Part shown: positions 1-64,000 of the stretch, in pieces
Position numbering within the stretch: the stretch's first letter is position 1
How the letters are laid out: each line of letters starts with the position of its first letter
Source of the DNA: Acidiphilium sp. C61
GTDB lineage: Bacteria; Pseudomonadota; Alphaproteobacteria; Acetobacterales; Acetobacteraceae
Direction of reading: 5' to 3'
Assembly (NCBI RefSeq): GCF_902712915.1
Contig: NZ_CACTIA010000005.1
Coordinates: forward strand, 1,450,001-1,514,000
DNA length: 64,000 nt
Notes under the pieces: model-generated
What the model saw: the letters and a program-made list of their open reading frames with translations, nothing else
What the model was told of the DNA's origin: nothing
The model's database searches: none
Program-made: the position numbers and the translations under genes

Positions 1-621
1 AAGCGTGATGGGCCGGCCGCCCATGATCGCCTCGGCGAACCCGAAATAGGCCATGTCCGGGCGCCCCCACGGTCCGTAAACCGTAAAGAACCGTAGTCCG
101 GTCTGGCGCAGGCCATAGAGATGGGCATAGGCGGCGCTCATCATTTCGTCGGCCCGCTTGGTTGCCGCATAGAGCGATTGCGGGCGGTCCGCCCTCGCCG
201 TCTCGGCGTAGGGCAGCGGAGTTCCGGCGCCATAGACCGACGAAGAGCTCGCGTAGACGAGATGCCGCAGGCCAGGGCTGTGCCGGGCAAGTTCGAGCAC
301 CGACAGATGCCCCGTCATGTTTGCCACGGCATAGGCGAACGGATTGTCGATCGAGTAGCGAACCCCCGCCTGTGCCGCAAGGTGGACGATCACGTCCCAC
401 CACTCCCCGGCCGCCCGCAATGCGGCGTGATCCGCGATATCCGCCCGGTGAAACCGGAACCTCTCATGCGCGGCGAGCCGCGCCAGACGGGCGTGTTTCA
501 GCCGGATGTCGTAATACGGGTTGACATCATCCACCCCAACCACCTGCGCACCGCGCGCGAGCAGGGCCTCGGCGACATGATAACCGATGAACCCGGCCGC
601 GCCGGTGAGAAGGATCTTCAC
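1..621 (-). CDS. NAD-dependent sugar-nucleotide epimerase, UDP-glucuronate 4-epimerase-like (partial)
   Basis: This is an extended short-chain dehydrogenase acting on a nucleotide sugar, probably for surface polysaccharide. The N-terminus has the Rossmann signature LLTGAAGFIG. It is followed by a VNPYYDIRLKHARL segment typical of UDP-glucuronate epimerases, then a SSSSVYG stretch and the catalytic YAATK (YxxxK) motif. The start is a GTG at 621 that overlaps the stop of the upstream isomerase gene as GTGA, so the two are translationally coupled. The C-terminal third lies beyond the window start (207 codons visible, family about 330). The exact sugar substrate is inferred from the N-terminal resemblance only. 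Confidence 0.8.
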   Translation of the reverse strand, partial: MKILLTGAAGFIGYHVAEALLARGAQVVGVDDVNPYYDIRLKHARLARLAAHERFRFHRADIADHAALRAAGEWWDVIVHLAAQAGVRYSIDNPFAYAVANMTGHLSVLELARHSPGLRHLVYASSSSVYGAGTPLPYAETARADRPQSLYAATKRADEMMSAAYAHLYGLRQTGLRFFTVYGPWGRPDMAYFGFAEAIMGGRPITL

Positions 622-1217
622 CCGTGGCGCTCCGTCAGCCGGTCTTCCAGCAATTCGAGGATGATGTGACCGAGGGTAATGTGACACTCCTGGATCCGCG
701 CGGTGGTGCTATCCGGCACGACGAGCGCGTGGTCGCAGAGCGCCAGTGCCTGCCCGCCATCGCCCCCGAGCAGCCCGATCGTGACAATCCCCATGCCGCG
801 CGCCACTTCCAGCGCCCGAAGCACAGAGGGCGACCGCCCGGATGTGGTGATCCCGAACAGCACATCGCCGGTGCGACCGAGGCCGGAAAGCGGCCGCGCG
901 AACACCTCGTCGAACCCGAAATCGTTTCCTGCTGCGGTGAGCGCGGCAGGATCGAGCGTCAGCGCCAGGGCCGGCCAGGACTCGCGGGCGACGCTGCCCC
1001 GCAAGCGGATCAGCAGTTCCGTCGCGAGATGCTGGGAATCCGCCGCCGACCCGCCATTGCCGCAGAACATCAGCTTGTTGCCGGCACGAATTGCAGCCTC
1101 ACAAACCCCGACGACATCGATAACCGGCTGGGGTGACGCCGCCAGCGCCAGCTTCAGCTCCGCGCCGCGCCGCAGCAATGCGGCGATATGCGATGCCTCG
1201 TCGTGCTTACTGGGCAA
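618..1217 (-). CDS. gmhA: SIS-domain phosphoheptose isomerase (GmhA-like)
   Basis: This is a probable D-sedoheptulose-7-phosphate isomerase, the first step of heptose synthesis for lipopolysaccharide. The SIS fold shows in the CGNGGSAADSQH motif, the GNDFGFDEVF segment, the phosphate-binding TTSGRSPSV loop and the late RIQECHITLGH helix, all conserved in GmhA. I chose a TTG start at 1217, which gives 199 residues (GmhA is about 192). An ATG at 1268 would add 17 residues lying inside the upstream dehydrogenase gene. The gene overlaps bdhA upstream and the epimerase downstream, so the three probably form one transcript. A related SIS sugar isomerase cannot be excluded. Confidence 0.8.
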   Translation of the reverse strand: MPSKHDEASHIAALLRRGAELKLALAASPQPVIDVVGVCEAAIRAGNKLMFCGNGGSAADSQHLATELLIRLRGSVARESWPALALTLDPAALTAAGNDFGFDEVFARPLSGLGRTGDVLFGITTSGRSPSVLRALEVARGMGIVTIGLLGGDGGQALALCDHALVVPDSTTARIQECHITLGHIILELLEDRLTERHG

Positions 1218-1998
1218 CCCAGCCCCCGTCGATGGACAGCGCTGCGCCGGTGATCGTCGATGCGCCATCGGAGCAGAGGAACACGACGAATGCGCCGATC
1301 TTCGCCGGGGTGGTGAATTCCAGCATCGGCTGCTTCTCGGCCAGCAGGGTTTTGGACTCGTCCTGCACGGTGGTGTGGTTCGAAGCGGCGCGGGCCTCGA
1401 TCTGCGCCTCGACCAGCGGCGTCAGCACCCAGCCCGGACAGATGGCGTTCACGGTGATCCCGTCATTCGCGCACTCGATCGCGACCGTCTTGGTGGCGCC
1501 GACGACGCCGTGCTTCGCGGCGACATAGGCAATCTTCTGCCCGCTTGCCACCAGCCCGTGCGCGGAGGCGATGTTCACGATGCGCCCCCAGCCCCGGCGG
1601 CGCATCGGCGGCACGGCGGCTTTCATCCCGTGGAACACGGCGGAGAGATTGAGCGCGATCACCGCGTCCCATTTCTCGTCGGGGAAATCCTCCACCGGTG
1701 CGACGTGCTGGATCCCGGCATTGTTCACCAGAATGTCGATCGAACCAAGATCAGCCTCGGTCCGCTCGACCAGCCGGCGGATCTCCGCAGCCTTTGTCAG
1801 GTCGGCACCATCGAATGCCACCCGCACGCCGAACTCGTCGGCGAGGGCGGCACGCAGCGCCTCGATCTTCACCGTATCGCCAAACCCGTTGAGCATGATA
1901 TCGGCACCCTGCGCCGCCAGCGCGCGGGCAATCCCGAGACCGATGCCGCTGGTCGAACCGGTTACCAGCGCAACCTTGCCCCTGAGACTCACGGTCAC
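1207..1998 (-). CDS. bdhA: 3-hydroxybutyrate dehydrogenase (SDR family)
   Basis: This cytosolic enzyme oxidises D-3-hydroxybutyrate to acetoacetate with NAD, linking polyhydroxybutyrate breakdown to the CoA transferase encoded at 15552-16944. The 263-residue protein is a classical SDR: cofactor motif TGSTSGIG near residue 14, NNAG near 92, and the catalytic S145, Y158, K162 set (IAYVAAKHG). The GWVLTPLVEAQI loop and the segment with QPMLEF near the C-terminus match bacterial BdhA. It is the first gene of a minus-strand group with the isomerase and epimerase genes, an unusual pairing of ketone-body and polysaccharide functions. Confidence 0.88.
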   Translation of the reverse strand: MTVSLRGKVALVTGSTSGIGLGIARALAAQGADIMLNGFGDTVKIEALRAALADEFGVRVAFDGADLTKAAEIRRLVERTEADLGSIDILVNNAGIQHVAPVEDFPDEKWDAVIALNLSAVFHGMKAAVPPMRRRGWGRIVNIASAHGLVASGQKIAYVAAKHGVVGATKTVAIECANDGITVNAICPGWVLTPLVEAQIEARAASNHTTVQDESKTLLAEKQPMLEFTTPAKIGAFVVFLCSDGASTITGAALSIDGGWVAQ

Positions 1999-2122
1999 CC
2001 CCTATTTTCAGTGCGATATCGTTCTGCGCCATGGCAGGCGACGCATCAAGAGGACGTCGGAGCAGGGCCCCGATCACGGCAAAGCCAGCGGCCGAGGCCG
2101 CTGGCTTCCCGATTCGGTCGCG

Positions 2123-2164
2123 AGAGCATCCTTATCCGATCGGATGACTCCATCTGATCGGATG
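2123..2164. repeat. REP-like intergenic palindrome, copy 1
   Basis: An imperfect inverted repeat (arms ATCCGATCGGATG and CATCTGATCGGAT) is preceded by AGAGCATC. It lies between bdhA and the fasciclin gene. The same arms recur at 2944, 57823, 57884 and 59284, so this is a dispersed family in this genome rather than a gene-specific terminator. Confidence 0.8.
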
Positions 2165-2175
2165 GTGCGCCAGGA

Positions 2176-2739
2176 TCAGGGCATCAGCACCCGGTCGATC
2201 ACCTGGATGACACCGTTCGACTGGTTCACGTCATAGGTCTCGATCTGGGCGACGTTACCCTTCTCGTCGACAACCTCGATATTGTGCGGCCCGTTCATCC
2301 GCAGCGTCAGGTCGTGCCCCTTGTCGAGGGTCGGCAGCTTGACCATTCCGCCATGCCCCTGGATATCGGCGCGCAGCGTCGCGAAGGTGAAATCGCCGGG
2401 CACGACGTGATAGAGCAGGATCGAGGTGAGCATCGCCTTGTTTTTCGGCTCGAGAAGGGTCGGCACCGTTCCCTTGGGCAGCATGTCGAACGCCTCGTTG
2501 GTCGGCGCGAACACGGTGAACGGCCCCTTGCCCTCCAGCGCCTTGACCAGACCGGCGGCCTTCACCGCGGCCACCAGGGTCGTGTTGTCCTTGGAATTCA
2601 CCGCGTTCTGCACGATGTTCCGGCTCGGATACATCGGCGCGCCCCCGACCATCACGGAATGGTCCATCATGGCGGCCATGGCGGTTCCGCAGGCGGCGAC
2701 GGCAAGAGCGGCGCCGAGGGCGATATGGCTGAGTTTCAT
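2176..2739 (-). CDS. Secreted fasciclin-domain protein
   Basis: A 187-residue protein with an N-terminal signal peptide (hydrophobic stretch ending AACGTAMA) followed by one FAS1 (beta-Ig-H3/fasciclin) domain. The two FAS1 hallmarks are visible: GPFTVFAPTNEAFDMLP in the first half, and LLYHVVPGDF with the final SNGVIQVIDRVLMP. FAS1 proteins are secreted or surface-attached adhesion-type proteins; no catalytic role is known. I chose the start at 2739, not an upstream in-frame codon, because it has a good ribosome site and places the signal peptide at the N-terminus. Confidence 0.88.
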   Translation of the reverse strand: MKLSHIALGAALAVAACGTAMAAMMDHSVMVGGAPMYPSRNIVQNAVNSKDNTTLVAAVKAAGLVKALEGKGPFTVFAPTNEAFDMLPKGTVPTLLEPKNKAMLTSILLYHVVPGDFTFATLRADIQGHGGMVKLPTLDKGHDLTLRMNGPHNIEVVDEKGNVAQIETYDVNQSNGVIQVIDRVLMP

Positions 2740-2943
2740 GGTCCGTAGTCTCCTCTGCTCGGTCGCCGGCGGCGACCTCATGCCCCAACTACGCGGCAGA
2801 GCGGGAAACGGATGACCCCGTAGGGTTTTCTCATGATCACGAGACCGTGATATCAGGCGGCGACATACCGCGCGGTGCCTCCAGCGCCGCCTTGCGCCGC
2901 GACCATCAGCCGATCGGAATGTGCTTTTTCTTGTTGATAATTT

Positions 2944-2992
2944 GAGCATCTTAATCCGATCAGATGGAGCCATCTGATCGGATGATGCTCTA
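2944..2992. repeat. REP-like intergenic palindrome, copy 2
   Basis: This is the fullest copy of the dispersed palindrome: outer arms GAGCATC and GATGCTC enclose inner arms ATCCGATCAGATGG and CCATCTGATCGGAT. It overlaps the end of argJ at 2990 and sits in the 250-bp gap between argJ and the fasciclin gene. Confidence 0.85.
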
Positions 2993-4219
2993 GCTGCGAT
3001 AGCTGCCGTTGATGTCGATATAGCCGTGAGTCAGATCGCAGGTCCAAACCCGCGCGCGGCCGCGCCCCATGCCGAGATCGACATCGATGCGGATCTCCGC
3101 GCCGCGCATGTGCGCGACGACCGGCGCCTCGTCATATCCCTCGACAACCCTGCCCTCGCGCGCCATCCACACGCCGCCGACGGCCACGGCCAGCCGGTCC
3201 CGCTCGGCCGGCTCGCCGGCCTTGCCCACCGCCATGACGATCCGCCCCCAATTCGCGTCCTCGCCGGCGATCGCGGTCTTGACCAGCGGCGAATTCGCGA
3301 TGGCAAGCCCGACCCGCCGTGCCGACAGGGCGGAAACCGCGCCGGCGACATTGATCTCGATCAGCTTCCGCGCGCCCTCGCCGTCGCGCACCACCATCAG
3401 GGCGAGGTCGTGCAGAACCTCATTCAGCGCCTGGCGGAAGGCTGCAAGACCCCGCGCGTCGCTCAGCGGCGCATTGCCGGCGGCGCCGGTTGCGAACAGC
3501 AGCACCGTGTCGGAGGTCGAGGTATCCGAATCCACGGTGATCGAATTGAAGCTGGGCCCGACGCCGCGGCCGAGCATCGCCTGCAGCGTCGCCGCCGGCA
3601 GGGCGGCGTCGGTGACGATGAAGGCCAGCATCGTCGCCATGTCGGGCGCGATCATGCCGCTGCCCTTGGCGATGCCGGAAATCCGCACCTCAACACCGCC
3701 GAGACGCGCCTTCCGCGTTGCTGCCTTCGGAAACGTATCGGTGGTCATGATCGCGCGGGCCGATTCCGCCCAGCGATCCGGCGCAAGACCGGCCGCGAGC
3801 GCATCCATGACCGCAACGATCCGCTCGGCCGGCATCGGCTCGCCGATCACCCCGGTCGAGGCCAGGAATACCTCCTCGGCTGGGCAACCGAGCGCGCGCG
3901 CCGCCGATTCGGCACTCAGCCGCGCCGCCGCCGCCCCGGCCGCCCCGTTGAACACGTTGGCATTGCCGGCATTGACCACGAGGCCGCGCGCCATCCCACC
4001 GGGCAGGATCTCGCGACACCAGCTCACCGGCGCGCCGGGACACTTGTTGCGGGTAAACACACCCGCAACGGTCGTGCCGGGGTCGAAGGAGGCGAGCAGG
4101 ACATCGTCCCGCCCGCGATAGCGGATGCCGGCGGCGGCAGTGGCAAACCGCACCCCGGCCACTGCCGGAAGGTCCGGCAGGCTCACCGCCAGCGGCGATA
4201 CCGGCAGATCCTTCGCCAC
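2990..4219 (-). CDS. argJ: Bifunctional glutamate N-acetyltransferase / ornithine acetyltransferase
   Basis: ArgJ transfers the acetyl group from N-acetylornithine to glutamate, closing the acetyl cycle of arginine synthesis; bifunctional forms also use acetyl-CoA. The 409-residue precursor has the autoproteolysis site ATML at about residues 195-198, where the Thr becomes the new N-terminal nucleophile. The [28 protein letters not shown] and GKGSG-like segments are typical of the family. The C-terminus [10 protein letters not shown] is the conserved ArgJ ending. It lies 10 bp downstream of the PPIase gene on the same strand and may be cotranscribed with it. Confidence 0.95.
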
Positions 4220-4229
4220 GGCGTCGCGC

Positions 4230-5147
4230 TCAGTTCTTCGCGGGCGCGGCGCCGCCGTCCTGCGCCGGGGTGCCGTCGGGGTTGAAGAGCTTGATGTTCA
4301 GCCCCTTGCGCGCGTCCTGCAGCACCTTGGTCACCGCCGCGTTGGTGATCCGCTGCCGGATCTGGTCCTTCACGTCGTCAAGCGCGGGTACCGGCTTTTC
4401 CCGCTGCCCCTCGCTCTCGATCACATGCCAGCCGAACTGCGACTGCACCGGCGTCTTGGTATAGGTACCGGGCTTGAGCGCGAAGGCGGCATCGGCGAAG
4501 GGCTTGACCATTTCCTGCTTGGTGAACCAGCCAAGCTCGCCGCCATTCTTGGCACCGGGATCGATGCTGTATTTCTTGGCGAGATCGGCGAACTTCGCCC
4601 CCTTGCCCAGTTCGGCGATCACCTTTTCCGCCTCAGCCTGGGTCTTGACGAGGATCTGCCGTGCCTTGACCTCCTCGGGCTGCTTCGCCTTGACGTAATG
4701 GGCCTCGTAATAGGCCTTCACCGCGGCGTCGGTCAGTTTCGGCTCGACCAGCGTGCGCAGATAGCCGCGCTCCAGCGCCTGGTCCGCCGCCGCCTTCATC
4801 TCCGCCGCCACTTTCGGATCCTTCGCCGTCCCGGCCTTGCGGGCCCGGATCAGCAGGGCGCGCTCATCGACCAGCCGGTTGAGCAGGACCGGGAAAAGCT
4901 CCTGCGGCGGCGCGTTCTGCAGTTGCGGCGGCAGGCTCTGCGCCGCCTTGGCGACGTCGGAGAGGTGGATATCGTGGCCGTTGACGATCGCGACGACCGT
5001 ATCCTTCTGCGTCTTGGCGGCAGGCTTGGCCGCGGCGGGCGCGGCCGCGCCGCTGCCCGTGGCGGCGAAAGCCGGGCCGCAAAGCCCGAGCGCCATCACC
5101 GCCGTGAGAGCGAAGCCGGCCGAAAACCCTGAAAGAGAACGCTTCAT
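4230..5147 (-). CDS. Periplasmic parvulin-type peptidyl-prolyl isomerase
   Basis: A 305-residue exported chaperone-isomerase of the PpiC/SurA/PrsA type that would help fold outer-membrane or periplasmic proteins. Residues 1-30 form a signal peptide. A SurA-like helical region follows ([26 protein letters not shown]). The rotamase domain at about 155-255 contains [40 protein letters not shown] and the closing [10 protein letters not shown]. The C-terminal tail is rich in Ala and Pro. It is transcribed away from secA, with a 290-bp shared upstream region. Confidence 0.9.
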
Positions 5148-5437
5148 GCTGCTGGTCCCTGATGCAAAACGGCCGCACCATGGCCGAAGCGTCCGGCGCC
5201 TGCAAGCGGGCCGGGCCGGGCGGCGCGCAAAATTCCCGATATTGCAACGCGCTTTGGCGCGCGTACTACACCGCGCTTGGCGCGCGTGATTTGACCAGAC
5301 CGGCGCGCACTCTTATGTCAATGATCCGATCGCAGTCGGGCGCCCGCGCGGATGCGCGCCGCCGGGCTGCCACGCAACCCAGACCAGTCGGGACGGACAG
5401 GTTCAGACTCGCGGATAGACCGGAAGCTCGCGTCATC

Positions 5438-8170
<2,733 letters not shown>

Positions 8171-8174
8171 GGCC

Positions 8175-8702
8175 ATGCGCGGCGGGCTTGCTCTCGCCGC
8201 CTGTGCTCTCGCGCTGATCGCCTCCGGCGCCGGCAGCGCCCACGCCGCCACGCAGCGCCCGACCGTGTTCGTCGCCCCGTTCGACCTGTTCGACACCGCG
8301 GCCGACCAGCGCCCCGCCATCGTCGCCGACCAGCATCACTGGCTCCGCCACGCCGCTGCGCGCATCCGGGCGGATCTCGATCGCGCGGGCCGGGCGAAAG
8401 CCGTCGGCACCGGCGAAACCCTCGCCCGCATGAAGCGGATCGACGCCGACTACGACCATCCCTCGACCTGCACCTCCTGCCTCGTTTCCGCCGCCAGGCA
8501 GGCCGGAGCCGGCTTCCTGTTCGTCGGCACGCTGCACTGGGTCAGCGATCTGATCGTCTACATGAAGGCCTATCTGCTGGATGTGCGGTCAGGCCGGGAG
8601 CTGATGGCCAGAACCTTCGAGGTCAAATCGGACGACCAACTGATGCTCGACCGCGCGGCTGACCGCATGGCGGCAGCCCTCGAAACCCGTCTCAAACACT
8701 GA
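8175..8702 (+). CDS. Exported DUF2380-like protein of unknown function
   Basis: A 175-residue protein starting 4 bp after the secA stop, probably in its operon. Residues 1-25 form a signal peptide ending SAHA. The mature part begins with a TVFVAPFDLFDT strand and contains a two-cysteine STCTSCLVSAAR motif, followed by GAGFLFVGTLHWVSDLIVYMKAYLLD and a helix-rich end. This pattern matches the DUF2380/DUF3280 group of small exported proteins that resemble lipoprotein-associated nucleotide-free folds. No catalytic residue set is evident and the function is unknown. Confidence 0.75.
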   Translation: MRGGLALAACALALIASGAGSAHAATQRPTVFVAPFDLFDTAADQRPAIVADQHHWLRHAAARIRADLDRAGRAKAVGTGETLARMKRIDADYDHPSTCTSCLVSAARQAGAGFLFVGTLHWVSDLIVYMKAYLLDVRSGRELMARTFEVKSDDQLMLDRAADRMAAALETRLKH

Positions 8703-8722
8703 TCGCCCCGCCAGGCAATCCG

Positions 8723-9187
8723 TCAGGACGATGCCTCGCCATCGCGGCACAGCCGATCGGTCAGCGCGACAAGCTCTGCGCGCAGGGCCTCGAATTGCCC
8801 GGCATCGAGACCGGTGCGGCAACGCACGGTGTTCTGGATCGCCGCAAGCCGTGGCGCGACGGCCTCGGCCTTCGGGGTCAGCCGCACGATGACGACGCGT
8901 TCGTCGTCCCGGCTGCGCTCGCGGGAGACGAAACCGGCCTCGGCAAGGCGCTTGAGCAGCGGCGTCACGGTGGCCGCATCGAGCTTCAGCGCCTCGGCAA
9001 CGCCGTTCACCGTCGATTCATGCCGCTCGAAGAGCACCAGCAGCACGATATATTGCGGATAGGTCAGGCCCAGCTCGACCAGCAACGGCCGATACACCCG
9101 GGTGATCGCGTGCGTGGCGGCATAGAGCGCGAAGCAGAGCTGCTCATCGAGGCGCAAATTGCCAAACTCGTCGCGCGCTGCGGTCAT
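8723..9187 (-). CDS. ohrR: OhrR-type MarR-family peroxide-sensing regulator
   Basis: A 154-residue winged-helix repressor. The N-terminal block LDEQLCFALYAATHAITRVY with the reactive Cys18, followed by LGLTYPQYIVLLVL, is characteristic of OhrR, the organic-hydroperoxide sensor. A second cysteine at 123 places it with the two-cysteine (Xanthomonas-like) class that forms an intersubunit disulfide on oxidation. The recognition helix lies in the LDAATVTPLLKRLAEAG region and the wing in RDDERVVIVRLT. No ohr peroxidase gene lies beside it here, so its target is elsewhere. I chose ATG 9187, which begins just before the conserved domain. Confidence 0.85.
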   Translation of the reverse strand: MTAARDEFGNLRLDEQLCFALYAATHAITRVYRPLLVELGLTYPQYIVLLVLFERHESTVNGVAEALKLDAATVTPLLKRLAEAGFVSRERSRDDERVVIVRLTPKAEAVAPRLAAIQNTVRCRTGLDAGQFEALRAELVALTDRLCRDGEASS

Positions 9188-9281
9188 GCTCTCTTGTTCC
9201 GATATACCGCCATCCGCCGTCAAGGCCGGAGATGGCCGCGCGGCGAGGTGACAAGAAAAGCCGGCTGCCACAAACGCCAAC

Positions 9282-9303
9282 CGCCCCGGACGGAACCGGG
9301 GCG
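9282..9303 (-). terminator. Probable terminator of rplM-rpsI
   Basis: A GC-rich hairpin with perfect 8-bp arms (CGCCCCGG / CCGGGGCG) and a 6-nt loop lies 24 bp past the rpsI stop. Read on the minus strand it is followed by a moderately T-rich stretch. Confidence 0.6.
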
Positions 9304-9326
9304 GCGCGCAATGTGGAAAAGGCGGA

Positions 9327-9824
9327 TCAGCGCTTCGAGAACTGGAAGCTCCGGCGGGCCTTCGCCTTGCCGTATTTCTTGCGCTCGACGGTGCGCGGGT
9401 CGCGGGTGAGGAACCCGGCGGCCTTGAGAATGCCGCGCAGATCCGGCTCGTAATAGGTGAGCGCGCGGGAGATGCCGTGCCGCACGGCGCCGGCCTGGCC
9501 CGAAAGCCCGCCGCCGGTGACGGTCGCCATCACGTCGAACTGGTTGTAGCGGTCAGCGACGAGGAAGGGCTGGGTAATCAGCATCCGCAGCACCGGGCGC
9601 GCGAAATACTGCGCCGCCTTGCGGCCATTGATCACGATCTCGCCCTTGCCCGGCTTGATCCACACGCGGGCAACCGCATCCTTGCGGCGGCCGGTGGCGT
9701 AGGAACGGCCGAGCGCGTCGCGCTTGGGCTCGCGCTTCGGCGCATCGGCCTCGGCGGCAACCCCGGTTGTCGGGGTGATGATGGTCTTCAGATCGGCGAG
9801 CGTACCGGTTCCGGACATGTTCAC
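9327..9824 (-). CDS. rpsI: 30S ribosomal protein S9
   Basis: A small-subunit ribosomal protein whose C-terminal tail reaches the P-site tRNA. The 165 residues include the family blocks [42 protein letters not shown] and the basic tail ending RRSFQFSKR. It has an alphaproteobacterial-type N-terminal extension of about 35 residues. It overlaps the rplM stop by 4 bp, the usual rplM-rpsI coupling. Confidence 0.98.
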
Positions 9825-10297
9825 GCCCTCGCGTTACGGTTGAGGTTCTTGCGGTTCAGCGCCGCGACGTCGAGCACCTTGGGCTGCTGGCCATGATGCG
9901 GGTGCGACGGACCGACATAGACATGCAGGTTCTTCATCTGCTGGCGCTGCAGCGGACCGCGGGTAATCATCCGCTCAACCGCCTTCTCGATGACGCTCTC
10001 CGGGTTCTTCCCGTCGAGGCGCTGGCGGATCGTCCGCCCCTTGATCCCGCCGGGGTAGCCGGTGTGGTAGTAGAAGGTGGAATCGTCCATCTTCTTGCCC
10101 GTCACCGTCACCTTGTCGGCGTTGACGACGATGATGTGGTCGCCGCAATCGACATGCGGGGTGAATTGCGGCTTGTGCTTGCCGCGCAGGCGGTTGGCGA
10201 TCAGGGCGGCGAGCCGGCCGAGCACCAGCCCGTCGGCGTCGATCAGCACCCAATCCTTCTGCACGTCCGCCGGTTTCAGCGAAACGGTGGTCTTCAT
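9821..10297 (-). CDS. rplM: 50S ribosomal protein L13
   Basis: A large-subunit ribosomal protein of 158 residues, first gene of the rplM-rpsI pair. Visible hallmarks are [55 protein letters not shown] and [13 protein letters not shown] near the C-terminus. A ribosome site (GGACTCCCGTC region, read on the minus strand) precedes the start at 10297. Confidence 0.98.
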
Positions 10298-10387
10298 GAC
10301 GGGAGTCCTCGTGACATCATCCTTGCGATGACGGGCCTATGCGCGAATTCCGCCGCGTCGTCAAGCAGATAGGCCTGCGGTAACCGG

Positions 10388-11320
10388 TTACCGTAACGCC
10401 GCCGCGGTCGCTTGGAGCGCCGCGCGCACCGGCGTCGGCGCCGAAAACCCGAGGGAATCCCGGGCCAGCGAGACATCGGCACGGAACGACCCGGCGAAGC
10501 TGCGCCACAATTCCCCGTGCCCGGCCATGCGCGTCGCAGCCCCCAGCCATGAGGGTGGCACCGGCAGCAGCACGAGCTTGCGGCCCAGCCCGCCGGCCAG
10601 CGCGCGGATCAGCGCCGGCGTCGAAACCGGCTCGGGATGCGCGCCGATCACGCAATCCGGCGGATCATCGGCCGCCACCGCCCGCGCGATCAGCGCCGCC
10701 AGATCATCAACCGCGATGAAGCTGCGGGCATTGGCGATGGCGCCGAAGGGCAACGGCATGCCGCGGCGGATCAGCCGGACCAGCCGCGGAATGTTGCCGG
10801 CGCAGCCCGGCCCGACCACCGCGCAGGGCCTGACGATCACCAGCCGGGTTGCGCTGCCGGCAACCGTCGCGCGCACCGCCGCCTCGCCCTCGAGCTTGCT
10901 CGCGGCATAGGCATCGTCGGGGCGGGGCGGGCTCGCCTCGCTGAACGTCCCGTCACGCTGCTTGCCGAATACTGCCGCCGAGGAGACGAGAACCAGCCGC
11001 CGCACCCCGCGCGCCACAGCCTCCTCGGCCACCCGCCGCGCCGCCGTCACGTTCGCCGCCGCCAGCGCCGCCGGATCGACCCCGTTGCGATGAGCGAGCC
11101 CGGCGGCATGCACCACGGCATCCACGCCGCGCAACGCCGCCGCGAGGGCGGGCGCCGGCGCGGCCAGATCGCCCGCATCCACCGCCCGCGCAGCGCCGGG
11201 CACCTCGCGCGCACGCCGCAGCGCAACGACGACCTCCGCCCCGGAGGCGGCGAGCCGCGCGGTCACCGCCCGGCCGACAAACCCCGCAGCGCCGCTGACC
11301 AGAACCGTCCGTCCGCTCAC
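10388..11320 (-). CDS. NAD-dependent epimerase/dehydratase
   Basis: An extended SDR of 310 residues with N-terminal cofactor motif SGAAGFVGRAV, VDAVVHAAGLAH, the SSAAVFG strand and the catalytic DAYAASKLEGE (YxxxK). The RPCAVVGPGCAGNIPRLV segment resembles the UDP-N-acetylglucosamine 4-epimerase / WbpK-like group used in O-antigen synthesis. The exact substrate cannot be fixed from sequence alone. It lies immediately downstream of phaR on the same strand (25-bp gap), but the pairing does not suggest a shared function. Confidence 0.82.
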   Translation of the reverse strand: MSGRTVLVSGAAGFVGRAVTARLAASGAEVVVALRRAREVPGAARAVDAGDLAAPAPALAAALRGVDAVVHAAGLAHRNGVDPAALAAANVTAARRVAEEAVARGVRRLVLVSSAAVFGKQRDGTFSEASPPRPDDAYAASKLEGEAAVRATVAGSATRLVIVRPCAVVGPGCAGNIPRLVRLIRRGMPLPFGAIANARSFIAVDDLAALIARAVAADDPPDCVIGAHPEPVSTPALIRALAGGLGRKLVLLPVPPSWLGAATRMAGHGELWRSFAGSFRADVSLARDSLGFSAPTPVRAALQATAAALR

Positions 11321-11345
11321 CCGAACCCTGCCAGCCAGGCCGCCA

Positions 11346-11939
11346 TCAGCCGCGCTTCGGCGCCTTGGCCCGGAGTGCGGCGACCTCGCCCTGCAACCGC
11401 TCGACCTCGGCGCGCAACGCGTCGATCTCCTCGCCGCCCGCGGGCTCGTCGGCAGCCGGCGGCGCCGCCTCGCCGGGCGGCGCGAAGGGCGAGAACAGGC
11501 TCATCGCCCGCTCCATCATCGCCATGTTCTGGCGGCCGATCTCTTCCATGCCCGGCGGCATGAAATTGCCCATGGTCTGCTGCACCGCCGCGCGCATCTG
11601 CGATTGCTGGCGGCTGAACTGGCTCATCGCCTGTTCGAGGAAACGCGGCACCACGCCCTGCATGTTGTTGCCGTAAAGCCCGATGAGCTGGCGGAGAAAA
11701 TTGGTCGGCAGCATGGCCTGCCCGACCTTGCTCTCTTCCTCGACGATGATCTGGGTCAGCACCGCGCGGGTGATGTCCTCGCCGGATTTCGCGTCGAACA
11801 CCTCGAAGTCTCGCCCCTCGCGGACCATCTCCGACAGGGTCTCGAGCGTGATGTAGGTCGAGCTTTCTGTATTGTACAAGCGCCGGTTGGCGTATTTCTT
11901 GATGACGATCGGCTTGGTGCCGTCCGGCGTTTGAGCCAT
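11346..11939 (-). CDS. phaR: Polyhydroxyalkanoate synthesis repressor PhaR
   Basis: PhaR binds both DNA and PHA granules and de-represses phasin genes when polymer is present. The 197-residue protein has the N-terminal PHB/PHA accumulation regulator DNA-binding domain (IVIKKYANRRLYNTESSTYITL, then EGRDFEVFDAKSGEDITRAVLTQII) and a second accumulation-regulator domain (LPTNFLRQLIGLYGNNMQGVVPRFLEQAM). A Pro/Ala linker leads to a C-terminal coiled coil (EIDALRAEVERLQGEVAALRAK). I chose ATG 11939 because the conserved domain starts 10 residues later and a ribosome site precedes it. Confidence 0.93.
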   Translation of the reverse strand: MAQTPDGTKPIVIKKYANRRLYNTESSTYITLETLSEMVREGRDFEVFDAKSGEDITRAVLTQIIVEEESKVGQAMLPTNFLRQLIGLYGNNMQGVVPRFLEQAMSQFSRQQSQMRAAVQQTMGNFMPPGMEEIGRQNMAMMERAMSLFSPFAPPGEAAPPAADEPAGGEEIDALRAEVERLQGEVAALRAKAPKRG

Positions 11940-12048
11940 TGTCTTCGCCCTTTCCCCTCGTCGCAAAGCGTGGAACGCGGTCGCCGTTGGTTCGGCTGTT
12001 TGCACCGCACCACCATGACAGAGACGCCCCGCGAAAGCCAGCGCCGCC

Positions 12049-12822
12049 TCAGGCCAGGTCGAGCAGCACCCGCAGGCCGACCATGCCGAGCATCGCGGCG
12101 ATGGCGTAGCGCAGCAGGCGCTCGGGCGCGCGCCTGACCAGCAGGCTGCCGATGGCAACGCCGGGCAGCGAGCCGGCGAGCAGGGCGCCGAGCATCGGCA
12201 CGTCGATCCCGTGCAGCCAGAGCCGGCCGAATCCGGCCACCATCGTCAGCAGCACCGCATGCGCGATGTCCGAGCCGACCACTTCGGCCAGCGACAGTTC
12301 CGGATAAAGGTATATCAGCACCACCGTGCCGAGCGCGCCCGCCCCCACGGAGGACAGCGTGACCGTGACGCCGAGCCCGAAGCCGAGCGCGATCGTGATC
12401 CAGGCGGGCGGCGCCCGCCGCACCCCGCCGCCGCGCCGCGCGATCCACGGCTTCGCCGCCAGCGAGGCGGCCGCGAGCAGCAGCATCGCGCCAAGCAGCC
12501 CGAGGCTCAGCCGGTTGGCCGCAGCACCGTGAACGCCGATTTGCCCGAGCAGCAGGATCGCCGCGATTGCCCCCGGCACGCTGCCGGCGCCCAGCCGCCA
12601 GACGAGGCGCCACGCTACCGTCCGGTTCGCGCCATGCACCGCGGTGCCGAACGCCTTGGTACAGGCGGCAAAGAGCAGGTCGGTGCCGATCGCGGTGGTG
12701 GCTTGGATGCCGAACACCAGCACCAGGATCGGCGTCATCACCGAGCCGCCGCCCACCCCGGTGAGCCCGATCAGCAGGCCGACGCAAAACCCGGTTGCGA
12801 TGAAAGCCGGCGGCATGATCAT
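12049..12822 (-). CDS. TauE/SafE-family membrane transporter (sulfite/sulfonate exporter-like)
   Basis: A 257-residue inner-membrane protein with about seven or eight hydrophobic segments. The two TauE/SafE signature regions are present: GLLIGLTGVGGGSVMTPILV near residue 15 and the second-half repeat GLGVTVTLSSVGAGALGTVVLI near 150. Family members move small anions such as sulfite or sulfoacetate. The start at 12822 follows a GGGAG ribosome site; the longer in-frame extension upstream would overlap the divergent gene at 12904 and looks non-coding. Confidence 0.87.
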   Translation of the reverse strand: MIMPPAFIATGFCVGLLIGLTGVGGGSVMTPILVLVFGIQATTAIGTDLLFAACTKAFGTAVHGANRTVAWRLVWRLGAGSVPGAIAAILLLGQIGVHGAAANRLSLGLLGAMLLLAAASLAAKPWIARRGGGVRRAPPAWITIALGFGLGVTVTLSSVGAGALGTVVLIYLYPELSLAEVVGSDIAHAVLLTMVAGFGRLWLHGIDVPMLGALLAGSLPGVAIGSLLVRRAPERLLRYAIAAMLGMVGLRVLLDLA

Positions 12823-12903
12823 CTCCCATCCGGGGGCTACTGGCGGAAAGCCCGCCTTTCGCGCTAGGACAGCACTAACGCAGCGTGGTTGCCAGGATGC
12901 CTC

Positions 12904-13287
12904 ATGACAGACGCCAGACCGGGCGACAAGCACAAAGCCGAACCGCCGGACGCGGAGACGCGCCTCGCCGATCTTGCGCGCGACTGGATCACGCTCTGGC
13001 AGAGCGAACTCGCCGCCATGGCGCAGGACCGGGAGTGGCGCGAGGCATGGACAGGGCTGATGACAATCTGGGCCGGTGCCGCGACCGCGGCGATCGGCGC
13101 CGCCGAGGCGATGTCCCGTCATGAGCCGCCCCGACGCCCCCGGCCCGATGGAACGGCGCGGCCCGCGCCCCCTGCTGCTGCACCTGATGCTGGCGGCGAT
13201 GCGGTCGAACGCCTCCATCGCCGCATTGCCGAACTTGAGGCGCGTCTGGCCGCACTGGAACGCGACGGAGGGCCTGGCGGACCCTGA
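12904..13287 (+). CDS. Small coiled-coil protein overlapping the PHA synthase-like gene
   Basis: A 127-residue protein, start chosen at the ATG opening MTDARPGDK. An amphipathic N-terminal half (LARDWITLWQSELAAMAQDREWREAWTGLM) is followed by a Pro/Ala-rich linker and a C-terminal coiled coil ([18 protein letters not shown]). Its last 167 bp overlap the start of the next gene in another frame. The size, layout and place directly before a PhaC-type gene recall the PhaE/PhaR subunits of class III/IV PHA synthases or a phasin, but I see no clear homology. The function is therefore an inference from context. Confidence 0.5.
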   Translation: MTDARPGDKHKAEPPDAETRLADLARDWITLWQSELAAMAQDREWREAWTGLMTIWAGAATAAIGAAEAMSRHEPPRRPRPDGTARPAPPAAAPDAGGDAVERLHRRIAELEARLAALERDGGPGGP

Positions 13288-14296
13288 CTTCGCCGCCGCG
13301 GTGGTGCGCGAGGCACTCGAACAGGATGCCGCCCTGCTCGCCGGGATCGCCGCCTATCGCCGCCACCCCTGGCGCCGCACCCTGGCCGACCCGCCAGTTG
13401 TCTGGAGCGAAGGCGAGACCCGCCTGCTCGATTACGGCGGCACCGGCCCGACGCTGTTCTTCGTCCCCAGCCTCGTCAACCGCGCGTATATCCTCGATCT
13501 CGCCGAAGACGCCTCGTTCCTCCGCTTCCTCGCCGCCCGCGGCACCCATCCGCTGCTGCTCGACTGGGGCTGGCCCGGCACCATCGAGCGGCAGTTCACC
13601 CTCACCGACTACATCGCCGGCCGGCTCGACCGTGCCCTCGCCGCGCTGGATCGCCCGGTCATCCTGGTCGGCTACTGCATGGGCGGGCTGCTCGCCCTCG
13701 CCGCCGCCCTGCGCGCGCCCGCCCGCGTCCGCGCCCTCGCCCTGCTGGCGACACCGTGGGACTTCCACGCCGAGGACGCGGCCACGGCGCGCAGCCTCGC
13801 CACCAGCCTGCCCATCCTCGAACCGCTGATGGCCGCCACCGGCACGCTGCCGATCGATGCGCTGCAAACCCTGTTCGCCACGCTCGACCCGTTCGGCGTC
13901 ACCGCGAAATACCGCGCCTTCGCCGCCCTCGATCCCGCGAGCCCGCGCGCCATCCGCTTCGTCGCCCTCGAGGACTGGCTGAACGACGGCGTGCCGCTCG
14001 CTGCCCCGGTCGCCCGCGAAACCCTCGGCGGCTGGTATGGCGAGAACACCACGGCAAACGGCGCCTGGCGCATCGCCGGCCTGCCGGTGAACCCCGCCGC
14101 CCTCGCCTGCCCGACCCTGGTCGCCACCCCGGCGCGGGACCGGCTGGTCCCGCCGTCATCCGCCGCCGCCCTCGCCGCAGCGATCCCCGGCGCTGCCCTG
14201 ATCGCGCCGAATGCCGGGCATATCGGCATGATCGCCGGGATGAGTGCGCCGAAAGCCCTATGGCAACCATTCGGCGAATGGGTGGCCGGGCTGTAG
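13121..14296 (+). CDS. PHA synthase-like alpha/beta hydrolase
   Basis: A 391-residue alpha/beta-fold protein resembling the short (class III) polyhydroxyalkanoate synthases. The nucleophile elbow is GYCMGG with Cys186 in place of the lipase Ser, which is the hallmark of PhaC. A DWGWPG segment precedes it. The candidate acid Asp lies in [14 protein letters not shown] and the base His in NAGHIGMI. It is followed by phaA and the CoA transferase genes, consistent with polyhydroxybutyrate metabolism. It is shorter than class I PhaC (about 590), so it may need a partner subunit, or could be a depolymerase-like relative. The start is uncertain; ATG 13148 is an alternative. Confidence 0.7.
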
Positions 14297-14354
14297 CCCT
14301 TGCGGCGGCAAGCGGCTATGCTGTGGCGCAGGAACAAGACGGAGGAACAGCTCA

Positions 14355-15527
14355 ATGGACGACATCGTCATCGCAGCCGCGGCGCGTACGCCGGTCGGCA
14401 GCTTCAACGGCGCCTTTGCAGCCACCCCGGCGCATGTGCTGGGCGAGATCGCGATCCGGGCCGCGCTGCAGCGCGCCGGGCTTTCCCCCGAAGAGGTCGA
14501 CGAAGTGATCCTCGGCCAGGTGCTCGCAGCCGGCGCCGGGCAGAATCCCGCCCGCCAGGCCGCGCGCAATGCCGGCATCCCCGATTCCAAGACCGCCTTC
14601 GGCATCAACCAGGTCTGCGGCTCCGGCCTGCGCGCCGTGGCGCTTGCCGCCCAGCAGGTGATGTCCGGCCAGTCCGACATCGTCATCGCCGGCGGCCAGG
14701 AAAGCATGTCGCTCAGCACCCATGTCGCCCATCTGCGGGCCGGCACCAAGATGGGCGACGTCAAGTTCATCGACTCCATGATCAAGGACGGGCTGTGGGA
14801 CGCCTTCAACGGCTACCACATGGGCACCACCGCCGAGAACGTCGCCCGCGCCTACCAGATCACCCGCGAGGAGCAGGACGCCCTCGCCCTCGCCTCGCAG
14901 CACAAGGCCGCCGCGGCACAGAAATCCGGCCGCTTCCGCGACGAGATCGCGCCGGTGACGATCACCACCCGCAAGGGCGAGATCGTGGTCGCCGACGATG
15001 AATACATCCGCCACGACGCCTCGGCCGAGAGCATGGCGAAGCTCAAGCCCGCCTTCTCGAAGGACGGCACCGTGACCGCCGGCAACGCCTCCGGCATCAA
15101 TGACGGCGCCGCCGCCCTCGTAGTCATGTCGGCGAAGGAAGCGGCGAAGCGCGGCCTCACCCCGCTCGCCCGCATCGCCAGCTTCGCCACCGCCGGCGTC
15201 GATCCCGCGGTGATGGGCACCGGGCCGATCCCTTCCTCGCAGAAGGCGCTCTCCCGGGCCGGCTGGTCAGTCACCGATCTCGACCTGGTCGAGGCGAACG
15301 AAGCCTTCGCCGCCCAGGCCTGCGCGGTGAACAAGGGCCTCAATCTCGACCCGGCGAAGGTGAACGTGAACGGCGGCGCCATCGCCATCGGCCACCCGAT
15401 CGGCGCCTCGGGCGCGCGCGTCCTGACCACCCTGCTCTTCGAGATGCAGAAGCGCGACGCCCGCAAGGGTCTCGCCACGCTGTGCATCGGCGGCGGCATG
15501 GGCGTCGCCATGTGCGTCGAACGCTGA
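14355..15527 (+). CDS. phaA: Acetyl-CoA acetyltransferase (beta-ketothiolase)
   Basis: A biosynthetic thiolase that condenses two acetyl-CoA to acetoacetyl-CoA, the entry to polyhydroxybutyrate, or runs in reverse during ketone use. The 390-residue protein has the acyl-enzyme Cys88 ([12 protein letters not shown]), the NEAFAAQA motif, the catalytic His in [16 protein letters not shown] and the second Cys in [13 protein letters not shown] strong ribosome site (GGAGGAACAG) decides the start. It heads a plus-strand run with scoA, scoB and gabT. Confidence 0.96.
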
Positions 15528-15551
15528 AACACCAAGGAGGAAACCAACCGG

Positions 15552-16253
15552 ATGCGTAAGGTCTATTCCGGCGCCGTCGAGGCGCTCGCCGGTCTGCTGC
15601 GCGACGACATGACCATCCTCGCCGGCGGCTTTGGCCTGTGTGGCGTGCCGATGGCGCTGATCGAGGCGATCCGCGAAAGCGGCGTGCGCAACCTGACCAT
15701 CGTCTCCAACAATGCCGGGATCGACGGGGTCGGTCTCGGCATCCTGCTGGATACGCGGCAGGTGCGGAAGATGATCTCGTCCTATGTCGGCGAGAACGCC
15801 ACCTTCGCCCGGCAATATCTCGCCGGCGAGCTTGAGATCGAGTTCAACCCGCAGGGCACCCTGGCCGAACGCATCCGCGCCGGCGGCGCCGGCATCCCCG
15901 CCTTCTTCACCGCGACGGGCTATGGCACGCAGGTTGCCGACGGCAAGGAAACCCGCGAGTTCGACGGCCGGCATTACGTGATGGAGCGCGGCATCTTCGG
16001 CGATCTCGCCGTGGTCCATGCCTGGAAGGGCGATACCGAGGGCAATCTCGTCTATCGGAAGACGGCGCGGAACTTCAACCCGATCTGCGCCGCCGCCGCC
16101 AAGGTGACGGTCGCCGAGGTCGAGGAGCTGGTCGAACCCGGCACGCTCGACCCGGACCATATCGTCACCCCCGGAATCTACGTGAAACGCATCGTCAAGC
16201 TTGCGCAGGTCGAGAAGCACATCGAAAAGCGCACCGTGCGCGAGCGGGCCTGA
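15552..16253 (+). CDS. scoA: 3-oxoacid CoA-transferase subunit A
   Basis: The alpha subunit of succinyl-CoA:3-ketoacid CoA transferase, which activates acetoacetate to acetoacetyl-CoA. The 233 residues begin with the GAVEALAGLLRDDMTILAGGFGLCGVP glycine-rich CoA-binding region. It also has SNNAGIDGVGLGILL, AERIRAGGAGIPAFFT and the conserved NLVYRKTARNFNP block. It lies 24 bp after phaA, with ribosome site AAGGAGG, and 10 bp before scoB. Together with bdhA and phaA it completes the hydroxybutyrate to acetyl-CoA route. Confidence 0.95.
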   Translation: MRKVYSGAVEALAGLLRDDMTILAGGFGLCGVPMALIEAIRESGVRNLTIVSNNAGIDGVGLGILLDTRQVRKMISSYVGENATFARQYLAGELEIEFNPQGTLAERIRAGGAGIPAFFTATGYGTQVADGKETREFDGRHYVMERGIFGDLAVVHAWKGDTEGNLVYRKTARNFNPICAAAAKVTVAEVEELVEPGTLDPDHIVTPGIYVKRIVKLAQVEKHIEKRTVRERA

Positions 16254-16263
16254 GGAGGAAAAC

Positions 16264-16944
16264 ATGCCCTGGACACGCGACCAGATGGCGGCCCGCGCCG
16301 CCCGTGAACTGCAGGACGGATTCTACGTCAATCTCGGCATCGGCATCCCGACGCTGGTGGCCAACCACATCCCCGAGGGCGTCTCGGTCCACCTGCACTC
16401 CGAGAACGGCATGCTCGGGATCGGCCCTTTCCCCTATGAGGGCGAGGAAGACGCCGACCTGATCAACGCCGGCAAGCAGACCGTCACCGAGCTGCCGACC
16501 ACGAGCTATTTCGACTCTGCCGAATCCTTCGCCATGGTGCGCGGCGGGCATATCGACATCTCCATCCTCGGCGCGCTGCAAGTGGCCGAGAACGGCGATC
16601 TCGCGAACTGGATGATCCCCGGCAAGATGGTGAAGGGCATGGGCGGCGCGATGGACCTCGTCGCCGGCGTGCCGCGCGTCGTCGTGCTCATGGAGCACAC
16701 CGCCAAGGGCGAAGCCAAGATCCTGCGCAAATGCTCCCTGCCGCTCACCGGCAAGAACGTGGTCAGCATGATCGTCACCGACATGGCGGTCTTTGAGGTC
16801 GATCACACCCGCTCACCCTCGCTCGTTCTGGTCGACAAGCCGGACGATGTGACGATCGAGCAGATCCGCGACGCGACGGAAGCCGATTTCGTGGTGCACA
16901 GCACGATGCACCGCAGCCCGGTCGCTGCGGACATCGGAAAATGA
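16264..16944 (+). CDS. scoB: 3-oxoacid CoA-transferase subunit B
   Basis: The beta subunit of the acetoacetate CoA transferase. It carries the catalytic glutamate, Glu47 in the HSENGMLGIGPFP motif, which forms the enzyme-CoA thioester. GIGIPTLVANHIP precedes it and GGHIDISILGALQV follows. It has 226 residues from the ATG at 16264, which sits behind a GAGGAGGA ribosome site. The stop overlaps the next start as ATGA, coupling it to the aminotransferase gene. Confidence 0.95.
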   Translation: MPWTRDQMAARAARELQDGFYVNLGIGIPTLVANHIPEGVSVHLHSENGMLGIGPFPYEGEEDADLINAGKQTVTELPTTSYFDSAESFAMVRGGHIDISILGALQVAENGDLANWMIPGKMVKGMGGAMDLVAGVPRVVVLMEHTAKGEAKILRKCSLPLTGKNVVSMIVTDMAVFEVDHTRSPSLVLVDKPDDVTIEQIRDATEADFVVHSTMHRSPVAADIGK

Positions 16945-18221
16945 GCGCGAATTCCGAGCTGCACGGCCGCCGCGAGGCGGCCATCGCCCGCGGTGTAGGC
17001 ATCAGCCATCCGATGGCCTACACCGCCCACGCCGAGAACGCCGAACTGTGGGACGCGGAGGGGAAGCGGTATATCGACTTCGCCGCCGGCATCGCGGTGC
17101 TCAATACCGGGCACCGCCACCCGAAGGTGATAGCGGCCGTCCGCAAGCAGCTCGACCGCTTCACCCATACCTGCTTCCAGGTCACGCCGTATGAGCCCTA
17201 TGTCGCCCTGGCCGAGCGGCTCAACGCGATCGCCCCGATCGAGGGACCGGCGAAAACCGTGTTCCTCACCACTGGCGCCGAGGCGCTGGAAAACGCCGTC
17301 AAGATCGCCCGCGCCGCCACCGGCCGCCCCGGCATCATCACCTTCGCCGGCGGCTATCACGGCCGCACCCTGCTGACCATGGCGATGACCGGCAAGGTCG
17401 TGCCCTACAAGAAGCGCTTCGCGCCGATGCCGGCCGAAATCTATCACGCGCCCTTTCCCTTCGAGCCCTTCGGCGTCAGCGTCGCCGACAGTCTTCGCGG
17501 CATCGAGATGCTGTTTCGCGCCGATATCGAGCCCGAGCGCGTTGCCGCCATCGTGATCGAGCCGGTCCAGGGCGAGGGCGGGTTCATCCCGGCGCCGGCC
17601 GAGTTGCTGGTCGCACTGCGCGCGCTGTGCGACCGCCACGGCATCCTGCTGATCGCCGACGAGGTGCAGACCGGCTTCGGCCGCACCGGGAAGATGTTCG
17701 GCATCGAGCATTCCGGCGTGAAGCCGGACCTCATGACGGTCGCGAAATCGCTGGCCGGCGGTTTCCCGCTTTCCGGCGTGATCGGCCGCACCGCGGTGAT
17801 GGACGCGCCGGAGCCCGGCGGCCTCGGCGGCACCTATGCCGGCAACCCGCTCGCCTGCGCCGCCGCCCTCGCGGTGCTCGACGTGATCCAGGAGGAAAAC
17901 CTGGTGGACCGCGCCAATGCGATCGGTGCCACGATGAAGGGCAGGCTCGAGCGCATCGCCGCCCGCAACGACGTTGCCCCGATCGCCGCGATCCGCGGGC
18001 CGGGTGCCATGATCGCCTTCGACATCGTCCGCCAGCGCGGCGGTCACGAACCGGACGCCGAGACCACGAAACAGGTCATCGCCCGCGCCCGCGAGCACGG
18101 CCTCATCGTGATTTCCTGCGGCGTCCACGGCAACACGATCCGCCTGCTGGTGCCGCTGACGGTCAGCGATGCCGTGCTCGGCGAAGGGCTCGACGCCCTG
18201 CAAGCGGCACTTTCCGGCTGA
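16941..18221 (+). CDS. gabT: 4-aminobutyrate aminotransferase
   Basis: A class III PLP-dependent aminotransferase of 426 residues that moves the amino group of 4-aminobutyrate to 2-oxoglutarate. Visible features are YIDFAAGIAVLNTGHRHP, TGAEALENAVKIARAATGRPG, the PLP-contacting DEVQTGFGRTG, the Schiff-base Lys in TVAKSLAGGFPLSGV and GGTYAGNPLACAAALA. The GABA preference is judged from overall resemblance; a related omega-amino acid substrate is possible. It is the last gene of the phaA-scoAB run and overlaps scoB by 4 bp. Confidence 0.88.
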   Translation: MSANSELHGRREAAIARGVGISHPMAYTAHAENAELWDAEGKRYIDFAAGIAVLNTGHRHPKVIAAVRKQLDRFTHTCFQVTPYEPYVALAERLNAIAPIEGPAKTVFLTTGAEALENAVKIARAATGRPGIITFAGGYHGRTLLTMAMTGKVVPYKKRFAPMPAEIYHAPFPFEPFGVSVADSLRGIEMLFRADIEPERVAAIVIEPVQGEGGFIPAPAELLVALRALCDRHGILLIADEVQTGFGRTGKMFGIEHSGVKPDLMTVAKSLAGGFPLSGVIGRTAVMDAPEPGGLGGTYAGNPLACAAALAVLDVIQEENLVDRANAIGATMKGRLERIAARNDVAPIAAIRGPGAMIAFDIVRQRGGHEPDAETTKQVIARAREHGLIVISCGVHGNTIRLLVPLTVSDAVLGEGLDALQAALSG

Positions 18222-18244
18222 GACAGCGCGCGCTCCGGCGCTCC

Positions 18245-18273
18245 GGCGCTCCGTCCTTCCGGTCTGGAGCGCC
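18245..18273 (+). terminator. Candidate terminator after gabT
   Basis: An 8-bp perfect hairpin (GGCGCTCC / GGAGCGCC, 13-nt loop) lies 23 bp after the gabT stop. It is preceded by tandem GGCGCTCC units. There is only a weak TATAAAT stretch after it, so intrinsic termination is plausible rather than clear. It also lies between convergent genes. Confidence 0.4.
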
Positions 18274-18286
18274 GGGCTATAAATGA

Positions 18287-20326
18287 TCAGCGATAGCGCG
18301 GCCGTGGGTCGAACTGGGCCAGCCGGTCCCAATGAGAGCGTAGCAGCGCGATCTTGTCGAAGACGAGCGCGAGGTCGCCCATCTCCCGGGCCAGCCGGCG
18401 GTCCGTTGCGAGCCCGCGATGCGACGGCTCGCCCGAAATCAGCCGCGCCCCGGCCGAAACCCTGAGCCAGCCGATCTGCCCGCCCTCGCCATCGGGCAGG
18501 GCAACCGGCTGACCGATATGGCAAATGCGAGCGGCAATACTGCGATCGCGGCCGGTGTCGAAGAGTGCGGCGCAATCCGCGTTCAGCCAATGATAGAGCT
18601 GACGAGCCGCGGCAGGGTCCAGCAGCCGGTCCATCGAGCCCGGCGCACGCACGGCGAAAGCGAAAACGCTGCGCAGCGCGTCCCAGCCGCCACCCTCGCG
18701 GGCGGGATCGGCGACGGTCTGCAACACAAAGATGTCATGCCGCGCCACCGCCGCCTCGACCGCGGCGCGAAACCGCAGGAGAACGTCGGACTTGCGCGCC
18801 TCCGGCACTGCGGCGAACACCCGCAACTCCGCCAGCGCCGCGCGCCAGCGCAGCAACAGGCCATAATTCGCGCCTTCGGGCAGACCGCGCGCCGCCATTG
18901 CCGAAGGCGGCCACTCGCCCCGGCTGAAATAGGCATCGAGCCCGGAGGGCAGCCGTCCGCGCCCGAGCCGTCGCGCGATGCGCGGGGGAATGAGGGCGGC
19001 GCCGGCAAAAGGCGGGCCGGTGAGAAATTTCGACCCGGTGATCTGCACCACGGCATCAAGGTCGAGATAGGCGCGGATGCGCGAAGGTCCGATCCGCATC
19101 TGGCAGGCATCGACCACAATATCCAGCGCATCGCCAAAGCGCGCGCGCAAATTGCGCAGCAGCGCCATCGACGGTGCGAGAAGACCGGTCTTGGACAGGT
19201 CGAGCGCATGCAGGATCACCCGGCGCCCGGCCGCCGCCGCAGCCGCGACCGCGCGGCCGATCTCGTCCTCGATGTCTGCTGCCGGGCGCGGAATGCCGTA
19301 TTTGTCGCGCAACGGAACCGAGACCAGCTCGGTATCCGGCCTGAACCCGCCGATCGGGGCGGCGCGCGAGACATCGTGCCCGTTCGCGGTATCGATCGCG
19401 AAATGCCTTCCCACCGCGGCCATCGGCACGCCGCTGCCGGTTTCCTCGGGCGCCAGCAGAATGGTTGTGATCGGCTGCCCGGCATCGGGCAAGTGGCTGA
19501 GGGCGAGGGCGAGCAATTCGCTGTCGGTGCCCGAGGCGGCGAGCACGACCGCCCCGCCCGCCGGCAGGCCGGAATCGTGCCCGATGCGCCGGCGCACGGC
19601 GACGGCCTCCTGCCCGATCGCGCGGCGGTCGCCATCGCGCAGCATCGCCGCGGTCAGCCGCAGCCGCACCCGGTCCGCCGCCTCATAGCCGCGCTCGGAG
19701 ACCGAAGATGCGGTGGACGAAGCGAAGGTTACCGCCCACGGTCGCGGCCGGTGGCTGCATCCATAGCCGTTGAGGTCGCTCTGCGGGTCGCGCATGAGCC
19801 GGATGTCGCCGCCGGTTTCCATGATGGATTCGACGATGCCGATCACCGGCCACAGCGCCCGGCACCGGGCGATATCCGCCGCCCCTGCCGCACCGGCGCC
19901 ATTGGCCAGCGCAGCCAGGTCGCGCGAAACCCGTTCGAGCTGGTCTGCCGCCGGCGGCGGTTCCGCCGCCATCGTCACCGCCCACGGAAAGCGCGGCAGC
20001 GGCGGCATCCGCTCGGCCTCGGCGAATTGCGCGGCGGCGCGGGCGGCAGCAAGCCCGGCGAGCGGCACCGGCACGCCGGCGCGCACCAGCGCGAGCCATT
20101 CCCCGGCGAGGCGAAGCGCGAAGCGACGGGCCAGCCGGTCGATACCATCGTCAAACACGACCCGCCCCGCGGCGAAATCGATCCCGATGCCCGAAGGCGC
20201 TGCACCGGATCGGCATTCGGCGCCGCGGAGCATCCAGAACGCCACATTGCGCCGCAATTCCGCATCCATCGCGGCATCGGCGCGGGCACCCTTCAGACGA
20301 GGAGGCTCGGGAGATCGGTTGCTCAT
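18287..20326 (-). CDS. Large unrecognised protein with a PLP-dependent transferase-like region
   Basis: A 679-residue protein I cannot assign. The middle (about residues 230-500) looks like a fold-type I PLP enzyme. It has a small-residue turn before the cofactor site (VVLAASGTDSELLALAL), a VVDACQMRIG strand whose Asp would contact the PLP nitrogen, and QITGSKFLTGPPFAG, whose Lys is a candidate Schiff-base residue. The N-terminal 200 and C-terminal 150 residues have no motif I recognise. It is convergent with gabT and sits next to yraN. The start at 20326 is preferred over an in-frame codon 12 residues upstream. Confidence 0.65.
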   Translation of the reverse strand: MSNRSPEPPRLKGARADAAMDAELRRNVAFWMLRGAECRSGAAPSGIGIDFAAGRVVFDDGIDRLARRFALRLAGEWLALVRAGVPVPLAGLAAARAAAQFAEAERMPPLPRFPWAVTMAAEPPPAADQLERVSRDLAALANGAGAAGAADIARCRALWPVIGIVESIMETGGDIRLMRDPQSDLNGYGCSHRPRPWAVTFASSTASSVSERGYEAADRVRLRLTAAMLRDGDRRAIGQEAVAVRRRIGHDSGLPAGGAVVLAASGTDSELLALALSHLPDAGQPITTILLAPEETGSGVPMAAVGRHFAIDTANGHDVSRAAPIGGFRPDTELVSVPLRDKYGIPRPAADIEDEIGRAVAAAAAAGRRVILHALDLSKTGLLAPSMALLRNLRARFGDALDIVVDACQMRIGPSRIRAYLDLDAVVQITGSKFLTGPPFAGAALIPPRIARRLGRGRLPSGLDAYFSRGEWPPSAMAARGLPEGANYGLLLRWRAALAELRVFAAVPEARKSDVLLRFRAAVEAAVARHDIFVLQTVADPAREGGGWDALRSVFAFAVRAPGSMDRLLDPAAARQLYHWLNADCAALFDTGRDRSIAARICHIGQPVALPDGEGGQIGWLRVSAGARLISGEPSHRGLATDRRLAREMGDLALVFDKIALLRSHWDRLAQFDPRPRYR

Positions 20327-20367
20327 GCTGTCCTTATACGCGCCTCTGCGCCGCAGAGCCAAACGCT

Positions 20368-20772
20368 TCAGCCATCATCGGCGCGAAATGCCGCAAAGAT
20401 CGGATGAACCGCCTCGCCGGTCACCAGGATGACGTCGAAGCGTGTCTCCGGACGCGCCCAGCCGGGCTGCTGGCCGAGAGCGATTTCGGCCGCCGCGACG
20501 AGTCGCCGCCGCTGCCGCGGGGTGAGCGCATCGGCGGCAGCGCGCAGGGCGGCGCGGGCCTTCACCTCGACGAAGGCGAGCACCTCCCGATCGGCCACGA
20601 CGAGGTCGATTTCCCCCGCCGGGGTACGCAACCTTCGCGCGAGTATCTCAAATCCTCTGGCGCCGTACAAGTTAGCGACGAGGGTCTCAGCGCCCCTGCC
20701 GCGCAACTCGGCCCGGCGGCGGGCGGAAAGCCCGGTTTTCTGGGATTCTTCCACCTCGGATTGTCTCGACAT
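20368..20772 (-). CDS. YraN/UPF0102-family endonuclease-like protein
   Basis: A 134-residue protein with the PD-(D/E)XK core of the YraN family: GAETLVANLYGARGFEILARRLR, then GEIDLVVADREVLAFVEVKAR carrying the Asp and the E-x-K pair, and a C-terminal FDVILV strand. Family members are predicted Holliday-junction-resolvase-like nucleases of unknown role. In many bacteria the gene neighbours rsmI; here its neighbours are the PLP-fold protein and an XRE regulator. Confidence 0.9.
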   Translation of the reverse strand: MSRQSEVEESQKTGLSARRRAELRGRGAETLVANLYGARGFEILARRLRTPAGEIDLVVADREVLAFVEVKARAALRAAADALTPRQRRRLVAAAEIALGQQPGWARPETRFDVILVTGEAVHPIFAAFRADDG

Positions 20773-20976
20773 GTAAACAGGGATACGTCATATGATGTAA
20801 ATAGGATACACCGCCTATCTAGAATTGGCTCGATGGCGGAAAAACGATTTTTCTGGTCTTAATAATCTTTCATTGGAGAAAAAAAGAAATTACACTTTGC
20901 CTGTCATCTCTGTTAATGAATTGTTGAGATGAGCCGTATTGTAGAGCCAAAAGTGTTTAAAAAGTGAGAAACGACA

Positions 20977-21855
20977 ATGCATTTTAATGATATTGGGCAG
21001 CAACTCAGAGCCTATCGCATGGAGTCCGGCCTCAAGGCCGAAGAGATCGCTGCCCGTCTCGGCGTGTCGCGCGCCGCCCTTTATCGCTACGAAAAAGGCG
21101 AGGTCATTAAGCTCGACACCGTCAAGCGTCTGGCCGAACTGCTCAAGATTTCGCCGCTGACCTTGCTCGGTATCGGCATCGAATATTACAGCCGGCCCAT
21201 CGGGTATCTCGAGCGGCTCCGCCAGATCGAGGAAACATCCGATCAGATCCTGCAATTCTTCGGCCCGATCTGCTATCTGACCACCTCCGAGGAATATGAC
21301 GCCACCCTCGCGCAGGTGTTCGAGGAAAACGCCGAGATCAGCGGCCAGGACCGCGCCATGGCCCGCACCGCTGCGGAACAGGTGCTCAGCGTTCTCGCGG
21401 TCCGCAAGCGGATGTTCATCGCCCGCCGCCCCTCGGTCATCGCGATCCTCACCACCGCGTCGCTGCAGCGCTTCATCGAGCACGGCATCGCCGGCACCCT
21501 GCCGCTGTCCGAAAAGCTTCGCCGGAAATGCCGCGACACCGCGCACCGCGAGGTCGAGCGCATGATCGAACTGATGGAGAGCGAGCCGATCGGCCTGCAG
21601 CTCGGCCTGATGCCCGGCGGCGATCCGAACGGTCCCTTCTCGATCCTGCGTTCGCGCGAGCGCGCCTGCCTCGCGGTGAACCCCTTCCCGACCGACGCGC
21701 CGCCCGACGCGCAAACCGGTGTGGCCATGATCACCAGCGCCGACGACGCGGTGATGACCCATCAGCGCGTCGCCGAGGGCGCCTGGCGCGACGCCATCAA
21801 GGGCCGCGCCGCGGCGGCCGAGGTGCGGCGGATGCTGGAACCGGCCATGGCCTGA
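20977..21855 (+). CDS. XRE-family transcriptional regulator
   Basis: A 292-residue regulator with an N-terminal helix-turn-helix of the Cro/C1 type (residues 5-60: LRAYRMESGLKAEEIAARLG, VSRAALYRYEKGEVIKLDTV). A roughly 220-residue alpha-helical C-terminal domain of unknown ligand follows. The 204-bp region upstream (20773-20976) is noticeably AT-rich compared with neighbouring genes and must hold its promoter and that of the divergent yraN gene. There is no adjacent toxin or prophage gene, so this looks like a chromosomal regulator. Confidence 0.85.
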   Translation: MHFNDIGQQLRAYRMESGLKAEEIAARLGVSRAALYRYEKGEVIKLDTVKRLAELLKISPLTLLGIGIEYYSRPIGYLERLRQIEETSDQILQFFGPICYLTTSEEYDATLAQVFEENAEISGQDRAMARTAAEQVLSVLAVRKRMFIARRPSVIAILTTASLQRFIEHGIAGTLPLSEKLRRKCRDTAHREVERMIELMESEPIGLQLGLMPGGDPNGPFSILRSRERACLAVNPFPTDAPPDAQTGVAMITSADDAVMTHQRVAEGAWRDAIKGRAAAAEVRRMLEPAMA

Positions 21856-21907
21856 TTTCCCGCGCCGGCAGGGAGACAAACCCCTGCCGGCGCGTTACAC
21901 TTCGCGC

Positions 21908-22762
21908 ATGTCGACACCGCTGATCTCAACAGAGTCTCTCGCCGCGACACTCGATGATCCGGCGCTGATCGTTTTCGACGCGTCCTTCTACCTCCCGAAC
22001 GAACCGCAGGACGCCTCCGCCCTGTTCGAGGACGCCCACTTGCCCGGTGCCGCCTTCTTCGACATCGAGCGGATCGCCGACACCACCTCGCCACTGCCGC
22101 ACATGCTGCCGGACGAAGCCGGCTTTGCCGCCGCGGTCGAGGCGCTCGGCGTCGGCAACGACTCCCGCATCGTCGTCTACGACCAGCGCGGCCTGTTCTC
22201 GGCGGCGCGCGGCTGGTGGATGTTCCGCGTCTTCGGCCATGACAATGTCGCCGTCCTCGATGGCGGGCTGCCGAAATGGCGCAAGGAAGGACGGGCGATC
22301 GAGGCCGGCGCCGCACGGCCGCGTCCGCGCGGCCGCTTCACGCCACGTCTCGACCCCGCCCGCATCCGCGACCGCGCCGCGATCGAGGCCAACATCGCCA
22401 GCCGACGGGAAATCCTGCTCGATGCCCGCACCGCTGGCCGCTACACCGCCGCGGTGCCCGAGCCGCGCCCCGGCATGCGCGGCGGCCATGTTCCCGGCGC
22501 CCGTTCGCTGCCCTATTCCGAACTGCTCGGCGACGACGCGACCATGCTGCCGCCGGAGGCGTTGCGCGCCCGCTTCGCCGCCGCCGGGATCGACGGCGCG
22601 ACACCGCCCGTCACCATGTGCGGCTCCGGCGTGACGGCGGCCATCGTCACTCTTGGCCTCATTCGCGCAGGCCTGCCGATGGGCGCGCTCTATGACGGCT
22701 CATGGGCCGAATGGGGTGCGCTGCCCGACACCCCGGTTGCCACCGGAGAGGATCCCGCATGA
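21908..22762 (+). CDS. sseA: 3-mercaptopyruvate sulfurtransferase
   Basis: A tandem-rhodanese enzyme of 284 residues that takes sulfur from 3-mercaptopyruvate. The inactive N-terminal rhodanese domain runs through about residue 130. The active domain contains LLDARTAGRYTA, GGHVPGARSLPY and the catalytic loop MCGSGVTA with Cys238; the CGSGVT form points to mercaptopyruvate rather than thiosulfate as donor. The stop overlaps the next ATG (ATGA), coupling it to the lyase gene. Confidence 0.92.
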   Translation: MSTPLISTESLAATLDDPALIVFDASFYLPNEPQDASALFEDAHLPGAAFFDIERIADTTSPLPHMLPDEAGFAAAVEALGVGNDSRIVVYDQRGLFSAARGWWMFRVFGHDNVAVLDGGLPKWRKEGRAIEAGAARPRPRGRFTPRLDPARIRDRAAIEANIASRREILLDARTAGRYTAAVPEPRPGMRGGHVPGARSLPYSELLGDDATMLPPEALRARFAAAGIDGATPPVTMCGSGVTAAIVTLGLIRAGLPMGALYDGSWAEWGALPDTPVATGEDPA

Positions 22763-24015
22763 CCGACGATCGTTTCGAAACCCGCCTCTCCCTGGCCTCG
22801 CGCCGGCCGGTCAAGTCGCATGGCTATGTCAATCCCAAGCTCGTCCGCGGCTCGACCGTGCTCTACCCGTCATGCGCGGCGCGCCGCGAAATCGGCAAGC
22901 GCCGCCTGGAGCAGGAAGAGATCTACGGGCTTTACGGCACCGAGACCCATTTCGCGCTGGAAAACGTGGTCGCCGAAATCGAGGGCGGCACGCATTGCCA
23001 GATCGTCTCCTCGGGCCTTGCCGCCATCACCGTGCCGCTGCTCGCCTGGCTGAAGGCCGGCGACCACATGCTGGTGCCCGACTCCGTCTATGGCCCGACG
23101 CGCCGCTTCTGCGACAGCGTGCTCGCGCGCTATGGCGTCGCCACCACCTATTACGATCCGCTGATCGCCGAAGAGCGCTTGGTCGCGCTGCTGCGCCCGC
23201 AAACCACCGCGATCTTTTCCGAAAGCCCCGGCAGCCACACCTTCGAGGTGCAGGACGTGCCGATGCTCGCCCGCGTCGCCCACGCGCATGGCGCCAAGCT
23301 GTTCATGGACAACACCTGGGGCATCCGCACCTTCCAGCCGTTCCACCACGGGGTCGACGTGTCGATCCAGGCGCTGACCAAATATGTCGGCGGCCATTCC
23401 GACATCGTGCTCGGCGCCATCACCGTGGCAACGGATGAAGACTGGGCCTGGCTGCGCGCCGGCGCGCTCGATCTCGGCCAATACGCCTCGCCGGACGATT
23501 GCTGGCTGGCCCTGCGCGGCGCCCGCACCCTCGCGGTCCGCCTCGCCGAGCAGGAACGCGCCGCTCTCGCCGTCGCCACCTGGCTCAGCAGCCGGCCGGA
23601 AGTGCTGCGCGTGCTGCATCCCGCCCTGCCCTCCTGCCCCGGCCACGAATTCTGGAAGCGGGACTTCACCGGCGGCTGCGGCCTGTTCGGCGTGGTGTTC
23701 CAGCCCGAACACGATTACGACGCCGTCTGCGCGATGGCCGACGCGCTACGCCTGTTCGGCATCGGCGCCTCCTGGGGCGGCTATGAGAGCCTCGCCTTGC
23801 CGACCACCAACACGATCACCCGCACCGAAGGCACCGGCCGCTTCGGCGGCGAGATGCTGCGCCTGCAAATCGGCCTCGAACACACCGACGACCTGATCGC
23901 CGATCTCGAACAGGGTCTCGCCGTGCTGCGCGGTCAGGCCCGCACCACCTGCGCCTCGCCACCCTGCATGGCCGGGGAATTGCAGGACGGCTTCAGCCCG
24001 GACGGCACGGCATGA
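22759..24015 (+). CDS. metC: Cystathionine beta-lyase (Cys/Met metabolism PLP enzyme)
   Basis: A fold-type I PLP enzyme of 418 residues that would cleave cystathionine to homocysteine, pyruvate and ammonia. It shows the PLP-site region [52 protein letters not shown] and the Schiff-base Lys in [17 protein letters not shown]. Its C-terminal [11 protein letters not shown] and [19 protein letters not shown] match MetC. It lies in a coupled operon with sseA upstream and hisI downstream, both joined by ATGA overlaps. Confidence 0.92.
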
Positions 24016-24362
24016 CCCACCACGTCATCACCGCCGCGCGCTTCAACGAAGCCGGACTCATTCCCGCCATCGCCCAGCAGCACGATACCGGCGAGGTGCT
24101 GATGATGGCCTGGATGAACGCGGAATCGATCGCCGAAAGCCTCGCGACCGGACAAGTCTGCTATTTCAGCCGCAGCCGGGGCAAGCTCTGGCGCAAGGGT
24201 GAAAGCTCGGGCCATGTCCAGCGCCTGGTCGAGATGCGGCTCGACTGCGATGGCGACACGCTGCTGCTCCTTGTCGAGCAGACCGGCCCGGCCTGCCACA
24301 CCGGCGCGCATAACTGTTTCTTCCGCCGTGTCACCGCAGACGGGCTGGAAGACATCGCCTGA
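24012..24362 (+). CDS. hisI: Phosphoribosyl-AMP cyclohydrolase
   Basis: HisI opens the purine ring of PR-AMP in the third step of histidine synthesis. The 116-residue single-domain form shows [30 protein letters not shown], the metal-binding DCDGDTLLL and the zinc cysteines in [14 protein letters not shown]. It overlaps metC by 4 bp. The HisE function is not fused here, as is usual in alphaproteobacteria. Confidence 0.96.
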
Positions 24363-24402
24363 ACCGGTCTGGGCCGTCAGGCCGCGACATCACCGCAGGG
24401 CG

Positions 24403-24774
24403 TCAGACGTGGAAACTCTCGCCACAGCCGCAACGGCCCTTCTCGTTCGGATTCTCGAAGGTGAAGCCTGAGGTGAATGTCTCAACCTTGTAGTCCATCA
24501 CCGTGCCGATCAGGAACAGGGTGGCCTTGCGATCGATCAGGACGGTAACGCCCTTGTCGCTCACCTGTTCATCGGTCGGCGCCGGCTCGTCCACCCAGTT
24601 CATCTCGTAGGACAGGCCGGAGCACCCCTTGGTGCCGACACTGATGCGCAGCAGGCGCCCCTGCTGGCCGCTTTCATACAGCGCACGCAGGCGATCGGCC
24701 GCGGCGTCGGTCAGTTGCATCAGCGGCGGCAGGCTGCGGCGGGGCGGGGCGGATTCGGTGCGGATCGTGGTCAT
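24403..24774 (-). CDS. sufA: A-type iron-sulfur carrier SufA/HesB
   Basis: An A-type carrier of 123 residues that passes iron-sulfur clusters from the SUF scaffold to apoproteins. The three ligand cysteines are present: one in GTKGCSGLSYEM and two in the C-terminal RCGCGESFHV. It is the last gene of the minus-strand suf operon, 10 bp after sufT. The N-terminal 15 residues are variable. Confidence 0.93.
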   Translation of the reverse strand: MTTIRTESAPPRRSLPPLMQLTDAAADRLRALYESGQQGRLLRISVGTKGCSGLSYEMNWVDEPAPTDEQVSDKGVTVLIDRKATLFLIGTVMDYKVETFTSGFTFENPNEKGRCGCGESFHV

Positions 24775-24784
24775 CGCGGACTCC

Positions 24785-25150
24785 TCAGAACATGTTGAGC
24801 GCGAGGCGCGCCTCGTCGCTCATCCGCGAGGGATCCCAGGGCGGATCCCACACGGTCTCGACCTCGACCTCGCTCACCCCCGGCACCGTCCCCACCGCGA
24901 GGCGCACCGCCTCGGGCAGTTCCTGCGCGCTGGGGCAGGCTGGCGCGGTGAGCGTCATTTCCACCTTTACCGCCCCACCCTCGATCTCGATGGCGTAGAT
25001 CAGGCCGAGCTCGAAGATGTTCACCGGAATCTCCGGATCGTAGACCGTGGCGATCGCCGCGATCACGTTCTCCTCGCTCACCAGCGGCGGGGTTTCGCCC
25101 TCCGGCGTCCAGGTGGTCACGGGTTCGGTCCTGGCCATGTCATCCGCCAT
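24785..25150 (-). CDS. sufT: SUF system maturation protein SufT (DUF59)
   Basis: A 121-residue MIP18/DUF59 (PaaD-like) protein that acts as an auxiliary factor in iron-sulfur maturation. Family blocks are VIAAIATVYDPEIPVNIFELGLIY, the central strand pair with MTLTAPACPSAQELPEAV, and VWDPPWDPSRMSDEARLALNMF. The conserved Cys lies in TAPACPS. It overlaps sufU by 11 bp. Confidence 0.95.
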   Translation of the reverse strand: MADDMARTEPVTTWTPEGETPPLVSEENVIAAIATVYDPEIPVNIFELGLIYAIEIEGGAVKVEMTLTAPACPSAQELPEAVRLAVGTVPGVSEVEVETVWDPPWDPSRMSDEARLALNMF

Positions 25151-25595
25151 GTCCGGTCTCCATCGTCTTGGTCAGGGCGGCGCGTAGCGCCTGCCAGGGA
25201 AGTGTCGCGCAGCGGTGGCGCGAGCGGTATTCATGAACGCCCGAGAGCGCCCGCAAGTCGCTGAAATCCTCGCGGTCGGGCACGGCTCCGCTCGCCACCA
25301 TCGTCTCGAAGGCGCTGGCAAGCTCATCGGCCGCCGCGCGCGTGCGCCCGGCCACCGCATCCGCCATCAGATCGGCCGAGGCGATGCAGATCGCGCAGCC
25401 GCGGGTCTCGTGCCACACCTCGCCGATCGCCCCGCCCGAGCAGCTCAGGCGCAGCTGCACCCGGTCGCCGCACATCGGATTGTCGCCCTCGGCCTCGGCG
25501 TCGAACGCGGCGGGCCGGCCGGCATGCAGCGGCGCGCGGGCGCGCTCCATGATCAGCCGCTGGTACAGATCGCCGACATCCGCAGCGCCGCTCAT
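25140..25595 (-). CDS. sufU: SufU-type iron-sulfur/sulfur-transfer protein
   Basis: A 151-residue IscU/NifU N-terminal-fold protein. SufU relays persulfide from SufS to SufB in a zinc-dependent way. The key cysteines are visible in NPMCGDRV, GCAICIASAD and HRCATLPW, with Asp in the expected first motif. I chose ATG 25595, whose ATGA overlaps the sufS stop. The operon uses SufU and contains no sufE-like gene. Confidence 0.94.
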   Translation of the reverse strand: MSGAADVGDLYQRLIMERARAPLHAGRPAAFDAEAEGDNPMCGDRVQLRLSCSGGAIGEVWHETRGCAICIASADLMADAVAGRTRAAADELASAFETMVASGAVPDREDFSDLRALSGVHEYRSRHRCATLPWQALRAALTKTMETGHGG

Positions 25596-26836
25596 CCGCC
25601 GAACACCTGCTGCACGCGCCGCAGCCCCTTCGCCAACGCGTCGATCTCTTCCATCGTCGTATAGACGCCAAAGGTCGCGCGGGCGGTGCTGTCGAGCCCG
25701 AGCCGGCGGGTCAACGGTTCGGCGCAATGATGCCCGGCGCGCACCGCGATCCCCTGCTTGTCGAGCAGGGTGGCGACGTCGTGCGCATGCACCCCGTCCA
25801 TGGTAAAGGCGACCACCCCGCCGCGATCCTGCGCGCGCCCGACCACATGGATGCCGTCGATCGCATCGAGCGTCGCCAGCGCGTGGTCGGTCAGCGCCCG
25901 CTCATGCGCGGCGATTGCCGGAAAGCCGATCGCGTTCACGTAGTCGATCGCCGCGGCAAGGCCCACCGCCTCGACGATCGCCGGCGTGCCCGCCTCGAAC
26001 CGGTAGGGCGGCTCCGCCCAGGTCGATTTTTCGTAACTCACGCTGCGGATCATGTCGCCGCCGCCCAGGAAAGGCGGCATCGCGTCGAGCAGCTCGCGCT
26101 TGCCGAACAGCACCCCGATGCCGGACGGACCGTAGAGCTTGTGACCGGAGAACACGTAGAAATCCGCATCGATCGCGCGGACATCGACAGCACGGTGCAC
26201 CACCGCCTGCGCGCCATCGAGCAGCAGCCGCGCCCCGCGCTCATGCGCAAAGGCGGCAAGCCGCTCGACCGGCGTGTAGGTGCCGAGCACGTTCGACATA
26301 TGGGTGATCGCCAGCAGCCGCACCCGCCCATCGGCGAATTGCCGCTCCAGGTCGGCGAAATCCAGCTCGCCGGTATCGGTGATCCTGACGATGCGCAGAT
26401 CGATCCCGTGGGAATCCCGCAGCATCTGCCAGGGCACGAGATTGGCGTGGTGCTCCATCTCGCTTACGACCACCGCATCGCCCGGCTGCAGCGCCGACCG
26501 CCCGAACGTCGCGGCGACGAGATTGATCCCCTCGGTCGCGTTGCGCACAAAGACGATCTCCTCGCGCGCCGCGTTGAGGAAGGCCGCCACCTTGTCGCGC
26601 GCGGCCTCGTAATCGTCCGAGGCGCGCTCGCTCAGCCAGTGCAGCCCGCGATGGACATTGGCGTAGCGCGTCTCCATCGAGCGGACCATCGCGTCGATCA
26701 CCGCGCGCGGCTTCTGCGCCGAGGCGCCGCTGTCGAGAAACACCAGCTTCTTGCCATGCACCGTCTGCGACAGGATGGGGAAATCGGCGCGGATGCGCGC
26801 GATGTCGAAGCCGGTCTGCTCGAGGGAAGCGCTCAT
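25592..26836 (-). CDS. sufS: Cysteine desulfurase SufS
   Basis: A PLP-dependent desulfurase of 414 residues that supplies sulfur to the SUF machinery. It contains DSGASAQKPRAVIDA, FVRNATEGINLVA, EMEHHANLVPWQ, the PLP Lys in FSGHKLYGPSGIGVL and the active-site Cys in VRAGHHCAEPL. The start at 26836 overlaps the sufD stop as ATGA, and a GGGAGGG ribosome site precedes it. Confidence 0.97.
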   Translation of the reverse strand: MSASLEQTGFDIARIRADFPILSQTVHGKKLVFLDSGASAQKPRAVIDAMVRSMETRYANVHRGLHWLSERASDDYEAARDKVAAFLNAAREEIVFVRNATEGINLVAATFGRSALQPGDAVVVSEMEHHANLVPWQMLRDSHGIDLRIVRITDTGELDFADLERQFADGRVRLLAITHMSNVLGTYTPVERLAAFAHERGARLLLDGAQAVVHRAVDVRAIDADFYVFSGHKLYGPSGIGVLFGKRELLDAMPPFLGGGDMIRSVSYEKSTWAEPPYRFEAGTPAIVEAVGLAAAIDYVNAIGFPAIAAHERALTDHALATLDAIDGIHVVGRAQDRGGVVAFTMDGVHAHDVATLLDKQGIAVRAGHHCAEPLTRRLGLDSTARATFGVYTTMEEIDALAKGLRRVQQVFGG

Positions 26837-28050
26837 GCGCCCTCCCGCCACCAGGCGCCGATCGCCGCCTCGAAGACGGCCCGCGCCGCCTCGTCGGTCA
26901 CCGGCTCAAGCGCCTCGTCGAGAAAGGCGCGGATCAGGATCGATTTCGCCTCCGCCTCCGGCACGCCGCGGCTGCGCAGGTAGAAGAGCTGCTCGGGGTC
27001 GAGCGCGCCGATCGTCGCACCATGGCTGCACTTCACGTCGTCGGCGAAGATTTCCAGCTCCGGCTTGCTGTCGATCTCCGCTTCGTCGGAGAGCAGCAGC
27101 GCCTGGTTCATCTGGTAGCCGTCGGTCTTCTGCGCGATGCGATCGACCTCGATCCGCCCCTGGAACACGCCGCGCGCCGCCCCGGCGAGGACCGATTTCA
27201 CCGTCTGCCGCGAGGCGCAGTTCGGCGCGTCGTGCCGCACCACCGTGGTCACGTCGCCATGCTGGGTTCCATTGAGCAGCTGCGCGGCGTTGAGATGCAC
27301 ATCCGCCGCCTTGCCGCCGAGCCGCGCATGGGTCTCGTTGCGGCTGAGCCGGGCGCCGCGGTTGAGGGTGAAGCTCTCATAGCCGGCCCCACCCGCGATT
27401 TCCGCGAAAATGGTGGCGACATGCACCGCCTCGGCGGATTCATCCTGGAGCCGGTAATGGTTGAGCCGCGCCCCCTCGCCGAGGTCCACCTCGAAGACCG
27501 GCGCGTGCAGGTAGCTGCCCTCGCCGCGCGCGGTCTCGATCAGCGTCAGCGTCGCACCGGCGCCGAGCGCGATCCGGTGGCGCGGCGCGATGGCCGGCAT
27601 CGCCTCGCCCCGGCCCGCCGCCAGCGCCACCAGGAACAGCGTGCCGCCCTGCTGGCCCGGCGCGAGGGTGATGGCGACGCCATCCTCCGCCAGCGCGGTG
27701 TTCAGTGCGACGACAACGCCGCCGCGCGCCGCATCGCCCAGCGCAGCATCACCCAGGGCCGCATCGCTGAGCCGGCCCACCCATTCGGGCGCCGCCGAGC
27801 GCGCCGCATCGAACCGGCCATTGACGAACACGACGCGCTGCCCTTCCGGCAACTCTGCTTCAACATCCACCACCGGGGCGGGGCCGAGCGCAAAACCACG
27901 CAGCCCGGCCGCGAGATCGGTATAGTGCCAGGCCTCGTCGCGCTTCGTCGGCCAACCGTCGGCGCGCACCCGCGCCGCCGCCGCCTCCCGCGTGGACGCG
28001 CCCGGCAGTGCGGCGAGGTCGAAACCGTCGAGCAGGTCAGTCCCGCTCAT
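26833..28050 (-). CDS. sufD: SUF scaffold subunit SufD
   Basis: A 405-residue right-handed beta-helix subunit of the SufBC2D scaffold. The N-terminal helical part carries WPTKRDEAWHYTDLA. The family core includes GGAGYESFTLNRGARLSRNETHA, HDAPNCASRQTVKSVL, GRIEVDRIAQKTDGYQMNQALLLSD and the C-terminal KCSHGATIGALDPEQLFYLRSRG. It is flanked by sufC and sufS with 4-bp overlaps on both sides. Confidence 0.96.
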   Translation of the reverse strand: MSGTDLLDGFDLAALPGASTREAAAARVRADGWPTKRDEAWHYTDLAAGLRGFALGPAPVVDVEAELPEGQRVVFVNGRFDAARSAAPEWVGRLSDAALGDAALGDAARGGVVVALNTALAEDGVAITLAPGQQGGTLFLVALAAGRGEAMPAIAPRHRIALGAGATLTLIETARGEGSYLHAPVFEVDLGEGARLNHYRLQDESAEAVHVATIFAEIAGGAGYESFTLNRGARLSRNETHARLGGKAADVHLNAAQLLNGTQHGDVTTVVRHDAPNCASRQTVKSVLAGAARGVFQGRIEVDRIAQKTDGYQMNQALLLSDEAEIDSKPELEIFADDVKCSHGATIGALDPEQLFYLRSRGVPEAEAKSILIRAFLDEALEPVTDEAARAVFEAAIGAWWREGA

Positions 28051-28790
28051 GCCGCCTCCAGCCCCGCATAACCGTTCGCCTCAAGCTCGAGCGCAAGCTC
28101 CGGCCCGCCGGAGCGGACGATCCTGCCGGCCGCCAGCACATGCACCCGGTCCGGCACGATATGGTCGAGCAGCCGCTGATAATGCGTGATCACCAGCGCC
28201 GAGAAGGTGGGCCCGCGCAGCGCGTTCACCCCTTCGGCGACGATCCTGAGCGCATCGATATCGAGCCCGGAATCGGTCTCGTCGAGCAGCGCCAGGGTCG
28301 GCTTCAGCAGCGCCATCTGCAACACCTCGTTGCGCTTCTTCTCGCCGCCCGAGAACCCGACATTGACGTTCCGCTTCAGCATGTCGTCCGGCATCTTCAG
28401 CGCCTTCACCGCCGCCCGCGCCTCCTTGAGGAACTGCACGGCGTCGAGTTCCGCCTCGCCGCGCGCCCGGCGGATCGCGTTCAGCGCGGTGCGGATGAAA
28501 TTGGCATTGCCCACCCCCGGCAATTCGACCGGATACTGGAAGGCCAGGAACACACCCGCCGCCGCCCGCTCCTCCGGCTCCATCGCCAGCAGGTCGACCC
28601 CGTTATACGTCACGCTGCCGCCGGTCACCTCGTAGCCGTCGCGGCCGGAGAGCACGTAGGACAGGGTGGATTTCCCCGCCCCGTTCGGCCCCATGATCGC
28701 GTGCACCTCGCCCTCCGGCACGGTGAGGTCGATCCCGCGAAGGATCTCCTTGCCATCGATGGTCGCGGTCAGTCCCTTGATTTCAAGCAT
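28047..28790 (-). CDS. sufC: SUF ATPase SufC
   Basis: An ABC-type ATPase of 247 residues that drives conformational change in the SufBC2D scaffold. It has Walker A GPNGAGKST, the Q-loop, the signature segment NVGFSGGEKKRNEVLQ and Walker B LALLDETDSGLDIDAL. It overlaps sufD by 4 bp and lies 9 bp after sufB. Confidence 0.98.
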   Translation of the reverse strand: MLEIKGLTATIDGKEILRGIDLTVPEGEVHAIMGPNGAGKSTLSYVLSGRDGYEVTGGSVTYNGVDLLAMEPEERAAAGVFLAFQYPVELPGVGNANFIRTALNAIRRARGEAELDAVQFLKEARAAVKALKMPDDMLKRNVNVGFSGGEKKRNEVLQMALLKPTLALLDETDSGLDIDALRIVAEGVNALRGPTFSALVITHYQRLLDHIVPDRVHVLAAGRIVRSGGPELALELEANGYAGLEAA

Positions 28791-28799
28791 GTTGCGTCC

Positions 28800-30251
28800 T
28801 CAGCCCACGGAGCCTTCGAGAGACACGGCGAGCAGCTTCTGCGCCTCGACCGCGAACTCCATCGGCAATTCCTTCAAAACATCCCGGCAGAAGCCGTTCA
28901 CCAGAAGCCCCACCGCGTCCTCTTCGGAAAGCCCGCGCGCCCGGCAGTAGAACAGCTGGTCGTCGGCGATCTTCGAGGTCGTCGCCTCGTGCTCCACCTT
29001 CGCGGTGCGGTTGCGGCTCTCGATATACGGCACCGTATGCGCGCCACACTGATCGCCGATCAGCAGGCTGTCGCACTGGGTGAAGTTCCGCGCATTCATC
29101 GCCCGCGGCATGATCCGCACCAGGCCGCGATAGGTGTTGTTCGACCGTCCGGCCGAAATCCCCTTGGAGACGATCGTGCTCGTCGTGTTCGGCGCCAGAT
29201 GGATCATCTTGGTGCCGGTATCGGCCTGCTGGAAATTGTTCGTCACCGCCACCGAGTAGAACTCGCCGGTCGACCCCTCGCCCTGCAGGATGCAGGACGG
29301 ATATTTCCAGGTGATCGCCGAGCCGGTCTCCACCTGGGTCCAGGAAATCTTCGAGTTCCGCCCCCGGCAGGCGCCGCGCTTGGTCACGAAATTGTAGATG
29401 CCGCCGCGCCCCTGGGCGTCGCCCGGATACCAGTTCTGCACGGTCGAATACTTGATCGTCGCCTCGTCGAGCGCCACGAGTTCGACGACCGCGGCGTGAA
29501 GCTGGTTCTCGTCGCGCATCGGCGCGGTGCAGCCTTCGAGATACGACACGCTGGCCCCCGCCTCGGCGATGATCAGTGTGCGCTCGAACTGCCCGGTATT
29601 GCGCGCATTGATGCGGAAATAGGTCGAAAGCTCCATCGGGCAGCGCACGCCCTTCGGCACGAAGACGAAGCTGCCATCGGAAAACACCGCCGAGTTCAGC
29701 GCGGCGTAATAATTGTCGCCCGCCGGCACAACGCTGCCGAGATATTGCCGCACGAGATCGGGATGCTCGCGCACCGCCTCGGAAATCGAGCAGAAGATCA
29801 CCCCGGCCTTGGCCAGCGTGTCGCGGAACGTGGTCGCGACCGAAACGCTGTCGAACACGGCATCGACGGCGATGCCCGCCAGCGCCGCGCGCTCGTTCAG
29901 CGGAATGCCCAGCTTCTCGTACATCGCGAGCAGCTCGGGATCGACCTCGTCGAGTGATTTCGGCGCCGGCTTCTTCGGCGCCGCGTAATAATGCAGGTCC
30001 TGATAGTCGATCCTGGGATGATGGACGCGCGCCCAGGCCGGATCTTCCATCGTCAGCCAGGCGCGATACGCCTTGAGGCGCCATTCGAGCAGCCATTCCG
30101 GCTCGCCCTTCTTCGCCGAGATGAGCCGGACGATGTCCTCGTTCAGCCCCTTGGGCGCGAACTCCATCTCGATATTGGTCTCGAAGCCGAACTTGTAGCC
30201 GCCGCCGGATATCCGGTCGACAGTCTCGATCGTCTCATTCACGGCAGGCAT
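28800..30251 (-). CDS. sufB: SUF scaffold subunit SufB
   Basis: The core scaffold subunit on which the SUF iron-sulfur cluster is built; 483 residues. Conserved blocks include [95 protein letters not shown] with its cysteine, and [24 protein letters not shown]. It follows the iscR-like regulator by 8 bp. Confidence 0.98.
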
Positions 30252-30259
30252 TGAAACCC

Positions 30260-30727
30260 CTATTCGACAGTTGACGGCGCGCGCGCCGCAAGATCCGTTT
30301 CATCGACCCGCAGCGCCCTGGGCAGGGCCGCCACCTGCATGTCATCCAGCGTGATCGCGCCCAGCGCATCACTGATCGCGTCGTTCACCACGCCCCAGCG
30401 TCCCGCCATCGGGCAAAGCGACGCGCTGTCGCACGCCCCGCCCGTGCCCTCGACGCAGGCGGTGAGAGCAATTGGCCCGTCGATCGCGACGATCACATCC
30501 GCGATCGGGATCGCGGCAAGCGGCCGCCCAAGCCGGTAGCCGCCATGCGCGCCGCGCTGCGACAGCACGAGGCCGGACTGCGCCAGCCCCTTCAGGACCT
30601 TGGCTACGGTCGGCTCCGGAATCCCGGTGCCCGCCGCGATCGCGGGGGCGGTTTCAACCGTGGCGGCCTGGGCAAGACGCACCAGAACCACCACCGCATA
30701 GTCGGTCAAACGCGACAATCTCAGCAT
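30260..30727 (-). CDS. iscR: Rrf2-family regulator of the SUF operon (IscR/SufR-like)
   Basis: A 155-residue winged-helix regulator and first gene of the suf operon. The N-terminal [16 protein letters not shown] is typical of Rrf2 proteins, with the recognition helix near [19 protein letters not shown]. Three cysteines ([17 protein letters not shown]) match the iron-sulfur ligand loop of IscR, so it should sense cluster status and control its own operon. The ATG at 30727 is chosen because the conserved domain starts right there. A perfect palindrome lies 23 bp upstream. Confidence 0.9.
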
Positions 30728-30749
30728 GGCACACCCGATTGTGGACAAC

Positions 30750-30760
30750 ACAGGTCCTGT
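30750..30760. promoter_or_regulatory. Candidate Rrf2 operator upstream of the suf operon
   Basis: A perfect 11-bp palindrome ACAGGTCCTGT sits in the 112-bp gap between gph and iscR, 23 bp before the iscR start, within an AT-richer patch (TTTACGCAAAT). Rrf2 regulators autoregulate through palindromes placed like this. The assignment is by position and symmetry only. Confidence 0.4.
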
Positions 30761-30839
30761 TTACGCAAATGGTCCATCGCGCCGCCCCCGTCAAGGCCGG
30801 GCGCGTCATGCCGAACGCAGGAAATCGGAGCCGGCGGGT

Positions 30840-31490
30840 TCAGGCGGCGCCGAGCAGCCGCTCCACCGCGGGGACCAGGGCCTCGGTCTCGCCGATGGCG
30901 ATCGTGCCCTCTGCCCTTCCATAGCCCCAGCGGACGAAAATCGAGGCGACGCCGAGCCCTTCCGCCGTGGCGATGTCGTTGTGATGATCGCCGACCATCA
31001 CCGCCCCCCGCGGCGCGATCGTCATCGCCTCCAGCACGGCGCCGAGATGGCGCGGGTCAGGCTTGCGGAAATTCGTTGCATCCCCGCCGATCAGCACCGG
31101 AAAGAACCGGTCGAGATCGAGCGCGGCCAGCACCTTGCGCGCCGAGGCCTCGGGCTTGTTGGTGCACATGCCGAGCCGGTAGCCCCGCGCGGCCAGCGTC
31201 TCCAGCGCGGTCACGATGCCCGGATAGGGTTCGGTGAGATCGGTCACATGCGCCTCGTAATCGGCGAGGAAGATCGCCTCGTCCGCGGCCTCCGGCGTCA
31301 TGCCGCGCGCTGCATAGCCCCGCTTCAGCAGCATTTTCGCGCCATCGCCGACCATCGGCGCGACATCCTCCCGCGCCACCGGCGCCGCGCCGTGGCGGGC
31401 CAGCGAGCGGTTCAGCGCCGCCGCAAGGTCGGGCAGGCTGTCGATCACCGTGCCGTCCAGGTCGAAAACAACACCGCGTGAAGCGTTCAT
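30840..31490 (-). CDS. gph: Phosphoglycolate phosphatase (HAD family)
   Basis: A 216-residue haloacid-dehalogenase-type phosphatase that removes 2-phosphoglycolate. Motif I is VFDLDGTVIDSLPDL with the nucleophilic Asp; the cap follows. Motif II is MCTNKPEASARKVL, the Lys-containing FRKPDPRHL is motif III, and MVGDHHNDIATAEGLG is motif IV. Other HAD phosphatases share these motifs, so the substrate rests on family resemblance. It is divergent from glmU. Confidence 0.88.
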   Translation of the reverse strand: MNASRGVVFDLDGTVIDSLPDLAAALNRSLARHGAAPVAREDVAPMVGDGAKMLLKRGYAARGMTPEAADEAIFLADYEAHVTDLTEPYPGIVTALETLAARGYRLGMCTNKPEASARKVLAALDLDRFFPVLIGGDATNFRKPDPRHLGAVLEAMTIAPRGAVMVGDHHNDIATAEGLGVASIFVRWGYGRAEGTIAIGETEALVPAVERLLGAA

Positions 31491-31562
31491 GACACACTCC
31501 GAAATCCTATTTGATGGCGCGGCACTTTACATGAGCGGCAGGCCAGGGCTACCGCTTCGCGC

Positions 31563-32876
31563 ATGCACAATACCGCCGTGATCCTTGCCGCCGGCCTCGG
31601 CACCCGGATGAAGTCGAGCCGCCCCAAGGTGCTGCACCGCATCGCCGGCCAGCCGATGCTCGCCCATCTGCTCGCCGCCTGCAAGACGGCCTTCGCCGAA
31701 ACAATCGTCGTCACCGGCCCGGATATGGACGACGTCGCCCGCGCCGCCGCCCCGCACCCGACCGTGATCCAGCGCGAGCGCCTCGGCACCGCCCATGCCG
31801 CCCTCGCCGCGGCGGATCATTTCGGCACCGGCGCCGTCACCCTCGTCTATGGCGACAATCCGCTGGTCACCGGCGCGACGCTCCAGCGCCTCGGCGCGCG
31901 GCTCGGCGCGGGGGATGCGGCGCTGGTGCTGCTCGGCACCCGCCCGCCGGAGCCCGGCGCCTTCGGCCGCATCATCGGCCCCGATGGCTTCGCCGAACGC
32001 ATCGTCGAATTCGCCGACGCGACCGAGGCCGAGCGCGCGATCGGCCTGTGCAATGTCGGCGGCTTCTCCGCCACCGCCGCCGACATGCGCCGCTGGCTCG
32101 GGAAAATCGGCAACGACAACGCGAAGGGCGAATACTACCTTACCGACCTCGTCGCCGTCGCCCGCGCCGAGGGAGCTGCCGTCGCCGTGGTCGAGGCGCC
32201 GTGGGACGAATGCCGGGGGGTGAATTCCCGCGCCGAGCTTGCCGCCGCCGAGGCCGCGATGCAGTCCCGCCTGCGCGCCGCCGCCCTCGCCGCCGGGGTG
32301 ACGATGACAGCCCCCGAAACCGTCTTCCTCGCCGCCGACACAGCGCTCGCCGCCGATGTCACGATCGAGCCGCATGTCGTCTTCGGCCCCGGCGTGACGG
32401 TCGGGCCGGATGTCACGATCCGCGCCTTCTCCCATCTCGAGGGCTGCACGATCGCGTCCGGCGCCGTCATCGGCCCCTATGCGCGGCTGCGCCCGGGCAG
32501 CGAGATCGGGGCGGGCGCCCATGTCGGCAATTTTGTCGAGCTCAAGGCCGCCCGCCTCGGCGCCGGCGCCAAGGCCAACCACCTGACCTATCTCGGCGAT
32601 GCCGAAATCGGCCCGCGCGCCAATATCGGCGCCGGCACCATCACCTGCAATTACGACGGCTTCGCCAAGCACCGCACCACGATCGGCGCCGACGCCTTCA
32701 TCGGTTCGGATGTCGCCCTCGTGGCACCTGTTACCGTGGGGGAGCGTGCGATCATCGCCGCCGGCAGCGTCATCACCGACCCGGTGGCGGCGGATTCGCT
32801 GGCGCTCGCGCGCAGCCGGCAGGTCGAAAAGCCCGGCCGCGCGGCCGAACTGCGCATGACGAAGGGAAAACGCTGA
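31563..32876 (+). CDS. glmU: Bifunctional UDP-N-acetylglucosamine pyrophosphorylase / glucosamine-1-phosphate acetyltransferase
   Basis: GlmU makes UDP-GlcNAc, the precursor of peptidoglycan and lipopolysaccharide. The N-terminal uridylyltransferase domain starts with VILAAGLGTRMKSSRPKVLH and contains VYGDNPLVTG. The C-terminal left-handed beta-helix acetyltransferase domain includes YARLRPGSEIGAGAHVGNFVELK, HLTYLGDAEIG and GAGTITCNYDGF. At 437 residues it is slightly short of the usual 450. Its stop overlaps the glmS start (TGATG), so the two consecutive steps are coupled. Confidence 0.97.
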   Translation: MHNTAVILAAGLGTRMKSSRPKVLHRIAGQPMLAHLLAACKTAFAETIVVTGPDMDDVARAAAPHPTVIQRERLGTAHAALAAADHFGTGAVTLVYGDNPLVTGATLQRLGARLGAGDAALVLLGTRPPEPGAFGRIIGPDGFAERIVEFADATEAERAIGLCNVGGFSATAADMRRWLGKIGNDNAKGEYYLTDLVAVARAEGAAVAVVEAPWDECRGVNSRAELAAAEAAMQSRLRAAALAAGVTMTAPETVFLAADTALAADVTIEPHVVFGPGVTVGPDVTIRAFSHLEGCTIASGAVIGPYARLRPGSEIGAGAHVGNFVELKAARLGAGAKANHLTYLGDAEIGPRANIGAGTITCNYDGFAKHRTTIGADAFIGSDVALVAPVTVGERAIIAAGSVITDPVAADSLALARSRQVEKPGRAAELRMTKGKR

Positions 32877-34699
32877 TGTGCGGCATTGTCGGACTGATCG
32901 GGCGGAACGACGCCGCCCCCCTGCTGCTCGACGGTCTCTCCCGCCTCGCCTATCGCGGCTATGACAGCGCCGGCATCGCCACCCTGGTCGAGGGCGCGAT
33001 CACCCGCCGCCGGGCCGAGGGCAAGCTCGCCAACCTGGCCGCCAGCCTCGCCGCCGAGCCGCTCGCCGGCACCACCGGCATCGGCCATACCCGCTGGGCG
33101 ACGCATGGCGCCCCCACCGAAGGCAACGCCCATCCGCACGGCACCGCCCGCGTCGCCGTCGTGCATAACGGCATCATCGAGAACCATGCCGAACTGCGCG
33201 CCGAGCTCGAAGCCGCCGGCCAGGTCTTCTCCACCGAGACCGACACCGAAACCGTTGCCCAGCTCGTCGACCTGCACCTCGCCCAAGGCCTCGCCCCAAT
33301 CGAGGCTGCCGCCGCCGCCTTCGCCCGGCTCGAAGGCGCCTATGCGCTGGCGCTGATCTTCGCCGGCCATCCCGAGCTGATGATCGGCGCGCAGCGCGGC
33401 GCCCCGCTCGCGGTCGGCTTCGGCGAGGAGGAGATGTATCTCGGTTCCGACGCCCTGGCCCTCGCGCCGCTGACCCGCCGCATCGCCTATCTCGACGATG
33501 GCGACTGGGTGATCGTCTCGCGCAGCGGTGCCGAATTCCGTGACGCCGCGAACAACCCGGTCACCCGCGAGGTCAAGCTGACCCGCCTGACCGGCGCGTC
33601 CATCGGCAAGGGCAATTTCCGCCATTTCATGGAAAAGGAGCTGCACGAGAACCCCGCGATCATCGGCGACACGCTGAACCGCATGATTGATCCGGCAACC
33701 CGCCTGCCGGTCCTGCCGGACCTCGCGATCGACCTCGCCGCCATTCCGCGCATCACCCTCTCGGCCTGCGGCTCGGCCTATTATGCCGGTCTGACGGCGC
33801 GTTACTGGCTGGAGGAGATCGCGCGGATCGCGGTCGATGCCGATGTGGCCAGCGAGTTTCGCTACCGCGAACCACCGCTCGACCCCGCAGGGCTCGGACT
33901 CGTCGTCAGCCAGTCCGGCGAAACCGCCGATACCATGGCCGCGCTGCGCTACATGAAGCGCCAGGGCTGCAAGGTGATGTCGGTGGTCAACGTGCCGGAA
34001 AGCACGATGGCGCGCGAGAGCGACCTGATGCTGGAAACCATCGCCGGCCCGGAAATCAGCGTCGCCAGCACCAAGGCCTTCACCGCACAGCTCGCCGTGC
34101 TCGCCGGCTTCACCCTCGCCCTCGCCCGCGCCCGCGGCGCGCGGAGCGATGCCGAGCTCGCGCCGCTCGTCGCCGCCCTGATGGAGCTTCCCGGCAAGAT
34201 GGCCCAGCTCCTCGCCGATGACGCCGAGATCCGCGCCCTCGCCGAAGACATCCGCGATGCGCGCGACGTGCTGTTCTTCGGCCGCGGCTCGATGATGCCG
34301 ATCGCCCTCGAAGGCGCGCTGAAGCTGAAGGAGCTGAGCTACATCCACGCCGAAGGCTACCCCGCCGGCGAAATGAAACACGGGCCGATCGCGCTGATCG
34401 ACCCCTCGGTGCCGGTCATCGCGGTGCTGCCCTCCGGCCCGCTGTTCGAGAAAACCGCCTCCAACCTGCAGGAGGCCGCGGCCCGCGGCGGGCGGATCAT
34501 CCTGTTCAGCGACCGCGCCGGCGCAGCGCGCCTCTCCGGCATCGCCGAGCGCACCGTCATCCTGCCGGACTGCGCCCCGTTCGTCGCCCCGCTACTCTAT
34601 GCCATCCCGGTGCAGCTTCTGGCCTACCACGTCGCCATCCTGAAAGGCACGGACGTCGACCAGCCGCGCAACCTCGCCAAATCGGTAACGGTTGAATAA
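32876..34699 (+). CDS. glmS: Glutamine-fructose-6-phosphate aminotransferase (isomerizing)
   Basis: GlmS makes glucosamine-6-phosphate, the first committed step of amino-sugar synthesis. The 607-residue protein starts MCGIVG, with Cys2 as the glutaminase nucleophile, and has HTRWATHGAPTEGNAHPH. The isomerase half has two SIS domains (SACGSAYYAGL, SQSGETADTMAALR, EGYPAGEMKHGPIALI). The C-terminus KGTDVDQPRNLAKSVTVE is the universally conserved segment whose DNA is bound by TnsD of Tn7. The gene is intact despite the transposon 25 nt past its stop. Confidence 0.99.
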   Translation: MCGIVGLIGRNDAAPLLLDGLSRLAYRGYDSAGIATLVEGAITRRRAEGKLANLAASLAAEPLAGTTGIGHTRWATHGAPTEGNAHPHGTARVAVVHNGIIENHAELRAELEAAGQVFSTETDTETVAQLVDLHLAQGLAPIEAAAAAFARLEGAYALALIFAGHPELMIGAQRGAPLAVGFGEEEMYLGSDALALAPLTRRIAYLDDGDWVIVSRSGAEFRDAANNPVTREVKLTRLTGASIGKGNFRHFMEKELHENPAIIGDTLNRMIDPATRLPVLPDLAIDLAAIPRITLSACGSAYYAGLTARYWLEEIARIAVDADVASEFRYREPPLDPAGLGLVVSQSGETADTMAALRYMKRQGCKVMSVVNVPESTMARESDLMLETIAGPEISVASTKAFTAQLAVLAGFTLALARARGARSDAELAPLVAALMELPGKMAQLLADDAEIRALAEDIRDARDVLFFGRGSMMPIALEGALKLKELSYIHAEGYPAGEMKHGPIALIDPSVPVIAVLPSGPLFEKTASNLQEAAARGGRIILFSDRAGAARLSGIAERTVILPDCAPFVAPLLYAIPVQLLAYHVAILKGTDVDQPRNLAKSVTVE

Positions 34700-34723
34700 G
34701 GCAACGCCGCCAGGATCGCCCGT
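34657..34723 (+). other. attTn7: TnsD recognition region and insertion point
   Basis: The last codons of glmS (34657-34699) are close to the E. coli sequence known to bind TnsD, for example GACCAGCCGCGCAACCTCGC and AAATCGGTAACGGTTGA. The transposon end starts at 34724, so 24 nt separate stop and element, the classical Tn7 distance. The 5 nt before the end (CCCGT, 34719-34723) would be the target duplication; its partner at the other end is missing from this window. Confidence 0.88.
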
Positions 34724-34812
34724 TGTAGACGGAAAATAAAGTTGTATCCTAGATAATAAAGTCATATTCCAGATATTAAAATTATATCCTAGACAATAAA
34801 GATTTATACAAC
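34724..34812 (+). repeat. Tn7-like right end with four TnsB-type binding sites
   Basis: The terminus TGTAGACGGA resembles Tn7's TGTGGGCGGA. Four copies of an AATAAAG-type site begin at 34735, 34755, 34775 (ATTAAAA) and 34795, a strict 20-bp period, and the first three are each followed by a close match to TATCCTAGA. Tn7's right end likewise holds four tightly packed TnsB sites with the core AATAAAGT, whereas its left end has three spaced ones. This fits a right end facing glmS. Confidence 0.85.
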
Positions 34813-35176
34813 GCAACATAATTGCGGTCCAATCTGGCCCGGGGGTCGGGGCCAACGGCTGTGGATCGGTCTGGGGTCCCGTCGCCGATCCGCATTCCAA
34901 GTGGCTGATGCAACTCGCTTTCGCGGGGTCAACATCCGGCGTCGATCCACAGGGGATTTCTGCCGGGCAGCTTACGGCTGACGGAAGCGGGTTCGTTCAC
35001 CCACCCTTTGCTGCTACTCCAGAATGCCAGAGGTGGCGCTGTCGTGTGAGATCAAACTGCTCGAGGTCAGGTCGCGCGATCAGGCGAGCGTGCACTCTGA
35101 ACTGTCCGTCGTCAGAACATATGGCTCAATTCGCGGCGTAGCTTAGCGGAGAACGGGCCTCGTCTGGGGGTTGATG
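34813..35176. other. Intergenic stretch inside the Tn7-like right end
   Basis: No convincing gene is seen. The last 50 bp may include the terminus of the IS3-type relic that follows. The sequence is of mixed composition and holds no clear hairpin or promoter. Confidence 0.4.
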
Positions 35177-35644
35177 TTAGGCGGCAAACTTGCGGTGTTG
35201 CAAGCGCCGATGCTCGGTGGTCTTCCGTTTAATCCTTTCGCGCTGCTTGATGATGGCCGGGGCCCTGCCGAAGTAGGTGTCTGCGGGCGTCACGTTGTTC
35301 AGGCTTTCGTGATAGCGCCGGTGGTTGTAGTTTTCGACGAAGGCCTTGATCTGGGCCCCGAGGTCACCGGGCAGGAAGTAGTTTTCCAAGAGGATGCGGT
35401 TTTTCAGGGTCTGGTGCCAGCGCTCGATCTTGCCCTGGGTCTGGGGGTGCATCGGGGCGCCTCGGACGTGTCTCATCTTGTTGGCCTCGATGTATTCGGC
35501 CAGTTCGCCCGCGATGTAGCTTGGGTGTCTGAAAGGTCGTAGCGGCAATTTCTTCCTACTGTTTGATGCTTCGATCTGCTTCGCCCTGACGGGCCACTGA
35601 ACTGAAGACCACGCTCTTTGAAAGGATGCGCGACCAGTCGGCAA
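35177..35644 (-). pseudogene. C-terminal relic of an IS3-family transposase
   Basis: About 118 codons (residues 37 onward) match the end of an IS3-type integrase-core transposase: SYIAGELAEYIEANKMRHV, GKIERWHQTLKNR with the third catalytic Glu, NYNHRRYHESLNNVTPADTYFG and a basic tail. The first two catalytic Asp residues and the whole N-terminus are missing. The homology begins abruptly near 35540, and the first 35 codons come from the neighbouring broken gene. It is therefore a non-functional fragment. Confidence 0.8.
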
Positions 35645-35693
35645 GCTTAGCGGCGACCAGCTGTTTCCGGAGTTTGGGCAGTACGTGTTTCAC
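35556..35693 (-). pseudogene. Broken partner gene of the antitoxin-like protein
   Basis: A GTG at 35693 overlaps the stop of the upstream gene as GTGA and opens a 45-codon frame beginning VKHVLPKLRKQLVAAKLADW. It is cut by the IS3-type relic. The coupled position is where the toxin of a Xre/MbcA/ParS-type pair would lie, but too little remains to recognise a RES or other toxin domain. Only the position and the coupling support this call. Confidence 0.4.
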
Positions 35694-36310
35694 GCGTAGT
35701 CAAAGGCTACTGCCGCCGCGCTGACCACGTTCTTCACGTCGCCCGCGCGTAGCGCGTCGATCGGCGCCTTGCCACCGGTCATTCGATTGGGGACAACCAG
35801 CCACTCCCATGCTTCCTCGGCGGAGGTGAAGTGCTCGGCCACTAGATCGAGACCGTCCACGGGCCGGCGACGATCGAACTGCCGCAGCGGATAGACAAAG
35901 TTCCGCACCCCCTTACGCAGCGCCACGACCTTGCCGGCCTTACGCCAGTTGTCGAGGGTGCCCCGCGCAATGGCGAGCCGTTTGACCACCACGCCCGCAC
36001 CGACGAGTTCGCTCTCAACCCAATCGGCCGCCTCGTCGTCAACGGTGATCGCATCCAGAAGCCGACGGCCCTTTGCCATCGAGACGAGCGGGCCGACGCC
36101 GGCACCCCGCAGCACGCGCCCCCCGGGCGCGGCCGGCGGCGCAACCAACTTCGGCTCACGCCGACGGATCGTCTTGGCAGCCATGGGAACCGCGATCTTG
36201 AGCACCGAGGCCAGATCGACGAGGTCACGCAGGGGCATGCTCTCGACTTTGCTTTTGATCGCTTTTGTCAAAATGTCCCGCGTAAGCTGAGATGGCTTTG
36301 CAGTGCTCAT
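35690..36310 (-). CDS. Antitoxin-like protein with Xre/MbcA/ParS-type C-terminal domain
   Basis: A 206-residue protein. The C-terminal 60 residues (HFTSAEEAWEWLVVPNRMTG, then GKAPIDALRAGDVKNVVSAA) follow the pattern of the DUF2384 toxin-binding domain: a WL..PN turn, a G(G)..P...L..G motif and a final helix. The middle contains a possible helix-turn-helix (VKRLAIARGTLDNWRKAGKV). A good AAAGGA ribosome site precedes the start. As an antitoxin it would bind and autoregulate with a toxin encoded just downstream, but that gene is broken, leaving this copy orphaned. The domain call is by pattern and moderately sure. Confidence 0.6.
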   Translation of the reverse strand: MSTAKPSQLTRDILTKAIKSKVESMPLRDLVDLASVLKIAVPMAAKTIRRREPKLVAPPAAPGGRVLRGAGVGPLVSMAKGRRLLDAITVDDEAADWVESELVGAGVVVKRLAIARGTLDNWRKAGKVVALRKGVRNFVYPLRQFDRRRPVDGLDLVAEHFTSAEEAWEWLVVPNRMTGGKAPIDALRAGDVKNVVSAAAVAFDYA

Positions 36311-37055
36311 GACACGTCCTTTTTAGGCAAGATAGGCAATATGGCAAAATATGGAGGACCATCACATTAGCGTGATGATTTGCCGAATTTTTCATCGCAT
36401 TTGGATCACGCATTTCATCACGTTGTCGAAACTGCTTGCCCACACTCGATTTGCCCGCACTAACTCAATCTTCAGGCCGCAGCTATGCCGGCCCCGATTC
36501 CTCAACCCACATCTCGTTCGCGCGGCCTTGCGACCACGTTCAGACTATTCGACAAATCAAGGTAGACACCCGCTTGCCGCGCGTCATAATCTCTATTGAC
36601 GTCGACCACGCCATTGATCGATCATACTTCAAACGATCCAAATGGACGACGTGGCGGTGAAACAATTTGTTCACATCGTCTGGATTTAGTCTTTTGCGCC
36701 GTTTCGAATAATTTCTTTTAGGTGCAACATAACTAATTGCTCGAAGGAACTTTGCTTGTCTTGTAGTCAAATGGATTGCAACAATCAGGCGACGCAGAAC
36801 GACCGTTCGCGCGATTGGGATGATGGACGTGGCGCCTGTCGCAGCTCCAACTTTTCCGACACCTCCTGCAACCCGAACGGCGACGTCGCAATCGGGCGAG
36901 GCTTTTCGCCGAAGCGCCCCTGCACGCAGAACTCGAACCGGTAGGCCGACGTTGCCTACTCGCCTCTGTCACACCTGTCCCCAATGTCCGACTGCTTCGA
37001 ACCTCATTCCGAGGTTGTCCGACGCTGGCCGGCCCCGATCCGATTGAATTAGCGA
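36311..37055. other. 745-bp intergenic region before tnsA
   Basis: An AT-richer region between the divergent antitoxin-like gene and tnsA. The first 60 bp hold the antitoxin promoter region with repeated CCATATTTTGCCATATTGCC. No supportable gene was seen, and no further copies of the TnsB-type site. The tns promoter must lie near its right part. Confidence 0.4.
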
Positions 37056-37895
37056 ATGGCCTCACGCCGATACGGTTTCGACGAGAAAAAAATCCAGCGG
37101 TTCTATAAGGAAGGACGTGGGACGGGGAATGGCCAAGATTACAAGCCATGGTTGACGATCCAGGACGTCCCAACACTTGGTCGCGCAACACGCATCCCCG
37201 GCCACACGACTGGACGTCTGCACCATTTCCTATCCGACATCGAGACTCGTTTCTTCGTGTTACTGGATTGGGACGACGCGGTGACCGACATTCGTGAGCA
37301 ATTCCCGCTCGACCGGGAGGTGACCCGCATGCTCGCCAAAGACATGGGCATAATCCACCCAATCGATCCCGCGTCGAGGACAGATATCATAATGACAACG
37401 GACTTTTTGATTGACATCAGAAGCGGGCGAACGACTCGGACTATAGCGAGATCCGCCAAGCCGGCCCAAAAGCTGGAAGAACCGCGAACACTAGAGAAAC
37501 TGGAACTCGAGCGCAGGTATTGGAAACGCGAAGGCATCGAGTGGCATCTGATCACGGAGAAGGATCTTCCGCGTGTTCGTGTCGCTAATCTTCAGTGGCT
37601 GCATAAGATGCGGTCGCTGCACGAGCTCGAGGCACCACACCCCGACTATTGGCCCGATCGCTGCGAGCAGTTCCTGACCGAATTCACCCGGACCAGAAGC
37701 GGATCAATCCAGGTCTTTCTTACCCAGTTGGAAGAGAAGTGCGGGTTCTCCCCGGGCGAGCCGTTGACCGCCCTTCGTCACCTCGTAGCGACGAGACGGC
37801 TGCGGATGAACCTCGACCGCGAGTTTAGCACTAAAGATCCGCTAGACCTTTTCAAAGTTACTACCCGTTTCGAGGAAGATCGGAGGCTGGGGTGA
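37056..37895 (+). CDS. tnsA: Tn7-like transposase endonuclease subunit TnsA
   Basis: TnsA cuts the 5' ends of the transposon, making Tn7-type cut-and-paste clean at both strands. The 279 residues (Tn7 TnsA 273) align closely: KEGRGTGNGQDYKPWLTIQDVP, TGRLHHFLSDIE, DIREQFPL, TTDFLID, RTLEKLELERRYW. The nuclease triad is Glu63, Asp116 and Lys135, matching E63, D114, K132 of Tn7. The residue two before the Lys is Ser where Tn7 has Gln. The C-terminal part that contacts TnsC is present. The stop overlaps the tnsB GTG start (GTGA). Confidence 0.93.
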   Translation: MASRRYGFDEKKIQRFYKEGRGTGNGQDYKPWLTIQDVPTLGRATRIPGHTTGRLHHFLSDIETRFFVLLDWDDAVTDIREQFPLDREVTRMLAKDMGIIHPIDPASRTDIIMTTDFLIDIRSGRTTRTIARSAKPAQKLEEPRTLEKLELERRYWKREGIEWHLITEKDLPRVRVANLQWLHKMRSLHELEAPHPDYWPDRCEQFLTEFTRTRSGSIQVFLTQLEEKCGFSPGEPLTALRHLVATRRLRMNLDREFSTKDPLDLFKVTTRFEEDRRLG

Positions 37896-40099
37896 TCCTT
37901 GCTCGCAACGATCTGCTCCAGACAACGGGAGAGCCCATACGACGCATTCGGATCCTGTGGATCTCCCCCCCACAAAACAACGTTGTGACGATCGATGTCG
38001 ACGCCGCTACTGCCCTACCCGAACTCGGTGACCTGCAGTCGCTGGTGAAGGCAGTGGAAGTCGCCGAATGGCAAATCATGGAGGCCGACCCGTATCTCCT
38101 GATCGTACGTGACGCGGCTTTGAAAGCGTCTCACAAAGCCCTTCGAGACCGTGCTTGGGGTCTCATTTGTGAGCTGGCCACCAAGGAACCGGACATCTTC
38201 AGGAGCCAGTTTCGTGGAAAGGAAGTTCGACGTATCGTCGAGCAAGCACGAGCCAGCGGCGACCCCGCCATAAATCGGACGACCCGGAGGCAGATCTATT
38301 GTTACCTCCGCCGTTACTGGCAGCGGGGCATGGTACCGAACGCCTTGCTTCCCGACTATCACAATTCAGGCGCCCCGGGAAAGTCGAGAAACTCATCAGA
38401 CCGAAAGCGTGGACGACCCAGGCAGTTCGGATCCACCCCGGGTGCCAATATCACCCCGGAGATCCGCCAGGTATTCCGGGTCGGGTTTGATCGGCTTTAT
38501 GCGACGGCCCGCAAGCGAACATGGACGTTGCGCGACGCGTACGACAAGATCATCGCCGATTTTTTCTGCGTGAAGCATATCGATCCCGAAACCGGCCGGG
38601 TTCGACACGAACCCAAGGACGAAGTTCATGAGTCCGGCGGCTTACCCAGTTTCAAGCAGTTTCAATATTGGGCAGACAAGGATCACGTACGTCTCGACGT
38701 GAAGCGCAAGCGCGTTGGCGAACGCATTTACGATAAGGACATGCGCGGCCTGACAGGAACCGCAACTGCCGAGGTATTCGGGCCTGGGGACCGATACCTG
38801 ATAGATGCCACGATCGCGGATGTCTATTTGCTTTCACGCATCGATCGAGAACGGATAGTCGGGCGGCCTGTCATCTACGTGATAATCGACGTCTTCAGCC
38901 GCATGATAACCGGCATCTACGTCGGGCTGGAGGGCCCGTCATGGGTGGGTGCCATGATGGCTCTTGCGAACTCCAACGCCGACAAGGTCAAATTCTGCAA
39001 GGATTTTGACATTTCAATCGAACCACATGACTGGCCCTGTCATTGCCTCCCGGAGATCTTTCTCGGTGACAGGGGGGAGATGGCAAGCAGCATGATTGAC
39101 ACCCTCAGCAATACCTTAAAGATTAGCGTAGAAACTGCCGCACCCTATCGGTGCGAGTGGAAGGGAATCGTCGAGCAACGCTTCAAAATCCTGCCCGCGA
39201 AATTCAAGCCGTTTCTTCCGGGCTATGTCCAGGGGGACTTCCGGGCTAGGGGCGGGTCTGATTACCGGCTCGATGCCCTTCTCGATCTCGACGAATTTAC
39301 GCAGGTCATCATCAACTGCGTTCTTTTTTATAACAATCAGCACGAGATCTCCCGCTACGATAGGGACAGGAACGTCCTGGCTGATAGCGTGCCCGCCATT
39401 CCTGTGGAGTTGTGGGAGTGGGGCAGGCAAAATCGTTCTGGTGCCATGCGCTCCTTCCCGCAAGACAGGGTGCTCTACTGCCTCCTGCCACGGGACACGG
39501 CAATGGTGACCGAACTCGGTATCCGCTTCAAGTCTGCCTATTACACGTGTGCCCTGGCGATGGAGCAGCGATGGTTCGACAAGGCACGCCAGGAAAAGCG
39601 ATGGCAGATCGAGGTCGCCTACGATCCGCGATGCCTCGATTACATCTATCTTGCCGCCGATGATGGCGAGCAGTCCTTCCACGAGTGCACCATGACACCT
39701 CGGAGCCGCGCCCTGCGCCAGGTGTCCCTGCCCGAGATCGAGCAGCAATATTTCTTCGATCAGGATCAAAAGGCCAACCGCGAGCAGCGAAGCCAGATGG
39801 CGAGGGCCGACGTGATGACGGAAATCGAGGCCGTGGTCGAGAAGGCAAAACAAAAGCAGCCCAAATTACGCCGGGGCAGCAATGCCAGCCGCACAAAGGA
39901 TATCCGGGCAAACCGCGCGGCCGAGCGGGAAATCCGCCGTGACGAGGAGGCCTTCCGGCCCGGACAGCCTTCCACCGATCCCGGGCAGCACAGCGGAGAG
40001 GTTGTGCCGTTCCCGCGTAGCGTCACCGCTGAAGACGAGCCTGACTACAGCATGCCTTCGATTGACGAAATTCTTGGAGACGATGATGACGACTCCTGA
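37892..40099 (+). CDS. tnsB: Tn7-like DDE transposase TnsB
   Basis: TnsB binds the end repeats and cuts and joins the 3' ends. The 735-residue protein has a helix-turn-helix-rich N-terminus and a retroviral-integrase-type core with Asp305 (LIDATIADVYLL), Asp393 (LGDRGEM) and Glu428 (WKGIVEQRF). The spacing of 88 and 35 residues is identical to D273, D361, E396 of Tn7 TnsB. A charged C-terminal tail (FRPGQPS, then EDEPDYSMPSIDEILGDDDD) resembles the part that recruits TnsC. The GTG start overlaps tnsA; the stop overlaps tnsC by 17 bp. Confidence 0.95.
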   Translation: MILARNDLLQTTGEPIRRIRILWISPPQNNVVTIDVDAATALPELGDLQSLVKAVEVAEWQIMEADPYLLIVRDAALKASHKALRDRAWGLICELATKEPDIFRSQFRGKEVRRIVEQARASGDPAINRTTRRQIYCYLRRYWQRGMVPNALLPDYHNSGAPGKSRNSSDRKRGRPRQFGSTPGANITPEIRQVFRVGFDRLYATARKRTWTLRDAYDKIIADFFCVKHIDPETGRVRHEPKDEVHESGGLPSFKQFQYWADKDHVRLDVKRKRVGERIYDKDMRGLTGTATAEVFGPGDRYLIDATIADVYLLSRIDRERIVGRPVIYVIIDVFSRMITGIYVGLEGPSWVGAMMALANSNADKVKFCKDFDISIEPHDWPCHCLPEIFLGDRGEMASSMIDTLSNTLKISVETAAPYRCEWKGIVEQRFKILPAKFKPFLPGYVQGDFRARGGSDYRLDALLDLDEFTQVIINCVLFYNNQHEISRYDRDRNVLADSVPAIPVELWEWGRQNRSGAMRSFPQDRVLYCLLPRDTAMVTELGIRFKSAYYTCALAMEQRWFDKARQEKRWQIEVAYDPRCLDYIYLAADDGEQSFHECTMTPRSRALRQVSLPEIEQQYFFDQDQKANREQRSQMARADVMTEIEAVVEKAKQKQPKLRRGSNASRTKDIRANRAAEREIRRDEEAFRPGQPSTDPGQHSGEVVPFPRSVTAEDEPDYSMPSIDEILGDDDDDS

Positions 40100-41705
40100 T
40101 TTGCCGACTCTGCCCGAATATGAAGGTAACTTGTGGATCTCGAGGCTTCCGCCAATAAAGTCGCAACTCGAGATCTACCAGGAGCTGCGCGACGCACCTT
40201 ACTTCAATGAAAAAGAGCCCGGCTATCCACGGCATTATCGCAAGCACTGCATAGCTCGCCTAGCCAACTGCTTCCTTCCCCAGGCCCGACAGGTGATCCT
40301 GGCCGAGCGCTTTTCGATGTTATTGCGCCAGGGTTACGTCGGCCGAAATCCCCTTACCCACGACTATCTCAAGCACATCTACGCGGGCATCGAGAGAATC
40401 GAAAGAAGATCGCTGGATGTAGCGCCAAAGACACCGGTGAAAGTCACCGCAAGCAGTTTTGGGCTCCTTGGCTGTCCAGGTGTCGGCAAGACGGTGTCAG
40501 TACGGCGAGTCCTGGCTCAATATCCACAGACGATTCAGCATGACAATCCGTTCAGCATTACCCAGATCGTCTGGCTTAGACTCGAGGCGCCCGTTCTCGG
40601 GTCTCTGAGACAATTATGTATCGACTTCTTTCACGCCGTCGACGAATTGATAGGTACAGACTATGTCAAGCGATACGGAAAAAGCAAAACGACGGAACAG
40701 CTGACGCCGTATATGGCGCAGGTTGCGAATTTACACGGGCTCGGCGTGTTGGTGATCGACGAAATCCAGCACTTACGCGGCGCGAAGGTCGGCGCGAACA
40801 CGTTGATGAACTTCCTTGTAAAGCTGGTGAATACGATCGGCGTGCCAGTGATTCCGATTGGAACGTTTGGCGCTTTGCCCACCCTGCAGGGCAATTTCAG
40901 CACGGCACGTCGCTCCACCGGTCTGGGCTCACAATTCTGGGATCGGATAGCGCCGGGACCGGAGTGGGATCGTTTCCTCACTGATCTATGGAAATACCAG
41001 TGGACCACACCACCTACCGCCCTCAACGGGGAACTGAACGCGGTGATGTACGATCAGAGCCAGGGCGTCGTCGATCTGGCGGTCAAGCTATTCATGCTGG
41101 CCCAGATGCGGGTTGTCGACGCAAACCAGAGTCGCAAGAGACAGTCAGAGGAATTAACACCACGCCTGATCCGGACAGTCGCGAGAGACGAGTTCCAGCT
41201 CGTAGCGCCGATGATCAAGGCTTTGCGTGAGAACGACAACTTCGAACTGAACATGTACGACGACTTGCGGGGACTGGACGCACACATCCAGTCGATCCTC
41301 GGCGGTGCGTCTGACCCCAGACCGAGGCTCGAAATCGACCCCGAGGCGTCCCCAAGGTCAGGACAGGCGCCGAAGTCCCAGTCCGTCACCGATGCGGTGC
41401 TCAGTGCATTGAAGAAAATTTGCGTGGCAGAGGATATCGCACAGGCGCTGGTCAATGACGCCGTAGCCAAGGATCCGTCCGGCGACCCGCTCTTGTTACT
41501 CGAGAACGTTCTCACGACCTTGAGAAGCAGCCCGCCGAAAGTCAGTCGTCCCAAGGTCAAGGCAGGGTCTCGGAAGGTGGCGGATCCTGATGATGACGAC
41601 CTCCGGACAATTGTGAAAGGCGGTGCAGAGCGGGGTAAATGCGCGTACGATGCGCTTAAGGAAGCCGGAGTGGTAAGGCCGCCTCTTCTGGATTTCGCCG
41701 GTTAA
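40083..41705 (+). CDS. tnsC: Tn7-like AAA+ regulator TnsC
   Basis: TnsC is the ATP-dependent matchmaker that links target-bound TnsD or TnsE to TnsAB and imposes target immunity. The 540-residue protein (Tn7 TnsC 555) has Walker A GCPGVGKT with Lys136, Walker B VLVIDEIQHL, a sensor-like PVIPIGTFGAL and a conserved downstream helical region. The start is one of two adjacent ATGs (40083 or 40086) inside the end of tnsB. It ends 2 bp before tnsD, so translation is coupled. Confidence 0.93.
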   Translation: MMTTPDLPTLPEYEGNLWISRLPPIKSQLEIYQELRDAPYFNEKEPGYPRHYRKHCIARLANCFLPQARQVILAERFSMLLRQGYVGRNPLTHDYLKHIYAGIERIERRSLDVAPKTPVKVTASSFGLLGCPGVGKTVSVRRVLAQYPQTIQHDNPFSITQIVWLRLEAPVLGSLRQLCIDFFHAVDELIGTDYVKRYGKSKTTEQLTPYMAQVANLHGLGVLVIDEIQHLRGAKVGANTLMNFLVKLVNTIGVPVIPIGTFGALPTLQGNFSTARRSTGLGSQFWDRIAPGPEWDRFLTDLWKYQWTTPPTALNGELNAVMYDQSQGVVDLAVKLFMLAQMRVVDANQSRKRQSEELTPRLIRTVARDEFQLVAPMIKALRENDNFELNMYDDLRGLDAHIQSILGGASDPRPRLEIDPEASPRSGQAPKSQSVTDAVLSALKKICVAEDIAQALVNDAVAKDPSGDPLLLLENVLTTLRSSPPKVSRPKVKAGSRKVADPDDDDLRTIVKGGAERGKCAYDALKEAGVVRPPLLDFAG

Positions 41706-41707
41706 CC

Positions 41708-43447
41708 ATGCTCGCGTATTTCCCGCAGGTTTATCCGGGAGAACTGCTGTACAGCGTACTGGCCCGCTACCATCGACACATGGGCGCCCCCTCCTCGATT
41801 CAATCCATGGAGAGCCTGTACGGCCACCGCCTTGTCGTTGCGAGTGTAGATCTTCCAGGCCATTTGCAGTCCCTGGTGGATCGGCTCCCGCCGGGCTCCG
41901 GATGGACGGTTGACCGCGTCATCGAGGAACTCACCTTGTTCCCGTACTATACCGCGTTCCAGCCACCAGGGGTGGTCAATCGCGTCCGAGCGGCAATGCG
42001 GAATGGTGTTACGAATGGGATGCTGCTTCGCCTGGGCATAGCCGCATTTCGGGCCGGTCACGTAACTCAGCTGCGGTTCTGCCCAGCCTGTCTGACAGAG
42101 ATGGAAAAATGCCCAGGCGAACCCTATTGGCGCCGCGACCACCAGTTGCCTGGCGTTCTTGTCTGCCCAACGCACGGCTGTCCGCTGAAGGCCAGTGCGG
42201 TATCGCTGACCGGCTTCGGACGCCACATCTATGTCGCGGCCACCAAGCGCAGCTGCCCGAACGATTCGCCGGATCTTGTCGCCGGAAATGATTACCTCCT
42301 GTTGACGAAACTTGAGCGCCTGGCCGGCGCGAGCCGCGCGCTTCTCGAGAAGCCCGGCCCAATCAGAACTACGCAAGAGTGGAGCAAACACTACCGTGGC
42401 GCCTTGCTGCGATCTGGGCTGACCCTGTCTTCCGGACGGCTGGACCAGCGACGGCTCGAACAGGCATTTTTCGAAAATTATGCGGGTGTCCTTCGGCTAC
42501 TTCCGGAACTGACCGTCGGGGCATTTCGCCCCGGTCCCTGGCTTACAGCGATGTCACGCAAACACCGACACGCGTTTCATCCGTTCCAGCACGTGCTCCT
42601 CCAGGATTTTCTCGACCGTCAGCTGCGAATTGACGTGCCATTCGGCGACGGGCCTTGGGAGTGTCCGAATCCCCTGGCGCCACATCGGAGCAGGCTGACA
42701 ATTTCCGAAGTGAGAATCCACCGAAACCATGGTCATCTGGTCGGCGTGTTCGCCTGCAAATGCGGGTATATCTACACCCGCAGTCTCTTCCTGGAACGGC
42801 AAGTTCTCGGACCACCGCGCTTTCAGGCCTACGGCCCATTGTTGGCGCCTGCACTGAGAGAGGCGGTGGATTCCGGCATATCGCTGCGAAGCGTGGCGCG
42901 TAGGCTTGAGCTGGACCCGAAGACGGTAGTCAAGCTGGCCGTCGAACTGGGCATAGGCACGCGGTGGAAGACGCCGCCAGGTTACTGCTCGGCTGCGTCA
43001 TGCGTCGGTCGAACCACGGCATCCCATCGACGAGTACCGCCAGTCAGCAGACGCTCAGCTTCCCCGCATTTTCGTCGAGACTGGGATGTTGTTGATCGCG
43101 AAGCTGGAATAAAGATTTTGCTGGCGACCCTGCACCTTTTGACGCAGGAGCCACCCGTGCGGATCACGCGATCGCAGATCGAACGCACGACCTGGAATCG
43201 GGGGTGGCTCGCCAAGCGAGCCGGGAAGTTGCCACACGCAATGGGATGTCTACGTGATGTTGTCGAGTCGGTCGATCAGTTCCAGGAGCGCCGCACCCGG
43301 CACATCATCCGGGAGATGGATCGCGCCGGTGAACCCCTGGCGGCCTGGCGAGTTCTGCGCCGGGCTGGTCTGACATCCGCGCGCGAACACCTGGTCCAGA
43401 CGCTTTTGGCCGAGCATTTTGAGACGCCCTGGGTGGCGACCGCATGA
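41708..43447 (+). CDS. tnsD: Tn7-like site-selector TnsD (TniQ family)
   Basis: TnsD binds the glmS end and directs insertion to attTn7. The TniQ domain begins FPQVYPGELLYSVLARYHRH and holds a zinc site (FCPACL, then LVCPTHGCPL). SRKHRHAFHPFQHVLLQDFL and the C-terminal half (RDWDVVDREAGIKILLA, GKLPHAMGCL, EPLAAWRVLRRAGL) match Tn7 TnsD, which is 508 residues. This one has 579. The extra stretch includes a second Cys cluster (ECPNP, FACKCGYIY) and a helix-turn-helix-like GISLRSVARRLELDPKTV. Its stop overlaps tnsE (ATGA). The attTn7 position of the element agrees with its role. Confidence 0.93.
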   Translation: MLAYFPQVYPGELLYSVLARYHRHMGAPSSIQSMESLYGHRLVVASVDLPGHLQSLVDRLPPGSGWTVDRVIEELTLFPYYTAFQPPGVVNRVRAAMRNGVTNGMLLRLGIAAFRAGHVTQLRFCPACLTEMEKCPGEPYWRRDHQLPGVLVCPTHGCPLKASAVSLTGFGRHIYVAATKRSCPNDSPDLVAGNDYLLLTKLERLAGASRALLEKPGPIRTTQEWSKHYRGALLRSGLTLSSGRLDQRRLEQAFFENYAGVLRLLPELTVGAFRPGPWLTAMSRKHRHAFHPFQHVLLQDFLDRQLRIDVPFGDGPWECPNPLAPHRSRLTISEVRIHRNHGHLVGVFACKCGYIYTRSLFLERQVLGPPRFQAYGPLLAPALREAVDSGISLRSVARRLELDPKTVVKLAVELGIGTRWKTPPGYCSAASCVGRTTASHRRVPPVSRRSASPHFRRDWDVVDREAGIKILLATLHLLTQEPPVRITRSQIERTTWNRGWLAKRAGKLPHAMGCLRDVVESVDQFQERRTRHIIREMDRAGEPLAAWRVLRRAGLTSAREHLVQTLLAEHFETPWVATA

Positions 43448-45066
43448 GGCGGATCGTCTTTCGGTCGATCGCGGATCTCTCGAAGGATCCCGTTGAAGTC
43501 TTTTGGCTGAGGGGGTTGGTTCGTAACGAGAGAAACGAGTGGAACGTTAGGGTCGTTTACCGGGTCAAGGGCACGAATGATTTAATCCCGGTAGAGGAGC
43601 CCATCGGGATGTTCCCCTTGTTAAGCCCCGGCATCTGGTTCGAGCATGGTCAAATGCGAACGGACGAACTGCCGGGGAGCGATTTCGAAACGATCGTGCC
43701 GGACACGGGCCGACCGGAAATCCTCACGTCCGCGGATCTCCCGCATGAACTCCTGCCCCTGCCCAAGGGGACAAACCGCGCCCAGCGTTTGTTCCACTAT
43801 CGGACAGCGAAAGGCGACGTGCTGGTTCCGGTGATCGAGCTGGTCCGGGCAATGTTCATCCACAACCGCGCCTTGGCCTTGGCATTGATGCGCCCGGCGG
43901 GCCTTGAGCAGCTGTATGCACCATTGATGCCCGGGTGGAGCGAAACTGCGACGATCCGTTTCACGCGGGAAATCGATCCCCGCGCGATAAGCCGTAGCTT
44001 CGCACTGGAATTCGCCTGGATTGCCTTGGATCCGGATGCCAGGCGTGCATGGGACAGCATTCAACGTCTCTCGATGGGTCAAGAGTATGTCCTGTTTGAG
44101 CCGCCCTCGATCCAGAATTCCCTGTGGACGTTCCGCGGTACCCAACGCGGCAGGCAGTGGCTGGTACTGGAGTTGACCTGTATCGGTGGCCGTCGGCTCC
44201 CGTTTCGGAAGCTGGAATACAGTCATCCCGGCTTCGTCAAGGCGATGAGAGCTGGGGGTGACACTAAAGACGTGCCCGGCTCCAATGACCGGCACGGAAC
44301 TCGGACATCGTCGGCGGAGCGCGACATCGACGTCGACGACAAAGACGGAAGCGGCAGCTATCACACCACCAAAATTGTATCCCTTCCGAGCCGTCGCAGC
44401 GTGTTCGAGAACGATTTTGAAGTCGCGAAGATCCAACGGGCAGGGTCGGAAAAGTCCCGGCCGCGCAAGAAAAAGGCCGAAGAGACAAGGAAGGCACCGG
44501 ATACATCCACGCTCCAAGCGTTCCACGTCACAACTGGCGAACGCAGCGAAACCGCAAGGCGCGTTCCTTTGGAATTCAAGACGCTTGCGCTTGCACCCCT
44601 ACATGATATGGGCGATCTCGTGGCACTGGATGAGACCGTTCGTCACATGCGAGCCATGAGGCCCGGAGCGGCTTTCTCCGTAACGCTGGTTCAACTTGAG
44701 CAGGGTCGCGCAGCCGCGAGTACGGGATCGCGGCCGCGTGTCGCGATGCTCGTCACAATAGAACCGCCGGGCAAACCTCCGATAGTCCTGATCGACTTCG
44801 AGAGGACCGGGATTTCAGCACTCTCCGTGATGACCATGCACTTTACGCCAGATACCACCGAGGAGCAGATCGAGAACTCGGTCCGTACGATGATCGATGG
44901 CTGGATCAACAGTGGCGGACATTGGTCTGGCGAGAAGGAAAAAGACCTTGAGACGATCTGTCGCTGCGAACGGCTACCCAAGGCGTTGATACCGAGAAAT
45001 ACCCACAGCGAAAGAAGCAAGGACTGGGCGAAACGATTGCTCAGAAAATTGGGACTGTCAGCATGA
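43444..45066 (+). CDS. tnsE: Tn7-like target selector TnsE
   Basis: TnsE steers Tn7 to discontinuously replicating DNA, such as conjugating plasmids, through contact with the sliding clamp and 3'-recessed ends. I assign it by position (fifth in the operon), length (540; Tn7 TnsE 538) and short matches: an early HxxxL-type LRGLVRNERNEWNV, the IELVRAMFIHNRALALALM block (Tn7 PQLELARSLFLIN), a charged linker (330-360), a late LIDFERTGISALS strand and the C-terminal KDWAKRLLRKLG. The protein diverges strongly outside these blocks. It overlaps tnsD by 4 bp. Confidence 0.82.
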   Translation: MRRIVFRSIADLSKDPVEVFWLRGLVRNERNEWNVRVVYRVKGTNDLIPVEEPIGMFPLLSPGIWFEHGQMRTDELPGSDFETIVPDTGRPEILTSADLPHELLPLPKGTNRAQRLFHYRTAKGDVLVPVIELVRAMFIHNRALALALMRPAGLEQLYAPLMPGWSETATIRFTREIDPRAISRSFALEFAWIALDPDARRAWDSIQRLSMGQEYVLFEPPSIQNSLWTFRGTQRGRQWLVLELTCIGGRRLPFRKLEYSHPGFVKAMRAGGDTKDVPGSNDRHGTRTSSAERDIDVDDKDGSGSYHTTKIVSLPSRRSVFENDFEVAKIQRAGSEKSRPRKKKAEETRKAPDTSTLQAFHVTTGERSETARRVPLEFKTLALAPLHDMGDLVALDETVRHMRAMRPGAAFSVTLVQLEQGRAAASTGSRPRVAMLVTIEPPGKPPIVLIDFERTGISALSVMTMHFTPDTTEEQIENSVRTMIDGWINSGGHWSGEKEKDLETICRCERLPKALIPRNTHSERSKDWAKRLLRKLGLSA

Positions 45067-45221
45067 AATGTCGACCAGTGGCAAGCCCATCTTCTCATAA
45101 TCCAGAATGGGCTAGACCAGATGTTCGCCTGAGATTGGGGTAACCCGTCTCGCATTATGCAGGTTTCCGAGGGTTGCGCCGGGAGGTCCGGTGCCGAGCC
45201 TTGATGCATAGGAGACGGGTC

Positions 45222-45374
45222 ATGGGAGAGCATATCACCTTTATCGGGCTGGACGTGCACAAGGAGACGATCACGGTCGCGCTGGCAGAAACCGGCGGCC
45301 GGGGTGACGTGCGCGAGTATGGCCGGATCGCGAACACCCCGGAGGCGCTGACGAGGCGTATCCATCCGGTCTGA
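45222..45374 (+). pseudogene. N-terminal relic of an IS110-family transposase
   Basis: From ATG 45222 the frame reads ITFIGLDVHKETITVALAE, the DEDD-type start of IS110 transposases, behind a typical upstream region (45120-45221) with GGTAACCCGTCTCG. It runs only about 45 codons before sequence of another IS takes over. Two of the four catalytic acidic residues can be present at most, so it is inactive. Confidence 0.7.
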
Positions 45375-45430
45375 ACCGCCTGCCGGTACGGCAAGGAGCC
45401 GTGCATAAGAGCGCTGCTACGAGCTGATTC

Positions 45431-45650
45431 ATGGTAAGGGGCGGCGTGCGGATGGAGATCATCACGGGGGTAGAGCGCCGGCGCCGCTGGCGGGATGAGG
45501 ACAAGCTACGGATTGTTGCGGAAGCGGAAGCGCTTGGTGCGGTGTTTGCGGAAGTTGCGCGGCGGCATGACATATCGCGTGGTCAGCTATGGAACTGGCG
45601 CCATCTGGTGCGTGCTGGCGAATTGAGTTTGGTTTCGGCACCTGTGACCT
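45431..45650 (+). pseudogene. IS66-family accessory ORF (TnpA) relic
   Basis: The frame beginning MEIITGVERRRRWRDEDKLR and continuing VARRHDISRGQLWNWRHLVR is the helix-turn-helix accessory protein of IS66-type elements. After GELSLVSAPV the homology ends and the reading runs into the IS256-type sequence. The preceding 45370-45430 stretch resembles an IS66 end. No tnpB or tnpC follows here. Confidence 0.65.
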
Positions 45651-46417
45651 GGCAGCCCGCCTGCAAACGCTGCTGCCGTCCCACGCGCAGCCATCAGCAT
45701 GACGCGGCGGATTGCGGACTTGAGGCCCTCGTGCGCGTCGGAGATGACCAGCTTTACCTGACGCAGACCGCGGCGCACCAGGCTCTTGAGGAAGGCAGCC
45801 CAGAAGGTCTCGGCCTCGCTGGGGCCGATGTGCAGCCCGACGATCTCGCGCTTGCCTTCGGTATTAGCGGCCACGGCGATTATCGCAGCCACCGAGACGA
45901 TGCGCCCTCCCTCGCGCTGCTTGAGGTAGGTGGCGTCGAGCCAAAGATACGGCCAGTCACCGGTCAGCGGGCGCTCGAGGAAGGCGTTCACCCGCTCGTC
46001 GATATCCTTGCACAGCTTGCTCACCGTGCTCTTGCCAATGCCACTCAGCCCCATGGCCTGCACCAGGTCGTCGACGCGTCGGGTGGAGACGCCGCCAACC
46101 CAGGCTTCCTGGATCACCGCGACCAGGGCCTTCTCGGACGTCTTCCTGGGCTCGAGGAAAGGCGGGAAGTAAGAGCCCTGCCGCAGCTTGGGAATGCGCA
46201 GTTGTAGATTGCCGAGCCGGGTGTCGAGCGAGCGATCGCGGTAACCGTTGCGGTAGGTCGTCCGCTCACCAGTGCGCTCATGGCGCCCGGCGCCGATCGG
46301 GCCTTCCACGTCGGCTTCCATAAGCAGTTGCACTACGGCCTCCGCCACACTGCGCAGGAAATCTCCATCGCCGGCTTTCGCCAGCAATTCAGCCAAGGGT
46401 AGTCTGTCTTCGGTCAT
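45587..46417 (-). pseudogene. IS256-family transposase, 3'-truncated
   Basis: The N-terminal two thirds of a mutator/IS256 transposase: LAKAGDGDFLRSVAEAVVQLL, RNGYRDRSLDTRLGNLQLRIP, the first catalytic Asp in YLWLDATYLKQ and the second in VISDAHEGLKSAIRR. Homology stops right after IRRVM (near 45700), before the conserved WQRCRVH block and the third catalytic Glu, and the frame then runs into IS66-derived sequence. The ATG at 46417 follows a GAGAGGA ribosome site. The protein would be inactive. Confidence 0.8.
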
Positions 46418-46496
46418 CGGGTCCTCTCGGGTTCGCGTGAAGCTTCGCAACTCCACCGTAGCCGCTCGATCCGATGGCCACCTAAACCCAGGCTCA

Positions 46497-46553
46497 TGCG
46501 TTGGATCGGCCCCTCCGGCCGGCTACGCCGACCTCCGGCGCCAATCCAACGCA
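46497..46553. repeat. Inverted repeat near the IS256-type relic
   Basis: Perfect 10-bp arms TGCGTTGGAT (46497-46506) and ATCCAACGCA (46544-46553) enclose a 37-bp GC-rich loop, upstream of the IS256-type transposase start. It may be an IS terminus or a foldback; origin not resolved. Confidence 0.4.
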
Positions 46554-46588
46554 CGGCAGTCAGACAATTTCCACCACAAGCGCGGACA

Positions 46589-46879
46589 TTAGCATCGACG
46601 GCGTCCTTCGGGCGTGTCGCCGTCGACAATTGGGGTCAGGATCGCGACGCCTTCCAGGTTTTCATCGAGCAGCGCGGCGATTCTGGCCGAGACTGCTGCG
46701 ATGTCCGCCGGCTCCAGCTTCGCCCCCACGCTTTCGGCAAGCGTATGCATCACCGCGACCTTTCTAAGGTAAGGCGCGGCGCGCTCATCGGGCAGCAATG
46801 CCTTGTAGGCCTTTGTCACGTCGCCCGCGAACCGCAGGAATTCGCGCCGGCGCTCATCCGGAACGACCAACGTCCCCAC
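46589..46879 (-). pseudogene. Fragment of a type I restriction enzyme R subunit (HsdR C-terminal region)
   Basis: A 96-codon open stretch with FLRFAGDVTKAYKALLPDER, AVMHTLAESVGAKLEPADIA and VSARIAALLDENLEG. It matches the helical C-terminal region of type I restriction R subunits that lies after the helicase domains. No motor or nuclease motif is present, and an in-frame stop lies just upstream, so it is a both-ends-truncated relic of a restriction system. It sits among IS fragments within the Tn7-like element, which often carries defence genes. Confidence 0.6.
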
Positions 46880-47354
46880 GGCCTGTGGGATCAGCTTGAG
46901 GCGTTACACCATATTGGCTCACTACACGACCTGGAACGCAATAGGAATTCCAAAATTTCGGACACGCAGGGCATCGTGCCAAGGCCAATGCGGGGATAAC
47001 CTGGCATTCTGCAGGGATCCGACGCCTCGGTCCGTGGGCGGCCCTCTGAGTCGTATCCGGCAAGCGCTATTATCGGATCTCATCGAATTAGTCGGCTTGC
47101 GTTTTCGCCCGGGCCTCCTCACGATGGCGACATGCTGGACCTCTCGACCGATTCCCCGTCGACCACTTTCGCCACGGGAGACGTCACGGGAGCCCGATGG
47201 AAATTCGAAGAACGCGGGCATACAGTGTCGGCATTGGGGGGCTCTGATTTCGAGAAAAGCCGTTGTTGCGCCGAGAATTTCTTAGAAATTTAAGCCTGAA
47301 TGCGCCGAACTCAGTGATAAATGCGGGGTAACGATCCGTCCGAGGGATGAGCAA
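46880..47354. other. 475-bp intergenic region
   Basis: No convincing gene. Mixed composition; short open frames here lack ribosome sites and recognisable motifs. It is probably decayed cargo. Confidence 0.4.
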
Positions 47355-47756
47355 ATGACCAGATTCACGCGCGGCTTCAAAGATCACATGGAACGGCAGC
47401 GCGACTTCGAGAACGAGTTTGATGACAGGTGCGTTGACCTCAATGAGGAAGAAAAAGAAAGAGCTGCATTTACAAATAAATATAAAGCCCGAAAGCGCCA
47501 CTTCAAACGCAACAGAAACCTTCCAGTTACAGAGAATAAGTGGGATACCTTTATTGACCTTCCTGTAGAAGAAGCCCGAAGTAGGCTTCTCATAGCCGGC
47601 TATGTCGACAAGCCAATGAGAGGCCTTAAAGACGGGGACGTGCATATGCACCACCCGGAGCACTCCTATTCGGTTCACATTTGGCCCGCACGGGAGGATG
47701 CTGATCTGCGTCCGGTTGTAGGCAAGTCTAGGTACAGTCTACATGGTATACACTGA
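47355..47756 (+). CDS. Hypothetical charged small protein
   Basis: A 133-residue protein I do not recognise. Its first 60 residues are very rich in Arg, Lys, Glu and Asp (RDFENEFDDRCVDLNEEEKE). The second half has LPVEEARSRLLIAGYVDKPM and a histidine-rich DVHMHHPEHSYSVHIW. GAGGGATGAG precedes the ATG. Its base composition is lower in GC than the core and close to the other transposon cargo. Coding status is likely but not certain, and no function is suggested. Confidence 0.5.
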   Translation: MTRFTRGFKDHMERQRDFENEFDDRCVDLNEEEKERAAFTNKYKARKRHFKRNRNLPVTENKWDTFIDLPVEEARSRLLIAGYVDKPMRGLKDGDVHMHHPEHSYSVHIWPAREDADLRPVVGKSRYSLHGIH

Positions 47757-48117
47757 TTTCCGACAATCAAGGTTTGCGCGCGTGTGCGATGCCGCCAGAC
47801 GTGACTGCCAGCGCCGCGTCGGGTTGACTCGAGCAGGCCGAAGCACGTCGGCATCAACCGCAGGCCACGGCCGCGACGCCGCTCCCATAGATGTCGATCA
47901 TCCTGACGCGCACGCCGCGGAATTTCGCGCCGTTGGGCTCAACGCAGATGATCGCGTACGATGGCCTTGTTATCTCTGGGGCACAGCGAGCTTCACGAAC
48001 GGGGTTATGGGTGTGGTGAGTGCCCGGCTTGTGATCTTAGAATGAAGGGCTGGTCGACATACCAAAACGCCAACTTGACGCAACACTCACCGGGTGGCCG
48101 GTGGGTAAGGGGGGGCC
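47757..48117. other. 361-bp region upstream of the nuclease-helicase pair
   Basis: No supportable gene. It should hold the promoter of the nuclease gene; a G-rich tract (GGTGGGTAAGGGGGGGCC) lies just before that start and includes its ribosome site. Confidence 0.4.
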
Positions 48118-50415
48118 ATGGCTGCTGGGCTGAGTGGTTCGACGATCAAATCCTGGTTCCAGTATCGCTGCGAGCGGAAGACTCGCTACGAAATAATGGA
48201 CCCTACCGAACTGGCGGCTATCCCGGTCGCCAAGGATCAGCGCGAGCAACCTTGGACGACCCTGGGCGTCGATTACGAAGATCGGGTTGTCACGCGACTA
48301 GCTCGAGCGACCGGCGTGCTTCGTCCGACTCACGGCGAAGAGGGGCTGCTCGAGCGTCAAGCTATTGCGTTTCTGAAGGGGCAGGGCACGGCGACCTACG
48401 CGGCGCAGGTGAATCTACGTCCCCGAGGCAAACCGACATTCCTCGGCGGGGCCGATATCAAGCTCCGGAGAAGCTTTGCCGATCTGATCCGGCGTGAGGT
48501 TCGGCCAACCGGCCTCCACTTCACCGTGATCGACATCAAGGCGACCCGAGCAGCGCGCGCCTTTCACAAGACGCAGGTGGCCTTCTATGTCATGTTGTTG
48601 CGTGCGACGCTGGCAGAACTCGGCGTCGGCGCAACAGTCGAACCGATGGGCGAAATCTGGCGGATTCCCGATGACGGCGATGCCGAGGGCGATCGATGGA
48701 CCTCGGAAGAATTCGCGCTCAAGCCGTATCTGCGGCTGGTCGAGGACTTTTGCCGAACGACTCTGCCGACGATCGCGGACAAGGTCGTCGCCCAAGGCCG
48801 TGATGAGACGTTCTTCCATGTCTACTTCAAATGCGAGCAATGCGCTTATTTGCCGCATTGCATTGAGGCCGTAGGGCCGCATAGGTCGGCGCGGACGCGG
48901 GACGTTTCTGCCGTTGCTGGACTTACCCACGAAGCGAAGCGAACGCTCCTATCGATCGGTATAGGCACGGTGGCTGGACTCGCCGAACTCGGTGCCGGCG
49001 TTGGCCGCGTCGACGGCGCGGGTTGGTCCCTTTCGAGACGGGCCGATCAACTCGTCAGTCGCGCAAAGGCGCTCCGCGACGACAATGTCCGGCCCGGCAC
49101 CGAGCCGCACACCTTTCTCATGCCGCCCCGAACCGATGCAGCGATCTATCTCGTTGCCGACAACGACCCTGTTGACGACACGCTGGTGACCCTTGGCTAT
49201 CGATACGTAGACTCATCTGGTGTGCGCGAGCGAATCGAAGTCATGCCGACAGCGGACCGCGCCGGAGAGGCAAACGCATTGGTCTCCGTCTTCGGGCACC
49301 TTGTCGCCGACCTTGAAGCGATCGATGCCCACAACGAGGCCATTGGTGATCCAACGGATCCTACGGGCCTGTACGCCCATATCTTCCTGTATGAGACGAC
49401 CGAAGCTCTCGCGATCCAGAATGCCGTGAGGCGTCACCTGGAAGACCCTCGCGTCCGGACGGGTCTGCTGCACATGGTCCGCCTCTTCCCACCCGACGAG
49501 GTGGTTCCCGAGCCGGAATTTCGCGGGATGCAGCATCTTCCGGCGACCGCGCTTCGAAGCGTCGTCGAGCAACTTCTCTCGCTGCCCGTGACGGTCTCCT
49601 ACGACCTCCGTCAAGTGTCGGCCGCTCTTCAGCGGGCTGGTCTGATCTCCGAGGCATATTCACCGTCCCAGGCTTTTGAGCGCCCGTTCTCCTCATTGCT
49701 GGCGCTCGATGTCAGCCGCCATCTGCGCGAAGGGCGGGGGCGCGGTCCAGATGTGGACGCCATACGGGAGGACGTGAGGGCTCGACTAACGGCGAGCCAG
49801 GCAATCGCCGATTGGTTGAAGGCCGAGCACCAGCGTCGCATGGCCGCGTCCAAGTCGCCCATGCTGCGACTCAAAAAGCAGCCATTCCGCTTGCAGGCAA
49901 CCTTTAATCCGCTCGCTGCGGGCGACCTTGACGTGCTGCGAGCCTTCGAACTCCTCGAAAATCGCGCGGGTCTCCTGGAGACAATGATCCAACTTGCTCG
50001 GCCGACCCGTGTCCGCAGGGACACAGGTCGTGCGATCGGTCCAATGCGCCTTATCAATGTCAGCGAAAAGGGCCGCTCGGCTTTCCTTCTTTTCGCTATA
50101 CCTCGTGAGGCCGAGGATGCGGATCTCTCGTCCGGCGCCTTCGGGCTGATCCTCAGTAATGGCGAACCCGATTTGGTCCTCGAGCCTCGCCTATGGTCCA
50201 GCATGCGATGCGATCTCATGAATCCCTGGGCAAACGACCCACCGAATTTTCTAAGGGTCCGGATGTTTCGGCCGACGTTCAACGGCCCCTTCTTTCAGGA
50301 GGTCAAGCGCCGCGCCGGCCAAGATGGCTGGTGGTTGGATCAGAGCTTTGTCGATTTCAATTCGGCGAAAGTCGACAATTTCCTGACCTTCTTGGGCGCG
50401 CAGGTTCAGCCATGA
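48118..50415 (+). CDS. RecB-like PD-(D/E)XK nuclease with Fe-S cluster motif (TM0106-like), nuclease-helicase module part 1
   Basis: A 765-residue protein. Residues 1-260 form a RecB/Cas4/Dna2-like nuclease: Asp113 (FLGGADIK), the D-I-K pair Asp139-Lys141 ([12 protein letters not shown]) and the Q-x3-Y motif (Gln153, Tyr157). A cysteine set of Cys18 with Cys239, Cys242 and Cys248 ([10 protein letters not shown]) would bind a 4Fe-4S cluster as in Dna2 and AddB. The remaining 500 residues lack a P-loop; the end ([20 protein letters not shown] onward) looks like the beta-barrel/stalk domain found before Dna2-type helicase motors. The stop overlaps the helicase gene (ATGA). Together they resemble a Dna2 split over two genes, probably anti-phage cargo (inference). 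Confidence 0.75.
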
Positions 50416-51104
50416 CGACACGCGATGACATCCTGAGCTTCCTCAGAAGCCCTACCAGATTCGCAGCGACGGCAACCGATCGTGACTTATGGGTCGAGGG
50501 CCTTGATGGCTTCGCAATTCCCTCCATCGCAGCAACCGGCGATCATTCGCTGCGGCCTGCTCAGGACGCCGCTTGGCGTGGCCTTGCGGACCACCGAGTG
50601 GGCCTCGTTCTTGGGCCACCAGGCACCGGAAAGACCCATCTCCTTTCGTGGCTGATTGCCAGTTTTGGCGCCGTGCGATCGGCGAATGGGCGCCCGGCGC
50701 GCACGCTCGTCACGGCCTTCACTAAGAATGCGGTCGGCAACGTTCTCGACGCGGCATCGAAACGACAAGCCGTCCATGACGCTGCCGCGCCAGATCCCAT
50801 ATATTTTGGTTCGCCGCCGAGCAGCGGTCTGGCGTCCGGCGTGCAGGTGCTCGGGCGCGGCGACGAAGCCGACCTCGCGCAGGAGATTGCGAGCGGCAGG
50901 GCCGTCATCGGCGCGACCATCTGGTCGCTCCACCGTCTCATCAACTCCGGAGTTCTACCGACGGTCGACGGCCCGACCGCTCCATTGTTCGATCTGGTCT
51001 GTATCGATGAAGCCTCCCAGATGGTGCTCGGTCACGGGCTCATGGCCCTCGCCGGGATGGCCCCCGATTGCCGCATCGTCGTGTACGCGGCGGTGGAAAA
51101 GTAG
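50412..51104 (+). pseudogene. Superfamily 1 (Dna2-type) helicase, truncated by IS21
   Basis: The N-terminal 223 residues of an SF1 helicase are native: a Q-motif-like LRPAQDAAW, Walker A LGPPGTGKT (residues 67-75), TAFTKNAVGNVL (motif Ia region) and Walker B VCIDEASQM. After CRIVV at 51081 the frame enters IS21 and ends YAAVEK. The break falls right before the expected motif III (the GD-x-QL strand), so the motor's second half is lost and the enzyme must be inactive. The start ATG overlaps the nuclease stop, so the two products were meant to work together. Confidence 0.8.
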
Positions 51105-51159
51105 GCCATGTAGCGGCGGCATAATGCTGCTGCGTGGCGGGGCAAAAGCCGGCCACTTG
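51082..51159. repeat. IS21 left-end repeats
   Basis: Outer repeat TGTACGCGGCGG with AAAA and AGGCC blocks (51082-51107), a middle GCGGCGGCATAATGC unit, and inner repeat GTGGCGGGGCAAAAGCC (51134-51159). These are the expected transposase-binding units of IS21-type ends. Confidence 0.75.
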
Positions 51160-51200
51160 TAGAGTTGCCTCTTTCGGAATGGAGGGAGAGGCGACGGGGG

Positions 51201-52700
51201 ATGTATTCGGTGGAGGTTTATGCGGCGGTTCGGCAATTTGTATTTGTCGAGGGGCGGAGCCGTCGGGAGGCTGCGCGTGTTTTTGGTCTGAACCGTGAGA
51301 CGGTAGCGAAGATCTGCCGGTTCTCTGTGCCTCCAGGATATCGGCGCGAGCGGCCTGCTGCGAAGCCGAAGCTTGGGCCTTTCATTCCGGTGATCGACGC
51401 GATCCTGGAGGCTGATCGGGGGGCGCCGGTGAAGCAGCGTCACACGGCGCAGCGGATATTTGAGCGTCTGCGCGACGAGCACGGCTATACGGGCGGCTAC
51501 ACGGTGGTGAAGGATTACGTCCGTCCGGCCCGGCTGCGGCTGCGCGAGGCATTCGTGCCGCTGTCTCATCCGCCGGGGCATGCGCAGGTGGATTTTGGCC
51601 AGTGCATTGGCTTCATCGGCGGTGTGCGGACGGTGATGCACGTCTTCTGCATGGACCTGCCGCACTCGGATGCCCCGTTCGTGAAGGCATATCCGGCGGA
51701 GACGACGGAGGCGTTTCTGGACGGCCACGTGTCGGCCTTTGCCTTCTTTGGCGGGGTGCCGCTGTCGATCCTCTACGACAACACGAAGCTGGCGGTGGCG
51801 CGGATTCTTGGCGATGGCCAACGGACGCGGACGCGCGCCTTCACGGAGTTGATCAGCCACTACCTGTTCAGGGACCGGTTTGGCCGCCCTGGCAAAGGTA
51901 ACGACAAGGGTAAAGTCGAGGGTCTGGTGAAGTATACGCAGCGGCGCTTCATGACGCCGCTGCCGCATGCGGTGAGCTTCGATGCCCTGAACGCGGCGCT
52001 GGAAGCGCGCTGTCTGGCGCGGCAGGATGAGCATGCCGGACGCCATGAAGAGACGATTGGCGAGCGGTTGCTGCGCGACCTCGCGGCATTGAGGGTGTTG
52101 CCGGCGGGACCGTTCGAGCCCTGCGAGAAGAAGCCGGCGCGGGTCTCGTCGACGGCGCTGGTCCGCTACCGGATGAACGACTACTCGGTGCCGGCGAGCT
52201 ATGCCTTCCGGGACGTATTGGTCAAAGGTTTCGTCGATCGGGTGCTGGTCGTGGCCGGAGCTGAGGTCATCGCTCGCCACGAGCGGGTGTATGGCCGCGG
52301 CGAGTTCATCTTCGATCCGCTGCATTATCTGGCGCTGATCGAGCAGAAGCCTGGGGCGCTGGATCAGGCGGCCCCCTTGCAGAACTGGGCTCTGCCGGAA
52401 GGGTTTCAGAGGATCCGGCGACTCCTGGAGGCGCGGATGGGGAAGCGCGGGAAGCGGGAGTTCATCCAGATCCTGCGGCTGATGGAGGTGTTTCCGCAGA
52501 CGGTTGTCTCGGCCGCGGTGAATGATGCGATGCGGCTTGGCGCGATCGGTTTTGACGCGGTCAAGCAGCTGGTTCTGGCACGGGTCGAGCAACGGCCGGC
52601 ACAGCTGGACCTGACGCGCTATCCCTATTTGCCGGCGGCGCATGTGCGGATGACCTCTGCCGCGGACTATGGCGTCCTGCTGAGCCGAGACGCGGCATGA
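51201..52700 (+). CDS. istA: IS21-family transposase IstA
   Basis: The DDE transposase of IS21, 499 residues from ATG 51201, which follows GGAGGGAGAGGCGAC. The N-terminal helix-turn-helix (EGRSRREAARVFGLNRETVAKI) precedes the integrase core, which starts at GHAQVDFGQCIGFI (first Asp), then LSILYDNTKLAV (second Asp) and NDKGKVEGLVKY (Glu). The C-terminal domain is intact. A start at 51165 is possible but lacks a comparable ribosome site. The stop overlaps istB by 4 bp (ATGA), as usual. Confidence 0.95.
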   Translation: MYSVEVYAAVRQFVFVEGRSRREAARVFGLNRETVAKICRFSVPPGYRRERPAAKPKLGPFIPVIDAILEADRGAPVKQRHTAQRIFERLRDEHGYTGGYTVVKDYVRPARLRLREAFVPLSHPPGHAQVDFGQCIGFIGGVRTVMHVFCMDLPHSDAPFVKAYPAETTEAFLDGHVSAFAFFGGVPLSILYDNTKLAVARILGDGQRTRTRAFTELISHYLFRDRFGRPGKGNDKGKVEGLVKYTQRRFMTPLPHAVSFDALNAALEARCLARQDEHAGRHEETIGERLLRDLAALRVLPAGPFEPCEKKPARVSSTALVRYRMNDYSVPASYAFRDVLVKGFVDRVLVVAGAEVIARHERVYGRGEFIFDPLHYLALIEQKPGALDQAAPLQNWALPEGFQRIRRLLEARMGKRGKREFIQILRLMEVFPQTVVSAAVNDAMRLGAIGFDAVKQLVLARVEQRPAQLDLTRYPYLPAAHVRMTSAADYGVLLSRDAA

Positions 52701-53524
52701 GCGGCGCGATCGAGACGCCGCAGGTGCTGCTGGCGCATCATCTGAAGGCGTTGAAGCTGCCGACCTTCCTGCGCGAATATGCCAAGGTCGCTGCCGAGTG
52801 CGCGAAGGATCGCGCGGATCATCCGAAATTCCTGCTGCGGCTGGCGGAGCTGGAACTGCTCGATCGCGAACGCCGGCTGGTGGAGCGGCGGATCCGTGCG
52901 GCGCACTTCCCGGCGGTCAAAAGCCTCGATACCTTCGACTTCACCGCGATCCCGTCGCTGAACAAGATGCTGGTGCTCGATCTGGCGCGCTGCGACTACA
53001 TCAATGCCCACGACAACATCATCGCTCTCGGGAATTCCGGCACCGGCAAGACGCATGTCGCTCTGGCTCTTGGTCTGGCGGCCTGCCAGCGCGGACTGTC
53101 CGTGGGGTTCATGACGGCGGCTGGCCTGGTGCACCAGCTGATGGAGGCACGGGACGAGCGCCGTTTGCTGAGACTGCAGGCGCAGCTTGCCAGTCTCAAA
53201 CTCCTGATCATCGATGAACTGGGTTACGTGCCGTTGTCGCAGACCGGTGCAGAATTGCTGTTCGAGGTGTTCAGCCAGCGGCACGAGCGCGGCTCGACCA
53301 TCGTCACCTCAAACCTGCCCTTCGAGGATTGGACGAGCGTCTTTGGCGCCGAACGGCTGACCGGCGCGCTGCTCGATCGTCTCACGCACCACGTCCAGAT
53401 CCTGGAGATGAACGGCGAAAGCTACCGCCTGAAGCAATCCCGCGCCCGGCGCCGGAAAGATATCGAAAAGACCGGTGACGACCTGCCTCATGATCCTGAG
53501 ACCGGCGAAATCAACGACAGCTGA
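52697..53524 (+). CDS. istB: IS21-family helper ATPase IstB
   Basis: A AAA+ DnaC-like ATPase of 275 residues that assists IstA in target capture. Walker A is GNSGTGKTHVALALG, Walker B LLIIDELGYVPL, and an arginine/sensor region STIVTSNLPFEDW follows. A DnaC-like N-terminus (LKALKLPTFLREYAKVAAEC) is present. Both IS21 genes look intact, so the element may be active even though the gene on each side is broken. Confidence 0.96.
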   Translation: MSGAIETPQVLLAHHLKALKLPTFLREYAKVAAECAKDRADHPKFLLRLAELELLDRERRLVERRIRAAHFPAVKSLDTFDFTAIPSLNKMLVLDLARCDYINAHDNIIALGNSGTGKTHVALALGLAACQRGLSVGFMTAAGLVHQLMEARDERRLLRLQAQLASLKLLIIDELGYVPLSQTGAELLFEVFSQRHERGSTIVTSNLPFEDWTSVFGAERLTGALLDRLTHHVQILEMNGESYRLKQSRARRRKDIEKTGDDLPHDPETGEINDS

Positions 53525-53545
53525 TACCCACCGCCAAGCAGGCTG

Positions 53546-53587
53546 CGGATATGAGAACGGCCCCTGCAGGGGCCGTTCTCATATCCG
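53546..53587. terminator. 42-bp perfect palindrome after istB
   Basis: CGGATATGAGAACGGCCCC is mirrored exactly about a TGCA centre, giving a 42-bp perfect palindrome 21 bp after the istB stop and 13 bp before the inner right-end repeat. The hairpin (about 19 bp of stem) would be an effective terminator, possibly in both directions, shielding the IS from outside transcription. Confidence 0.7.
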
Positions 53588-53599
53588 TCACGTCACAAT

Positions 53600-53654
53600 C
53601 CAGTGGCTGGTTTTTACGCCGCCACGCCGGCCTGGTTTTGATCCGCCGTTGACA
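53600..53654. repeat. IS21 right-end repeats
   Basis: Inner repeat 53600-53625 and outer repeat 53629-53654 in inverted orientation to the left-end units. The element ends in ACA at 53654, directly abutting the chemotaxis gene. Confidence 0.75.
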
Positions 53655-54708
53655 CGGAGGCCACGACGGCGAACCCGCGTCCTGCGTCGCCGGCTCGCGC
53701 AGCCTCAACGCCGGCGTTGAGGGCGAGCAAATTTGTCTGGAATGCAATTTCGTCCATAACGACGATGATTTGATTGATGGTCTGTGCGGAGGATGCGATA
53801 TTCTGCATCGTGCCGACGGCTTGGTTCACGATGGTCGCACTGTTCCTGGCGTCTTTATCAGCATTTGAGACGACCTGACGTGCGTGCGCTGCGCCGTCCG
53901 CAGATTTCTTGATCGTCGAGGTGATCTCACTAAGTGTCGCGGCAGTTTCTTCCAGGCTCGCAGCCTGCTGTCCAGTTCTGCTTGCGAGATTATCCGATGC
54001 AGCCGACATCGTGAGAATTCCAGAATAGATCGACGCGGCAGTGGAATTTACAGCGGAAACTACTTCTTCCAAATTTCCAATTGCCGAATTGAAGTCCAGA
54101 CGCAATAATTCATAATCTTCAGGAAATTCCTCGTTCAGTCGGAACGTCAGATTTTGGTTCGCAAGCTGCTTCAGCGCAGTCGCGAGTTGCGCGACGGTTT
54201 TTGCCTGAGCTTGGCTCGCCAACGCTTGAGCCTCTTCAGCAACCTTTTGGGCATGAATATCGACGACAGACCCGCAGGATCGCAGCGGTTCACCGTTGGG
54301 CCCGCGCAAGGTTCCGCACGTCCCGCGGAACCACCTGTATGATCCGTCATTCGTTTTCAGCCGGTAGGAAAAATCAAAAGGCGTTCTCCCGCTATGATCG
54401 GCGAGATGTGCGATATAATGGCTGATTGTAGGTTCGGCGTCGTCCGGATGTAACCTGTCAGACCATGAAGTCATAATGTCAGGGAAGTCCGTCTCATTGT
54501 TAAATCCGAGCAAGCGGCGCATTTCCGGCGAAAATGTCCAGCGAATATTTTGATGAGTGGGATCACCTTGATAAATTACAATCTGCCAAAGACCAACACC
54601 TGCAAAATTATCGAGCACCCTCAACCGCTCTTTAACATCGTGTAATTCATTTTTTAATTCGGCATAGACGTCTTGATTTTTAAAAAAATGAAAATAATGC
54701 CATTGCAA
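53614..54708 (-). pseudogene. Methyl-accepting chemotaxis protein with PAS domain, 3'-truncated by IS21
   Basis: A cytoplasmic-type receptor without membrane segments. A PAS domain ([40 protein letters not shown]) is followed by a short coiled region and the MCP signalling domain with the highly conserved hairpin tip ([36 protein letters not shown]). Native sequence stops at 53655, just where EVR-ALA would follow; the last 13 codons ([13 protein letters not shown]) come from IS21. The descending arm of the signalling coiled coil is lost, so it should not signal normally. Codon use is more AT-rich than in the core genes. Confidence 0.85.
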
Positions 54709-54955
54709 ATGAACTCCGGTGTGGGTGATATATGGCTTCTCATGGTTCCGCTACGGGACTTCCATGTAAATTCAGCTTCTCGGTAGAGGCGTATCTTGCC
54801 ACCCAAGATGCATCAAAAATCAGACCTCGTGCGTTTATCGATTTTGTTAAGTATTAATTTACTATGTGTCATCATTTATAACATAAAATCGTCTTCTTGC
54901 CAACGGTTAAAACTTTGTATTGAAGAGGGGATGGGCCGGACTGGCCTGTAGCGAC
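54709..54955. other. AT-rich region upstream of the chemotaxis gene
   Basis: About 250 bp, strongly AT-rich, holding the presumed promoter of the truncated receptor gene (minus strand). No gene or Tn7-type end was found in it. Confidence 0.45.
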
Positions 54956-54959
54956 TGTA

Positions 54960-55225
54960 TAAAGACAAGCTGATCGAGTTGGTCCTGCGACTGCACCGAT
55001 CCGACAAAACCTCGCGAACTGGTCGAAGTCGTCTTCGACGGACAAGAAAGCGACCCGCGAGACGACCATCGGTCGACTCCCGATCGTTCCCCTCGGACAA
55101 CGCAAAGACGCGCCGCCGGATACGCCCCGCCTGATGGCTGGTGCGATTCCCCCGCTCTCCGATCCGGTATCGTCCTGCCGAAGACCCGCCCTGCCGACAT
55201 ATCGCCCTGAAACAAATCCAATCGC
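54960..55225 (+). pseudogene. Degenerate IS66 TnpC N-terminal relic
   Basis: Reading with frameshifts, the plus strand gives KLIELVLRLHRSDKTSRT, then after a shift SKSSSTDKKATRE, and later a stretch ending CRRPALPTYRPE. These resemble consecutive blocks near the N-terminus of IS66 transposases (LRLHRADKTSRT, SKPPSTDRKARRE, CGAALPADLPAE). No intact frame remains and no IS ends were seen. The identification is by pattern and only moderately secure. Confidence 0.45.
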
Positions 55226-55414
55226 TTTTCTTTTAATCACTCGTCTATAAACACATCCATAATTGATGATTTAATAGTCATATTGCTCTAGTACCGCATA
55301 ATTTTTGTCATTTTCATGTTGGCGACCAGGATCGAATAGCCTAATTTTTCTCCATTCGGACTGATCCTGACAATTTCGTCACCAGGTCCGCCCCTTTGTG
55401 AATGGAGACTGCAC

Positions 55415-56239
55415 ATGATCCGAATGAGACCGCTGCTCCGGGCCATCGGCGCGCTGGCCGGCGCCGGACTTGCCGGGCTGGCCAGCGCGCATGCGGCATC
55501 GCCCGCCTTGCCGCCGGGCATCGCGAAATCCGGCACGCTGCGGATTTGCAGCGCCGTCAACCTGCCGCCCATGGAGTTCATGAACGAAGCGACGAAGCCA
55601 TCCGGGCTCGACATCGACCTCGGCGATGCCGTCGCCAAGCGTCTCGGCGTGAAGACCGAATGGATCAACATGCCCTTCGCCGGCCTCATTCCCGCCCTGC
55701 TCGCCTCGCATTGCGACATCATCATGTCGCAGCTGTTCATCAAGCCGGGCCGGCTGAAGGTGATCGACGAAATCCCCTACATGGTCTCGCACGAAGCCGT
55801 TCTCGTGAAACCGGGCGCGAAGCCCGTCCCCTCGCTCGAGACCCTGTCCGGCAAGAAAGTCGCCACCGTGACGGGCACCACGGCAACGGTGCTGCTCGAC
55901 GCCGCGAACAAGAAACTGCACGCCGCCGGGAAAACGCCGATCGACATCGTGATGTTCCCCGAAAACACCCAGGCCCTGCAGCAGCTCCAGTTCGGCCAGG
56001 TGGCGGCCTATGGCGTCGCCTATGAAACCGCGCGCTACTACATCCACAAGGCGCCGGGACAGTTCGCGATGGGCGGGCCGCCCTATTTCACGATCGCGAC
56101 CGGCATCGGCATCCGCAAGGACGAGACCGTGCTCAACAAGGCGATCAGCTTCACGCTCGCCGGCATGATGAAGGACGGCACCTACGCCGCGATCTTCCGG
56201 AAATGGGATCTCGGGATCGACATGCTGAAGCATGGCTGA
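55415..56239 (+). CDS. Polar amino-acid ABC transporter, periplasmic binding protein
   Basis: A 274-residue family 3 solute-binding protein. A signal peptide (to about residue 27, ending AHA) is followed by SGTLRICSAVNLPPMEFMNE, GLDIDLGDAVAKRLGVKTEWI, FAGLIPALLASHCDIIMSQLF and GTTATVLLDAANKKL, the usual ligand-site blocks. The exact amino acid cannot be told from sequence. It starts a three-gene transporter operon, 15 bp before the permease gene. Confidence 0.9.
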   Translation: MIRMRPLLRAIGALAGAGLAGLASAHAASPALPPGIAKSGTLRICSAVNLPPMEFMNEATKPSGLDIDLGDAVAKRLGVKTEWINMPFAGLIPALLASHCDIIMSQLFIKPGRLKVIDEIPYMVSHEAVLVKPGAKPVPSLETLSGKKVATVTGTTATVLLDAANKKLHAAGKTPIDIVMFPENTQALQQLQFGQVAAYGVAYETARYYIHKAPGQFAMGGPPYFTIATGIGIRKDETVLNKAISFTLAGMMKDGTYAAIFRKWDLGIDMLKHG

Positions 56240-56254
56240 GCGCGGAGCATCATT

Positions 56255-57007
56255 GTGCATTTCGATTGGATCTATTTCTGGCACCAATTGCTGGAACCGA
56301 GCGGCGCCTTCCTGCAGGGTCTCTGGCTGACGATCATGATCAGCATCGGCGGGCAGGCGATCGGCCTCGCGATCGGCCTGCCCGCCGCCCTCGCCCGGCG
56401 ATCCCGGATGCGCGCCCTGCAATGGCTGGCGCGCACCTATATCTTCCTGATGCGCGGCACGCCGCTGCTGGTGCAGATCGTCTTCATCTACACCGGCCTC
56501 GCCGCCGCCGGCATAATCCGCTTCCATGACATCCATCTCGGCGGCATCACCCTCGCCGGCAATGTGCAGGCCGGCATTCTCGCACTCGGGTTGAACGAAG
56601 GGGCCTACATGGCCGAGATATTCCGGGCCGGCATCGACGCGATCGATCGCGGCCAGACCGAGGCCGCCAAATCCCTCGGCATGGTGCCCTGGCAGATCCT
56701 TCGCCATGTGGTGCTGCCCCAGGCCCTGCGGGTGGTGCTGCTGCCGATCGGCAACCAGTTCAACATCATGCTCAAGAACTCGACGCTCGTCAGCGTCATC
56801 GGTGTCTCTGAAATGCTTCTCGTGACCGAGACGATCAATTCCGCGACCTTCCGCACCTTCGAGCTCTATTCCGTGCTCGCCATCTACTTCCTCGCGCTGA
56901 CGACGATCTGGGGCGTGGTGATGGCAAGGATCGAACGCCGGATGGACCGCCCGTCCGACCATGGCGCGGTACATATCGTCCCCACCCCACTGCCGGAGTC
57001 CGCCTGA
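56255..57007 (+). CDS. Polar amino-acid ABC transporter, permease
   Basis: An inner-membrane permease of the HisM/GlnP family, 250 residues, from a GTG start. It has about five hydrophobic segments and the conserved opening [39 protein letters not shown]. The EAA loop is [29 protein letters not shown], which contacts the ATPase. Its stop overlaps the next start (TGATG). Confidence 0.93.
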
Positions 57008-57774
57008 TGCAGCCGCTCCTGATCGAGGCAGAGGACGTCGAAAAGCGGTTCGGCAACACGAAAGTGCTCGACCGCGTCAGCTTCGGCGTCCGCCGTGGCG
57101 AAACCGTGGTGCTGATCGGCTCTTCCGGCTCGGGCAAGACCACGCTGCTCCGCTGCATCAACCATCTGGAGACGATCAATGGCGGGCGCATCGTGGTGAA
57201 TGGCGGCCTGATCGGCTTTCGCGAGCAGAACGGTAAGCTGGTCGAAGACCGGGAGGTCAACATCGCCCGCCAGCGCCGCGATGTCGGCATGGTGTTCCAG
57301 CGCTTCAACCTGTTCGCCAATCTCGACGTGCTGGACAACATCATCCTCGCGCCGATGAAGGTGCGCGGCCGGCCCCGGGCCGAAGCCGTGGCGCAGGCCG
57401 AGGCGCTGCTGGCCCGCGTCGGCCTCGCCCACAAGGCAAGGGCGATGCCCTCGTCACTCTCGGGCGGGCAGCAACAGCGGGTTGCCATCGCCCGCGCCCT
57501 CGCGATGCAGCCGGCGGTCATGCTCTTCGACGAACCCACCTCGGCGCTCGATCCCGAAATGGTGGGCGAGGTTCTGGCGGTGATGCGCGATCTCGCGCAG
57601 GACGGCATGACGATGATGATCGTCACGCACGAAATGGGCTTCGCCCGCAACGTGGCCGACCGGATCATCGTGATGGATCACGGCCGCATCGTCGAGGACG
57701 GCCCGCCTGCCGCCCTGTTCGAACAGCCCGCGCACCCGAAGACGCGCGCGCTGCTCGGACACCGTCATGCCTGA
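57007..57774 (+). CDS. Polar amino-acid ABC transporter, ATP-binding protein
   Basis: A GlnQ/HisP-type ATPase of 255 residues. It has Walker [20 protein letters not shown], the Q-loop [17 protein letters not shown], signature [17 protein letters not shown], Walker [17 protein letters not shown] and the switch His in [16 protein letters not shown]. It is the last gene of the operon; the repeat pair at 57823-57928 follows. Confidence 0.95.
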
Positions 57775-57822
57775 CCTGCCGCCGCCGCGACCCCGGGCCT
57801 GCACCCGCCGGGCCGCGGCATC

Positions 57823-57870
57823 AGAGCATCATCCGATCAGATGGAATCATCTGATCGGATAAAGATGCTC
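57823..57870. repeat. REP-like intergenic palindrome, copy 3
   Basis: Outer arms AGAGCATC and GATGCTC with inner arms ATCCGATCAGATGG and ATCTGATCGGAT, the same design as the copy at 2944. It lies between the convergent ATPase and DUF2235 genes. Confidence 0.85.
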
Positions 57871-57883
57871 GACTTATCAATAT

Positions 57884-57928
57884 GCTAGAGCACTACATCC
57901 GATCAAATCGGATCGGAAAGTGCTCTAG
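57884..57928. repeat. REP-like intergenic palindrome, copy 4 (variant)
   Basis: A shorter variant, with outer arms CTAGAGCACT and AGTGCTCTAG around a palindromic CCGATCAAATCGGATCGG core, 13 bp after copy 3. It touches the end of the DUF2235 gene; the pair could act as a bidirectional terminator. Confidence 0.75.
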
Positions 57929-59148
57929 TCCGTCCAGTCGGGCGTCTTCGGCATGTTCACCGGGCGATAGGCCGGCACGCATGCCATCCGCGCGGCCACG
58001 GAGCGGTGGATCAGCGCATCGTCCGGGATGAGCCGAGGCTCGCCCAGGGGCAGATAGACGCCGAGAAACCCGGCCCGTCCGGGCCACTCGCGCCATTTCA
58101 GGCGTTTCGGAATGATTTCGAACAGCCACCAGAAACCCTTGAGCGAGTCGTGCAGCTTCGCCTCCGGCGACGGGGCGGCATAGACCCGCCTGGCGCCGGC
58201 GCGCGCCTCGCCACGCGCAACCTCGTCCAACATCGCATCGTTGATCTGCAACCCGGCATGCCTCGCCTGCTCGATCATCCACAACAGCGGATATTTCGAT
58301 GCTCCGCTCTCTGCCTCCGGATAACCGCCCCCGACATCCGCATGCACCCCGGCGAACCACACCTGCCTGGTGTCCTGCGCCGTGCGGCCACTGTCGCTGA
58401 AGGGGTCGGGCTTGAAGGTCTGGGGCTCGCGCCAGGGCAGCAGCCGGAACATGCGCCGCCGCTCATCGATCGAGATCGCCTGGCGAAAGATTGCGACACC
58501 CGGGTCCGTCCGGGTGAAGCGAAGGGTCTGGAAATCGGGCAGCAGCCGGTCGCGGCGCGGCACGATGACCGCGGACACGGTGTCCCAGACCCCGACGAAC
58601 CTGATCGTCACCGGTCGCCCGCCGGCGACGCGCCGGAACTCCCATGCCGCCGGCAGGCCGGCCGCAACCTCCGCCTCCGGCGCCGCGGCGCGCAGCGCAG
58701 CCTGGTCCTCGACCCGCCGGGTCCTGTGGCTGTCCCGGCTCGCCTTCTTGAAGGCCGTGAACGCATAACCCGCGAGGTTGAGCTGGGCCGGCGGCAACAG
58801 GCCGATCACGTAGATGAACGCGGCCAGCACCCGGACCTCATAGGCGCCCCGGCTGAACCCGAACAGCCAGATCGCATCGCCCGGCTCGTACTGGCTGCAC
58901 AGGAACCGGTAGGCATCGAGCACGGCATCGTCGAGGCCATAGCCGGCGACCACGCCAAGAAACTCCTTCACGTCCGACTTCAGTTGCTGCCAGGTATCGA
59001 AAGCGCCGACCGTGCCGACACCGGGGCTGTAATAGACCACCTGGTTGTCGGTCTTCTCGAGGATCCGGAAGAGCTTCAACACATTCGTCTGCGTCGCCTC
59101 GATCTGATCGCCAGTCCCGTCACAGCAAATGACGATGTTTTTCGACAT
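57925..59148 (-). CDS. DUF2235 alpha/beta-hydrolase-like protein
   Basis: A 407-residue protein of the DUF2235 family, the domain also found in Tle1-type phospholipase effectors. The N-terminus NIVICCDGTGDQIEATQTNV holds the conserved DGT loop. VYYSPGVGT follows and GFSRGAYEVRVLAAFIYVIGLL provides the G-x-S-x-G nucleophile elbow. RFVGVWDTVSAV and WFAGVHADVGGGYP carry the likely Asp and His. No signal peptide, no T6SS gene nearby. A lipase or esterase activity is inferred from the family. Confidence 0.85.
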   Translation of the reverse strand: MSKNIVICCDGTGDQIEATQTNVLKLFRILEKTDNQVVYYSPGVGTVGAFDTWQQLKSDVKEFLGVVAGYGLDDAVLDAYRFLCSQYEPGDAIWLFGFSRGAYEVRVLAAFIYVIGLLPPAQLNLAGYAFTAFKKASRDSHRTRRVEDQAALRAAAPEAEVAAGLPAAWEFRRVAGGRPVTIRFVGVWDTVSAVIVPRRDRLLPDFQTLRFTRTDPGVAIFRQAISIDERRRMFRLLPWREPQTFKPDPFSDSGRTAQDTRQVWFAGVHADVGGGYPEAESGASKYPLLWMIEQARHAGLQINDAMLDEVARGEARAGARRVYAAPSPEAKLHDSLKGFWWLFEIIPKRLKWREWPGRAGFLGVYLPLGEPRLIPDDALIHRSVAARMACVPAYRPVNMPKTPDWTD

Positions 59149-59472
59149 GACGTTTCCCCGCGTGTCACGCGCTGCAACCCGGACGGGCAGCGACCGCCAT
59201 CGGCGTGACGAATTCCAGATGTCTTTTTAAATCCCGCTCCCGCCCCTGCAAGAACCGGCCTTGCTCTATCTTTTTAATAATTTGAGCATCTTTATTCGAT
59301 CAGGTGGTTCCATCCGATCGGATGATGCTAAGGGCCGCAATGAAGCTGGCCCCGCCCCGTCGCGACGGGGTGGGCGCGACGGGGTGGGACTGATTTCCCG
59401 TCCCTGTTTTTAGGCCCGATATCAGCGCCCGGACTCAGAAATCATTAAGATTCTGGCCGTAAACTTTGGATC
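59149..59472. other. Intergenic region with repeat and a 14-bp tandem duplication
   Basis: This 324-bp region separates the divergent DUF2235 and autotransporter genes. It contains the palindrome at 59284 and an exact tandem duplication of CGCGACGGGGTGGG (59361-59388). Promoters for both genes must lie here; none stands out. Confidence 0.5.
59284..59330. repeat. REP-like intergenic palindrome, copy 5
   Basis: GAGCATC, ATTCGATCAGGTGG, CCATCCGATCGGAT and GATGCT, a slightly diverged copy of the one at 2944. It is preceded by the same TTTTTNNTAATAATTTGAGC-type flank as copy 2 (AATAATTTGAGCATCTT versus GATAATTTGAGCATCTT). Confidence 0.8.
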
Positions 59473-62361
59473 ATGATCCTCTCCAGGCGCTCCCTGCTGC
59501 TCGCCGCGACCGCTCTCAGCCTGACCGCCTGCTCCGGCGGAGGCGGCGGTTCCTCGTCGATATCCGGCCAGCCGACCCCCCCGCCGCCAAGCAACAATGC
59601 CGCCGGGGCAGGCGCCGGCGCATCGGCCACGGCGACGAATATCGGCGGGATCTCGGTCTATCTCGGCCCGCAAAGCACCAATGTCTATCCAACCTTCAAC
59701 CAGTACACGCCGACCAACGTTCTCCCCGTCCTGCAGGCGGGGATCACCGGCGCCGGCGTCGCGATCGGCGTGCTGGACAGCGGGGTGAACACCTCCGTCT
59801 CGTCGCTGAGCGGCCGCATCGCCTGGTTCAATTCATACACCGCGCTGGGGAACGCCACCGTCTCGGCCAACAATCTCGCCTCGGCGAACGATCCCTTCGG
59901 CCATGGCACCGTCGTCACAGCACTGCTCGCCGGCTACCAGCAGGGCACCTACGGCAACAATTCCGGCCCGACGAATTTCTTCCCCGGCGGCGTCGCCCCC
60001 GGCGCGACCGTCTATGCAGCCCAGATCTGCGACTCCACCGGCGCCTGCCAGCTCTATACGAAGCCGTATCAGGACCTGCAGGCCCAGGGCGTCCACCTGT
60101 TCAACAATTCCGTCGGCGAGAACGCCAGCGACTACAGCAGTGCCGCGGCCGCGCAGTCCGCATCCCAGGCGGTGGGCACGCTGTTCTCCGCCCTTCCCGC
60201 CAACAACCTGTATGTCTGGGCGGCGGGGAACAACCCGGCCAACCCCGGCGATATCAGCGTCGAGGCCGAGGTTCCGGTCTATACACCCTCGCTGCAGCCG
60301 CAATGGCTTGTTGCCGTGAATGTCGATATTGGCACCGATGGCAAGGTCTCGGGCCTCGATCCCTCGTCTGACGCCTGCGGCGTCACGGCACAATGGTGCG
60401 TGTCCGCACCCGGCTACGTGCAGATCCCGATCGTCGCCGGCACCTCGTTCGTCACCGGCTACGGGGTCGGCACCTCCTTCGCGACCCCGATCGTGACCGG
60501 CACGGCGGCGCTGGTCTGGCAGAAATTCCCGTGGTTCACGCCCGCCAACGTCACCGACACCATCCTGACGACGGCAACCCATCTCGGCGCCGGCACCGGA
60601 CCGAACAGCACCTATGGCTGGGGGCTGATCAACGCCGCGGCCGCGGTCAACGGGCCGGCGGCCTTCGCCTTCGGCACCTTCGCCGCCGATATCGGCGCCG
60701 CGCAGTCGACCTTCGCCAACCCGATTGCGGGATCGGGCGGCCTTGCGCTCTCGGGCACGACCGGCACCCTCACGCTCGCCGCGGCCAACACCTATACCGG
60801 CGGCACCACGGTCAGCAGCGGCAACCTGAACCTCACCGGCAGCCTCGCATCGGGCGTCACCGTCACGGGCGGCACCTTCGGCGGCTCCGGCACCGTCACC
60901 GGCAACGTCTCCGTGGGCAACGGCACGATCATCAGCCAGGGCTCTGTCGGCGGCGCCCCCGGCCTGACCATCAACGGCAATTACACGGCGCAATCCGGCG
61001 CCAATACCGCGATCGCCATCGGCACGCCGCTCACCGTCACCGGCACAGCAAAGCTCGCCGGCAACGCGCAGGTGCTGGCGCCACCTGCCTCCTACACGCC
61101 GCAGGCAACCGAAATCTTCATCCGGGCCGGCACCATCGCGGGAACATTCACTGCCCAGACCTATGGGGCCGGGGTGTTCTACACCGTCGGCCAGTTCGCC
61201 TATGGGCCGACGACCGTCACCGCAACCGTCGCTGCCTCCAATGTCGCCCAGGTCGCCAGCGTGATGCCCGGCGCGACGACGGCCTCGGTCGCCGGCGGCG
61301 CCGCGATCCAGAGCGGCCTCGAATACGCAACCTCGACATCCACCGCCGGCTCGGCGCGTTCGGCCGAATTCATCAGGACCGCCGGCGAGATCCTCGCCGC
61401 GACCACGACCCAGCAGGCCCAGGCCTCCCTCACCAGCGTCTCCGGCGAAGCCTACCCGACGATGCGGACGGTGGGGGCCTCGGCCGAACTGTCGCTGCTG
61501 GACACGACCGCGCAGCACATCGCCCTGTCCGGCACGCCCGGCAAGACGACCACCTGGCTGCAATATGTCGGCGATTTCGGCCGCTTCGGCACGAAAGGCT
61601 CCGACGCCGTCCAGTTCAGCAGCAATGGCTTCACCGCCGGGTTCGACACCCTAGTCGAAGGCGCCCTCTCGCTGGGCGGCGCGATCAGCCACATCTCCTA
61701 TTCCGGTTCCCTCTCCGGCGTCGGCGGCCGGGGCAACGACGATGTGAACACCGCCGATCTCTACGCCCGGTATGGTGGCGATACCGGCCCCTACGCCGCC
61801 GCACAGCTCGCCTATTCCTGGATCGACGGCCGGGTTCACCGCTCGATCTACACCGCCAGCTCAACCCTCGGCGTGGCCGGCACGATCAGCGACAACATGA
61901 TCGCCGCTGCCGGCGAGGTCGGCTACAATGTGGACGGGCTCGACCCGTTCCTCTCGATCACCGACATCCGCTATGACAGCGGCGCCACCAGCGAAACCGG
62001 CGGCAACGGCTTCGGCCTGCTCATCCGCGGCCAGTCGGCGAATTATGCCTTCGCCACCGCCGGGCTGCGGGCCAATGACGATATCATCGCCATGGGGCGG
62101 GTCATCGCGCTGCACGCAACGCTCGCCTGGCGCCACACCATCGACAATGCCCGGTTCATGACCGCCAGCTTCACCGGCACACCGGGCGCGGCCTTCCGCA
62201 GCTACGGCCAGGACATGCCCGCGAACGAGGGGATCGTCGGCCTTTCCCTCGCGGGCGACCTCGCCGGCGCCTGGCGCTGGCAGGCCGGCTGGACCGCGAC
62301 GATCGACGGTCTTGGCCTGGCCTCGAACGCGCTCGACGCCGGCGTCAAGGTCCGGTTCTGA
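59473..62361 (+). CDS. Lipoprotein-type subtilisin autotransporter
   Basis: A 962-residue surface protease. The N-terminus is a lipoprotein signal with lipobox LTAC (Cys20) and a Gly/Ser/Pro-rich linker. The S8 peptidase domain has Asp102 (GVLDSGVN), His144 (PFGHGTVV) and Ser335 (GTSFATP). A passenger beta-helix follows, with the PATR-type repeat TLAAANTYTGGTTVSSGNLN and SGVTVTGGTFGGSGTVTGNV. The C-terminal 280 residues form the autotransporter beta-barrel, ending in an aromatic residue (GVKVRF). Lipidated subtilisin autotransporters such as NalP can self-release and process other surface proteins. Confidence 0.9.
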   Translation: MILSRRSLLLAATALSLTACSGGGGGSSSISGQPTPPPPSNNAAGAGAGASATATNIGGISVYLGPQSTNVYPTFNQYTPTNVLPVLQAGITGAGVAIGVLDSGVNTSVSSLSGRIAWFNSYTALGNATVSANNLASANDPFGHGTVVTALLAGYQQGTYGNNSGPTNFFPGGVAPGATVYAAQICDSTGACQLYTKPYQDLQAQGVHLFNNSVGENASDYSSAAAAQSASQAVGTLFSALPANNLYVWAAGNNPANPGDISVEAEVPVYTPSLQPQWLVAVNVDIGTDGKVSGLDPSSDACGVTAQWCVSAPGYVQIPIVAGTSFVTGYGVGTSFATPIVTGTAALVWQKFPWFTPANVTDTILTTATHLGAGTGPNSTYGWGLINAAAAVNGPAAFAFGTFAADIGAAQSTFANPIAGSGGLALSGTTGTLTLAAANTYTGGTTVSSGNLNLTGSLASGVTVTGGTFGGSGTVTGNVSVGNGTIISQGSVGGAPGLTINGNYTAQSGANTAIAIGTPLTVTGTAKLAGNAQVLAPPASYTPQATEIFIRAGTIAGTFTAQTYGAGVFYTVGQFAYGPTTVTATVAASNVAQVASVMPGATTASVAGGAAIQSGLEYATSTSTAGSARSAEFIRTAGEILAATTTQQAQASLTSVSGEAYPTMRTVGASAELSLLDTTAQHIALSGTPGKTTTWLQYVGDFGRFGTKGSDAVQFSSNGFTAGFDTLVEGALSLGGAISHISYSGSLSGVGGRGNDDVNTADLYARYGGDTGPYAAAQLAYSWIDGRVHRSIYTASSTLGVAGTISDNMIAAAGEVGYNVDGLDPFLSITDIRYDSGATSETGGNGFGLLIRGQSANYAFATAGLRANDDIIAMGRVIALHATLAWRHTIDNARFMTASFTGTPGAAFRSYGQDMPANEGIVGLSLAGDLAGAWRWQAGWTATIDGLGLASNALDAGVKVRF

Positions 62362-62386
62362 CGCCGCCCGCCCGGACGCGTCCCCA

Positions 62387-63163
62387 TCACGGCGCAGATG
62401 TGGCGATGGCCTCGCGCTGCCGGCGATAGCGCAGGCAGATATACAAAATCGCGACCCCGACCCCGCCGGTGAGCACGAGTGCCACATCCGGCGTGCCATA
62501 ACCAAGCCCGCTGGTCTGCACCGGCTTGTCGAACCAGTCGGCGAAGGAGGCCCCCATCGGCCGGGTCATGATATAGGCGGTCCAGAACGCGGCGACCTCG
62601 TTCAGGCCGAAGGCGACATACGCAATCCCCGGCAGCGCGAACAGGATGGAAAACAGGATGGCCGAATTCAGGTAGCCCATGCCGAATGTCGCGGCGGTCA
62701 GGTCGCCGGCCGCGGTGCCGAGCGCGAAAGTCGCGCTCACGGTCGCCCAGTAGAACGCCTCGCGCCGCGGCGTCACCACGGTATCGATCGAAAGGCTCCG
62801 CTCGCTCGCCTTCCACCCCCACAGGATCAGGAGCAGGCTCACCGCGAACAGGCCGGTCGATATCGCATAGGGAACGCCGAGCACGACGTGGATCACATCC
62901 GCCACCATGGTCCCGAAAATCGCGACCATGACCACCAGCAGCCAATACACCGCCGGCACATGAAGCCGCGTGGCGAACTGCAGCGCGAGCGCGAGCAGGA
63001 AGCCGATCCCGCCGGCAGCGACCGCGAGATACGGATTGGTGTGGAAGACGAGAAAATCCGACGTTGCCTCGCCCATCGCGGTGGAAATGATCTTCGCCAC
63101 CCAGAACGAAACGGTGATTTCGGGAACCTTGGTCCCGTAATAGCGGTCTTCGTCCAGACGCAT
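62387..63163 (-). CDS. Multi-spanning membrane protein (COG4705-like)
   Basis: A 258-residue integral membrane protein with seven or eight hydrophobic segments. It is recognisable by the N-terminal TKVPEITVSFWVAKIISTAM, GEATSDFLVF and a later repeat GTAAGDLTAATFGMGYLNSA, both typical of the uncharacterised COG4705 membrane family. Transport of a small solute or metal has been suggested for relatives, but the function is unknown. ATG 63163 is preferred over a TTG 21 bp upstream. Confidence 0.8.
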   Translation of the reverse strand: MRLDEDRYYGTKVPEITVSFWVAKIISTAMGEATSDFLVFHTNPYLAVAAGGIGFLLALALQFATRLHVPAVYWLLVVMVAIFGTMVADVIHVVLGVPYAISTGLFAVSLLLILWGWKASERSLSIDTVVTPRREAFYWATVSATFALGTAAGDLTAATFGMGYLNSAILFSILFALPGIAYVAFGLNEVAAFWTAYIMTRPMGASFADWFDKPVQTSGLGYGTPDVALVLTGGVGVAILYICLRYRRQREAIATSAP

Positions 63164-63655
63164 GAAGGTTAGTGCAAGTCCCAAGGCACCCAGATCCCTG
63201 CTGATTTCGGATCACGCTGGAATGGGCAAGCCGGCTCAGGATCGCAAGGCCCACCACGAAAGCCGGCAATAAACGTCTCGTGAGCGCCGCCGCACCCGGC
63301 ATGCAAAGCCTTGCCCGGCCGAACTTGTGCGCTCGACCGAAATTTCAGCCGCCTCGATGTCGATGCAACGAATGCTGCAAAATTGATTCATGCCAGATAT
63401 GCATATTTAAATATAATTTTCATATTCATGTCGTGTAATGGAAATAAATCGACCGGGTGAGCGCCGTTATCGCACGCACCGACGAGTCAAATTGAAAATC
63501 CCAGAGCGAAGCCCGGCGCGATCAAACGATGATCGCGTCAGACTGTCTTAATTTTTGCACTTCATAATGACCATGCGCATCATGGACGTCGCCCAGCCTC
63601 ATCGACTGATCAACCGGTCAGTGTGACTCGCTCCAGCCACCGAAAGGGTGTCCAC
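63164..63655. other. Intergenic region upstream of the GAF gene
   Basis: A 492-bp gap between divergent genes. The central part (63380-63440) is markedly AT-rich (ATGCATATTTAAATATAATTTTC) and is the likely promoter area. No gene or repeat was recognised. Confidence 0.45.
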
Positions 63656-64000
63656 GTGTCATTGTCCGAGACTGAAACCAGACGTCAGGACGCGCTGGCA
63701 CGCTACGAGGTCGTGGATACGCCGGCCGAGGAAGGCTTCAACCGCTTCGTCCATATCGCCGCCCAGGCGCTGGGCATGCCGATCGCCCTCGTCTCGTTCA
63801 TCGCGTCCGACCGGCAATGGGCGAAGGCGCGTCACGGCATCGATCTCGAATGGTCCCTCCGCGAGCATGCCTTCTGCGACCACACGATCCGGTCCGACAG
63901 CGTTTTCATCATAAGCGATGCCCGGCAGGACGAGCGCTTCCGCGACAATCCGCTGGTGGTCGGGCCGCCGCATGTCCGCTTCTATGCCGGCGCGCCGATC
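63656..64000 (+). CDS. GAF-domain sensor protein (partial, runs off the window)
   Basis: The first 115 codons from a GTG at 63656. After SETETRRQDALARYEVVDTP comes a GAF domain (FNRFVHIAAQALGMPIALVS, DRQWAKARHGID, REHAFCDHTI, VGPPHVRFYAGAPI). In this family the cysteine in AFCDHTI and the DTP-EE start are typical of sensors fused to a histidine kinase or a diguanylate cyclase. The output domain lies beyond the window, so the class is open. Confidence 0.82.
   Translation, partial: MSLSETETRRQDALARYEVVDTPAEEGFNRFVHIAAQALGMPIALVSFIASDRQWAKARHGIDLEWSLREHAFCDHTIRSDSVFIISDARQDERFRDNPLVVGPPHVRFYAGAPI

Follow-up and report, generated by a model that had tools for sequence, protein, structure and literature searches.

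TnsE homologues are described in the relevant passages of a 2024 review (PMC11406308) as almost universal among the elements that target glmS and comM. The same passages present TnsE as the only known family of target selectors that is not based on TniQ, and confine its mechanistic study so far to the prototypic Tn7. A survey of 552 TnsE proteins recognizes, in the part concerned with their diversity, two branches with less than 10% identity, Tn7 relatives and Tn6022-like elements (PMC10293859), and another report mentions that tnsE is possibly undercounted owing to weak conservation (PMC8649781). Since TnsE of glmS-targeting elements is already covered by this literature, the element presented here belongs to a known kind, and its distinguishing feature is a diverged TnsE clade that is poorly seen by curated profiles; the 552 proteins of the survey may include members of this clade. 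Our literature search returned nothing that combined TnsE, TnsD, Tn7-like elements and Alphaproteobacteria, and nothing on TnsE in Thiopseudomonas. Compared by description, the comM-targeting Tn6022 also has a TnsE highly diverged from that of Tn7, but according to the same part of the survey (PMC10293859) its TnsE is encoded well apart from the core genes, and TniQ and TnsF are used to target the chromosome.

We are confident that the window (the whole stretch of 64,000 nucleotides that was analysed) contains a diverged tnsABCDE element of the Tn7 family, placed at attTn7 of an Acidiphilium-like chromosome with its right end towards glmS, and that as assembled it is a half-element, the left part having been lost or moved, probably via IS21 recombination, unless the assembly is misjoined there. 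With Tn7 (E. coli NZ_CP026206.1, and the Tn7 relative at glmS in NZ_CP061754.1) it shares the gene order A-B-C-D-E, with tnsA towards glmS, and a TGT terminus with repeats 24 nt from the glmS stop; unlike Tn7, it has a TnsE from a separate deep clade and one end found, and its proteins are 25-40% identical to those of E. coli Tn7, in line with the earlier note, which considered the element well diverged. By analogy with Tn7, TnsD would bind the end of glmS, TnsA and TnsB would together cut and join the element ends, TnsC would connect the target with the transposase, and TnsE would open another way, into DNA that is being replicated or conjugated.

The five tns genes are consecutive open reading frames on the forward strand: tnsA (37056-37895), tnsB (37892-40099), tnsC (39882-41705), tnsD (41708-43447) and tnsE (43444-45066). 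They were proposed to overlap throughout, which is true of A/B, B/C and D/E, whereas tnsC and tnsD are separated by 2 bp. The proposed identities and order are borne out by Pfam for the first four proteins. TnsA matches both of its domains (PF08722, 7.3e-20; PF08721, 1.5e-14), TnsB the Mu transposase C-terminal domain (PF09299, 3.9e-07), TnsC both AAA_22 (5.2e-18) and TniB (6.8e-09), and TnsD both TnsD (1.8e-54) and TniQ (1.4e-28). The rve core of TnsB scored only 0.0057, under its cut-off; TnsB is identified in addition by its DDE motif and its position in a tree. Identities to E. coli Tn7 are 33.3% for TnsA, 39.2% for TnsB, 39.5% for TnsC, 32.3% for TnsD and 25.5% for TnsE. In alignments with the same Tn7, the Glu, Asp and Lys of TnsA and the D, D and E of TnsB, which we take to be active-site residues, have their counterparts in the window proteins; the same is true of the Walker A (GCPGVGKT) and Walker B (VLVIDE) motifs of TnsC and of a zinc-finger-like CPxC...CPxH motif of TnsD. 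The start of tnsC at 39882 is doubtful, because, among the 21 loci that gave a TnsC match, similarity begins at residue 34-77 of the reading frame in 14 and at residue 2-17 in the other 7; judging from these alignments, the true start may lie nearer 40030-40110.

Location of the element at attTn7, also claimed by the earlier note, is well founded. The glmS gene (32876-34699, forward strand, start approximate), which provides the attTn7 target at its 3' end, encodes SIS and glutamine amidotransferase domains and ends with the stop codon 34697-34699. A GlmU-like reading frame comes before it, an arrangement shared by 18 of 20 loci in a class sample; over 1.25 kb the glmS DNA is 95% and 93% identical to that of two relatives. 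Beyond it lie CCCGT (34719-34723), the presumed first copy of a 5-bp target duplication, and the right end (34724-34812, forward strand), which consists of the terminus TGTAGACGG and four direct repeats of about 20 bp resembling TnsB sites (spacing 20, 20 and 20; 3 pattern matches against 0.00 expected). One flank is available for the duplication, and an exact junction search after tnsE gave no second copy. Relatives and E. coli Tn7 have right ends of similar layout. When the distance from the glmS stop was compared in ten copies having glmS within the fetched stretch, a TGT terminus was found at 24-25 nt in nine: the window (24 nt), the Tn7 relative at glmS of E. coli (L100), the relative G669, the genomes G745 and G793, and the copies of Azospirillum, a Methylocystaceae MAG, Acidithiobacillus HP-2 and a betaproteobacterial MAG; five of these nine distances (L100, G669, L094, L095 and L019) were read from the printed sequence, where the automatic call took another TGT or none. 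The tenth copy, in the relative G764, has TGTAGACGG at 32 nt, or at 25 nt should the terminus be an outer TGT. The five genes had been placed directly downstream of glmS; this position is taken by the right end, and tnsA itself starts only 2.36 kb after the end of glmS (34699).

Recognition of the fifth protein was less straightforward. The profile check suggested in the earlier note succeeded for TnsA to TnsD but gave no direct TnsE hit for 43444-45066, which has no match of its own in Pfam or NCBIfam. The note had named such a lack of hits as refuting its reading, and taken literally this test would go against the fifth gene; yet the protein is TnsE, because profile-profile comparison, fold and tree agree. 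PDB sequence searches, with the protein and with its profile as query, had no hit up to E 1, and Foldseek alone against PDB gave no match at E <= 0.001; the fold match to TnsE was obtained from a second-look aligner. The tree places the window TnsE in a deep clade apart from the TnsE of Tn7 and spread across proteobacteria. Among its 71 homologues, none is named TnsE in the listed titles and none has a precomputed Pfam domain; the closest named protein match, from an Acidiphilium sp. MAG, is 95% identical. Pfam TnsE_C was silent in all 10 genomes searched, though 7 of them hold a clade TnsE, and in the positive-control genomes too. The clade is poorly recognised by the curated profiles, TnsE_C of Pfam among them, and the 71 homologues lacking TnsE name or Pfam domain suggest that profile-based surveys undercount TnsE. 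A search with a combined Tn7-type and clade profile returned 71 proteins, all of the clade and none of the Tn7 type, so that no intermediate between the two was found, within a word-limited search of 8000 candidates that an intermediate TnsE could escape.

The clade was represented by 26 loci in the genome collection. TnsA to TnsE were found in order by tblastn, partial matches included, in 16 of them; as to the other 10, a contig end interrupts the locus near the genes in seven, one (L005) has no TnsA match, one (L020) differs in gene order and lacks a match to TnsC, and one (L025) retains a TnsE piece only. Among the names in the record titles are Stenotrophomonas, Thiomonas, Rhodoferax, Methylotenera, Gallionella, Chromobacterium, Acidithiobacillus, Azospirillum, Rhodomicrobium and Methylocystaceae, as well as MAGs labelled Acidobacteria and Desulfovibrio. 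Distribution is sparse: 2 of 397 genomes sampled in the family of the window's closest relatives carry the clade, and 1 of 385 in a class sample, namely the centre genome itself. Strict-pattern clusters of right-end repeats lie upstream of tnsA in six loci (L013, L016, L017, L019, L022 and L024), and none was seen there within the fetched stretch of the remaining ones. In the two Acidithiobacillus loci L016 and L017, the latter chromosomal, these repeats occur with no glmS in the fetched stretch; the clade is therefore not confined to attTn7. Its relatives at glmS (G745 and G793, which belong to the family of the window's closest relatives, Azospirillum TSO22-1, the Methylocystaceae MAG and Acidithiobacillus HP-2) share with the window tnsABCDE just past glmS and right-end repeats at 24-25 nt. 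In a TnsB tree of 27 rows, from which G745 and G793 were left out, the window protein forms a group (100/98) with those of Stenotrophomonas and of a gammaproteobacterial MAG; this group belongs to a clade of 19 rows (98/98), which joins Tn7 proper with modest support (87/86). The nearest kin of this TnsB are thus beta- and gammaproteobacterial elements and not the other alphaproteobacterial ones in the tree, which on this sequence evidence points to transfer between classes.

What a second targeting route might look like is illustrated by relatives in Azospirillum. A plasmid of A. oryzae (NZ_CP054617.1, 728 kb) bears a complete clade element of 46,663 bp (96374-143036) which, like the window, encodes clade TnsA, TnsB, TnsC, TniQ and TnsE and has Tn7-type ends. 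Unlike the window copy, it is bounded on both sides (TGT...ACA), with 20-bp repeats at the right end, two dispersed sites found at the left one and a 5-bp duplication, ACAAA; it lies away from glmS, none being annotated beside it, and its TniQ (311 aa) contains little of the TnsD domain. When joined, its flanks form one uninterrupted alignment with AZO_p4, a plasmid of A. lipoferum 4B (577 positions, 83.9%, junction at 400), therefore an empty site exists; the alignment also crosses the junction in A. ramasamyi (to 443) and stops there in strain B510 (to 402). A second clade element, with a three-site left end, resides on a replicon of A. argentinense, where its right end was not found. The A. 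oryzae insertion and its empty site support a TnsE-directed plasmid route without proving it: the site may instead have been selected by the short TniQ, and both Azospirillum replicons are large and typed non-mobilizable. Of the two targeting pathways deduced in the earlier note, gene content and, at the level of the clade, the Azospirillum insertion speak in favour, whereas for the window copy both routes, and activity as such, would follow by analogy only.

The same data bear on what this TnsE does. That the fifth protein is a TnsE homologue which no longer selects plasmid targets, its preference being different or lost, would accord with its identity of only about 25% to the TnsE of Tn7, and with the right ends of L016 and L017, which are not beside glmS, L017 being on a chromosome. 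We consider this unlikely, given that the frame of 540 aa is intact, its overlap within the operon is kept, conservation of the family spans the whole length, and a clade member with a short TniQ, for which TnsE is thus the likely selector, made a complete plasmid insertion. A tentative proposal, which we would not press, is that Tn7-like elements of alpha-, beta- and gammaproteobacteria and of Acidithiobacillus are served by a deep, previously unnamed TnsE lineage, which, accompanied by a short TniQ, can be the principal selector of targets for elements residing on plasmids and may prefer other targets than Tn7 TnsE does; the 71 homologues, found in complete and broken elements, are material on which TnsE features for plasmid targeting could be tested. 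An origin of the whole element from the Tn5053/Tn402 group, or a CRISPR-associated one, is hardly credible. TnsC does match the TniB profile too, but the Tn5053/Tn402 family is ruled against by the presence of TnsA and by a TnsB that the tree puts beside Tn7 and far from TniA, and from three Tn7-like elements without TnsE annotated in the fetched stretch. TnsD, moreover, has its C-terminal domain, and no repeat array was found in 34700-55300. The subset of the element's reading frames that was scanned contained no cas genes.

A separate problem is the completeness of the window copy. The earlier note had called it a full element, for which there is no support: no left end was found, and the IS21-type insertion sequence (51082-53654, forward strand), the break point of the element, lies between two cut genes, one for the N-terminal piece of a DpdJ-like helicase (50193-51104, forward; PADLOC DpdJ, 1.2e-98, profile 1-225 of 2112) and one for a chemoreceptor (53614-54708, reverse; MCP signal profile matched at 3-75 of 172). 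Over its left flank, as far as glmS, the window is collinear with the two closest genomes, G764 and G669; the right flank (55278-63301), a chromosomal segment, is away from glmS in both: on another contig in G764, and in G669, for its first 2.5 kb, at 0.86 Mb of the contig that has glmS at 2.79 Mb. The window copy is therefore either a half-element, from which recombination between IS21 copies probably removed or relocated the left part, or an assembly misjoin, and in its assembled form it can probably no longer move as a unit. A misjoin at the multicopy IS21, with the real element complete and continuing elsewhere, is a possibility to be taken seriously, if not the one we would expect: the break coincides with the edges of IS21, which has full-length matches of 99% identity at two places in G669 and one of 98.9% on a plasmid of A. 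multivorum. The latter match, together with that of 95% to the Acidiphilium protein, also lends good support to the Acetobacteraceae-like host that had been suggested. Against a misjoin, decay at attTn7 does occur, since both closest genomes carry right ends at glmS without a tnsB match: that of G764 shares 95-98% identity with the window as far as a point inside tnsA, and that of G669 is diverged. An empty glmS site was not found in a close relative; these relics mark attTn7 as a recurrent insertion site of the group, and the window copy mainly documents decay of a Tn7-like element there in Acidiphilium. No matching bases flank the window IS21, and TCTCGA is present on both sides of one G669 copy; as the A. 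multivorum plasmid copy has no matching flanks either, their absence is not decisive for recombination.

Left ends with dispersed repeats are present in the A. oryzae and A. argentinense relatives, and none was found in the window copy. A PWM of the four right-end repeats, run over the whole window on both strands, revealed none, the best site outside the right end (63406, in AT-rich DNA) scoring 18.8 against 30.8-35.3 for the repeats; such motif-based searches could miss a very diverged end. ACA followed by CCCGT, searched exactly in either orientation, had its sole match at 37922, within tnsB. The best match to the terminus, at 47715-47743 with 11 mismatches in 29, narrowly surpassed the top match of the upstream control (13) but was rejected: it lies inside a reading frame, with no repeats seen alongside and no CCCGT after it.

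Between the right end and tnsA, the reverse strand carries an IS3-type transposase fragment (35177-35644; PF13683 rve_3, 1.4e-14) matching plasmid IS3 transposases, and an antitoxin-like gene of the Xre/MbcA/ParS type (35690-36310; PF23125, 8.7e-13), for which no partner gene was identified. The cargo beyond tnsE includes, besides the DpdJ-like piece, a PD-(D/E)XK nuclease-like gene (48118-50415, forward; PF12705, 6.7e-05). Just before an IS256-type fragment lie a stretch common to Acidiphilium plasmids (45112-45357) and, from 45431, a piece resembling TnpA of IS66 by the IS66 TnpA model; the fragment itself (45698-46593) is 98.5% identical to IS256 of an A. cryptum plasmid and 99.2% identical to a copy on an A. 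multivorum plasmid.

The Tn7-like element of the window may carry, as transposon cargo, the remnant of a Dpd module (48118-51104), that is, of a system of 7-deazaguanine DNA modification and restriction. This segment comprises a nuclease-like gene and a DpdJ-like N-terminus, the latter being truncated by IS21. An Xre/MbcA/ParS antitoxin-like gene (35690-36310) is located near the right end of the element; the stretch bearing it occurs in two copies in the Acidiphilium-like genome G764 (L067), and an annotated RES and MbcA/ParS/Xre pair is found aboard the A. oryzae element (L088, 14672-15875).

Among elements sharing the diverged TnsE lineage, those of two Acidithiobacillus loci have right ends (at about 3330 in L016 and about 3063 in L017) that are not adjoined by a glmS match, which indicates insertions outside attTn7. 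In L017, from Acidithiobacillus sp. YTS05, a second right-end repeat cluster (8261-8301) separates tnsC from a tnsD match of reduced length, as if two elements had been fused or nested. On A. argentinense p1 (L081, 18200-18456), a further repeat cluster resembling a right end begins no more than about 20 bp beyond a left end, which gives the appearance of a tandem pair of elements.

The chromosomal right flank of the window bears genes for a Tle1-like phospholipase (57925-59148) and a subtilase autotransporter (59473-62361). A sequence of about 105 bp at 57823-57928 recurs at numerous sites in each of the two Acidiphilium-like relatives, G669 and G764, at identities of about 79-92%.
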